Assembly (NCBI GenBank): GCA_023544645.1
Contig: JAMJFO010000025.1
Location: forward strand, 1-45,275
DNA from: Desulfobulbaceae bacterium
GTDB taxonomy: Bacteria; Desulfobacterota; Desulfobulbia; Desulfobulbales; Desulfobulbaceae
DNA: 45,275 nucleotides
Direction of reading: 5' to 3'
Shown here: one piece after another, positions 1-45,275 of the stretch
Position numbering within the stretch: the first letter of the stretch is position 1
How the letters are laid out: each line of letters opens with the position of its first letter
Program-made: the position numbers and the translations under genes
Notes under the pieces: model-generated
What the model was told of the DNA's origin: nothing
Database searches by the model: none
Seen by the model: only the letters and a program-made list of their open reading frames with translations

Positions 1-1587
1 CTTATTGAAGCGGTGGCGGCAGCCGCCAAAATAAATGGATCAGACAACCCCCTGCTCAGGCAGACAATTAATCGCACCCAGTCCGCGGCCCGGAAAAAAC
101 TGCAGCTCCTGGGCCTGACCGACAAACAGATCAGCAACGTCGTCAACCTGAAAAGCCCGTCTGATCAAGTTACCCTGACTGCCCCCATCAGCGGCATTGT
201 CATTGACAAAAAAGTCACCGAGGGCATGTATGTCAAGACCGGGACGCAGATATACACCATTGCCGATCTCAGCCGTCTCTGGATCATTCTCGAAGCCTAC
301 GAGTCAGACCTCCACGCCATCAGCGTTGGCCAACCGGTCGAATTTTCCGCCGAGGCCTTTCCCGGCCGTCATTTCAGCGGCCGGGTCGCCTACATCGACC
401 CGCTGGTGGACAACAGGACCCGTACCGTCAGGGTACGGTTAAATGTCGACAACTCTGACCTGCTGCTCAAACCCGGCATGTTTGTCCGGGCAGTGGCCAA
501 AAGCAGCCCTGCCGGCGACAGCGAAACGCTGCCGCTGCTCATACCTGCGTCAGCCCCCCTGCTGACAGGCAAGCGGGCCATCGTCTATATCCAGCTTCCC
601 GACAGGGAAGGAGTTTATGAGGGCCGCGAGATTATCCTCGGACCGCGGCGGGGAGAATATTACCAGGTCACCAGCGGGCTGACGGAAGGTGAACTGGTGG
701 TGAACCGTGGTAATTTCAAGATCGATTCGGCCATCCAGATTCAGGCCCGCCCTTCCATGATGAACCCCTTTCTCGCCAAGGAAACGGTTGACCCGACAGA
801 ACTGCCCCCCCTCTTTTCCTCCAAGCTGGACCTGCTGAACGGGATATTCGTCCGGCTGTCGCAGGCTGTCCATGACGGCGACCGGAAATCCGGGGAAAAA
901 CACATTGATGACTTTGCCGGCGTCCTCACGGGCATTAACTCCGACTTCTTCGATGCCGACATCAAACTGGACTGGGAAGAACTGGCCATGCTGCTGAAGG
1001 CGGATATTGTTCTCATGCGGCAGGCCGATACGGAAAAGGAATTGCAGCGGACCTATGCGGAGATGGCTGCCCATTTCCACCAGGTGCGCACCCGGTTCCA
1101 GCTGACGCCGCCGGTGCTCGCCAAAGAAGGCAGCGACGAACTCCGCCGGCTGCTGGGCAGTCTCCTTGACCACTACTTTGTCCTGCAAAAAAATCTGGCC
1201 GGCGACGCCCCGAAAGAATCCCTGGCCGGGATCGACGACATAGCTTCGGCTGCCGCCGATTTCATCAACGAACTGGACAATGTTGATTCGGAAAAAGCCA
1301 AAACAGCCGCAGCGGACCTCCAGGCCGCAGTAGAAAAGCTGCGGAGCAGCGCCGGCATTAAAGAACTGAGGACCGCCTTTTATCCGCTGAGCAAAGTCCT
1401 CGTTGACGCGGTCTCCACATTCGGCGCTGCCGGTTCATACGCAGTATACGAGCATTACTGCCCCATGGCCTTTGATGATACCGGCGCCACCTGGCTGGAC
1501 ACATCGGAAACCATCAACAATCCCTACTTTGGCGACGAGATGCTTCGATGCGGCGAGGTTCTCGACCAGCTCAAGCTTGAGGAATGA
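1..1587 (+). CDS. RND efflux periplasmic adaptor (CusB-like), 5' end outside window
   Basis: The frame is open from base 1 with no convincing start, so the N-terminus lies upstream. The visible part begins in the hairpin/lipoyl region, followed by a lipoyl/barrel-sandwich motif (VTLTAPISGIVIDKKVTEG), a beta-barrel segment and a membrane-proximal domain, as in HlyD/CusB-type membrane fusion proteins that bridge an inner-membrane pump to an outer-membrane channel. After about base 800 comes an extra C-terminal region of about 260 residues, largely helical. It ends in a Cys/Met-containing motif (HYCPMAF ... NPYFGDEMLRCGEV, about 1456-1560) resembling the DUF3347-type metal-binding tail of some copper-related adaptors. 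The stop overlaps the start of the pump gene (ATGA), so the two are probably translationally coupled. Metal specificity is inferred; Cu(I)/Ag(I) is the likeliest. Confidence 0.88.
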   Translation, partial: LIEAVAAAAKINGSDNPLLRQTINRTQSAARKKLQLLGLTDKQISNVVNLKSPSDQVTLTAPISGIVIDKKVTEGMYVKTGTQIYTIADLSRLWIILEAYESDLHAISVGQPVEFSAEAFPGRHFSGRVAYIDPLVDNRTRTVRVRLNVDNSDLLLKPGMFVRAVAKSSPAGDSETLPLLIPASAPLLTGKRAIVYIQLPDREGVYEGREIILGPRRGEYYQVTSGLTEGELVVNRGNFKIDSAIQIQARPSMMNPFLAKETVDPTELPPLFSSKLDLLNGIFVRLSQAVHDGDRKSGEKHIDDFAGVLTGINSDFFDADIKLDWEELAMLLKADIVLMRQADTEKELQRTYAEMAAHFHQVRTRFQLTPPVLAKEGSDELRRLLGSLLDHYFVLQKNLAGDAPKESLAGIDDIASAAADFINELDNVDSEKAKTAAADLQAAVEKLRSSAGIKELRTAFYPLSKVLVDAVSTFGAAGSYAVYEHYCPMAFDDTGATWLDTSETINNPYFGDEMLRCGEVLDQLKLEE

Positions 1588-4500
1588 CAATGACTCCTCC
1601 TGATCACCATATTCCTCCGGCTACATCCCTGGTCGGCCACATTATCCGGTTCTGCCTGCTGCACAAGGTGGTGGTCGGCCTCCTGTTGCTGGCCGTCACC
1701 GGCTGGGGACTGATGGTCGCGCCGTTCGATTTCAACCTGGGCGGCCTGCCCCGCGACCCGGTGCCGGTGGATGCCATCCCGGATATCGGGGAAAATCAGC
1801 AGATCGTCTTCACCCAATGGGAGGGGCGCTCGCCCCAGGACGTGGAAGACCAGGTTTCCTACCCGCTGACCGCGGCCCTTCTCGGCCTGCCGGGCGTAAA
1901 AACCGTCCGCAGTTTTTCCATGTTCGGGTTTTCATCCATTTATATTATTTTTGACGACTCGGTGGAATTTTACTGGTCTCGGTCACGGGTCCTGGAAAAG
2001 TTGGCAAGCCTGCCCCAGGGAACTCTCCCCCCAGAGGTTAAACCCACCCTGGGGCCGGATGCCACAGCGCTCGGCCAGGTCTTCTGGTACACTCTCGAAG
2101 GAAGGGATGAAACTGGCCAACCGGCCGGCGGCTGGGATCTGGCAGAGCTGCGCTCCATCCAGGACTGGTACGTGCGCTACGCCCTCATGGGAGTCCAGGG
2201 CATCAGTGAGGTGGCTTCAATCGGCGGCTTTGTCAAGGAATACCAGATCGATGTGGACCCGGACGCCCTACGGGCTGCCGGAGCAACCCTGGAACAGGTG
2301 TTCAGAGCCGTCAAGCAGTCCAACATTGATGTCGGGGCTCGAACCATCGAGATTAACCGGGTGGAATATGTTGTCCGGGGCATCGGTTTCATCAAAGACC
2401 TCAGCGACATCGAAGAGGCGGTCATCAAGACCACCGATAACCTGCCGATACGCGTGGCCGACGTGGCCAAGGTCTCGCTGGGGCCATCCCAGCGCCGTGG
2501 ATTACTGGACAAGGGGGGCGCAGAGGTCGTCGGCGGGGTGGTGGTGGTCCGCTACGGTGACAATCCGCTGGCCGCCATCGACCGCATCAAAAGCAAGATT
2601 GCAGAGATATCACCGGGCCTGCCGGCAAAAACCCTTGCCGACGGGACCAGAAGCAAAGTCACCATCGTCCCTTTTTATGACCGGTCCGGCCTTATCCACG
2701 AAACCCTGGACACCCTGAAAATCGCCCTGGGCGAAGAGATCCTCATCACCATCATTGTGGTGCTGGTGGCGGTCATGCATTTCAAAAGCTCGCTCCTCAT
2801 CTCCCTGCTTCTGCCGCTGGCCGTCCTGCTCAGCTTCATCGGCATGAAAACCTTCGGCGTTGACGCCAATATCGTTGCCCTTTCCGGCATTGCCATTGCC
2901 ATCGGCACCATCGTCGACATGGGTATCATCATTTGCGAGAATATTCTCAAGCGACTGGAAGAAGCCGATCCGGAAGAACATTCCATCAAAATAATCTACG
3001 AGGCCGCCACCGAGGTCGGCAGCGCCGTGCTGACCGCCGTCTCCACGACCATTGTCAGTTTCCTGCCGGTCTTTACCATGGTCGCGGCCGAGGGCAAGCT
3101 CTTCAAGCCCCTGGCCTATACCAAGACCTTTGCCCTTATTGCCTCCATTATCCTGGCGCTCACCGTGCTGCCGCCCCTGGCCCATCTTCTCTTCACGCGG
3201 GCCAGAACCAACAACCGTCCGGCATTTATTCAATTTGTTTTCCCGCTGCTGCTGATCATTGCCGGTCTCCTGATCACCTGGAAAATAAGCAATCTCGGCC
3301 TGATCCTGGTCGGTATCGGCATATACCGTTTCGGACTCAAATGGCTGCCTTCCCGGATAATGCTCCAGCTGGGCAAAATTGAAAGCTGGATTGCCATCAT
3401 CCTGGTGACCGTGCTCCTTACCCATGTCTGGCAGCCGCTTGGGGTTGAAAAAGGCATATTCATCAATCTCGGCTTTGTTCTACTGCTGATCGGCATGACC
3501 CTTGGCCTGCTGCAGCTTTTTCAGGCCCGCTACACTGTGATGCTGGCCTGGTGCCTGCGCCACAAACTGCTTTTTCTGCAGCTGCCGCTGTTCATCACCC
3601 TGCTGGGAGCCATGATCTGGCTCGGAGCGCCAAAGCTCACGGGCTGGGTTCCCGACTCCCTGCGCCAGACCAGACCGTTTGTCGCCCTGAGCCATGCCTT
3701 TCCCGGACTGGGCAGGGAGTTCATGCCGTCGCTTGACGAGGGGTCGTTCCTGTACATGCCGACCACCATGCCCCATGCCTCCATTTCGGAAGTACAGGAG
3801 GTGCTGGCGCTCCAGGACCAGCGCATCAGCGCTATTCCGGAGGTTGAAATTGCCGTCGGCAAACTTGGGAGGGTGGAGTCTCCCCTTGATCCGGCCCCGC
3901 TTTCCATGATCGAAACGGTCATCAACTACCGTCCGGAATATCTGCTCGATGACCAGGGCCGCAAGATCCGTTTCAAATTCCGCAAGGACAAAAAGGATTT
4001 TTTCCGCAGTCCGGAAGGTGAGCCGCTGGCTGCGCCCGACGGGTCGCCCTACCTGGTCCAGGGACGTTTCGAACGGAATGAAGCCGGTGGGCTGATCGAG
4101 GATCCCAAGGGCATGCCTTTTCGGGTGTGGCGCGCGGAACTGGACCCCGAGATCAATTCCGACCGCGAAGCGTGGGCCGGCATCAAATATCCCGATGACA
4201 TATGGAATGAAATTATCCTTGCCGCCGACATCCCCGGCGTGACTTCAGCGCCCAAACTGCAGCCGATCTCCACCCGTATTGTCATGCTGCAGACCGGAAT
4301 GCGTGCACCCATGGGCATCAAGGTTAAAGGGCCGGACCTGCCGACCATCGAAAACGTGGCCATGCAGTTGGAAGACCTGCTCAAGCAGATTCCCTCTATT
4401 TCGCCTCTCACGGTGCTGGCTGACCGGGTGGTGGGCAAACCCTATCTCGAAATCAACATCGACCGGAAAGCCATTGCCCGTTACGGCATCCAGATGGCCG

Positions 4501-5474
4501 GGGTCCAGGAAGTCATATCGGCCGCTGTCGGCGGCAAGATCCTTACCACCACTGTTGAGGGCAGAGAGCGCTATCCGGTCCGTGTCCGCTACCTGCGGGA
4601 ACGCCGCGACTCCCTTGAAGAGCTGGAAAAAATCCTGGTTGCCGCCCCGGGCGGAGAACAGGTTCCATTGATCCAGCTGGCCGATATCAGGTACGTCCGC
4701 GGACCACAGGTTATCAAGAGCGAGGACACCTTCCTGACCGCCTATGTGTTATTCGACAAGCAGAAAGGTTTTGCCGAGGTCGATGTCGTGGAGCAGGCCC
4801 GGTCCTTCCTCGATAACAAAATACAGAAGGGTGAACTGGAAATACCCGCAGGAGTATCCTATACCTTTGCCGGCAGCTACGAAAACCAGATCCGGGCCCA
4901 GAAAAAGCTGGCGGTCATTCTTCCCCTGGCGCTGCTGATAATCATGGTGATCCTCTACCTCCAGTTCAAATCTCTGCTGACCACCATGATGGTCTTCTCC
5001 GCCATCCTGGTGGCCTGGTCCGGCGGTTTCATGATGATCTGGCTCTACGGGCAGGAGTGGTTCCTCAACTTCTCCCTGTTTGAAACCAGTATGCGGGAGC
5101 TATTTCAGGTCCAGCAGATCAACCTGTCGGTGGCGATATGGGTCGGTTTCCTGGCCCTGTTCGGCATAGCAACCGACGACGGGGTGCTGATGGCTACCTA
5201 CCTTGACGATTCCCGATCGAATTTCAAGGCCACGGACCGGGAGGAAATCCGCAAAATGGTCATCGAAGGAGCAGAGCGCCGCATCCGCCCGGCCCTGATG
5301 ACCAGCGCCACAACCATCCTGGCCCTGGTGCCGATCCTGACCTCCACAGGCAGGGGCGCCGATATCATGGTCCCCATGGCCATCCCCTCCTTCGGCGGGA
5401 TGTCCATTGCCCTGCTCACCGTTTTCGTTGTTCCCGTTCTCTACTGCTGGCGGGAGGAACGCAGGCTTGGTTAA
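1584..5474 (+). CDS. CusA/CzcA-type heavy-metal RND efflux pump, large variant
   Basis: Inner-membrane proton-driven pump of the HME-RND family, predicted to export a heavy metal through the adaptor encoded just upstream. At 1296 residues it is about 250 longer than E. coli CusA. The TM4 motif AIAIGTIVDMGIIICEN resembles CusA (AIGAMVD) more than CzcA. The periplasmic signature FMPSLDEGSFLYMPTTMP is present near residue 711, and TM10 carries GIATDDGVLMATYLDD. Two insertions explain the length. About residues 545-650 contain three to four additional hydrophobic segments between the usual TM6 and TM7. About residues 786-855 form a hydrophilic charged insert in the periplasmic domain. The start ATG overlaps the adaptor stop by four bases. 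Family assignment is secure; the metal (Cu/Ag) is inferred from motifs. Confidence 0.93.
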   Translation: MTMTPPDHHIPPATSLVGHIIRFCLLHKVVVGLLLLAVTGWGLMVAPFDFNLGGLPRDPVPVDAIPDIGENQQIVFTQWEGRSPQDVEDQVSYPLTAALLGLPGVKTVRSFSMFGFSSIYIIFDDSVEFYWSRSRVLEKLASLPQGTLPPEVKPTLGPDATALGQVFWYTLEGRDETGQPAGGWDLAELRSIQDWYVRYALMGVQGISEVASIGGFVKEYQIDVDPDALRAAGATLEQVFRAVKQSNIDVGARTIEINRVEYVVRGIGFIKDLSDIEEAVIKTTDNLPIRVADVAKVSLGPSQRRGLLDKGGAEVVGGVVVVRYGDNPLAAIDRIKSKIAEISPGLPAKTLADGTRSKVTIVPFYDRSGLIHETLDTLKIALGEEILITIIVVLVAVMHFKSSLLISLLLPLAVLLSFIGMKTFGVDANIVALSGIAIAIGTIVDMGIIICENILKRLEEADPEEHSIKIIYEAATEVGSAVLTAVSTTIVSFLPVFTMVAAEGKLFKPLAYTKTFALIASIILALTVLPPLAHLLFTRARTNNRPAFIQFVFPLLLIIAGLLITWKISNLGLILVGIGIYRFGLKWLPSRIMLQLGKIESWIAIILVTVLLTHVWQPLGVEKGIFINLGFVLLLIGMTLGLLQLFQARYTVMLAWCLRHKLLFLQLPLFITLLGAMIWLGAPKLTGWVPDSLRQTRPFVALSHAFPGLGREFMPSLDEGSFLYMPTTMPHASISEVQEVLALQDQRISAIPEVEIAVGKLGRVESPLDPAPLSMIETVINYRPEYLLDDQGRKIRFKFRKDKKDFFRSPEGEPLAAPDGSPYLVQGRFERNEAGGLIEDPKGMPFRVWRAELDPEINSDREAWAGIKYPDDIWNEIILAADIPGVTSAPKLQPISTRIVMLQTGMRAPMGIKVKGPDLPTIENVAMQLEDLLKQIPSISPLTVLADRVVGKPYLEINIDRKAIARYGIQMAGVQEVISAAVGGKILTTTVEGRERYPVRVRYLRERRDSLEELEKILVAAPGGEQVPLIQLADIRYVRGPQVIKSEDTFLTAYVLFDKQKGFAEVDVVEQARSFLDNKIQKGELEIPAGVSYTFAGSYENQIRAQKKLAVILPLALLIIMVILYLQFKSLLTTMMVFSAILVAWSGGFMMIWLYGQEWFLNFSLFETSMRELFQVQQINLSVAIWVGFLALFGIATDDGVLMATYLDDSRSNFKATDREEIRKMVIEGAERRIRPALMTSATTILALVPILTSTGRGADIMVPMAIPSFGGMSIALLTVFVVPVLYCWREERRLG

Positions 5475-5676
5475 GCCACGTGCGACACTGCTGCAACTCG
5501 GGCATTACAACCGACAATTCAATATCGCCAATATTATCCCCGACTCCACGTGTGGAGAGCAGACGAGCCTGCATTAACAAAAAGTTGCCAGATTGATCAT
5601 TCCGGACAGGCAGGACGCCTGCTATTGCTTCCGGAAAGAGACAGGTCGTATACATGTTTTTCAAAAATAACTGTCC

Positions 5677-5706
5677 CAACTGGCATGATTATTGATAAAC
5701 CAGTTG
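5677..5706 (+). promoter_or_regulatory. Inverted repeat directly before the OtsB1-like start codon
   Basis: A perfect 7-base inverted repeat, CAACTGG (5677-5683) and CCAGTTG (5700-5706), is separated by a 16-base A/T-rich spacer and ends one base before the ATG at 5708. No Shine-Dalgarno sequence is visible upstream of that ATG. The repeat could be an operator, or an RNA hairpin at the initiation site. A second small hairpin (CTCCAC/GTGGAG, 5544-5557) lies further upstream. Function is inferred only. Confidence 0.4.
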
Positions 5707-5707
5707 T

Positions 5708-8700
5708 ATGGTGATCAATGTCGCAAACATTTCTGCCTGCATCCTGGACATGGACGGTGTTGTTACCAATACAGCCCGTATCCATGCTGACGCCTGGAAA
5801 CAGATGTTCGATGAATTTCTGGCCCACCTCGCCAGGGATGAAGGTAGACAGCTTGAGCCGTTTGATATCGAAAAGGATTACCGGGACTATGTGGATGGAA
5901 AACCGCGGTATGACGGGGTGGAAAGTTTTCTTGCCTCCCGGGATATAACCCTGCCGCAGGGCAGCCCGGAAGATCAACCAGGCATGAAGACGGTTTGCGG
6001 GCTTGGCAACCGGAAGAATGATCTTTTCCTGAAAATCCTGAACCGCGAGGGAGCAGAACCGTATAAGTCGACACTTCGATTTATTGCAAAGGGGCGGGAT
6101 GCCGGTATTCGCTTCGCATTGATTTCGGCAAGTCGAAATGCCGGAAGGGTAATAGAGGTTGCGAAGCTTAAGTCCCTGTTCGAGGTGATAGTCGACGGAA
6201 CAATCGCTGAGGAGCTTGATATTGCCGGCAAACCGGCTCCGGACATCTTTCTGGAGGCTGCCAGGAGACTGCAGACGGATCCAAAACGTGCGATGATCAT
6301 CGAAGATGCCGTGGCCGGCGTGCAGGCGGGCAAAAAGGGCAACTTTGCCCTCACCATAGGAATTGACCGCAACAACCGGACCGCCGCCTTAACAAAAGCC
6401 GGTGCAGATATGGTGGTACGGGATCTGGCAGAACTTTCACTCTGTGATACAACTGCACCGGGAGACCAATTGCCTTCGGCCCTGGACGAGCAGGATGCTA
6501 TTTTCAACCGGCTGCAGGAAGGCACGCCCGCGATCTTCCTTGATTATGACGGCACGCTGACGCCCATTGTCGACAACCCTGCGGCAGCAAAGCTTGACAA
6601 GCACGGCCGCCGGATTCTCCGAAAAGTATCGCAACATCTTTTTGCAGCAGTGATCAGCGGACGGGGACTGGAAGACATTCAAAAAATGGTTGGAATCGAC
6701 GAACTGATCTACGCCGGCAGCCACGGATTCGAAATCAGTGACGGCTCCGGCTATTTCGAAGGCCGACCTGAAAAAAAAAGATATCTGGAGGCCCTGCAGG
6801 ATGCGGAGAAGCAACTCAGATCAATTGCCGGGGAAATGCCCGGAGTAAAAATCGAACGCAAGCCCTATGCCGTTGCCGCTCATTACAGGAATGTTTCAGC
6901 AGAGTTTATTCCGCCGCTTGAACAAAAGATCAATGACATTGAAACCAGCTCAGCCGAACTGAAAAAAACTTCCGGGAAAAAAATATTCGAACTGCGCCCT
7001 GCCGTTGACTGGCATAAAGGACAAGCCCTGCGGAAAATGATCGAACATTTTCATACCGATTGTTCCAGGGTAACGCCGCTCTACATTGGTGACGACACAA
7101 CGGACGAGGATGCCTTCTGCGAAATTGCCGAGAGCGGCGTCGCCATCCTGGTCAGTGAAGAGCCGCGTTCAACCGCTGCCCGGTACCGGCTGCGAAATCC
7201 TTCTGAAGTGTTGACATTCCTGGAAAACCTGGCAGATATGGCCGGCACGGAGTTATTCGGTGACAAATGGACCCTGACCTACGAAGGCTTTGAGCCGGAA
7301 GATGAAAATCTCCGGGAAGTGCTCTGCGCTCTCGGCAACGGATACTTGGCCAGTCGCGGTGCCGCTCCGGAATCCCGGGCCGGCCGCAGTCACTATCCCG
7401 GCACCTATATTGCCGGTTGTTACAACCGCCTTCAGAGCAGGGTTGACGGCCGGGTCATCGAGAATGAAAGCATGGTCAATGTTCCCAACTGGCTGCCTCT
7501 CACTTTCCGGCTCGAAGACGGCCCCTGGTTCGACATCTCCGCGGGAGACCTCACCGATTACCGCCAGCATCTTGATATAGCGACCGGAATTCTGACCAGG
7601 ATCTTCTGTTTCATTGATGGACAAAAAAGAGAAATACGCGTGGCCGAACGCCGTTTGATCAACATGAACTCTCCCCATCTTGCCGCCCTGGAAACGGAGA
7701 TCACCCCCGTGAACTGGTCAGGCACTATCACCGTCCGCTCGGCTGTTGATGGAAGGATATCCAACACCCTGGTCGCCCGCTACCGGCAATTAAATAATGA
7801 CCACCTGATTGCCGGAAACCAGGGGACTGCGGACAAAGGAAAAATCATCTGGCTGCAGGTTGAAACCAGGCAGTCGCATATCCGGATATCCACGGCATGC
7901 CGGACGCGATTTTCTGTAAGCAGAAAGACGGTGGCCCCGGAACTCCGCATCATTAACGAAGCCGGGTATATAGGCCAGGAGGCTGCTATTGCTGTCCATG
8001 AGGGAGAAACACTGCGTATAGAGAAGACAGCATCCTATTATCATTCCAGGGATAACGCCATATCCGAAAGTTCTGAGGCTGCGCAGCATGAAGTTGCCCA
8101 GGCCGCAGATTTCGAGACCATGCTCAAAGAACATCAGCGGGCATGGCAGCATCTCTGGCAGCGTTGCGGCATTAATCTGGAGGCGGCAAACAGCAGGGTT
8201 TCCCAGATACTGAACCTGCATATCTTTCATCTTCTGCAGACGGTGTCGGTTCATTCCATTGACCAGGACGTCGGTATTCCGCCCCGAGGTCTGCACGGTG
8301 AGGCCTACCGGGGACTGATCATGTGGGACGAACTCTTTGTTTTTCCCTTTCTCAATCTCCGCATCCCTGATCTTACCAGGGCCCTGCTCCATTACCGCTA
8401 TCGCCGCCTCCCGCAGGCAAAAAGAGCGGCAAGAGATGCCGGCTTCAGCGGTGTCATATTTCCATGGCAGAGCGGCAGCAACGGGAGAGAGGAGGCTCAG
8501 ACTCTGCACCTGAACCCCGAATCAGGGCACTGGGTCCCGGACAATACCCACCTGCAGCGGCATATCAATATTGCGGTGGCCTATAACGTCTGGCTGTACT
8601 ACCAGGTAACCGGTGACCTTGATTTCATGTCATTCTACGGAGCGGAAATGATCATCGAGATCGCCCGATTCTGGGCAGACATTGCCTGCTACAATGAATT

Positions 8701-9661
8701 GCTCGACAGGTATGAAATCAAGGGCGTCATGGGGCCCGACGAATTCCATACAGGTTATCCGGATACCGAAGAGCCCGGGCTCAACAACAATACATATACC
8801 AATGTCATGGCGGTGTGGCTTTTCTGCCGTGCCCTGGACGTCCTGGATATTTTGCCGCCGAACAGGCTCCAGCCGCTGTGGGAAAATCTTGCCATGGAAC
8901 AGAAGGAGCTTGACCGCTGGAACGATATAAGCCGAAAAATGCGCCTGGTGTATCATGACGGCGACATTCTCAGCCAGTTTGAGGGGTATGATGAACTGGA
9001 GGAGTTCAACTGGGAGAAGTATCGGAACAAATACGGCAACATTCATCGCCTTGACCGCATACTGGAAGCAGAACAGGACACTCCGAACCGCTATAAAATC
9101 TCCAAGCAGGCCGATGTGCTCATGCTTTTTTACCTGCTGTCCGCCGATGAACTCGGGCAGCTGTTTAAACGGATGGGATACCCTTTTCCCTATGAAACAA
9201 TTCCCAGGACTATTGAGTATTATCTCAAGCGCACCGTGCATGGCTCGACATTGAGCCGTGTGGTGCACGCCTGGGTCCTTGCGAGATCACGGCGCGAGCA
9301 GTCCTGGAACCTGTTCTGCGATGCCCTCAATAGCGACGTATCCGACATCCAGGGCGGCACCACCCATGAAGGCGTCCATCTCGGAGCCATGGCCGGCACG
9401 GTGGACTTGATGCAGCGCTGCTACACCGGCATGGAAACACGTGATGATGCGATCTGGTTCAATCCTGCCCTCCCCACGGAAGTCAGGAAACTGTCTTTCA
9501 ATATCCACTACCGGCACCACTGGCTCAACGTATCCATTCACAAGGAAAAAATGACCGTTGCCAGCCAGGACATGTTCGGCGCTCCCATAAAAGTAGGACT
9601 ATGGGAGACGTTACAGGAACTCAAGCCGGGCCGAACCATTGAACTTGATTTAAGACGTTGA
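5708..9661 (+). CDS. OtsB1-like three-domain protein: HAD phosphoglucomutase + trehalose-6-phosphate phosphatase + GH65 phosphorylase
   Basis: A single chain of 1317 residues with three catalytic modules. Residues 1-255 are a beta-phosphoglucomutase-type HAD domain with the nucleophile motif DMDG (D14, D16). Residues about 260-515 are a trehalose-6-phosphate phosphatase with DYDGTLTP (D279, D281) and the acidic motif GDDTTDEDAF (D462, D463). Residues about 520-1317 are a GH65 inverting disaccharide phosphorylase with GPDEFH (general acid E1012). All these key residues are present. Order and length match mycobacterial OtsB1 (Rv2006, about 1327 residues). The plausible reaction chain is trehalose-6-P to trehalose, phosphorolysis to glucose and beta-glucose-1-P, then isomerisation to glucose-6-P. 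The GH65 substrate could instead be maltose, kojibiose or another disaccharide. No otsA is in the window. The start lacks a clear Shine-Dalgarno sequence. Confidence 0.92.
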   Translation: MVINVANISACILDMDGVVTNTARIHADAWKQMFDEFLAHLARDEGRQLEPFDIEKDYRDYVDGKPRYDGVESFLASRDITLPQGSPEDQPGMKTVCGLGNRKNDLFLKILNREGAEPYKSTLRFIAKGRDAGIRFALISASRNAGRVIEVAKLKSLFEVIVDGTIAEELDIAGKPAPDIFLEAARRLQTDPKRAMIIEDAVAGVQAGKKGNFALTIGIDRNNRTAALTKAGADMVVRDLAELSLCDTTAPGDQLPSALDEQDAIFNRLQEGTPAIFLDYDGTLTPIVDNPAAAKLDKHGRRILRKVSQHLFAAVISGRGLEDIQKMVGIDELIYAGSHGFEISDGSGYFEGRPEKKRYLEALQDAEKQLRSIAGEMPGVKIERKPYAVAAHYRNVSAEFIPPLEQKINDIETSSAELKKTSGKKIFELRPAVDWHKGQALRKMIEHFHTDCSRVTPLYIGDDTTDEDAFCEIAESGVAILVSEEPRSTAARYRLRNPSEVLTFLENLADMAGTELFGDKWTLTYEGFEPEDENLREVLCALGNGYLASRGAAPESRAGRSHYPGTYIAGCYNRLQSRVDGRVIENESMVNVPNWLPLTFRLEDGPWFDISAGDLTDYRQHLDIATGILTRIFCFIDGQKREIRVAERRLINMNSPHLAALETEITPVNWSGTITVRSAVDGRISNTLVARYRQLNNDHLIAGNQGTADKGKIIWLQVETRQSHIRISTACRTRFSVSRKTVAPELRIINEAGYIGQEAAIAVHEGETLRIEKTASYYHSRDNAISESSEAAQHEVAQAADFETMLKEHQRAWQHLWQRCGINLEAANSRVSQILNLHIFHLLQTVSVHSIDQDVGIPPRGLHGEAYRGLIMWDELFVFPFLNLRIPDLTRALLHYRYRRLPQAKRAARDAGFSGVIFPWQSGSNGREEAQTLHLNPESGHWVPDNTHLQRHINIAVAYNVWLYYQVTGDLDFMSFYGAEMIIEIARFWADIACYNELLDRYEIKGVMGPDEFHTGYPDTEEPGLNNNTYTNVMAVWLFCRALDVLDILPPNRLQPLWENLAMEQKELDRWNDISRKMRLVYHDGDILSQFEGYDELEEFNWEKYRNKYGNIHRLDRILEAEQDTPNRYKISKQADVLMLFYLLSADELGQLFKRMGYPFPYETIPRTIEYYLKRTVHGSTLSRVVHAWVLARSRREQSWNLFCDALNSDVSDIQGGTTHEGVHLGAMAGTVDLMQRCYTGMETRDDAIWFNPALPTEVRKLSFNIHYRHHWLNVSIHKEKMTVASQDMFGAPIKVGLWETLQELKPGRTIELDLRR

Positions 9662-9812
9662 GCAGCATGGCGGGAAAAGTTCTGAGACATCGGCACGAAT
9701 GGTATAGAGCAGCTATTAACCGCAAATAAAGATGTCTATCAACGACCCCAACAATATCCATGTTCAGTCTGAAGCTGACTGATCAGTGACTGAATAATAA
9801 TCTGATATTGTA

Positions 9813-9828
9813 CAGGACGAATGTCCTG
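9813..9828. other. Small hairpin between convergent genes
   Basis: CAGGAC-gaat-GTCCTG is a 6-base stem with a 4-base loop in the 197-base gap between the convergent OtsB1-like and LigD-type genes. There is no adjacent T-run, although seven T residues follow about 35 bases later on the + strand. It may help terminate transcription. A perfect 10-base palindrome (ACTGATCAGT) lies about 30 bases before it. Confidence 0.3.
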
Positions 9829-9858
9829 CCGGACCGGAATCGGATCCGCATATTCGTA

Positions 9859-10764
9859 TTACCCGCCTTTTTTTACGAGAATTCTTTCTGCCTCTGCCAG
9901 GCCCAGATAACTGTGCCTCATCGTGCTCCAGGGGTCTTCCGTTTGCCCAAGCCGCTGAAAAATGTTGCCAATGGTGCATGACCTGGGGCCGACTGAACCA
10001 TTTTCAACTTCATGCCAGTGAATCGGAACGGCAATCGGGGCCGAAGCCCTGGCCCGGACGCTGTAGGGGGCGACGGAAGTCTGCGCATAGGCATTCCGGT
10101 TGGTATCTATGAAGAGTCTTCCCTGCCGTTTCCGAATGATCTGCTGGGTGGTCATTTCAACCGGATGCTTTTGGGCCAGGCTGTCGGCAATTCTGCGGGC
10201 CAATCCACGAACGCTGGCATATTTCTTTTTTCTGAGCAGGGGGACAGTCACATGGATGCCGCGTGATCCGGTGGTCATGGCAAAAGATTTCAGTCCCAGT
10301 TCCCTGAGAAAATCGCGCAGCTGGATGGCAGCCATCCGGATTTTCGCGAAATCTCCGTTTCCGGGATCCAGGTCGAAAATCATGCGATCAGGGTAATGAA
10401 GGCGATCACTACGACTGAGCCAAAGGTGAAAAGTAATGGATGCCTGATCGGCCATGTACACAAGTGATGCCGCATTGTTGCAAATGGCATGGGTGATTTT
10501 GCCTTCTTTTTTGGGAACGCTTACCCGCCTGATCCAGGAGGGAAAATAGTCCGGCACATCCTTGTGATAAAAATCATTGCCTTCGATCCCGTCCGGATAC
10601 CGGTGCATCATCAGCGGACGATCCTTCATGTACGGGAGCATGACCTTGGCTATCTTCCTGTAATATTCAATCAGATCGCCCTTGGTGATTTCGTCCTTTG
10701 CAAAAAAAAATTTGTCTTCGTGTGAAGTTTCAACCTTATATCTGCCGAAATGAAGGATGCTCAT
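9859..10764 (-). CDS. LigD-type polymerase/primase domain protein (archaeo-eukaryotic primase family)
   Basis: A 301-residue stand-alone version of the polymerase domain of bacterial DNA ligase D, which fills and extends broken DNA ends with NTPs or dNTPs during non-homologous end joining. The catalytic acidic motif is DLDPG, near residue 147. A nucleotide-binding His follows in GSRGIHVTVPL, and the conserved block IDTNRNAYAQTSVAPYSVRA lies near the C-terminus. No ligase or nuclease domain is attached, and no Ku gene is in the window. It lies 90 bases downstream of the hibernation-factor gene on the same strand and may be cotranscribed with it. The start ATG at 10764 has only a weak Shine-Dalgarno sequence. 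Some relatives of such stand-alone PolDom proteins have no demonstrated repair role, so the end-joining function is inferred. Confidence 0.88.
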   Translation of the reverse strand: MSILHFGRYKVETSHEDKFFFAKDEITKGDLIEYYRKIAKVMLPYMKDRPLMMHRYPDGIEGNDFYHKDVPDYFPSWIRRVSVPKKEGKITHAICNNAASLVYMADQASITFHLWLSRSDRLHYPDRMIFDLDPGNGDFAKIRMAAIQLRDFLRELGLKSFAMTTGSRGIHVTVPLLRKKKYASVRGLARRIADSLAQKHPVEMTTQQIIRKRQGRLFIDTNRNAYAQTSVAPYSVRARASAPIAVPIHWHEVENGSVGPRSCTIGNIFQRLGQTEDPWSTMRHSYLGLAEAERILVKKGG

Positions 10765-10853
10765 ATGCCCGATTTTCTTTCAGATATACGCCGACTTATC
10801 CCTTTTCCCTCTTTATGACTATTCCTGACGGAAGACCCGTTTCCAAGCACTTG

Positions 10854-11483
10854 CTACACTTTCTTTTTCCGCCAGCCCAAAGGCTCGGCAGCCTCAACTA
10901 CATCCTCATCATGCGGACGGACACCGGGTTTATCTACGATCTGTACCGTAGTAGCCTGCAGGCCCTTTTCGCCGGGAACCGCAGTATAGTTTACACCCGT
11001 TCCCGGTTCCAGCCGGTTGAAATCATTGTTGAGAACGCTGTTGCGGTGAAAGTAGATCTCCTCGCCGTCCAGGGATCTGATAAAACCATAGCCCTCATCG
11101 GTAAAAATTTTAATGACCAGGGCCATCATGGACTGCTGCGGAGGACTTTTCATCACAGCCTGCTGTTTTTCCACCAGTCTTTTCAAGCGTCGGTGCGCAG
11201 ATTTAAATGCATTCTTGAGTGCTGTCGGCAGATCATCGGTTGCTTCCTTGATACCAGACTTGTGCGTTACCACCAGGTTATTATTCGGCGGAAAACGCAT
11301 TTCAATGCGAATCTTGAAAGGATTGGCGGTATTCTGGCTTTTCTGGTTCAGTTTGATGCCGATCCGGCAGCTTATCAAATCGTCACACACTTTTTCCAGT
11401 TTGGTTGCATCCTTCCGGATCAGCTGCTCCAAAGACTCACTCCGTGATAATCCATGGAAGGATATTTCAAGAGGAACTCGCAT
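10854..11483 (-). CDS. HPF/RaiA-like ribosome hibernation factor fused to a cold-shock domain
   Basis: A two-domain protein of 209 residues. Residues 1-105 resemble the ribosome hibernation factor fold (HPF/RaiA/YfiA), which binds the 30S subunit and silences ribosomes in stationary phase. Residues about 118-185 are a cold-shock domain with RNP1-like GYGFIR and RNP2-like IYFHRN motifs. A basic linker (HRRLKRLVEKQ) joins them. I chose the ATG at 11483 rather than the one 27 bases upstream because GGAGGT sits at the right distance before it; the longer reading would place that sequence inside the gene. The classic long-HPF dimerisation domain is absent, with the cold-shock domain in its place. 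It is followed on the same strand by the LigD-type polymerase gene. Confidence 0.85.
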   Translation of the reverse strand: MRVPLEISFHGLSRSESLEQLIRKDATKLEKVCDDLISCRIGIKLNQKSQNTANPFKIRIEMRFPPNNNLVVTHKSGIKEATDDLPTALKNAFKSAHRRLKRLVEKQQAVMKSPPQQSMMALVIKIFTDEGYGFIRSLDGEEIYFHRNSVLNNDFNRLEPGTGVNYTAVPGEKGLQATTVQIVDKPGVRPHDEDVVEAAEPLGWRKKKV

Positions 11484-11796
11484 ATTCTGATTACCTCCAT
11501 CGTTAGGCAAATGGTTTTCACTCTCTATTAATTAATTACCTACAAGCTCTGTGCCACATTTCCAGACAATCAATAAATCATTTTTATGCGCAATTTACTT
11601 CATCAACATCTTCATTCCAGCTCTTTTGATCCCATCCTCGTGCCATAACAACCGTCGTAGCTCTGCTCATCCCGGTCAAACCAATTTGCTGTTGAAGCAG
11701 GAGGGATACGGTTACGAAAAAACATCGGCTATCTACAACCGGATTCCGGGATTACAGGAATTCATTCCTGTAAAACAGGATAACAGGATTCTGTTT
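11484..11796. other. Intergenic region, 313 bases, upstream of the hibernation-factor gene
   Basis: No gene is supported here. The part next to the hibernation factor is A/T-rich and should hold its promoter. The part next to malQ holds a perfect inverted repeat ACAGGAAT-tc-ATTCCTGT (11754-11771), followed by two tandem copies of ACAGGAT (about 11775-11790), just downstream of the malQ stop. No T-run follows on the minus strand, so it is not a standard terminator. Confidence 0.5.
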
Positions 11797-13752
11797 CTAT
11801 CTGGACTGCCGGTCCGGGGAAAAATTCTCCAGCTCCGCAATCAGTTCCCGGTTCTGCTGCGCAGAGGTGCGGCTTTTTGCCCGGAGGGCCATGGCCAGGG
11901 CTTTCGGGATATTGAGTGCCTGCCCCCCGGCCAGTTTAGAAATATAATCTGCCCGGTAACCGGGATCAACGCGCAGCGACCAGTTGTCGTCGATGACGGT
12001 TCCAGGTTTATTGTATGCCTGCCTGATACCGAGAAGATCGGTAAAAAACACCATGATATTACGGGCTGGGCCGATGAACAGATCGGCAAATTTTGCCTGG
12101 ACAAGTGGTCCGGCATCAAGGGCGATGCGTTCCGCCCATCCGGTTCGTTCATCTTCAGGAATGCGCATGCGCGCGGCCAGATATCGCGCCTGTTGCCGGG
12201 AAACTCCGCTCTCGATCCATTCCTCGGCTTTCTGCCAGACGGGTGGGGTGTCATGGTTGCCGAGCATCAGCCAGTCTTCGGGCTGGGCATTTTCACTGCG
12301 ATATACATCATGGGGATCACCGAGATCTGCTTTCTGCGTAACCCTGAACCGGCCGAGACTGTAGATTTCCATGACGCGTTTTATCGGATAGGGCTGGGTG
12401 CTGAGAATTTCGCAGGCAATTTCATGTGCGCCGCGCGAGCTGTCGCGGGCTGAATCCATAATTACATCAAGGAGAAGCGCATAACGGCGGACCTGTTCGG
12501 GGTCGAGGTCGAGCACCCAGTTGTCTTCATGACGCTGTGCCTGTCTATTGAGCTGGTCCGGTCGGACAATAGCGAATTCGGCAAGTTCCGGATGCTCGAC
12601 AACAGCAGGCGAGGCAAAAAGACGGGCGCCCTGCTGCACCTCGCGGACCGGGTTTTCCCGGTTCGCGCGATAGACCCATGGGCAGACCAGACCGTGCGGG
12701 TGATCAATGCGCAGGCCGTCGAATTCCGCAAACATTTTATCCGCGCGTTCCCGCAGGAAGCGGACCGCCGGACCGGGATGCCTTACCCCGTCGATATCGC
12801 GGAAACAGTATTGCCGTGGGTCCAGCACCGGGTAGTTCCAGGGTTGTCCCTCCGGATTGGTGCGGCTGGGAGGGGCTCCCATGACATAGTCGCGCAGCAG
12901 AAAGGATTGGACACGCCAGGCATCGCGCCCGGAAAGGCCGATCTGGAAATCGCCGAAAAGTTTCAGGCCGATCTGCCGGCATCTGTTTCTGCATTCGTCA
13001 TGTTGCCGGGCAAGCAAATATTGGGTGAAAGAATAGTCCTCAACAGCCTCCCGGTGGCGGGAAAACAGCCCGTTGACCCGCCTTTGCGCTGCTACCGCGC
13101 AGCCGGGAGGAGGATTGAACAGGTGCCTGTCGAGGCGGGCGTTTTTTCCTTCCTGCCATTGCTTCCAGTTTTTTCCGCCATATTCCTGCCGTAAAATCTC
13201 ATACAGGGCGTCGCGGTCAAGCCATCCGGCATTGCGCTGTCGGTATGCGTCGAAGGATTCGACAGGTGCTGCGATTTTTTTTTGTCTGAGCCGGGCCTGA
13301 TACCGTTGAAAAAGTCCGGTAGAAATTTTCCCAACGGCCATTCTGGCAAAGGATTCGTGAACACGGTCATCCTGGAACTGCCGGGCCTTGACGACTGCGG
13401 CAAGCATTTCCGGATCGACCAGATTCCATGGCTCCCCGGTGAGTCTCAGCGGCGCCAGCGAAAGAGGATTTTTTGAAAAAAAGGTGCCGTCATAGGGAGA
13501 AGGATTGACAGAGGTGGTTATTCCCTGCGGCCCAAGCTGTATTCCGTTAAAACCGAGGGAGCCGACAAAATTAAAAAATTCCTCCGCGCCTCTGGAATAG
13601 GGTGTGCCGCGACCGAGGTCCTCTTCCGGAAGGCCCGGGAAAGAGGCATCATGGATGCCGAGCAGGAAATTGCGGATACCGAGAATTTCCAATGCTGCTT
13701 GTATTTTCGGTTGCAAGGCGGCAAAATTTATCTGCATCATTCTGCCCGGCAT
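11797..13752 (-). CDS. malQ: 4-alpha-glucanotransferase (amylomaltase, GH77)
   Basis: A 651-residue GH77 enzyme that transfers maltooligosaccharide segments between alpha-1,4-glucans and releases glucose; it would rework the linear chains trimmed from glycogen. The catalytic nucleophile is D350 in GLRIDHPHG, the acid/base is probably E448 in ACEILSTQPYP, and the third carboxylate is D501 in LGNHDTPP. The sequence around E448 differs from the usual AEDLG motif, so this belongs to a divergent GH77 subgroup rather than the E. coli MalQ type. No strong Shine-Dalgarno sequence decides between the ATG at 13752 and two ATGs (13740 and 13737) four and five codons in. It is separated from glgB by the lactate dehydrogenase pseudogene. 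Confidence 0.9.
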   Translation of the reverse strand: MPGRMMQINFAALQPKIQAALEILGIRNFLLGIHDASFPGLPEEDLGRGTPYSRGAEEFFNFVGSLGFNGIQLGPQGITTSVNPSPYDGTFFSKNPLSLAPLRLTGEPWNLVDPEMLAAVVKARQFQDDRVHESFARMAVGKISTGLFQRYQARLRQKKIAAPVESFDAYRQRNAGWLDRDALYEILRQEYGGKNWKQWQEGKNARLDRHLFNPPPGCAVAAQRRVNGLFSRHREAVEDYSFTQYLLARQHDECRNRCRQIGLKLFGDFQIGLSGRDAWRVQSFLLRDYVMGAPPSRTNPEGQPWNYPVLDPRQYCFRDIDGVRHPGPAVRFLRERADKMFAEFDGLRIDHPHGLVCPWVYRANRENPVREVQQGARLFASPAVVEHPELAEFAIVRPDQLNRQAQRHEDNWVLDLDPEQVRRYALLLDVIMDSARDSSRGAHEIACEILSTQPYPIKRVMEIYSLGRFRVTQKADLGDPHDVYRSENAQPEDWLMLGNHDTPPVWQKAEEWIESGVSRQQARYLAARMRIPEDERTGWAERIALDAGPLVQAKFADLFIGPARNIMVFFTDLLGIRQAYNKPGTVIDDNWSLRVDPGYRADYISKLAGGQALNIPKALAMALRAKSRTSAQQNRELIAELENFSPDRQSR

Positions 13753-13987
13753 GCTGTTTCTGCACCATTCATCTCATCGCCATCCGGAACGAAAATCTCA
13801 TTACTGAACAAAATTCAAGTAAAGCAGCATTGGTACGCAATTGTCAAGCCTGCGCAGCATGCAGTCGGATGCAGCCGGGACTGTGAGCATGGCTATTCTG
13901 TCATATCGGGTTTGTTCGTATCTGGCAGGCGAATTGCCGAACCTTGCATGAAAAGTTTCATCAGGTCCAGGAAAAAGGAGGTATTGC

Positions 13988-14253
13988 ATGAAAGTAGGAT
14001 AAGCCTATCACGGCATCGGCGCCGCTCTTTCGCGGATCATTAAAGCCATTCGTGATGATGAGGGAGCAGTCCTGACCATTGCCGGTCTCTGCACACGCAT
14101 CGAAGGGATTTCCGGGGTCAGTCTGTCGGTTTCCAGAATCCTCGGGGCGCAGGGGATTGCCGCCGAACTTTGGCCGTCCCTGTCGGATGAGGAGTACCGG
14201 GAACTGGAACGCAGCAGCAGGATTCTGCAGGATGCCGCCGGTGAACTGGGCTA

Positions 14254-14257
<4 letters not shown>
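13988..14257 (+). pseudogene. L-lactate/malate dehydrogenase with internal deletion (start codons plus C-terminal 84 residues)
   Basis: A strong Shine-Dalgarno sequence (AAGGAGG, 13975-13981) is followed six bases later by ATG AAA GTA GGA, the typical first codons (MKVG) of L-lactate dehydrogenase. A TAA comes next at 14000. From 14003 the same frame is open for 84 codons to TAG (14255-14257). It reads AYHGIGAALSRIIKAIRDDE at its start, then VLTIAGL, GVSLSVSRILG and LSDEEYRELERSS. This matches the C-terminal domain of L-LDH (compare TYYGIAMGLARVTRAIL in Bacillus LDH). The Rossmann domain and the catalytic Asp/His/Arg region, about 220 residues, are missing, so the gene is dead. The stop overlaps the glgB stop on the opposite strand (shared CTAG). 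It lies in a glucan cluster otherwise coded on the minus strand. Confidence 0.85.
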
Positions 14258-16157
<1,900 letters not shown>

Positions 16158-16161
<4 letters not shown>

Positions 16162-19100
16162 TTTTCCCGCCTGGTTGTTTTTTTCCCGTCAATGATGTCG
16201 ATGATGCCGGCCAGCGGGATATGCATCCAGTCGGGCCGGTTGTTCAGTTCATATTTCAATTCATAGAATACCTTTTCCAGGAGAAAGATTTCCAGGATGA
16301 ATCCGGCATCCGTTTTCGGCAGAAAAGGGGCGTCGCCGGCAGTATCGAAATAGGACTTGAGAAAAACAGTGCATATCCATTCATACCATGCCCTGCCCCA
16401 GGGCTGAAGTTTTACCCGCTCCGTATCGCTTTCGGCTGACGCGGATAAAGCGCTGCTGACCGCATACTGGAAGGAGCGGATCATGCCGGCGATATCCTTT
16501 AAAGGCGAATTTTTGCTGCGCCTCTCCGCCAGCGGTCTCAAGGGTTCACCTTCAAAGTCCAGGAGGATGAAATCATTGTCGTTCGTCCGCAGCACCTGAC
16601 CGAGGTGATAATCACCATGATGCCTGATCAGGAGGCCCAGGTTTTCGCCGATGTCGGCGGCACTTCCGATCCTTCCCAGAAGATCGGGACCCTCGACCAA
16701 CACCCGGTCGGCTTGTTTGCGGACTGACGGAGAAACATCGGAGATGGCTGCTCCCAGCATAGCCAGTACTTCCTGAACTTCCCGGGATATTGTTTCGGCA
16801 AGCTGTTCGGTGAATACGGCAGTCGCCTTTACCGGTTTGAATTGCGCATTCTTTTTCTCCTGCGCCAATGCCAGGTGAAACTGGGCGGTTCGCCGGCCCA
16901 GCGTCCCGGCCGCCTCAACATATCCAGGGTCCATGGATACGAAAAAATCAGGGGGTTTTATACGGAAATCCTCCGCAAACGAATCGTTCCTGCCCGGTGC
17001 CCGCGTTCCGGCAGCGGCCATTTTCGCGGCTTTTGCGAAATAATTTTTCAAGGCGAAGAGAGTATAGGACCACCCGTCTCCCCGGTTGGGGATAAATTCC
17101 TGCAGCATGCCAATGGTTGCCATGCCGCCGGCAGGACCAGTGTAGTGCAATGTTCCCGCGACCCTGGCGATGCCGGTGAACCTGCTCTTCTCGGTGAGGA
17201 AAAGACTCATCTCCACATCGGGGTTTGCTCCTTCTTCGAGTTTCCGATAGAGCTTGAGGACAAATGATTCCCCGATAATAATCGAGGTATTGCTCTGTTC
17301 CACACCGAGTTTTCTTACTTCGGCACAGGGGTTGCCGGCGCCGATTAAATCCTCGTAGGCGTCGGTGGGCATGGCCCTGATGGTTCCATTTTCACTGGTA
17401 CGGTAGCGGCGGCCGTCGCTTATGGCGGTGAAGAGAATATCACAGGAAGCCCTGTCCATCAGGGCGTCATAGAGGATGCCTTCGCCCCGCCGGTTTTTCA
17501 CGCCGGCCACGATGCTGCCCGGAATTTCTTCGGCGAGCAGTTGCGCCGGCGGCCCCTGGACAATTTTCAACGGCATCACGTAAACTTCCTCTTCACCGGT
17601 TTCGTACCGTACCTGGAGGAAGGTGATATAAAATGATGCACCCAGCTTGCACCAATCAACCATCCTGCAGGAGGAAAAATCCTTAGCCTTGCCGCGGAAC
17701 CATCTCTGGCCGGCCAGAAAGGATGGCAGGATGTCGTTGCCGAGGGCGAAGAGATATTCCGGCTGCAGCAGCGTATCCCACATATCATCCAGGGTCAGCT
17801 GCGGAACCTGCTGCAGGGTTTTCGTTCCGACGTTGCCCGCCTTGATCGGTTCAGCCTGCGGTTCGAGCCTGAACCAGTAAAAACTGTGCGGTCCCAGGGT
17901 GATGAAATAGGGCAGGTCGCCGATTGGCGGAAATTCCGTTCTGCCGATCATTTCCACGGGAATTCGTCCCCTGAATTCGGATAGATCCAGTTCGGCGGGC
18001 TGCACGAACCTTGAGAGATTGGCGACCACCAGGATGATTTCTCCCATGTAACGGCGGATATAGGCGAGAATCGCCCTGTTGGGCGGGCGGAGAAAATCCA
18101 TGCTGCCGCGGCCCAGGGCCTTGTGCTGGCGGCGCAGGGCGATCATCCGGCGCATGAAATGGAGCATGGATGAAGGATTGCGCTCCTGCGCCTCCACGTT
18201 AACCGACTGGTAGCCGTAGACCGGATCCATGATCACCGGCAGATACAGGCCGGCAGGGTCGGCCCTGGAAAAACCACCATTTCTGTCCATGTTCCATTGC
18301 ATCGGGGTGCGGACGCCGTCCCGGTCGCCGAGAAAGATATTGTCGCCCATGCCGAGTTCGTCGCCGTAATAGATGACCGGTGAGCCGGGCATGGAAAAAA
18401 GCAGTGAGTTCAGCAACTCCATGCGGCGGCGGCTGTTGTCGAGCAGGGGGGCGAGGCGGCGGCGGATGCCGATGTTCAGCTTCATCCTGCTGTCCATGGC
18501 ATATTCCCGGTACATGTAGTCGCGTTCGGCATCGGAGACCATTTCCAGGGTCAGTTCATCGTGATTGCGCAGGAAAAGCGCCCATTGACAGCTTTCCGGG
18601 ATGGGAGGCGTGCGATCGAGTATGTCGGTAATCGGATGCCGGTCTTCCTGGCGCAGGGCCATGAACATCCTGGGCATCAGGGGAAAATGAAAGGCCATAT
18701 GACATTCATCGCCGTCACCGAAATAGGGCAGGACATCCTCGGGCCACTGATTGGCCTCGGCAAGAAACATGCGGCCGGTATAGTGCTGGTCGAGGTATTT
18801 GCGGAACTGCTTGAGAACGGCGTGGGTTTCCGGCAGATTTTCATTGTTGGTCCCTTCGCGGACGCAAAGATACGGCACCGCGTCGAGACGCAGTCCGTCG
18901 ACGCCCATGTCGAGCCAGTAGCGCATGGCCTTGAGAACCGCCTTGACGACCTGCGGATTGTTGTGATTCAGATCCGGCTGATGCGAAAAGAAGCGGTGCC
19001 AGTAGAAGGCCTTGGCCTCGGCATCCCAGGACCAGTTTGATGCTTCGGTATCGGTGAAAATAATCCGCGTTTCCGGAAACCGCGTGTTGGTATCGCTCCA

Positions 19101-19499
19101 GACATAGTAATTCCGGCGGGCCGATCCGGTCTTTGCCCTTCTCGCCGCCTGAAACCAGGGGTGCTGATCGGAAGTATGATTGATAACCAGTTCGGTAATG
19201 ACCCGGATTCCGCGGTGGTGCGCTTCCCGGACAAAGGTCCTGAAATCCCGCAGACTCCCGTAGCCGGGATGAATGCCCCGGTAATCGGAAATATCGTAAC
19301 CGTCATCCCTGAATGGCGACGGGTAAAAAGGCAGCAGCCACACAGCGGTGACGCCGAGCTGCCGGATATAATCAAGTTTTTCAATCAGGCCGCGAAAATC
19401 TCCGGTACCGTCGTCGTTGCTGTCCTTGAATGCCTTGACGTGCAACTCGTAGATTATCGCATCCTTGTACCACAGGGGATCGGATTTTAAAGCGGGCAT
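16158..19499 (-). CDS. treS: Trehalose synthase / maltokinase fusion (TreS-Mak)
   Basis: A bifunctional 1113-residue protein. Residues 1-550 are a GH13 trehalose synthase that interconverts trehalose and maltose. The nucleophile is D206 ([10 protein letters not shown]), the acid/base E248 ([12 protein letters not shown]) and the third carboxylate D314 ([12 protein letters not shown]). Residues about 600-1113 are a maltokinase (Mak/Pep2) with the kinase-like catalytic loop [11 protein letters not shown] (Asp near residue 962) and metal-binding LLDFEGEP. The product, maltose-1-phosphate, is the substrate of GlgE. The frame is open further upstream, but I place the start at ATG 19499 because [20 protein letters not shown] is the normal TreS N-terminus and the extension would run into glgE. 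It starts 13 bases after the glgE stop and overlaps glgB, so glgE-treS/mak-glgB look like one operon. Confidence 0.95.
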
Positions 19500-19512
19500 G
19501 GGTAAACTCTTT

Positions 19513-21519
19513 TTACATGAAGTAGTCGAAGTCGCGTTCGGTCCGTAGTTTCCGCCGCAGGAGAAAAATCTGCGCCGGGCTGGCGCCCGGATCAAGCCGG
19601 ACGAAATTCCGGCGGCCCTGCCACAGGAAGCGGTTGTCAAAGAGAAGTTCATGCACCTGGAAAACCTCCTTTTCACTGATGCCGAATTCCTCGAGCGGCA
19701 CCTCCAGCCACCCTTCCTGGACATGGTGGGGATCGAGATTCACTGCGACCAGGATAATATTGGCAAGGTCGTCGGTGCTCTTGCCGTAAAAGATGATCTG
19801 TTCATTATCCACCGGATAAAAGGAAAGTCGGCGGTTGGAAGCGAGGGCGGCATTGCTGCGGCGAATGGTGTTTATCCTGGTGATAAAGGCGCGGATATTG
19901 CCGGGCGTGTTCCAGTCGCGGGGTTTTATTTCGAATTTCTCCGAATTGAGATACTCTTCCGTTCCCGGCACCGCCTCGCTCTCGGCCAGTTCGTAGCCGC
20001 TGTAAATACCGTAGCATGAAGAAAGTGTCGCGGCAAGAACCAGACGGGAAATAAAGGCCGGCCGCCCGCCGAACTGGAGATATTCCGGCAGGATGTCCGG
20101 GGTATTGGCAAAAAAATTCGGCCGGAAATATTCCCTGACATCGGTATTGACCAGCTCACGAAGATAGGCGGTCAGATCATACCTGGTATTGCGCCAGGTA
20201 AAATAGGTATAGGACTGGCTGAACCCGGCCTTTGCCAGCGCATACATCATCCGCGGCCGGGTAAAGGCCTCGGAGAGAAAGACGACTTCCGGGTATTCGC
20301 GGCGCACCCCGGCGATAAGCCATTCCCAGAAAGGCAGAGGCTTGGTATGCGGGTTGTCCACCCGGAAAATGCGCACTCCGTGTTCAATCCAGAACAGAAC
20401 GATGCTTTTTAGTTCATGCCAGAGTGACTGCCACTCCTCACAGTCAAAGGAAAACGGATAAATGTCCTCATATTTTTTCGGCGGGTTCTCGGCAAATTTG
20501 ATCGTGCCGTCGGGACGGTGCCGGAACCATTCGGGATGTTCGCGGACATAGGGATGATCGGGCGAGCACTGGAAGGCGATATCAAGAGCAATTTCAAGTC
20601 TCTGGCTGCGGGCGCTTGCGACCAGATGGGCAAAATCCTCCAGGGTGCCGAGGTCGGGATGGACCGATTTATGTCCCCCCTCCCGGGAACCGATGGCCCA
20701 GGGGCTGCCGGGATCCTCTGCCGCTCCGGCCAGGACGTTGTTGCGGCCTTTGCGGTTGGTGCGGCCGATGGGATGTATAGGCGGAAAATAAAGAACATCA
20801 AAGCCCATGCGGACGATTTCCGGGATCAATTTCTCGGTATCTTTGAAAGTTCCGCTTCTGCCTGGATCTGAAATGACGGAGCGGGGAAATATTTCGTACC
20901 AGGCGCTGAATGCGGCAATGGGCGGTTCAACCGTAACCGTGAGCGGAGGATCGGAAACCGCTTCCCGGGAGCGGTCGGGATAGCGATCCATCATGGCGCC
21001 GATGTCGGCGGCAGTCGCCCTGGCAACAAGATTTTCCCGGGGATCATCACTCTGCAGCATTACCGCGACAGTGCCCAGCCATTCACTGTCCGGCGTGCGG
21101 GCTCTGTCGGCGGCGGCTTGAATCATGGCCGCACCTTCCAACAGTTCGCTGGCGCCCCCCTGCCCGGCTTCGAATTTTTTGGCCAGATCCCTCTGCCAGG
21201 TGGAGAAGTGATCAACCCATGCCTTGATCCTGTACCGGTACATGCCGGGAGTCTCGACCTGAAACTCCGCCGCCCACAAATCAATTGCCAGGCAGGTCAT
21301 GGGCAGTTCCGTCCACTCCTCTTCCATGGACCGGACATCCAGCACCGCTTTCAGCAGGTCATGGCCGTCGGCAAAAACAGAGGCCGTCACCCTGACCTTT
21401 TCTCCCACTGCCCGTTTGATTGGAAAACGGCCGCAATCTATCCGCGGTTTGATATCTTCAATCCAAACCCGGGAGGCCTTATTCCCGGGAAGCTTTTCCG
21501 GCCCCTGACCCTGTTGCAT
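19513..21519 (-). CDS. glgE: Alpha-1,4-glucan:maltose-1-phosphate maltosyltransferase (GH13_3)
   Basis: The 668-residue GlgE extends alpha-1,4-glucan with maltosyl units from maltose-1-phosphate. An N-terminal beta-rich domain (residues 1-115) and a helical segment precede the GH13 barrel. The nucleophile is D388 ([10 protein letters not shown]), the acid/base E417 ([13 protein letters not shown]) and the third carboxylate D475 ([10 protein letters not shown]). These are the GlgE-specific sequence contexts, which separate it from other GH13 members. It is the first gene of the glgE-treS/mak-glgB set, and its neighbour makes its substrate. The start at 21519 is preceded by only a weak GAG-containing sequence. 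Confidence 0.96.
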
Positions 21520-21882
21520 AGTTTCTCACGGTGGCATACTTTTTGTTAAGATAGACTTCTATTGACCGGACATCACAATATCGATGCCAGATTCGGCACC
21601 ATTGAATTCGGTTACCCATGACCTCGCATCGCCCCTCATTGCGGCGGAAAAGTGCATTGAAACTGCCGGCGGCACTGGGAAACCATGGACATTGCCCTGT
21701 CCGTCCTGAAGACCTCCTGCTCCTCCTCCCGCAAGGGAGGGGAAGAATATGCCTTCGGGGTGCCTTTAACAGAACAAACAGCAATTAATATGCCAATTTC
21801 ATGGAAGAGCCCCTTCTACCGATATAAAGTACTTTTACCGTACTACCTGCTGGCCGTTATTGTGCCGGACCGCAATTTCTCT
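21520..21882. other. Intergenic region, 363 bases, between glgX and glgE
   Basis: No gene is supported. The region should hold the glgE promoter. A G/C-rich hairpin, CCTCCC-gcaa-GGGAGG (21725-21740), lies about 140 bases past the glgX stop, with no T-run after it on the minus strand. Small open frames here lack ribosome binding sites and resemble no family I know. Confidence 0.5.
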
Positions 21883-24009
21883 TCAGTTTCGCCTGAACAG
21901 AACGAATGAGCGGGCCGCCATTTCATATTCTTTCTTCACCGTTTTATTGCTGTCCCCTCCATAGCCCTCTTCATGGGTGTCAAACACCAGTTCCCATTCA
22001 CCGTCCGGGGTGTCGTCAGGCAGGATGAAGGATACCGGGTCATCCCGGTTATTGAGAAAAATCAGCAGTGTCTGATCCCTGATAACATTTCCCTGTTCAT
22101 CAATCTCCTCGATTACATCTCCGGCCAGGCGGAAACCGAAAGACTGCAGATCGGGCCGGTGCCAGTCCTCATCCGTCATCTCGCTGCCGTCCGACAGAAA
22201 CCAGGTCAGATCCTTGACTTCGGAGCCGCTGATTTTTCTTCCCAGGAAAAATTTGCGCCGGTGCAGAACAGGATGTTTTTTGGTCAGGGCGACAACCCTG
22301 CGGGTAAAATCCAGCAGGCTGCGGCCCTCTTCCCCGATCTCCCAGTTGATCCAGGAAATTTCGTTGTCCTGGCAATAGGTGTTGTTGTTGCCTTCCTTGG
22401 TGTTCCCTGTCTCGTCGCCGGCCAGCAGCATGGGAACGCCCTGGGACAGGAAGAGGGTGGCGAGGAAATTTCTTTTCTGCTTTTCCCGCAGCTTTTTGAT
22501 TGCCGGATCGTCCGTGGGTCCCTCAACACTGCAGTTCCAGCTCAGATTGTCATCCGTGCCGTCCAGATTGTCCTCGCCGTTGGCGTCATTGTGTTTCTCG
22601 TTGTAGGAAACAAGATCATTCAGGGTAAAGCCGTCATGGCAGGTGACAAAGTTGATACTCGCATAGGGCCGCCGGCCGCTGAGCTCGTACAGGTCGCTGC
22701 TGCCGGTCAACCGGTAGGCCAAATCACTCACTTGTCCCGGATCTCCCCGCCAGTAGCGCCGCGCCGTATCCCGGTATTTTCCGTTCCATTCGGCCCAGAG
22801 AACGGGAAAGTTTCCCACCTGGTAGCCACCCTCGCCCAGGTCCCAGGGTTCGGCAATGAGCTTGACCTGGGACAGGACCGGATCCTGGTGAATGATATCG
22901 AAAAAGGCTCCCAGCCGGTCAACATCGTGCATTTCCCGCGCCAGGGTCGCGGCCAGGTCGAAGCGGAAGCCGTCAACATGCATCTCAAGCACCCAGTACC
23001 GCAAACTGTCCATGATCAACTGCAGAACACGGGGGTGCATCATGTTCAGCGTATTGCCCGTGCCGGTATAATCCTGATAGTAACGCAGGTCATCGGAAAC
23101 AAGACGGTAATAGGCGGCGTTGTCTATGCCGCGGAAGGAGAGGGTTGGTCCGAGGTGGCTGCCTTCGGCGGTATGATTGTAGACCACGTCGAGTATCACC
23201 TCCAGGCCCTCCTTATGCAGCGCTTTCACCATTTCCTTGAATTCAATGACCTGCTCTCCCCTTCTGCTGCATTGGCAATATCCGGCATGGGGAGCAAAAA
23301 AACCGATGGAATTATATCCCCAATAGTTGGCAAGTCCCTTTTCCCGCAAATGACGATCCGTGACAAAATGATGAACCGGCATCAGCTCGACGGCAGTGAC
23401 GCCAAGTGATTTCAGGTGGCTGATGATCGCGGGATGGGTCAGTCCGGCATAGGTCCCCCGTATTTCAGGTTCCAGGTCCGGATGCAGGGCCGTGAATCCC
23501 TTGACATGCAGTTCGTAGATGAATGTCCTGTGCCACGGGTTCCTGAGAGGGAGGTCGTCTTCCCAGTCAAAGGTCGGGTCAATGACAGCGCATTTCGGCA
23601 TGAACGGCGCGCTGTCCTCTTCACTTCGGGAGAGATCCGCCCTGTCGTCTCCGATAACGTAACCGAACATGGCGTCATCCCAGTCGATTATTCCGTTGAT
23701 TGCCTTGGCATAGGGATCGAGCAGCAGTTTCGCCGCGTTGAACCGCTGCCCCGATTCCGGATCATACGGTCCGTGGACCCTGTAACCGTAAAGTTGTCCG
23801 GGCGTTATGTCCGGCAGATAGGAATGCCAGACCTGGTCGGTATGCTCCATCATCGGAATGCGCAAGGTTTCCCGCTCGCTGTCGGTGTCGTTGAACAAGC
23901 AGAGTTCAACCTTGTCCGCGTGCTCGCTGAACAGGGCAAAATTGCATCCTCGCCCGTCCCATGTCGCCCCCAGGGGATAGGCATTTCCCGGCAGTACTTT
24001 AACAGTCAT
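21883..24009 (-). CDS. glgX: Glycogen debranching enzyme (isoamylase-type, GH13_11)
   Basis: The 708-residue enzyme hydrolyses alpha-1,6 branches in glycogen. An N-terminal CBM48 domain (PLGATWDGRGCNFALFSEHA) is followed by the GH13 barrel. The nucleophile is D351 (VDGFRFDLAATLA), the acid/base E387 (LIAEPWDLG) and the third carboxylate D459 (VTCHDGFTLNDLVSY). I place the start at 24009 (MTVKVLPGN) because AAAGGAGG at 24017-24024 lies seven bases upstream. The frame extends 15 codons further, but that reading would put the ribosome binding site inside the gene. It works with MalQ in glucan breakdown and sits next to the GlgE synthesis genes, separated by a 363-base gap. Confidence 0.95.
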   Translation of the reverse strand: MTVKVLPGNAYPLGATWDGRGCNFALFSEHADKVELCLFNDTDSERETLRIPMMEHTDQVWHSYLPDITPGQLYGYRVHGPYDPESGQRFNAAKLLLDPYAKAINGIIDWDDAMFGYVIGDDRADLSRSEEDSAPFMPKCAVIDPTFDWEDDLPLRNPWHRTFIYELHVKGFTALHPDLEPEIRGTYAGLTHPAIISHLKSLGVTAVELMPVHHFVTDRHLREKGLANYWGYNSIGFFAPHAGYCQCSRRGEQVIEFKEMVKALHKEGLEVILDVVYNHTAEGSHLGPTLSFRGIDNAAYYRLVSDDLRYYQDYTGTGNTLNMMHPRVLQLIMDSLRYWVLEMHVDGFRFDLAATLAREMHDVDRLGAFFDIIHQDPVLSQVKLIAEPWDLGEGGYQVGNFPVLWAEWNGKYRDTARRYWRGDPGQVSDLAYRLTGSSDLYELSGRRPYASINFVTCHDGFTLNDLVSYNEKHNDANGEDNLDGTDDNLSWNCSVEGPTDDPAIKKLREKQKRNFLATLFLSQGVPMLLAGDETGNTKEGNNNTYCQDNEISWINWEIGEEGRSLLDFTRRVVALTKKHPVLHRRKFFLGRKISGSEVKDLTWFLSDGSEMTDEDWHRPDLQSFGFRLAGDVIEEIDEQGNVIRDQTLLIFLNNRDDPVSFILPDDTPDGEWELVFDTHEEGYGGDSNKTVKKEYEMAARSFVLFRRN

Positions 24010-24425
24010 TGTCTGTCCTCCTTTCTTCACACGTATTTGCCCGGCACCGTTCAAACATGGATTATTTTTAACTCGTATTGTTTCCCCTTCAAAGGATTCA
24101 TATTATTCTATAACCTTACCGTGTGTATTACAAATCATTCCGTTTTCCATTTTCCATTACAGGCGGTCACTTGCTTCGGTTTTCTTGACTGGTAAACGGC
24201 AAGGCCAGGTGCAAGATCAATTATTCCTCATGTTGGTTTTACAACCGGCCTGAACAACTACTTTTTTTCACCTTACATTCAACTGCTTCAAGGTTAAACA
24301 AATCGGTCACAGCTTTTTTTTCGACAATCAGATTACAGAACGGGTATAGTAACCACTATATGATGCACAACTTTTTTGTTGTTTATTGCCATTCCATTGA
24401 AGCTTAGCATTTACCAGGAATCAGG
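24010..24425. other. Divergent intergenic region, 416 bases, between glgX and the AOR gene
   Basis: An A/T-rich control region for two divergent genes, with no supported coding sequence. Visible elements are the glgX ribosome binding site (24017-24024), a perfect inverted repeat TATAGT-aacc-ACTATA (24345-24360) about 65 bases before the AOR start, and a CAAC-tttttt-GTTG repeat shortly after it. I cannot assign a regulator. Confidence 0.5.
24345..24360 (+). promoter_or_regulatory. Candidate operator upstream of the AOR operon
   Basis: A perfect 6-base inverted repeat with a 4-base spacer (TATAGT/ACTATA) lies 66 bases before the AOR start codon. Position and symmetry fit a repressor or activator site. 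No known consensus matches convincingly, so this is a low-confidence call. Confidence 0.3.
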
Positions 24426-26192
24426 ATGCATTACGGCTGGACAGGAAAAATTCTCCGTATAGACCTCTCGACGGCAACCCATGACATCCTCCAACCGGAT
24501 GAGGATATCTATCGCAAATTCATTGGCGGTAAAGGCATGGCCGGGCATTTTCTCCGCCCCCATGTCACCCTGGACTGGGACCATCCCGACATGCCCCTGC
24601 TGCTTTTCACCGGTCCCCTGGTTGGAACCATAGCGCCGACTTCCGGCAGATCCACGGTCATGTCCCGCTCCCCGCTCACCGGGACCGTGGCGGATTGCTC
24701 CGTGGGCGGCCGCCTGGGCTTCCAGCTCAAACGAGCCGGCTGGGACGGCATTATCATCACCGGCAAAGCTGATAATCTCTGCTCCATCGAAATTGAGGAC
24801 AGCCATGTCCGCATCCATGATGCGGCACAATATCGAGGCAAAGATACCAACGACATTTTTGATGCATTTTTTGACGGCAGCCGCTCGGTCGCCGCCATCG
24901 GCACGGCAGCGGAAAACGGCGTTGCCTTCTCGTCACTGACCGTGGACAAGCACCATGCGGCCGGCCGCACCGGCATCGGACTCTGTTTTGGCGCCAAGAA
25001 TATCAAGTTTCTCACTATTCACGGCACCGGCAAAATACCGGTCCGCAACAAAAAGGAACTCCTTAAGGCCCGGGAGGAGATCACCCGCCTCACCGCGGCC
25101 TCACCCATCCTCATGGGGGAGCAGGGTTTCTCCTGTTTCGGCACCGGCTCCATCTACGACCTTATGGACTCCCGCCGCATGATGCCCACCGACAATTTCC
25201 GCAAAACCCACTTTGACCGGGCCGGGGAACTGAACGCCTATGCTTACAAGGAAAACTATCTGCCCAAGAAATATGGCTGCATGGGCTGCCATATCCTCTG
25301 CAAGAAAATAGCCGGCAAAGGAAAAATGAAAGGCGGCTCCATGCCGGAATTTGAAACCATGTCTCACTTCACCGCCCTGATCGGCAATACGGACATGAAA
25401 CTGGTCATGCAGGCCAACGAGCTGTGCAACCGGTTTGGCATGGATACCATCTCCGCGGCCGCCACCCTGGCCTGTTACCGCGAGATGAACGGCGGCATTG
25501 ACTTGTCAGCGCATCTGCTGGACCTGCTGACCCAGATCGGCACGGCATCAACGGAGCTGGGCAGATCCCTGGGCCGGGGGTCCATGAAATATGCGCAAGG
25601 CATGCAACAGGACAGCCAGCCCTCCATGAGCGTCAAAGGTCTTGAACTGCCGGCCTATGACCCCAGGGGCGCGTACGGCATGTCGCTGGCCTACGCCCTT
25701 TCGACCCGCGGGGGCTGCCACCTGCGAGCCTACCCGGTCAGCCACGAGATCCTGCGCAAACCGGTGGCCACCGACCGCTTCACCTTCAGCGGCAAGGCCC
25801 GGATCATCAAAATCGCCGAGGACCAGAACGCCGTGGTCGACTCTCTTACCGCCTGCAAGTTTATTTTTTTCGCGGCCGGCCTGGAGGAATACGCCAGGGC
25901 GTATACCGCGGTTACCGGTGTTGAAACCACGGCCCAGGAACTGCTCAAGGCCGGCGAACGCATTTATTACCATGAGCGTATCATGAACGCCCTGAACGGC
26001 TTTACCGCCGCAGATGACGACCTGCCCATGCGCTTTTTTACCGAAGCCGGCAGCGGAGGCAACGCCATTGAGATAAAACCTCTGGACCGTGAAGCCTTCC
26101 TGGAGGCAAGGGCCAGATACTACCATATCCGCGGTCTCGATGAGCAGGGGCGCCCGACTCCGGAAAAAACAAAAGAGCTGGGCCTGGCATGA
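24426..26192 (+). CDS. Aldehyde:ferredoxin oxidoreductase family protein (tungstopterin enzyme)
   Basis: A 588-residue AOR-family enzyme that would oxidise an aldehyde to an acid (or the reverse) using ferredoxin and a tungsten-bis-pterin cofactor in the cytoplasm. The N-terminus (GWTGKILRIDLST ... KFIGGKGMAGHFL) and the segment SPLTGTVADCSVGGRLGFQLK are typical of the family's first domain. The [4Fe-4S] ligands are C285, C288 and C292 (YGCMGCHILCKK) plus C477. The ATG at 24426 has AGGA six bases upstream. The stop overlaps the next start (ATGA), so it forms an operon with the class II aldolase-like gene. Its aldehyde substrate is unknown; the neighbour may supply it. Confidence 0.92.
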   Translation: MHYGWTGKILRIDLSTATHDILQPDEDIYRKFIGGKGMAGHFLRPHVTLDWDHPDMPLLLFTGPLVGTIAPTSGRSTVMSRSPLTGTVADCSVGGRLGFQLKRAGWDGIIITGKADNLCSIEIEDSHVRIHDAAQYRGKDTNDIFDAFFDGSRSVAAIGTAAENGVAFSSLTVDKHHAAGRTGIGLCFGAKNIKFLTIHGTGKIPVRNKKELLKAREEITRLTAASPILMGEQGFSCFGTGSIYDLMDSRRMMPTDNFRKTHFDRAGELNAYAYKENYLPKKYGCMGCHILCKKIAGKGKMKGGSMPEFETMSHFTALIGNTDMKLVMQANELCNRFGMDTISAAATLACYREMNGGIDLSAHLLDLLTQIGTASTELGRSLGRGSMKYAQGMQQDSQPSMSVKGLELPAYDPRGAYGMSLAYALSTRGGCHLRAYPVSHEILRKPVATDRFTFSGKARIIKIAEDQNAVVDSLTACKFIFFAAGLEEYARAYTAVTGVETTAQELLKAGERIYYHERIMNALNGFTAADDDLPMRFFTEAGSGGNAIEIKPLDREAFLEARARYYHIRGLDEQGRPTPEKTKELGLA

Positions 26193-27355
26193 AGAAACTG
26201 GTTGACAAATATACCCGGAAAATGATCAGGGCGGGCCTGGCGGATGATCCGCTGGTCTGCGGGCTTGACGATGAACTTTTCTGGAACCGCGAGGATGAGG
26301 CCATACCGGTTTTAGGCAACGTGGTCCAGGGCATGAACATCAACTCCCTGATCTACGCCGAACCTGCCGAACCCTACCAGACCATCCTGCGTTATCTCGC
26401 TGAACGCTATCCCGAAATCATCACTCCCGGCGACTGTGAAACACGCACGTTTCTCCACGATCTGCCGGTAATTCATTCGTTTTCTGCCGAGACAGTGCTT
26501 TCCTGTTTAAGAAAACGAAAGTCGGTCATCATTGCCGAAGACCACGCCATCCGTGTGGTCACCTTTGGCACGGTCAGTCCAGAACAGGCCTTTGTCACCT
26601 TCAGCTCGGTATGCTTTTCTTCGTTCGTTCTCTTTTTTGCCGATTATCTCGACGACCTTCGGCAAAGCAACGTCACCGCCCGACAACAGAAAGCTTTTGC
26701 AGCGATACTGCCCTTCGTGAACAAGCCGGCCCGGGAAGCCCCGGGCCTCCACGCAGGTCCTTTTTCAACCGCAGAACAGGTCATCGAAGCGATGATCGAG
26801 GCTGGAAAATATACCGTTGATTTCGGTCTGGTCGACTCCTATTTCGGCAACATCTCCTACCGGCTGAACGATACGGTCTATATCAGCCAGACCGGCAGTT
26901 CCCTGGACGAACTTGCCGGCTGCATCGACCCCTGTCCCCTGGACGGCTCCTCCAGCTCCGCGATCACCGCCTCCAGCGAACTCTCGGCCCACAATGAAAT
27001 CTTCCTGCGGACAGACAAACTGGCCATCCTCCACGGTCATCCCAAATTCGCGGTCATTCTCTCCATGGACTGTGATGAGCAGGATTGCCCGCAACGGGGC
27101 CAGTGCCATATCAAATGCTCAAGAGAACGGTTCATCAACGACATACCCATCGTGCCCGGTGAAGTCGGCACCGGGCCCACAGGTCTGTGCAACACTCTGC
27201 CCCCGGCCATTAAGGGAAACCGGGGGGCCATCGTCTGGGGACACGGCCTTTTTACCACCGGATCAACAGACTTCAACGAAGCCTTCAGGAACCTGCTTGA
27301 TATCGAAAATATGTGCAGAACGCAATATTTTAAGCGTGTACAACAGCTGATATAA
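26189..27355 (+). CDS. Tandem class II aldolase/adducin-like protein with Cys insertion
   Basis: A 388-residue protein with two aldolase-like halves. Residues about 90-170 look like a degenerate C-terminal part of a class II aldolase (DLPVIHSF ... SVIIAEDHAIRVVTFG) without the metal-binding His pair. Residues about 195-388 form a fuller domain with the divalent-metal ligands H282 and H284 (LHGHPKF) and H352 (VWGHGLF). Between them lies an unusual cluster C295-x4-C300-x5-C306-x3-C310, which could bind an Fe-S cluster or zinc. The family cleaves or epimerises sugar phosphates and related compounds, often releasing an aldehyde. Translational coupling to the AOR gene suggests it makes or consumes the same aldehyde; that is inference. 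Substrate unknown. Confidence 0.85.
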   Translation: MKKLVDKYTRKMIRAGLADDPLVCGLDDELFWNREDEAIPVLGNVVQGMNINSLIYAEPAEPYQTILRYLAERYPEIITPGDCETRTFLHDLPVIHSFSAETVLSCLRKRKSVIIAEDHAIRVVTFGTVSPEQAFVTFSSVCFSSFVLFFADYLDDLRQSNVTARQQKAFAAILPFVNKPAREAPGLHAGPFSTAEQVIEAMIEAGKYTVDFGLVDSYFGNISYRLNDTVYISQTGSSLDELAGCIDPCPLDGSSSSAITASSELSAHNEIFLRTDKLAILHGHPKFAVILSMDCDEQDCPQRGQCHIKCSRERFINDIPIVPGEVGTGPTGLCNTLPPAIKGNRGAIVWGHGLFTTGSTDFNEAFRNLLDIENMCRTQYFKRVQQLI

Positions 27356-27377
27356 AGACATTCACGGCCCTTCAAGC

Positions 27378-27397
27378 TGATTGATGAACATCAATCA
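27378..27397. promoter_or_regulatory. Palindrome containing a perfect FNR-type box
   Basis: TGATTGATG-aa-CATCAATCA is a perfect 9-base inverted repeat. Within it, 27381-27394 matches the FNR consensus TTGAT-N4-ATCAA exactly. It lies in the 130-base gap between the convergent aldolase-like and subtilase genes, not upstream of either. It may instead act as a transcript-end hairpin, though no T-run follows. Confidence 0.4.
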
Positions 27398-27485
27398 CCC
27401 CATGAACAAACCGTCAGCAATCCGCCTCACACCTTTTGGCTCAAAAAACATTCACATCCCTGCCCCCTGTCGGAGTGGGAGCAGT

Positions 27486-30400
27486 CTATTTAAGAAGTAT
27501 TACTGATGTTTTTCCTTCTTTTCCCTTGATGGGAAAAAACAGGCTGCCGGACCGGGCATGGATATCGAGATTGATCAGGCCAAGGTTGTCGGGATTTCCC
27601 CCATCGGTTCCCAGGCCGAACCGGCCGTACCAGTGGATACCGTTTCCGGCAAGGTTCCAGGAAATTTTCAGGTCAAAAGGTTGTCCGGCCACAACACTTG
27701 CACCACCGCCTGCCAGGGAAACCGCCAGATTGCCGGTTGACGCATCGGGCACCACGGCTGTTGCCAGTTCAACCTTGTCGGCTAAGGTTCCGCCGGGATC
27801 GCTCGCCGCCCAGTTCTGAACCCAGACATAGTAGTCCCCGGCTGGCGGATCGTTGATAGAACAATATTCATTACTATCGGCAGCAGCGGAGGTGCAGTGC
27901 CATTCCCAATCGCTGCCGGTCCAGCGGAACAGATACATGTCGATATCCGGGGAACCGGTCGCCACTATTTCCGTCACCAGCCGTTTACTGCCTGCGGGCA
28001 CGGTAATCATCCTGACCCAAAGGCCATCCTTGTTCGTGGAGTCATCGGGATCCCAGTTGCCATCAAATGGATCACCCGGAGTCGGATCCTGATACAGTTG
28101 GGCTTTATGCACTGTAGCGGCGGCGAGTCCGTTTCTGGTGACGGTCAGGTTGGTGATGGCTCCGCTCACCTCATGATTTTTCTCAATAGCAAAAGATGTT
28201 TTCCTGACATCAGCATAGCGAAGGGAATCGGGGAGAGTCGAGACCACTCGTTTGAGCGCCACCGGCAACTGTGCAGCAGCCACATCCCCGCCATCAGGAG
28301 TAAAGAGTACGCTGCCGAACAGCCAGGTATCGAGCGCGGCGCCGCCGGAATCGGCGGTGATGGTCACCTGCTGCTCCCCCCCAGCCGCGATGGTGAAGCT
28401 TGGCGGATCGACCGCAAGACTGCCCCCGGCCGGATTGTTGACGGATGCCGTCCAGGTAATGGAATCCACCGCCGTGGAGGTCAGGGTCCGGGTCCAGCTT
28501 GTGGTGTTAACAATGTCTTCTCTTCCCAGGCTCGGGATGTTGATGGTTTTCGGGTCACCTCCCCGGGACGGATCGGCGGCCAGATAGGCGGCGTAGGTTT
28601 CATCAAGGACAAAACCGGCCTGGGCGGCCCGGCTTACGTCAATCCTTCCCGTGCCGGTGTCAAAGGGGTCAGCCGGCGCGGCGCCGTCCTCCTTGCGCAC
28701 CGCCGGATAGGCAGTGGTCATAAGGGCCGATTGAATCTCGGCCGGGCTCCAGTCCGGATGCAGAGATATAAGCAGGGCAGCCGCACCGGCTGCGTGCGGA
28801 CTGGACATGGACGTGCCGGTCATCAATCCCCAGGTAGCCGCATTATCGGTACCGTTCGCCGCCAGGATATCCAGGCCCGGTGCTGAGACATCCGGTTTGA
28901 TGATTCCCGGCGCCGGACTGTTGGCGCCCCGTGAACTGGAGGACGTCATGACGTCGCCGCTGATGACATTTTCATCGATGCTGGTGCCGGCTATCGCTGC
29001 CTGGTGATTGCTGCTTGCGGCGAGCCAGGCCTTCAGGGCCACGCCGTCGGTGTAGGTGATATGCACCGCGGGCAGGACATGGGGATCGCCAACCAGGCTG
29101 TCGCCATTGGCCACATCGTTGGCCAGGATATACCCGCCGGCCCCGCCGGCCAACACATTGCTGCCCTTCTCAACCCGGGCATTGGTCCCGCGGTCACACA
29201 CCACGATCTGGCCGCTGAAAGTCCCGGAAGCAAATGAATTAAGGCATAAAGGGTCTCCATAATCTCCAGCGTAAACGATACCGGTGAAAGCCAGGGCGCC
29301 GGTCATGCTGCGGCCGGTAACAGCAGGCAGACTTGTGCCGTCCAGCCTGGTCAGGGCGGTCAGGCTATTGCTGAAGCTGCGGTCATGGGAGCTGTTGCCG
29401 ACGGTCAAAAGCCATGGGGCGTTGCCCGGACTGCCCACCGTGGCATTGCCCGGACCGCTGTTGCCCGCCGAGGTGACGACAAATATCCCTGCCTGCCGGG
29501 CATTGAGGAAGGCCTCGGAATCGGCGTCATTCCACGGGTCAGAGGCTGCGCCGCCAATGGAGTAGTTGATAACGTCCACCCCATCAAGAGTGGCCTGGTC
29601 AATGGCGGCCAGAAGCGCTGAAAGTTCACAGCCGTTGCCGCTACACGCTTTGTAGGAGGTGATGTTGCTGTGGGGGGCGACACCGGCGATGGTCCGGTTG
29701 AGCGTAATCGTTGGAGCGATGATCGAGGCATCATTGACCACATTGCCGGCCGCGGTGCCGGCCGTATGCGAACCGTGGCCGTTATTGTCGTACAAAACAG
29801 TGTCGCCGGAAAAATCATAGGCGCCGATAAGCTTGTCATTGCACGGGAAGGCGGGATCGTACTCCGGATGGTCCGAATCGCAGAACCCGTAGCGCCTTGC
29901 CCGGGGATTGCTGTGATCGTAGCCGTCGCCGCCGACATCGGCAAAGGAGGGATTAGCGGGATTTATGCCGGTGTCAATCACTCCGATTACCACACCCTCC
30001 CCTTTGGTGGCGGCGGAAACTGTGCCGCCCCACAAATCATCCGCGCCGATCCACCGGGGCCCGTTATCGGTGTGGAGCCAGCGCATCTTATCTGGAATGA
30101 CCGCGGCGATCCCGGGAAGTCTGGCGATCCGCCGGGCTTCGGCCGGGCTCATTTTGACTGCAACGCCGTTAAATGCGGCCTTGAAGGAGTGTGTGACACT
30201 GATGCCGCGGCCAAGGGCTTGTTCCATGCTCTGCAGGGTGTCCGCCTGCCTGTCCCGAAGATAATTCAGATAATTACGGCTGTCAGAGCGTGAGGCATCA
30301 AGCTTGCGCTCTTGGCGGGCAAGCGGGCTGGTGGGAGGAAGACCGGAAACGCCGACCTGGTAGACCGACAGTGACGGCGCGGTAAATTTCACAATGTACT

Positions 30401-30572
30401 GGCCGGGAATGATATCCGGGTCAAACTTCGCCTTTCCCGGCGGGACTGATGGCTGCGGAAGATTCCGGCCGGGATTGGCCCGGGCTTGGCAAAAAAAAGG
30501 CTGGATAACAAGGAAGAGAAGAAAGGAAAAGAAAAGACAGGTGTACACGGTTTGACAGGCGCGCTTTTTCAT
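27486..30572 (-). CDS. Secreted subtilisin-like serine protease (S8) with PA insert and C-terminal accessory domains
   Basis: A precursor of 1028 residues. Residues 1-33 are a signal peptide (basic start, hydrophobic core, cleavage probably near QARA). An inhibitor-like propeptide follows (about 50-170), then the S8 domain with the triad D200 (VIDTGINPANPSF), H266 (NGHGSHTAG) and S588 (GTSMSSPHAAG). A protease-associated domain is inserted between His and Ser (about 400-510). The C-terminal third has a fibronectin-III-like domain (GSLAVDPPSFTIAAGGEQQVTI) and a segment with PDIDMYLF resembling bacterial pre-peptidase C-terminal domains. I chose the ATG at 30572 because GGAGGG lies five bases upstream. 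The C-terminus shows no sortase, PEP-CTERM or type IX signal. It should be exported and degrade extracellular protein. It is not obviously linked to its neighbours. Confidence 0.92.
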   Translation of the reverse strand: MKKRACQTVYTCLFFSFLLFLVIQPFFCQARANPGRNLPQPSVPPGKAKFDPDIIPGQYIVKFTAPSLSVYQVGVSGLPPTSPLARQERKLDASRSDSRNYLNYLRDRQADTLQSMEQALGRGISVTHSFKAAFNGVAVKMSPAEARRIARLPGIAAVIPDKMRWLHTDNGPRWIGADDLWGGTVSAATKGEGVVIGVIDTGINPANPSFADVGGDGYDHSNPRARRYGFCDSDHPEYDPAFPCNDKLIGAYDFSGDTVLYDNNGHGSHTAGTAAGNVVNDASIIAPTITLNRTIAGVAPHSNITSYKACSGNGCELSALLAAIDQATLDGVDVINYSIGGAASDPWNDADSEAFLNARQAGIFVVTSAGNSGPGNATVGSPGNAPWLLTVGNSSHDRSFSNSLTALTRLDGTSLPAVTGRSMTGALAFTGIVYAGDYGDPLCLNSFASGTFSGQIVVCDRGTNARVEKGSNVLAGGAGGYILANDVANGDSLVGDPHVLPAVHITYTDGVALKAWLAASSNHQAAIAGTSIDENVISGDVMTSSSSRGANSPAPGIIKPDVSAPGLDILAANGTDNAATWGLMTGTSMSSPHAAGAAALLISLHPDWSPAEIQSALMTTAYPAVRKEDGAAPADPFDTGTGRIDVSRAAQAGFVLDETYAAYLAADPSRGGDPKTINIPSLGREDIVNTTSWTRTLTSTAVDSITWTASVNNPAGGSLAVDPPSFTIAAGGEQQVTITADSGGAALDTWLFGSVLFTPDGGDVAAAQLPVALKRVVSTLPDSLRYADVRKTSFAIEKNHEVSGAITNLTVTRNGLAAATVHKAQLYQDPTPGDPFDGNWDPDDSTNKDGLWVRMITVPAGSKRLVTEIVATGSPDIDMYLFRWTGSDWEWHCTSAAADSNEYCSINDPPAGDYYVWVQNWAASDPGGTLADKVELATAVVPDASTGNLAVSLAGGGASVVAGQPFDLKISWNLAGNGIHWYGRFGLGTDGGNPDNLGLINLDIHARSGSLFFPIKGKEGKTSVILLK

Positions 30573-30824
30573 TTGCCCTCCAGGCTGATAATTTATTTCT
30601 TCATCTGCCGATAACTGGCGATGAAATATTTGAATTTTATTTTCGCAGGCTGAATTGAAAATAGAAAGGCTTCCCGTAAGTTTCAACTTCACCTTCATTG
30701 ACCATTTCCACCAGCGAAAATCCAAATACGTTTTTCCAGTATAAGCAGTGTAAAGACGAGAGGCATCTCTGGACGCCGCAATCGCGGCAACTAATCCATC
30801 CCCTGACGGGATCAACGCAACAGG

Positions 30825-31595
30825 CTACCCCTGCTCGTCGGACAGCAAGGAAGCGCGGAGGAACTCCCGGTTCAACCGGGCAATGTTTCTAATGGAAATC
30901 CCCTTGGGGCAGACCGCTTCGCATTCGCGTTCGTTGGTGCAGTTGCCGAACCCCTCTTTATCCATGGCCTGAACCATGGACAGGGCCCGTTTCTCCCGCT
31001 CCGGCGCTCCCTGGGGAAGCAGGGCGAGCTGGGAGATCTTGGCGCTGACAAAGAGCATGGCTGCCGCATTGGGGCAGGCAGCCACGCAGGCCCCGCAGCC
31101 GATGCAGGCAGCCGCGTCCATGGCCTGTTCCGCCTTATGCTGCGGCACCGGGATACCATTGGCATCCGGGGCGCTGCCGGTATTGACCGAGATGAACCCG
31201 CCGGCCTGGATAATGATATCTAAGGAGGAACGGTCCACCACCAGATCCTTGATCACCGGGAAGGCTTTAGCCCGAAACGGTTCGATGGTCAGGGTCTGGC
31301 CATCCTGGAAATGGCGCATATGCAGCTGGCAGAGGGTGGTCTCTTTTTCCGGGCCATGGGCGATGCCGTCCACCACCGCCCCGCACATGCCGCAGATCCC
31401 CTCCCGGCAGTCATGATCAAACGCAACCGGCTCCTTGCCCTCAACAGTCAACTTTTCATTGAGCACATCGATCATCTCCAGGAAGGACATGTCAATGCTG
31501 ATGTTCTCAAGACGATAATTCTCCAGCGCACCTTTCTTATCGGGCCCATTCTGCCGCCAGACTTTCAGGTTGAGCGATATTATTTTTGCTGCCAT
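30825..31595 (-). CDS. sdhB: Succinate dehydrogenase/fumarate reductase iron-sulfur subunit
   Basis: The 256-residue electron-transfer subunit linking the flavoprotein to the cytochrome b. The [2Fe-2S] ligands are C63, C68, C71 and C89 (CREGICGMC ... LCQ). The second Cys set is C164, C167, C170 and C174 ([13 protein letters not shown]), with C219, C225 and C229 (ECEAVCPKG) completing the [4Fe-4S] and [3Fe-4S] sites. It is the last gene of a C-A-B operon and starts 11 bases after sdhA. The window alone does not show whether the complex runs mainly as succinate dehydrogenase or fumarate reductase. Confidence 0.95.
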
Positions 31596-31606
31596 GTTAT
31601 GAAATC

Positions 31607-33535
31607 CTACTTATAGCTCCGCTGCGTCGGTGTAACATTCTCAAACACCAAAGGCTCCTTATGCAGCGCAGCCTCTTTGCCTTCGCCTTTGTATTCAAAA
31701 ACCGCAACATGCGCATAATTGGCATCGTCACGCAGCGCTTCATGCTCCTCGGTCTGGCTCTCTTCGCGAAGATGGCAGCCGCAGGATTCCTCGCGCGCCA
31801 GAGCATCCTGTACCATGATCTCCGCAAATTCCATGAAATCGGCGACCCGTCCGGCACGCTCCAGGGCCTGATTCAACTCCTGACCGGATCCCGGCACCGT
31901 CACCCGATCCCAGAACTCCTGGCGGAGCTCCGGAATAAGCGCCAGCGCCCTGGCCAGTCCGTCACGGTTGCGGGCCATACCGCAATGATCCCAGAGGATC
32001 CTGCCCAGCCGGCGATGCAGATCATCCACCGTCTGCAGCCCTTTTTTTCCGGCCGCCCTGTTTTTCATCAACGCATCAATATGCTGCACCACGTGTTCTT
32101 CCGCAACCGTATACGCATCGTGATTGGTGTCGTGCATGTTATACCCGGTTTCGGCCAGATAATCGCAGATGGTATAGGGAAGAACAAAATAACCGTCTGC
32201 CAGCCCCTGCATGAGGGCGGAGGCGCCGAGGCGGTTGGCGCCGTGGTCGGAAAAATTAGCCTCGCCCAGTACGAACAGGCCGGGAACGGTGGACATCAGG
32301 TTGTAATCGACCCATAGACCGCCCATGGTGTAGTGAACCGCCGGGTAGATCATCATCGGCCGGCAGCTCGGGTCCTGGGCCGTAATTTTCTCATACATAT
32401 GAAACAGGTTGCCGTATTTACGCATGATCACATCATGGCCGTCCCGGGTAATGGCGTCCCGGAAGTCGAGATACACGGCCAATCCTGTTTCTCCCACGCC
32501 CCTGCCCTGGTCGCATACCTCCTTGGCATTCCGCGAAGCCACATCTCTGGGCACCAGATTGCCGAAACTCGGATACTTTCGCTCAAGATAGTAATCCCGG
32601 TCTTCCTCCGGAATATCAACGGGGTCGCGGGTTTCGCCGCTATTTTTCGGCACCCATACCCGCCCGTCGTTGCGCAGGCTTTCGCTCATCAAAGTGAGCT
32701 TGGACTGATAATCTCCATGCACGGGAATACAGGTTGGATGGATCTGCACAAAAGAAGGATTGGCAAACCCGGCGCCCCGCTTGTATGCCCGCCAGGCCGC
32801 AGTCACGTTGGAAGCCATGGCATTGGTGGACAGGAAGTACGTATTGCCGTAGCCGCCGGTGGCCAGGACCACGGCATTTCCACAGTAGCGTTCCAGCCTG
32901 CCGGTGACCAGATTCCGGCAGACAATCCCCTTAGCCTTTCCGTCGATAACCACCAGGTCCATCATCTCGCGCCGGGGAAAAAGGGTGACCTTGCCGGCCG
33001 CCACCTGCCGCATCATGGCCGAGTACGCGCCGAACAGCAGCTGCTGGCCGGTCTGTCCCCGGGCGTAAAAAGTGCGGGAGACCTGAGCTCCGCCAAAGGA
33101 CCGGTTGGCCAGGGTGCCGCCATACTCCCTGGCGAATGGCACACCCTGGGCCACGCACTGGTCGATGATGTTATTGCTGACCTGGGCCAGCCGGTAGACG
33201 TTGGCCTCCCGGGAGCGGAAATCGCCCCCTTTAATGGTGTCGTAGAAAAGGCGGAAAATGGAATCGCCGTCGTTCTGGTAATTCTTGGCCGCATTAATCC
33301 CGCCCTGGGCGGCTATGGAATGCGCCCGGCGCGGACTGTCCTGGATGCAGAACGCCTTGACGTTATAGCCAAGCTCACCGAGGGTTGCGGCGGCAGAAGC
33401 ACCGGCCAGGCCGGTCCCCACCACCAGGATCTCGTATTTCCTCTTGTTGGCCGGGTTGACCAGCCGGTTCTCGAATCGGCGGCGGTCCCATTTTTCGGAC
33501 AGGGGCCCTTCCGGTATCTTGGCGTCAAGCTGCAT
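31607..33535 (-). CDS. sdhA: Succinate dehydrogenase/fumarate reductase flavoprotein subunit
   Basis: The 642-residue catalytic subunit. The FAD-binding Rossmann motif is [19 protein letters not shown], the covalent FAD-linkage His lies in [11 protein letters not shown], and the dicarboxylate active site in [17 protein letters not shown] and SESLRNDGR. The C-terminal helical domain is complete. Length and N-terminus match the b558-linked type found in epsilon- and deltaproteobacteria and Bacillus-like organisms rather than the E. coli SdhA type. It lies between sdhC and sdhB with short gaps. No anomaly seen. Confidence 0.96.
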
Positions 33536-33579
33536 TATTCCGGTTCAGAGTAGAGGTGGACAGTTGGCTAAACATCATT

Positions 33580-34230
33580 TCAGACCAAAATATTGCTGTT
33601 CACGAGGAGCAGGAGTACAATGAGAATAAAGACAGCTGTAATGAGACCGCAGACCAGCCAGGCACAGGCCCTGATCACTCGGTCATACTTGGGATGGCTG
33701 ATCCCCAGTGACTGGAACATCGACCAGAATCCGTGGCTGACATGGAGCCCCAGACCGCTGAGACCGACTATATAAATAAAGGTGTAGAAGGGTCTGGCCA
33801 GAACCTCGGCAACTATGTCGGCAATGGTTCTGCTGTGGTCGGTAAAATGAAAATTGAACAGGTGGATAAGGATAAAACAGAATATAACCATACCGGTATA
33901 GGGCATTGTTGCCGAGCCCCAGCTCCTGCCGCCGGCACTGTTGTGCACCGCGTATCTTGATGACCGGGCGCCAAGGTTACCGAGAAAAAGGATTGTTCCG
34001 GTAAGGATGTGAACCAGGAAAATGGCCAGGAGAAGCAGTTCCGCCGCATGCAGCAGAAATCCCAGGCCGTGCAGATGTCCGGCATAGGACAGGAAAGCCG
34101 CGCGGCCGAAAAAAATTGAACTGTTGCCGGCGGCATGGACCAGAAGAAAGCCCCCGAGCATCAGCCCGGTCAAGGACATGATATACTTCTTGCCAAGTGA
34201 TGATTTGATGGTTTGGGTAAACCACGACAT
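33580..34230 (-). CDS. sdhC: Succinate dehydrogenase/fumarate reductase cytochrome b558 subunit
   Basis: A 216-residue membrane anchor with five predicted transmembrane helices and repeated His residues at helix positions (LVHAAGNSS, LHGLGFLLHAAEL, LVHILTGTI, LIHLFNFHF, GLHVSHGFW). These fit a di-heme, single-subunit anchor that exchanges electrons with quinone. I chose the ATG at 34230 (MSWFTQTIKSSLGKKY) because GAGGG lies about ten bases upstream and the family begins there. The longer frame would extend past the divergent radical SAM start at 34302. It is the first gene of the C-A-B operon. Confidence 0.93.
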   Translation of the reverse strand: MSWFTQTIKSSLGKKYIMSLTGLMLGGFLLVHAAGNSSIFFGRAAFLSYAGHLHGLGFLLHAAELLLLAIFLVHILTGTILFLGNLGARSSRYAVHNSAGGRSWGSATMPYTGMVIFCFILIHLFNFHFTDHSRTIADIVAEVLARPFYTFIYIVGLSGLGLHVSHGFWSMFQSLGISHPKYDRVIRACAWLVCGLITAVFILIVLLLLVNSNILV

Positions 34231-34301
34231 AGCAGGCTGCCCTCGCATGAACATTGCAAAATGAATACAAAATACTTTATTCAACTCATCTGTAGAAAAC
34301 A

Positions 34302-35270
34302 ATGGCAAAAATCAGAAAAGAACCATCTTATCTGGAATTACATCGAAGCGGCGCCCTGAAGGATCGGGCTGCCAGAGCCCGTGAACTGCTGCATGAATGC
34401 ACTGTCTGCCCCCATGGCTGCGGGATCAACAGGCTGCAGAGCGAACTCGGCCTGTGCCGGATAGGCGCGAAGGCCAGGGTGGCGAGTTTTGGCGCCCACT
34501 TCGGCGAAGAATCTCCCCTGGTCGGCCGGAACGGCTCGGGCACCATTTTCTTTGCGGGCTGCAACCTGTTGTGCGTTTTCTGCCAGAATGACGATATCAG
34601 CCATATCGACAAGCAGGGCGATTCTGCCGCCGATGCAGTTGACGGTGATGAATTGGCGGCAATCATGATCAACCTGCAGTCCCAGGGCTGCCACAATATC
34701 AACCTGGTCACCCCCTCCCACGTTATTCCCCAGTTTCTTGCAGCCCTGCCCGTTGCCGCAGACCAGGGACTGAATATACCTATTGTCTACAACTCCGGCG
34801 GATATGACAGTGTTGCCGCCCTGCGTCTGCTGGAGGGCGTTGTCGATATTTACATGCCGGACTGCAAATTCTGGACATCCGAGACAGCCAGGCTTTACAC
34901 AAAAGCCAAGGATTATCCGGAAGTCATGCGGAAAGCGCTCAAGGAGATGCACCGCCAGGTCGGCGAACTGGTGATGGACGAAGAGGGGCTGGCCCGCCGG
35001 GGTCTCCTGGTCCGGCACCTGGTCATGCCCGGGCATCTTGAGGAAACAAGGGGTGTGCTTGCCTTCCTCGCCCATGAAATCTCCACCGAAACCTATGTCA
35101 ATATCATGGACCAGTACCGCCCCTGCCACCGGGCCTTGGAATACGACAACATCAATCGGCCCTTACAGGCCGCCGAATATCAACAGGCGCTGGCCCTGGC
35201 AAATGAATACGGCCTGCACCGCCTGGATCAGAGGGAATGGAAAAATCTGTTGAGACGTCTGGGGTTGTGA
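34302..35270 (+). CDS. PflX-like radical SAM protein
   Basis: A 322-residue protein of the COG1313/PflX group, related to pyruvate formate-lyase activating enzymes. The radical SAM cluster motif is C87-x3-C91-x2-C94 (GCNLLCVFCQN). An upstream set of four Cys (C33, C36, C40, C52: CTVCPHGCG ... LCRIG) could hold a second metal or Fe-S site. The C-terminal part is well conserved (YRPCHRALEYDNINRPL). No glycyl-radical enzyme is in the window, so the target is unknown. It is divergent from sdhC with about 70 bases between them. The Shine-Dalgarno sequence is weak. Confidence 0.88.
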   Translation: MAKIRKEPSYLELHRSGALKDRAARARELLHECTVCPHGCGINRLQSELGLCRIGAKARVASFGAHFGEESPLVGRNGSGTIFFAGCNLLCVFCQNDDISHIDKQGDSAADAVDGDELAAIMINLQSQGCHNINLVTPSHVIPQFLAALPVAADQGLNIPIVYNSGGYDSVAALRLLEGVVDIYMPDCKFWTSETARLYTKAKDYPEVMRKALKEMHRQVGELVMDEEGLARRGLLVRHLVMPGHLEETRGVLAFLAHEISTETYVNIMDQYRPCHRALEYDNINRPLQAAEYQQALALANEYGLHRLDQREWKNLLRRLGL

Positions 35271-35297
35271 ATGTGAGTAAAAAAAATATACAAAAAA

Positions 35298-36392
35298 TTA
35301 TATTGGCCGATCTTTCTGCTCCGCCTTGCGCAGACCGACCATCAGCAGTTTCATGAAATATCCGATCTCCGGCGCGTCAAAATCTTCCGGCGGCAGACCA
35401 GGGGTAAACTTGAACACCCCCTTTTTTTCTTTCAGGACATCATAAAAAGCTGTTTTCCCTTTTTTCCCGCCATAACTTGCCTTGATCAGAGCGCCCTGGC
35501 GCAGGGAAAAACGGCCATTCCCTTTTGGCAGCTGGGTAATGGTCAGGATACCGGTCTTGTGTGCCGCATGCAGCGACTGAAAAAGCGCTTCCGGAGGGAA
35601 GCCCTCCAATCTGCCGGTCATGATCGAAACAAAATCCATGCTCCGGTACCTGTTGGCACTGGACAATCTTTTGGCAAGCAAACGGGTAAAATAATGCTGG
35701 AGTATGGGATACCTGCCCAATAGATTCTTGAATTCCCGATTGTCCACGTACATTATTTCACAGGGCCCCTCGGCCTGGACAGTGGCGCTTGCACCCTCCT
35801 CGCTGAGCAGGCTCATTTCGCCGAACACCTCTCCGGCGCCAAGCCTGGCAATGGCCAAGCCGGCATCGTTCAACACCGCTACACTTCCCGAAACCACAAT
35901 ATAAAAATTGTCGCCGCGATCACCCCGGCGGATAATGATCTGATCTTTAGCAAACCCGGCCTTCTTGAAGGAATGGACCACGTTGTAGAGATCACGGCGA
36001 TCAATATTGCGGAAAAAAGGAAAATTCTGCAGAAGATGCAGCATGCCGGACGAATCATTCACCTCCTCGGGAGGTTGTTCAGCCGCAAACCGGTCGTCAC
36101 GATTGAACTCGAGAACCACCGATCCGATGCAGCCGCTGCACATGACCACGCCTTCGGGAATAAGATCCGCCCGTTCATGTTCTATGACCAGGCGGTTCAG
36201 ATCAGTGCCCAGTATCTTGCAATTCTTGCGCTTGGCCGGCCCCTTGACCACGGTGTTGGTCACCAGCGACCCGCCGGTTTCATCATTTTCCATGACCACG
36301 GCAATACCGGAAACTATGAATACATCGCCGACTCTGAACATCGGGCAGTCAGCTGTTTCGTAGACCTGGAGTTGTATTTTCTGCTGATTCAT
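35298..36392 (-). CDS. Cys-containing N-domain + cyclic nucleotide-binding domain + DUF4388-like domain
   Basis: A 364-residue predicted cytoplasmic signalling protein. Residues 1-100 form a small Cys-bearing domain (ADCPMFRVGDVF, KRKNCKILG, VMCSGCIGSVVLEF) reminiscent of TIGR04076-type proteins. Residues about 120-245 are a CRP-like cyclic nucleotide-binding domain (IIRRGDRGDNFYIVVSGSV; LGAGEVFGEMSLLSEEGASA). Residues about 255-355 resemble DUF4388/PATAN domains (GRLEGFPPEALFQSLHAAHKTGILTI). There is no DNA-binding helix-turn-helix, so it is not a transcription factor of the CRP type. The ligand and output are unknown; the Cys residues could sense redox state or bind metal. Convergent with the radical SAM gene and divergent from the trp-linked gene. 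Confidence 0.78.
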   Translation of the reverse strand: MNQQKIQLQVYETADCPMFRVGDVFIVSGIAVVMENDETGGSLVTNTVVKGPAKRKNCKILGTDLNRLVIEHERADLIPEGVVMCSGCIGSVVLEFNRDDRFAAEQPPEEVNDSSGMLHLLQNFPFFRNIDRRDLYNVVHSFKKAGFAKDQIIIRRGDRGDNFYIVVSGSVAVLNDAGLAIARLGAGEVFGEMSLLSEEGASATVQAEGPCEIMYVDNREFKNLLGRYPILQHYFTRLLAKRLSSANRYRSMDFVSIMTGRLEGFPPEALFQSLHAAHKTGILTITQLPKGNGRFSLRQGALIKASYGGKKGKTAFYDVLKEKKGVFKFTPGLPPEDFDAPEIGYFMKLLMVGLRKAEQKDRPI

Positions 36393-36526
36393 CCTACTGT
36401 TTTCTCGCGCTGATCTTTCCGGAAAAAGCCTGTTGAAATGCAGGTGATTTATTTAGGTTATTGGTCTATTATGCCTGTAAAGGTTTAAAACAAACAAGAA
36501 ATATCTTCAACCGGAAGAATTCAAAG

Positions 36527-38179
36527 ATGCCCGACTTGCCAAAATCATACCTGCCCGGCTCCTCGGTTACTCCCCGGGGCCGGTTCCTGGTCGGTCTCCA
36601 TTGTCCACCCCCGTTCACGGTGGCCAACCTGCGGGAACAGGACCTGACAGGCATCCTCGGCCATACCGGCGACGGCTCACCCGTGGACAATCGCCGCAAC
36701 TTCCCTGCAGGCGATGTACAGGTCGCCAACACCAAATATATCTACGAAATCGCCAACGCCTTTCCTTTCCGGGGGGCAACATTCATCGATTCCGGATGGG
36801 CCGATGCCCGGGCAGCCGACCCGGCATCCATTGCCCTCCCGCCGCCGGCCAAATGCTCCCTGCGCATGGTCATGGAAAACCGTTTTGCCCAGGGCAGCTT
36901 CAAGTCGATCCTCCCGGAACTGCCGCTGCCGGTCCTGTACGGGCTTGCCGCCAACTCCACCGATCCGGAGGAATTGACCGCCCTGGCCGGATTCTGCTGC
37001 CGGCTGGAGCATGATGACAGCGGCAGACCGGTGGGCCTGCGGTTCATGGATGACGGACAGGGCGGCCTGCGGGCGGACATAGATGATTTTGCACTGTTTG
37101 AAACCATTGCCAACAACCCCTGGCTCCCCGACGCCTACAAGGAGGTTATGGTTCTGCGGCCAGGCGTTCAGGGAGCCAGCGAGATCGTCGGCGAATGGCA
37201 GGGCAGCGGCAGCCATGTGTTCGAGTATCTGCGCGGCAACAGCTATATTCCCGGGGGCCACTATGCCTCCAACATGGCCAGTGATGCCATACGCTACCAA
37301 ACCGCCGACCTGTCTCTGCAGGACATGCAGGCCCTGCGGCACCTCTACTACCAGCGGACCTACGCTGTCCTTGCCGGCAAGGCCGGGATCCCCCTGCCCG
37401 CAGGGCGCAGGAAACTCTCCACCAGCGAACTGGAGGATCTCCGCCGGCGGATCCTGCAGGTCATTGACAACGACAGCGAACAGGTGGCCACCCTGTGGGG
37501 ATGGAACTTCGGCTATGATTTTTCCGCCTCCGGCTACCGGCTGCATGCCTCGCACCAGATGATCCATCAGCAGTATGCCATGGTGCCGCAATCGGTTGCC
37601 ACCGATGACAACGCCATGGCCATACCGTCATACAGCTGCGGCGACCTTGTTGCCGATACCATCCAGCGCTACCGATCCGTCACCGGAAGTGACTTCTTCA
37701 GCGACCTGCTGGCCGCGGTCCGCGGCAACATCAGGACCGACCGGAAAAAAGGAGAAAATAATCTGGTTGTATGGGAAGATGAAAACGTGCTACTCTTTGT
37801 TCCCAAGGCACAGGTCTCGCAATGGGAGCTCCAGCTCCTGGTGACCGCCGACACCTTTGACGGGCCGGTGGGAAACGTGGTCGAGGCAGACACCGAGGTC
37901 AGGGATTCCATTGACCGCGGGATACTCACTGCCCAGAAGATATTCGCCGGACTGGGCGCCAGGATGGTCACGTCAATAGAGTTCCCCAAGCGTTTGCGCG
38001 TGGATAACGGCCAGCGGCTGTTGTACTCATTCCTGCCGAAACTGCCCTGGAGCATGGGCGCCTTCAGCGAGGCCCAGCTGCGGTTCATCTGCGGCCATTA
38101 TCCCGAAGATTTTGCCGTCTGCTGCAGGCTGCAGTTGAAAACAAAAAACATTTACCTGAGCGACAACACAACGCCATGA
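36527..38179 (+). CDS. Uncharacterised protein with HIT/GalT-like C-terminal region, coupled to trpB
   Basis: A 550-residue protein I do not recognise by name. The N-terminal 300 residues show no familiar motif. The C-terminal part resembles the HIT/galactose-1-phosphate uridylyltransferase superfamily. WGWNFGYDFSASGYR is followed by ASHQMIHQQYAMVP, which aligns with the GalT active site (SNPHPHCQ); the last His and the Gln are kept but the first His is Met. VVWEDENVLLFVPKAQVSQWEL then resembles the second GalT repeat. I chose the ATG at 36527 with GGAAG upstream over a TTG 66 bases earlier. The stop overlaps the trpB start (ATGA). A nucleotidyl- or phosphoryl-transfer role is possible, not shown. 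Confidence 0.75.
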   Translation: MPDLPKSYLPGSSVTPRGRFLVGLHCPPPFTVANLREQDLTGILGHTGDGSPVDNRRNFPAGDVQVANTKYIYEIANAFPFRGATFIDSGWADARAADPASIALPPPAKCSLRMVMENRFAQGSFKSILPELPLPVLYGLAANSTDPEELTALAGFCCRLEHDDSGRPVGLRFMDDGQGGLRADIDDFALFETIANNPWLPDAYKEVMVLRPGVQGASEIVGEWQGSGSHVFEYLRGNSYIPGGHYASNMASDAIRYQTADLSLQDMQALRHLYYQRTYAVLAGKAGIPLPAGRRKLSTSELEDLRRRILQVIDNDSEQVATLWGWNFGYDFSASGYRLHASHQMIHQQYAMVPQSVATDDNAMAIPSYSCGDLVADTIQRYRSVTGSDFFSDLLAAVRGNIRTDRKKGENNLVVWEDENVLLFVPKAQVSQWELQLLVTADTFDGPVGNVVEADTEVRDSIDRGILTAQKIFAGLGARMVTSIEFPKRLRVDNGQRLLYSFLPKLPWSMGAFSEAQLRFICGHYPEDFAVCCRLQLKTKNIYLSDNTTP

Positions 38180-39429
38180 ACCAAGCAAATTCGAAAAGAG
38201 GGTATTTCGGGAACTGGGGAGGGGCTTTCATCCCTGAAGTGCTCCACCAGACCTTTACCGAGCTGAATGAAGCCTACCTGCGAGTCCGCGGGGACGAAAC
38301 CTTCTGGCAGGAATACGTCGACCTGATGGCCAATTATTCCTGCCGTCCCACTCCGCTCACCTTTGCCGAAAATCTGACTAAACACTTCGGCGGCGCCAGG
38401 ATCTACATCAAGCGTGAAGACCTCAACCATACCGGCGCGCACAAGGCCAATAATGTCATGGGCCAGGGACTGCTGGTCAAGCGGATGGGGAAAAAACGGG
38501 TCATCGCCGAAACCGGAGCCGGCCAGCACGGGGTGGCCACCGCCACCATGGCCGCCCGTTTCGGTTTTGCATGCACTATCTATATGGGCGAAGAAGATGT
38601 GGCCCGCCAGCGGCCCAATGTGTTCTGGATGGAAAAGCTGGGCGCTACCGTGGTGCCGGTTACAGATGGATCACGAACCCTCAAGGACGCCATCAACGAA
38701 GCCTTCCGTGACTGGGTTGCCAGCATGGACTCCACCCATTATGTCTTGGGCACGGTCTGCGGCCCTCATCCTTTCCCGGAAATGGTGGCCTGGTTCCAGT
38801 CGATCATCGGCCAGGAAGCCCGCAAACAGATACTCGCCCAGCACGGCAACATGCCGGCGGCCGTTTACGCCTGCGTCGGGGGCGGCTCCAACGCCCTGGG
38901 CATCTTTCAGGGGTTCATGGCTGAGCGGGCGGTGGAACTGGTGGGGGTTGAAGCAGGCGGCAAGGGCATCGACACCGACCACCATGCCTCACGCATGACC
39001 GGCACCAGGGCGGCGGCCGGCGTGGCTCAGGGGTATAAAACCATGTTCCTCCAGGATGATGACGGTCAGATGCTGGACACCCACTCCATCGCCGCCGGGC
39101 TTGACTATGTCGGCATATCACCCATTCTCGCCGACCTGGGCGATTCCGGCCGGGTCCGCTTCGAAGCGGCCACTGACCGGGAAGTCATCGAAGCCCTGGA
39201 ACTGACCATGCGCACCGAAGGGATCATCCCGGCCCTGGAATCATCCCACGCCTTTGTCCAGGCATTCAAGGACGCGCCGGAGATGAACCCCCATGAGGCA
39301 ATTATCATCAACATGTCCGGCCGCGGCGACAAGGATATCTTCACCATCGCCCACGCCTTTGACGACCCTTCCTGGAAAAAGTTCATCATCGGTCGGGCAC
39401 AAGAATACCGCAAATCATCTGGAGAATAA
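38176..39429 (+). CDS. trpB: Tryptophan synthase beta chain
   Basis: The 417-residue PLP enzyme joins indole and serine to tryptophan. The PLP-binding lysine is K90 in HTGAHKANN, and the phosphate-binding loop is GGGSNALGIF. The sequence starts with the TrpB1 pattern GYFGNWGGAFIPEVL, so it is the normal TrpA-partnered type and not TrpB2. It overlaps the upstream HIT-like gene by four bases, and trpA starts six bases after its stop. No other trp gene is in the window. Confidence 0.97.
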   Translation: MNQANSKRGYFGNWGGAFIPEVLHQTFTELNEAYLRVRGDETFWQEYVDLMANYSCRPTPLTFAENLTKHFGGARIYIKREDLNHTGAHKANNVMGQGLLVKRMGKKRVIAETGAGQHGVATATMAARFGFACTIYMGEEDVARQRPNVFWMEKLGATVVPVTDGSRTLKDAINEAFRDWVASMDSTHYVLGTVCGPHPFPEMVAWFQSIIGQEARKQILAQHGNMPAAVYACVGGGSNALGIFQGFMAERAVELVGVEAGGKGIDTDHHASRMTGTRAAAGVAQGYKTMFLQDDDGQMLDTHSIAAGLDYVGISPILADLGDSGRVRFEAATDREVIEALELTMRTEGIIPALESSHAFVQAFKDAPEMNPHEAIIINMSGRGDKDIFTIAHAFDDPSWKKFIIGRAQEYRKSSGE

Positions 39430-39435
39430 GCCGGC

Positions 39436-40209
39436 ATGAACCTTACTGCTGATCTACAAAAGCGGCTGCAGAACAAGCCGATCCTGCTCATGACCCACCT
39501 GGTGCTGGGCTATCCCTCACTTGAGGTAAATCGCGAGGTAATCCGCCAGATGGCGGAAAACGGCGTGGACTGCATCGAGCTGCAGATACCTTTTTCCGAA
39601 CCCATGGCCGACGGCCCGGTCATCCTCAGGGCCAATCAGGATGCCCTGAACAGAGGTATCAGGGTGGCGGACTGCATACAATTCGCCGCAGATATCGTGC
39701 AGGAGTTCCCGCAGGTCAATTTTCTGTTCATGACCTACTACAACATCATTTTCCGCTACGGGGAAGAGGATTTTATCAAAGGCGCGGCGGAGATCGGCAT
39801 CAAGGGATTCATCGTTCCCGACCTGCCCCCGGAAGAAGGCGAATCCTATCTCAGTCTCAGCAAAAAATACCGCACCGCGCCCATCATGTTCTTCACCCCG
39901 ACCAGCACGGAGGAGCGCATGCGTAAAGTGGAGAAAATGGGCAGCGGTTTTATCTACTGCGTGGCCCGTAAAGGAGTTACCGGCAAAAAAACGGCAATGG
40001 ATGACTCCCTTGCCCGAAGCCTCAACAGTTACCGCAGCGCGACCTCTCTCCCGCTGGCGGTGGGATTCGGCATCAGCAGCCGGGAAGACGTGGCCATGCT
40101 GGAAGGAAAAGCGGACATGGCCGTCATCGGCACCGCCACCATCCGGTTGGTGGACAACCAGGGACCGGCCGCAGTAGGACCTTTCATTGCAGAACTCCTG
40201 GGACACTGA
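39436..40209 (+). CDS. trpA: Tryptophan synthase alpha chain
   Basis: The 257-residue TIM barrel cleaves indole-3-glycerol phosphate and passes indole to TrpB. The catalytic Glu is in CIELQIPFSEPMADGPVI and the catalytic Asp in IVPDLPPEEG. The phosphate-binding segments VGFGISSRED and AVIGTATIRL are present. It follows trpB by six bases. FSEPMADGP differs slightly from the usual FSDPLADGP, a conservative change. This looks like the end of the transcription unit. Confidence 0.95.
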   Translation: MNLTADLQKRLQNKPILLMTHLVLGYPSLEVNREVIRQMAENGVDCIELQIPFSEPMADGPVILRANQDALNRGIRVADCIQFAADIVQEFPQVNFLFMTYYNIIFRYGEEDFIKGAAEIGIKGFIVPDLPPEEGESYLSLSKKYRTAPIMFFTPTSTEERMRKVEKMGSGFIYCVARKGVTGKKTAMDDSLARSLNSYRSATSLPLAVGFGISSREDVAMLEGKADMAVIGTATIRLVDNQGPAAVGPFIAELLGH

Positions 40210-40284
40210 TTTTAACGGCGCACCCCCTAAGGGTTAAGACACATTTTTACCCTATCCTCTAATTTTCCAGCATCGATCCACCTC

Positions 40285-40483
40285 GCCTGCATTTCTCACA
40301 AGGTTTGTAGCGAGAAGCCGTAAAGTGGTGTGGTACAGATAGCGAGCCTTGCGAGACTTCGAGACGCAGTACCGAAAACACTCGCAGGCATACTGTACGT
40401 ATGTCGAGAATGTTTTCGGTGCTGCAACGCAGTAGACATGGTGCTTTTCGGGTTCGCAGCAGAATCTTGCGAGAAATGCAGGC
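40285..40483. repeat. Decayed palindromic element (MITE-like or long hairpin)
   Basis: Outer arms 40285-40302 and 40466-40483 are 18 bases each with one mismatch (GCCTGCATTTCTCACAAG against CTTGCGAGAAATGCAGGC). Inner arms 40366-40380 and 40411-40425 are 15 bases with one mismatch (GCAGTACCGAAAACA against TGTTTTCGGTGCTGC). The tip contains CATAC/GTATG. The sequence between outer and inner arms is only partly complementary, as in an aged element with indels. It has no coding capacity. It fits a non-autonomous transposable element or a repeated extragenic palindrome. Confidence 0.65.
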
Positions 40484-40533
40484 TAGCCGGTTAGAAAAAA
40501 TCGTTGCTCTTGCAGCGTATTTCCCTTGCAAAA

Positions 40534-40554
40534 ACATTTGACAATGATAAATGT
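40534..40554 (+). promoter_or_regulatory. Candidate Fur box and -35 element upstream of feoA
   Basis: ACATTT (40534-40539) and AAATGT (40549-40554) form a perfect inverted repeat around GACAATGAT. The core GACAATGATAAA resembles the GATAAT repeats of the Fur consensus. A TTGACA hexamer (40538-40543) overlaps it and could be the -35 element; the -10 is poor. The position 40 to 60 bases before feoA fits iron-dependent repression, which is inference. Confidence 0.45.
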
Positions 40555-40591
40555 TTGGTGTACCTAAAACAAGAGTCAATGTGAGGGTAAA

Positions 40592-40906
40592 ATGAAAAAA
40601 AAGCTGCATAATATATTCTGCTCCTGTACAGAAAAAAAAATTGATCACTGCAGGGTCAGGCTGGAAAACTGCCCTGACAATGCCAGGCCATTATCAAAAG
40701 CCTGTGGCTGCGAACGTTTCAAGGTCTGCAAAATTCGCGGCGACCGGAAACTGTGCGCCCGCATGGCCCAGCTCGGCGTGCTGCCCGGTTCGGAGATCGA
40801 GCTGATCTGCCCCCTGCAATCGGAAAACTGCATGGTCAGGATCATGGGAAGCACCATCAGCCTTGACCAGCTGTCAGCCGACAATATCATTGTAACACCA
40901 GCGTGA
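40592..40906 (+). CDS. feoA: FeoA-family protein with Cys-rich N-terminal extension
   Basis: A 104-residue small cytoplasmic partner of FeoB. The C-terminal 70 residues form the SH3-like FeoA domain (KLCARMAQLGVLPGSEIELICP ... GSTISLDQLSADNIIV, shown in parts). The first 35 residues are an extension (FCSCTEK, DHCRV, ENCPD). The whole protein has ten Cys, which is unusual; they may bind iron or an Fe-S cluster. The ribosome binding site GAGGG is clear. It is the first gene of the feo set, 44 bases before the next gene. Confidence 0.88.
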   Translation: MKKKLHNIFCSCTEKKIDHCRVRLENCPDNARPLSKACGCERFKVCKIRGDRKLCARMAQLGVLPGSEIELICPLQSENCMVRIMGSTISLDQLSADNIIVTPA

Positions 40907-40950
40907 GATTTTTTTGCCCGACATCTTAGAAAGCCCTGAAAACAGAAACC

Positions 40951-41139
40951 ATGGACACCTTGCAGAACATTATCGTCATCATCATCCTCATTGCCTGCGC
41001 CCTGTATATAGGGCAGCGGATGTATAACAATTTCCGCAACTCCAGGAAGGGCGGCGGATGCGGATGCAGCTGCTCCGGCTGCGGACCCGATACCGCCTCA
41101 ACCTGCAGTTCCAAAAACATCACCTCCGAGCCCAAATAG
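40951..41139 (+). CDS. FeoB-associated Cys-rich membrane protein
   Basis: A 62-residue protein with one N-terminal membrane helix (residues about 6-24, IIVIIILIACALYIG) followed by a short Cys/Gly-rich tail (GGGCGCSCSGCG). This matches the small Cys-rich proteins commonly found with feoB, in the position of FeoC. It lies between feoA and feoB, 18 bases before feoB. Its role, perhaps metal binding or FeoB complex assembly at the membrane, is not established. The Shine-Dalgarno sequence is weak. Confidence 0.8.
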   Translation: MDTLQNIIVIIILIACALYIGQRMYNNFRNSRKGGGCGCSCSGCGPDTASTCSSKNITSEPK

Positions 41140-41157
41140 ATTATTCTCCCGGCAGCC

Positions 41158-43374
41158 ATGCGCGACTCCATTCATATTGCTCTTGCCGGCAATCCCAATG
41201 CCGGCAAAACCACCCTGTTCAACCAGTTGACCGGCGCCCGGCAGCATGTGGGCAACTATCCGGGAGTGACGGTTGAGATAAAGACCGGCATCTGCCATCA
41301 TCAGCAGAGCAAACTGGTCGTAACCGATCTGCCCGGGACCTATTCCCTGACAGCCTATTCGGTTGAAGAGATCGTGGCCCGCGACTTCCTGGTCAATGAA
41401 AAGCCTGATGTGGTGGTCAACATCGTGGATGCCTCAAACCTTGAGCGCAACCTGTACCTTACCTGCCAGTTTATGGAACTGGGAGTGCCGGTCATTATTG
41501 CCCTGAACATGATCGATGTCGCCAAGAGCCGGGGAATCAATATTGATGCCGAAAAGCTGAGCGAGCTGATGCGGGCGCCGGTGGTCCCGATCATCGCCCG
41601 TTCGGGAAAAGGAATGGAGCTGCTGCTGGACACTGTTGTCCAGGTCGGCAGGGACCGGGAAAAACAGTGGGTGCCGCTGCATCTTTCCTATGGCGAGGAC
41701 CTGGACCAGGTACTGGAGGACATGACCCCCATGATCCGGGACGGGCGGCTGCTCACCGACACCTATCCCCCCCGCTGGACCGGACTCAAGATCCTTGAAA
41801 ACGACGACCAGATCCTGGACCGGGCCATGCGGGCCGACTCCGAGCTTGCGGACGCTCTTGTCACCAGAAGCGAGGAGGTAACCCGCCACCTGCAGACAAC
41901 GGTGGACGCCTATCCCGAGGCGGTGATCGCCGATCACCGCTACGGCTACATCAAATCCATCCTGCGCCAGGGTGTTTTTTCCCAGATATTTGATGTTGAC
42001 CGGCTGTATGCCTCCGACAGGATCGACAAGATCGTTACCCATCGTTTTCTCGGCCCCCTGATCATGGCCGCGGTACTCTACGCCCTGTACAGCGTCACCT
42101 TTACCTACAGCACCATACCCGCCGGCTGGCTGGAGTCGTTTTTTGCCGTGCTCAGTGAAATGGTTGACCAAACTCTCCCGGAAGGACCGGTCAAATCAAT
42201 GATCATTTCCGGTGTCATTGACGGGGTGGGCGGTGTTCTCGGCTTTGTGCCCATCATCATGTTCATGTTCTTCGGCATTGCCATCCTTGAGGATTCCGGA
42301 TACCTGGCCCGGGTGGCCTTTATGATGGACCGCGTTTTCCGTTTTTTCGGCCTGCACGGATCATCGGTCATGCCCTTTATCGTTTCCGGCGGCATTGCCG
42401 GAGGATGCGCCGTCCCGGGAGTCATGGCCACCAGGACCCTGCGCTCCCCCAAAGAGCGGATGGCGACTCTGCTGACTGTGCCCTTCATGAACTGCGGCGC
42501 CAAACTTCCGGTGCTGGCCCTGCTCATCGGCGCCTTTTTTTCCTCGCACCAGGCAAGGTATATGTTTCTGGCCACCCTCCTTTCCTGGAGCGTTGCCCTG
42601 ATGGCGGCAAAATTTCTCCGTTCCACCGTTCTCAGGGGCGAACCCACCCCTTTTGTCATGGAACTGCCTCCCTACCGTTTTCCCACTTTCAAGGGGTTGC
42701 TTATCCACACCTGGGAAAGAACCTGGCAGTATATCAAAAAGGCGGGCACGGTAATCCTGGGCATCTCCATTCTGCTCTGGGCCATGATGACCTATCCCGG
42801 CCTGCCGGATGACAGGCTGCACGAATTTGCCCGGCACAAGGCGGAAATCATGGCTGCTTATCCGCAGAACTTTGCGGAAGAAGCGGCGTTGGTCGGAGAA
42901 GAGCGGACAACGGAAATGGAAGAATTACAGGACAAACTGCTTCTGGTTGAAAACCGGCAGGCAGAAGCAGCCCTCCGCCACTCAATAGCAGGCAGGATGG
43001 GAATTGCCCTGGAATCGGTGAGCCGGTACGCCGGATTTGACTGGCGGACCAATATTGCCCTGGTGGGGGGATTCGCGGCCAAGGAGGTTATTATATCAAC
43101 ACTGGGCACCGCCTATTCCCTTGGTTCGGTGGATCCCGAGGAATCAACTTCCTTGAAAGACCGTCTTCGCGCGGATAAAAACTGGAATCCGGTTGTGGCC
43201 CTGGGAGTCCTGGCTTTTATCATGTTCTACGCGCCCTGCTTTGTAACCGTCGTTTGTATTGCCAGGGAGTCGGGAAGCTGGAAGTGGGCCTGGTTCTCCA
43301 TGGGCTTCAACACGATCTTTGCCTTTCTGCTGGCCATACTCATTTACCAGGTCGGGACGTTCATCACCGGATAG
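41158..43374 (+). CDS. feoB: Ferrous iron transport protein B
   Basis: A 738-residue inner-membrane Fe(II) transporter. The N-terminal G domain carries G1 GNPNAGKTTLFN, G3 DLPGTYSL and G4 NMID, followed by a helical regulatory domain. The membrane part shows the two Gate motifs, with SGGIAGGCAVPGVMATRT and later GGFAAKEVIISTLG. The length is typical. The last helices end at FLLAILIYQVGTFITG. It follows feoA and the Cys-rich protein in one transcription unit, probably under iron control, and is convergent with mtnA eleven bases away. Confidence 0.97.
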   Translation: MRDSIHIALAGNPNAGKTTLFNQLTGARQHVGNYPGVTVEIKTGICHHQQSKLVVTDLPGTYSLTAYSVEEIVARDFLVNEKPDVVVNIVDASNLERNLYLTCQFMELGVPVIIALNMIDVAKSRGINIDAEKLSELMRAPVVPIIARSGKGMELLLDTVVQVGRDREKQWVPLHLSYGEDLDQVLEDMTPMIRDGRLLTDTYPPRWTGLKILENDDQILDRAMRADSELADALVTRSEEVTRHLQTTVDAYPEAVIADHRYGYIKSILRQGVFSQIFDVDRLYASDRIDKIVTHRFLGPLIMAAVLYALYSVTFTYSTIPAGWLESFFAVLSEMVDQTLPEGPVKSMIISGVIDGVGGVLGFVPIIMFMFFGIAILEDSGYLARVAFMMDRVFRFFGLHGSSVMPFIVSGGIAGGCAVPGVMATRTLRSPKERMATLLTVPFMNCGAKLPVLALLIGAFFSSHQARYMFLATLLSWSVALMAAKFLRSTVLRGEPTPFVMELPPYRFPTFKGLLIHTWERTWQYIKKAGTVILGISILLWAMMTYPGLPDDRLHEFARHKAEIMAAYPQNFAEEAALVGEERTTEMEELQDKLLLVENRQAEAALRHSIAGRMGIALESVSRYAGFDWRTNIALVGGFAAKEVIISTLGTAYSLGSVDPEESTSLKDRLRADKNWNPVVALGVLAFIMFYAPCFVTVVCIARESGSWKWAWFSMGFNTIFAFLLAILIYQVGTFITG

Positions 43375-43385
43375 CTCCGGCGCTT

Positions 43386-44480
43386 CTACTGCCCCCTTTC
43401 AGGGAAAAGACCTTCCAGCCCTTGCCGGCTCGCCGGACATAAACCCCGCTCGGTGATCAGCCCGGTAACCAGGGATGATGGGGTGACATCAAAAGCCGGA
43501 TTGGCTGCCGGAGTGGTTTCCGGGGCAATCCTCACTTCTTCAATCCTGCCGTCTCCGGTTTTTCCCGACACCCACAGGACTTCATCCTGGGACCGCTCCT
43601 CAATGGGTATCGCAAACCCGTCATCCAGGGTCCAGTCGATGGTCGAGCCGGGCAGGGCCACATAAAAAGGCACTTTGTTGTCGCGGGCGGCAAGCGCCTT
43701 GAGGTACGTGCCGATTTTATTGCAGACATCACCGCTCGCCGTGGTCCGGTCCGTCCCCACGATACACAGATCGACCTGGCCGCGCTGCATGAGATGGCCG
43801 CCGGCATTATCAACAATCAGGCTATGGGATATGCCCTGGGCGTCCAGCTCCCACGCGGTCAGGGCGGCGCCCTGGCTGCGCGGCCTGGTCTCATCAACCC
43901 ATACATGCAGGGGAATGCCGGCTTCGTGCGCCTTGTAGACCGGGGCCAGGGCGGTGCCCCAGTCTACCGTGGCCAGCCAGCCCGCGTTGCAATGAGTCAG
44001 GATCCGCACCTCCCCCTGTCCTCCTTTCCGATCCCAGGCATCCTGGATAAGTTTCAGGCCATGAACGCCGATGGCTTCATTGACCGCAACATCCTCTTCA
44101 CATATCTTTCCGGCCTCGGCATATGCTGTCTTTATCCTGTCATCTTCCTGAACAGACAACAGGGCTTCAGACATCCGCTGTACTGCCCAGCGCAGATTCA
44201 CTGCGGTGGGCCGGCAGGCGACCAATGTTTCGGCAATCCGGTCGATGTCGGCGTCGGATGCCCCCTGAACCAGCCCCAGGCACATGCCGTAGGCCGCGGT
44301 CGCTCCGATAAGGGGAGCACCGCGCACCAGCATTTCCCTTATCGCATGCGCGGCGTCGTCGAGCGTGACAAGGGAAACTATAACAAACTCATGGGGCAGC
44401 CTTGTCTGGTCGATGATCTCAACCTGCCGGCCATCCCCTGCCAGCCAAATTGACCGGTACGAATTCTCTCTCACTTTCAT
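43386..44480 (-). CDS. mtnA: S-methyl-5-thioribose-1-phosphate isomerase
   Basis: A 364-residue enzyme that converts 5-methylthioribose-1-phosphate to the ribulose form in methionine salvage. The conserved loop is VRGAPLIGATAAYG, the catalytic Cys is C164 (LTHCNAGWLAT) and the catalytic Asp is D244 (IVGTDRTTASGDVCNKIGTY). The D244 motif differs from the usual GADRI, so activity on related 5-deoxy sugars is possible. GAGA lies before the ATG. No other salvage gene is nearby. It is convergent with feoB. Confidence 0.93.
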   Translation of the reverse strand: MKVRENSYRSIWLAGDGRQVEIIDQTRLPHEFVIVSLVTLDDAAHAIREMLVRGAPLIGATAAYGMCLGLVQGASDADIDRIAETLVACRPTAVNLRWAVQRMSEALLSVQEDDRIKTAYAEAGKICEEDVAVNEAIGVHGLKLIQDAWDRKGGQGEVRILTHCNAGWLATVDWGTALAPVYKAHEAGIPLHVWVDETRPRSQGAALTAWELDAQGISHSLIVDNAGGHLMQRGQVDLCIVGTDRTTASGDVCNKIGTYLKALAARDNKVPFYVALPGSTIDWTLDDGFAIPIEERSQDEVLWVSGKTGDGRIEEVRIAPETTPAANPAFDVTPSSLVTGLITERGLCPASRQGLEGLFPERGQ

Positions 44481-44898
44481 TGGCGTTCTCTTTCGTCATT
44501 TCTTTTATCATTCCGCCAGACTTCTGTCAGGCCCAGGAACAGATGATCCAACATGAGGGGACTTCCTTGACGGCCAATTCCTGACGATGTATGTAATATA
44601 TATACCCTTATTATAAAATAGTTTGCAGAGTATCACAGAAAAAACAAAATACCCAACAACTCCTCCGTCAACAGGTATCTCTCCTTTTCATTTTATTAAA
44701 AGCTATTTGGTTCACCCGGAAAATTTTTCATACCTAAAATAACTTGCCTGTTATATATATAATCAGCAGAGCCTCTTGCAAAATGACACGAGTGACGATT
44801 TGCAAGGATTTTTTTACATAACATGTTGAAATTATTGAGCTTCACTGTATTTCCTGGTATTGTTTTGTATCCACCAAAACAGAACCAAGGAGAATACA
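44481..44898. other. Intergenic region, 418 bases, between mtnA and the transposase
   Basis: An A/T-rich region with no supported gene. It should hold the mtnA promoter on the left. The last 130 bases belong to the left end of the insertion sequence. Confidence 0.5.
44775..44806. repeat. Inverted repeat at the presumed IS end
   Basis: CTTGCAAA (44775-44782) and TTTGCAAG (44799-44806) are perfect 8-base arms separated by 16 bases, followed by a run of T residues. It could be a transposase-binding subterminal repeat, or a terminator blocking read-through into the element. Confidence 0.45.
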
Positions 44899-45275
44899 AT
44901 GAAGCTCCCCGACAAGATATCATGGTTGATGGGTCGTGTCCAAAGAAGTTTGTTTCCCCATCTGAACCAATGTTTGCCAACATCACTCACCGAGCAGGAG
45001 GAACGCTTGGTGTCGATTCTGGAGATTGTCCAGGTTGAACGGCATGTGCCAAGAAATGCGCGTCGCTATCGCTATCCCGGACGAAAGCCTCTTGACCGGC
45101 AGGCTTGCGCCCGGGCATTCGTGGCAAAAGCGCTCTACCGACATCCGACAACCAGCGACCTGCGGCGGGCTCTGCAATCAGCGGAGAATCTGCGGCGGAT
45201 ATGCGGGTTCGCAACTGCCGGTGATATCCCGTCGGAATCAACCTTGTCGCGGGCCTTTGCCGAATTCGCTGCCGG
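44899..45275 (+). CDS. Transposase, N-terminal part (runs off window)
   Basis: The frame is open from ATG 44899 to the window end (125 codons), with AAGGAG six bases upstream. It reads MKLPDKISWLMGRVQRSLFP, then RHPTTSDLRRALQSAENLRRICGF and IPSESTLSRAFAEFA, shown here in part. The block with LYRHPTTSDLRRAL and the SESTLSRAF helix resembles the N-terminal DUF772 domain of IS5/IS1182-type transposases. The DDE catalytic part lies beyond the window, so activity cannot be judged. Confidence 0.75.
   Translation, partial: MKLPDKISWLMGRVQRSLFPHLNQCLPTSLTEQEERLVSILEIVQVERHVPRNARRYRYPGRKPLDRQACARAFVAKALYRHPTTSDLRRALQSAENLRRICGFATAGDIPSESTLSRAFAEFAA

Follow-up and report, generated by a model that had tools for sequence, protein, structure and literature searches.

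What does a single protein do that carries a beta-phosphoglucomutase (bPGM), a trehalose-6-phosphate phosphatase (TPP) and a GH65 domain, and in which direction do its reactions run? The question is raised by a gene in the window, the whole stretch of Desulfobulbaceae DNA analysed here (45,275 nucleotides). Our preferred answer, to which we give a rough probability of 0.48, is a fused enzyme of the trehalose 6-phosphate (T6P) node, of the OtsB1 type, in which GH65 works in reverse and the chain makes trehalose from glucose 6-phosphate (G6P).

Domain architecture and active sites

Along the fusion, Pfam recognises Hydrolase at residues 8-210 (E 8e-22), Trehalose_PPase at 277-498 (E 3e-45) and GH65 N/m/C at 524-1295 (E 1.5e-123 for the central domain), and NCBIfam places PGMB-YQAB-SF at 8-217 and T6PP (trehalose-phosphatase, TIGR00685) at 274-509, both above cut-off. 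The two collections thus agree with the initial annotation, which had seen bPGM, TPP and GH65 in one 1317-residue protein, and the domain matches and key residues far exceed chance level. The order on the single chain, from a bPGM-like HAD through TPP to GH65, is that of OtsB1, an architecture that is not new and is known across many phyla.

Alignments put all of the key residues previously proposed (D14/D16, D279/D281 and E1012) at the sites claimed for them, and the OtsB1-like three-enzyme layout holds, with all three active sites intact. In the bPGM domain, D14/D16 align with D8/D10 of L. lactis bPGM, and the site matches this reference at 10 of 10 residues (D14, D16, T22, H26, R67, S140, S142, K175, E199 and D200, aligned with D8, D10, T16, H20, R49, S114, S116, K145, E169 and D170), from which isomerisation between beta-glucose 1-phosphate (beta-G1P) and G6P is predicted. 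In the TPP domain, D279/D281 align with D186/D188 of M. tuberculosis OtsB2 (5gvx chain numbering), and all 25 compared active-site positions equal those of OtsB2 (5gvx), HAD motifs and cap residues included, so that this domain is predicted to dephosphorylate T6P.

The GH65 domain has the general acid E1012 and the complete phosphate site R860/S1180/T1181/H1224, as in phosphorylases. This site (Lys/Arg, Ser-Ser/Thr, His) has been defined for the family, whose hydrolases lack it; FjGH65A has Pro-Ala, Phe and Met there, and a Glu base at the E616 position (PMC8626586). A T6P hydrolase releasing glucose and G6P, a reading suggested by the molecule name of chain 9lb6 ('Trehalose-6-phosphate hydrolase') and by E1221, conserved close to the phosphate site, is accordingly hard to reconcile with the retained phosphate residues. 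E1221 also lies off the known hydrolase base position, E616 being placed from residue spacing only, and a bPGM fusion would serve a hydrolase no purpose. The 9lb6 deposit itself carries two names (hydrolase and phosphatase), and a 2025 paper names a structure of the same class phosphorylase. We regard hydrolysis as highly improbable.

The full GlgE pathway reported nearby was likewise recovered, with genes for GlgX, GlgE, TreS-maltokinase, GlgB and GH77 on the minus strand at 11797-24054 (Table 1). A switch between trehalose breakdown and glucan storage, as the initial annotation suggested from this neighbourhood, would be a hypothesis.

Table 1. Positions in the window of the fusion gene, its domains and sites, and the neighbouring GlgE-pathway genes
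Feature	Position	Strand	Basis
CDS, bPGM-TPP-GH65 fusion, 1317 aa	5708..9661	+	ORF, ATG to TGA
Beta-phosphoglucomutase HAD domain, aa 8-243	5729..6436	+	Pfam, NCBIfam, residue alignment
Trehalose-6-phosphate phosphatase domain, aa 275-510	6530..7237	+	Pfam, NCBIfam, residue alignment
GH65 domain, aa 519-1308, probable trehalose-6-phosphate phosphorylase type	7262..9631	+	
S588 = CsKP position 64	7469..7471	+	
R860 = CsKP K330, phosphate site	8285..8287	+	
Acceptor loop, Q921, G923, Q931, D945 = CsKP 392, 394, 402, 416	8468..8542	+	
E1012, general acid = CsKP E483	8741..8743	+	
Y1109..E1122 block, YGNIHRLDRILEAE	9032..9073	+	
S1180-T1181 = CsKP S631-S632, phosphate site	9245..9250	+	
H1224 = CsKP H675, phosphate site	9377..9379	+	
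GH77 4-alpha-glucanotransferase-like (context)	11797..13752	-	
GlgB branching enzyme (context)	14254..16161	-	
TreS-maltokinase fusion, trehalose-using (context)	16158..19724	-	
GlgE maltosyltransferase (context)	19513..21519	-	
GlgX debranching enzyme (context)	21883..24054	-	

Probable substrate of the GH65 domain

At CsKP positions 64, 392, 394, 402, 416 and 585 the window GH65 reads SQGQDE, which matches five of the six residues of the T6P-phosphorylase fingerprint, DQGQDE, and has S at position 64. That fingerprint was confirmed by assay on a Caldithrix abyssi enzyme, with T6P formed from beta-G1P and G6P (PMC8537180). Position 64 is D in most T6P-type GH65 and S in all fully fused clades, and every complete TPP-linked GH65 gene reads D/S-Q-G/A/S-Q-D-E, with an occasional P at the fourth and Q at the last position. 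Directly after E1012 comes the insertion GYPDTEEPGLN, typical of the T6P-type clade, and the block from Y1109 to E1122, a candidate contact for the 6-phosphate, is mostly common to T6P-type GH65 and 9lb6, other GH65 being without it. In the GH65 tree, the window domain falls inside the T6P-type clade (78 rows, support 100), which stands apart from the trehalose-, kojibiose- and maltose-phosphorylase types; its nearest rows are L058-L060 and L002. The structure analysis was run without plasmid-derived rows.

Judged by these residues and the tree, the window GH65 is most likely a T6P phosphorylase (T6P + Pi <-> beta-G1P + G6P), and T6P would be the substrate in its own subclade as well. Because SQGQDE, membership of the T6P-type clade and the phosphate site coincide, GH65 and TPP probably share T6P as substrate rather than act in series through trehalose.

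The initial annotation had proposed such a series, in which TPP makes trehalose, GH65 phosphorolyses it to glucose and beta-G1P, and bPGM yields G6P. Of this chain, the three domains with intact sites are supported, whereas a GH65 acting on trehalose is not: its acceptor residues are of the T6P-phosphorylase type instead of the TRIGPP of trehalose phosphorylases, and the tree groups it with the former enzymes and outside the clade of the latter, whose bPGM-linked genes never carry a TPP domain in the compared set. All three domain types needed are on the fusion, and a glucokinase gene adjoins one related plasmid bPGM-GH65 fusion, but the chain also requires T6P, for which its genome has no known source. 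The free glucose expected as a product is lost too, as breakdown by a T6P-type GH65 would give two G6P. We consider this chain quite improbable.

S588 could also mark an altered acceptor, such that GH65 forms or cleaves a related glucoside 6-phosphate instead of T6P and TPP dephosphorylates the same compound. S at position 64 runs throughout the fully fused clades, and this position is among the strongest specificity markers; however, GH65 retains the KYGxIxRxDR block along with the five remaining fingerprint residues, and the TPP site equals that of OtsB2 at the compared positions, which makes a different glucoside improbable.

Possible sources of T6P

OtsA/GT20 was absent both from the genome that carries the window, which is 99.9% complete, and from that of Desulfurivibrio alkaliphilus, a member of the same order whose genome is closed (G195, 3,097,763 bp). 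PTS import was rejected as a source of T6P, as none of 33 genomes had a match to the PTS_EIIB family (glucose/trehalose PTS), the E. coli and L. lactis controls being positive. With neither GT20 nor PTS_EIIB in its own genome or in D. alkaliphilus, the only known source of T6P there is GH65 in reverse.

Across the phylum, a sample of 395 genomes gave GT20 matches in 164, and among the 19 that bear the trio the match is strong in 10, weak in 2 and absent in 7. An anticorrelation of the trio with OtsA was thus not found, and with ten strong matches the trio is no simple substitute for OtsA. Nor is it the sole source of trehalose, a possibility rejected because TreY is present in the same genome and can supply trehalose from glucan. 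Among the two-gene versions examined, the TPP and GH65 genes overlap in most cases, three times by 4 bases. T6P-type GH65 genes are also carried on plasmids, where they often lie, accompanied by TPP or not, among glycolysis, phosphoketolase and stress genes.

Direction of the reaction

In the synthetic direction, the bPGM domain would convert G6P to beta-G1P, GH65 would couple this with a second G6P to form T6P and Pi, and TPP would irreversibly strip the phosphate to leave trehalose. The net reaction, 2 G6P -> trehalose + 2 Pi, would need neither UDP- nor ADP-glucose, and its product could feed the adjacent TreS-maltokinase-GlgE. At the sequence level, the three domains with their intact active sites are there, as are the T6P-type fingerprint and clade, with no GT20 or PTS_EIIB; the direction, channelling and the link to GlgE are inferred. 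The TPP step, which runs only towards trehalose, was counted for synthesis, as was the overlap of the TPP and GH65 genes, and a Keq of 760 has been given for T6P formation by the T6P phosphorylase class (PMC13121652). Counted against it were the strong GT20 matches in 10 of 19 trio genomes, TreY, the plasmid glycolysis, phosphoketolase and stress neighbours, which fit breakdown equally, S588 as the single residue of six that differs from the assayed fingerprint, the use by L. lactis of its own T6P phosphorylase for breakdown, and a possible trehalose kinase elsewhere in the genome.

The main rival, which we hold to be doubtful, keeps the same enzyme assignment and reverses the flow: GH65 and bPGM would run downhill (T6P + Pi -> 2 G6P) to feed glycolysis under hypoxia or starvation, TPP would serve trehalose synthesis, and the fusion would regulate the branch point. 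OtsA in ten trio genomes would provide the T6P, plasmid T6P-type GH65 genes adjoin genes for phosphoketolase, aldolase, a phosphofructokinase-like kinase or stress regulators, and M. tuberculosis OtsB1 belongs to the DosR regulon and was detected in carbon-starved cells alone (PMC12090744). The bPGM-GH65 fusions that lack TPP and stand beside sugar importers and a uridine-kinase-like kinase are also likely a breakdown module. Recycling nevertheless meets the difficulty that GT20 and PTS_EIIB searches left the window's genome and D. alkaliphilus without a known T6P source, and opposite uses of T6P on a single chain would compete.

The uridine-kinase-like kinase occurs only beside one bPGM-GH65 fusion clade, nearly all of it from Chloroflexi or Calditrichota, and the mutual exclusivity of TPP and kinase was set aside as proof of direction because it is confounded with lineage.

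If synthesis is true, trehalose, and hence the GlgE glucan route, would bypass nucleotide sugars. More tentatively, a natural one-polypeptide trehalose route of bPGM, reverse T6P phosphorylase and TPP, missing from the usual lists, may represent the original role of the OtsB1 family.

Origin of the fusion and comparison with known systems

The clade with S at position 64, actinobacteria included, has a support of 92 and is not starred. For a single ancestor of all three-domain proteins, the tree holding the fused rows alone together was rejected, but nested rows with GH65 only confound this result. Once every actinobacterial relative is added, the three-domain proteins already fall on one side of a branch (support 92), and either one or two origins of the fusions are possible.

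With the T6P phosphorylases (EC 2.4.1.216; L. lactis TrePP and Caldithrix abyssi CaGP) the window GH65 shares five of six fingerprint residues, the clade and the phosphate site, but it has S in place of D at position 64 and is fused to bPGM and TPP, whereas the C. abyssi protein that is probably this enzyme joins bPGM to GH65 and lacks TPP. The inverting trehalose phosphorylases of GH65 (EC 2.4.1.64) resemble it in fold, general acid and frequent pairing with bPGM, and differ in their TR...P fingerprint, separate clade and lack of TPP in the compared set. The OtsA-OtsB pathway has the same TPP step and product, yet the GT20 search found no nucleotide-sugar synthase of this kind in the window's genome. 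In vitro cascades of maltose phosphorylase and T6P phosphorylase (with or without bPGM) deliberately use the same reverse reaction (PMC13121652), although these are engineered mixtures that include neither a TPP phosphatase nor a natural fusion.

Mycobacterial OtsB1 (Rv2006 type) has the same domain order and length, and its close Nocardia-family relatives, through which the comparison was made in place of the Rv2006 sequence, have an SQGQDE GH65. Many of these relatives have lost bPGM or TPP residues; among the Nocardia/Mycobacterium-family relatives bPGM decays first and TPP next, while GH65 stays intact, which points to a T6P-type GH65 as the conserved core in the relatives of this dormancy-linked tuberculosis protein. 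A 2024 review gives the function of OtsB1 as unknown (PMC11046441), and a 2025 paper describes it as uncharacterised, the claim of no phosphatase activity having come without data (PMC12090744). The T6P-phosphorylase reading would give this unexplained function a testable core, and the window protein, unlike many of those relatives, is an OtsB1-type version with all three sites intact and usable for assay.

A three-domain protein with three conserved active sites

The window protein of the Desulfobulbaceae bacterium joins a beta-phosphoglucomutase (bPGM)-type HAD domain, a trehalose-6-phosphate phosphatase (TPP) and a complete GH65 unit, and its gene is the sole GH65 gene and the sole TPP gene found by searching its own genome. 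Flanked by a CusBA-type efflux pair on one side and a convergent LigD-polymerase gene on the other, the gene stands by itself, and the GlgE pathway that the initial annotation had placed near it was identified 2-14 kb downstream on the opposite strand (GlgX, GlgE, TreS-maltokinase, GlgB, GH77).

Features of the window protein and its immediate neighbours
Feature	Position	Strand	Details
ORF for three-domain protein	5708-9661	+	1317 residues
bPGM-type HAD domain	aa 8-217		Pfam + NCBIfam
TPP domain	aa 274-509		Pfam + NCBIfam
GH65 N-terminal, catalytic and C-terminal domains	aa 524-1295		Pfam + NCBIfam
CusA/CzcA-type RND pump	1584-5474		1296 aa vs usual ~1050; ~150 additional, largely hydrophobic residues after aa 546
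LigD polymerase-domain gene	9859-10764	-	no ligase or nuclease domains

The key residues D14/D16, D279/D281 and E1012 are present as annotated. Aligned with what we take to be the reference sequence of L. lactis bPGM, the first domain keeps 10 of 10 catalytic and phosphate residues. Between the TPP domain and M. tuberculosis OtsB2 (PDB 5gvx), all 25 positions compared are identical. The general acid E1012 aligns with E483 of the GH65 reference CsKP, and R860, S1180, T1181 and H1224 align with its phosphate site (K330, S631, S632, H675). As defined in PMC8626586, this site comprises one Lys, one His and a pair of Ser; the same paper reports that a GH65 hydrolase has lost it. In the sequence comparison, the proven phosphorylase BsGGP likewise has Arg for Lys, and PDB chain 9lb6 likewise has Ser-Thr.

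A GH65 domain of probable trehalose-6-phosphate phosphorylase type

Six positions separate GH65 specificities (De Beul et al., PMC8537180), reading DQGQDE in trehalose-6-phosphate (T6P) phosphorylases, TRIGPP in trehalose phosphorylases and EEAPxx in kojibiose phosphorylases; assay support for DQGQDE comes from Caldithrix abyssi CaGP, which produced T6P from beta-G1P and G6P (PMC8537180). The window protein reads SQGQDE (S588, Q921, G923, Q931, D945, E1122), and the complete TPP-linked GH65 sequences among those fetched share this pattern; their first residue is either D or S, and a few other single changes occur. Actinobacterial bPGM-GH65 pairs of the Rv3400/Rv3401-like layout read TR...P, and TPP accompanied none of the pairs examined.

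In a tree of 94 GH65 sequences, the window domain falls in a T6P-type clade with 9lb6 (78 rows, support 100), apart from other GH65 types; its nearest rows are the three-domain fusions L058-L060 and L002. Members of the clade have in common a GYPxxxxxGL insertion that follows the general acid and, in largely conserved form, a KYGxIxRxDRxLxAE block absent from other GH65; we suggest the basic residues of the latter as candidate binders of the 6-phosphate. The closest structural match to the domain model (pLDDT 91.9, pTM 0.93) is 9lb6 from Weissella ceti, with Z 47.0 and an rmsd of 1.9 Å over 769 residues, followed by kojibiose phosphorylase (Z 42.9). The 9lb6 deposit names its chain T6P hydrolase (molecule) and phosphatase (title), likely a mislabel given its T6P-phosphorylase-type sequence; we infer that it is the T6P phosphorylase structure of a 2025 paper cited in PMC13121652.

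In the chain of the initial annotation, conditional on GH65 acting on trehalose, GH65 would split trehalose released by TPP, passing beta-G1P to bPGM. Both the acceptor residues and the tree point instead to the T6P phosphorylase type, and the chain changes accordingly: GH65 and TPP most likely share T6P as substrate rather than acting in series via trehalose. In the breakdown direction, such a chain would yield two G6P and no free glucose.

Direction of the pathway

Neither GT20 nor a PTS_EIIB family match was found in the host genome (completeness 99.92%) or in the closed genome of an order-mate, probably Desulfurivibrio alkaliphilus AHT2 (one contig, 3,097,763 bp), which leaves GH65 in reverse as the only known enzyme able to form T6P there. 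Across the phylum sample, bPGM, TPP and T6P-type GH65 occur together in 19 of 395 genomes, where GT20 is strong in 10, weak in 2 and not found in 7. T6P formation by reverse phosphorolysis is reported to be strongly favourable, with Keq given as 760, and has been used in vitro for T6P production (PMC13121652). Removal of the T6P phosphate by TPP would turn the overall conversion, 2 G6P -> trehalose + 2 Pi, into a one-way reaction. Its product, trehalose, is the sugar with which TreS-maltokinase-GlgE begins. Where the activities are split over two genes, most upstream genes run into the start of the GH65 gene; with mechanically predicted start codons, this overlap measures exactly 4 bases in several lineages and suggests that the two are expressed in a coupled way.

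Several points speak against synthesis. TreY in the host genome gives trehalose a second source, and OtsA is present in many genomes with all three activities. On plasmids, GH65 genes of the T6P type, whether or not TPP accompanies them, have neighbours that encode phosphoketolase, sugar kinases, universal stress proteins and regulators, and M. tuberculosis OtsB1 is a DosR regulon member that appears upon carbon starvation (PMC12090744); T6P breakdown or recycling would fit these observations just as well. A trehalose kinase, moreover, could exist: bPGM-GH65 fusions lacking TPP (Anaerolineae, Calditrichota) adjoin a ~210-residue uridine-kinase-like protein, in some cases with sugar importers, and ten of the genomes that host such fusions hold no GT20 above the family cut-off. 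Together, these points lead us to rate synthesis by the window enzyme at about one half.

The kinase at L139:11096-11731, a uridine-kinase/PRK-family P-loop protein far below the udk cut-off, is a candidate trehalose 6-kinase. Its kin occur at L009, L010, L011, L012, L013, L014, L019 and L032, the gene lying directly behind, or within ~1 kb of, the fusion, and neither clear GT20 nor PTS_EIIB was found in organisms with both. The fusion at L139:7932-11081 (G421, probably Caldithrix abyssi; one contig, 4,978,541 bases) is the only T6P-type GH65 found in that genome, so the assayed CaGP may be such a bPGM fusion.

Comparison with OtsB1 and known trehalose routes

In every complete sequence examined from Nocardia/Mycobacterium-family relatives, the GH65 acid, phosphate site and fingerprint are kept, although some have P instead of Q as the fourth fingerprint residue. 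A subset has lost bPGM catalytic residues (L112, L113-L116, L118, L119, L121, L092), and some have lost TPP residues (nucleophile Asp -> Ala in L118, Lys -> Ala in L119, several in L123-L125). Across these Mycobacteriales loci (L092, L112-L125) the loss appears stepwise, bPGM first and TPP next. Judged from sequence, GH65 is marked as the conserved part of OtsB1 relatives, and decay of the other domains would explain an absence of phosphatase activity in some OtsB1 proteins; from these sampled relatives we predict the same for M. tuberculosis OtsB1 (Rv2006). OtsB1 is listed as of unknown function in a 2024 review (PMC11046441).

Residues 87-170 of 5gvx, in the N-terminal part of OtsB2, align with aa 179-262 of the window protein, at the end of its bPGM domain, and lack the catalytic Glu-Asp of bPGM; OtsB2 may be a remnant of a bPGM-TPP unit. 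Two Halomonas-type genomes (L004, L005) share one neighbourhood, one with bPGM-TPP and GH65, the other with bPGM and GH65 without the TPP part.

The OtsB1-like layout recognized initially is a known architecture, and as one, two or three genes it extends through Thermodesulfobacteriota, Chloroflexota, Planctomycetota, Bacteroidota, Pseudomonadota and Actinomycetota. Five bacterial trehalose routes are counted in a 2006 survey (PMC1769515), and one through bPGM, T6P phosphorylase and TPP does not appear to be among them. As far as the literature consulted shows, two points are new: T6P is assigned as substrate to the GH65 part of OtsB1-type proteins, and a route to trehalose that needs no nucleotide sugars is proposed.
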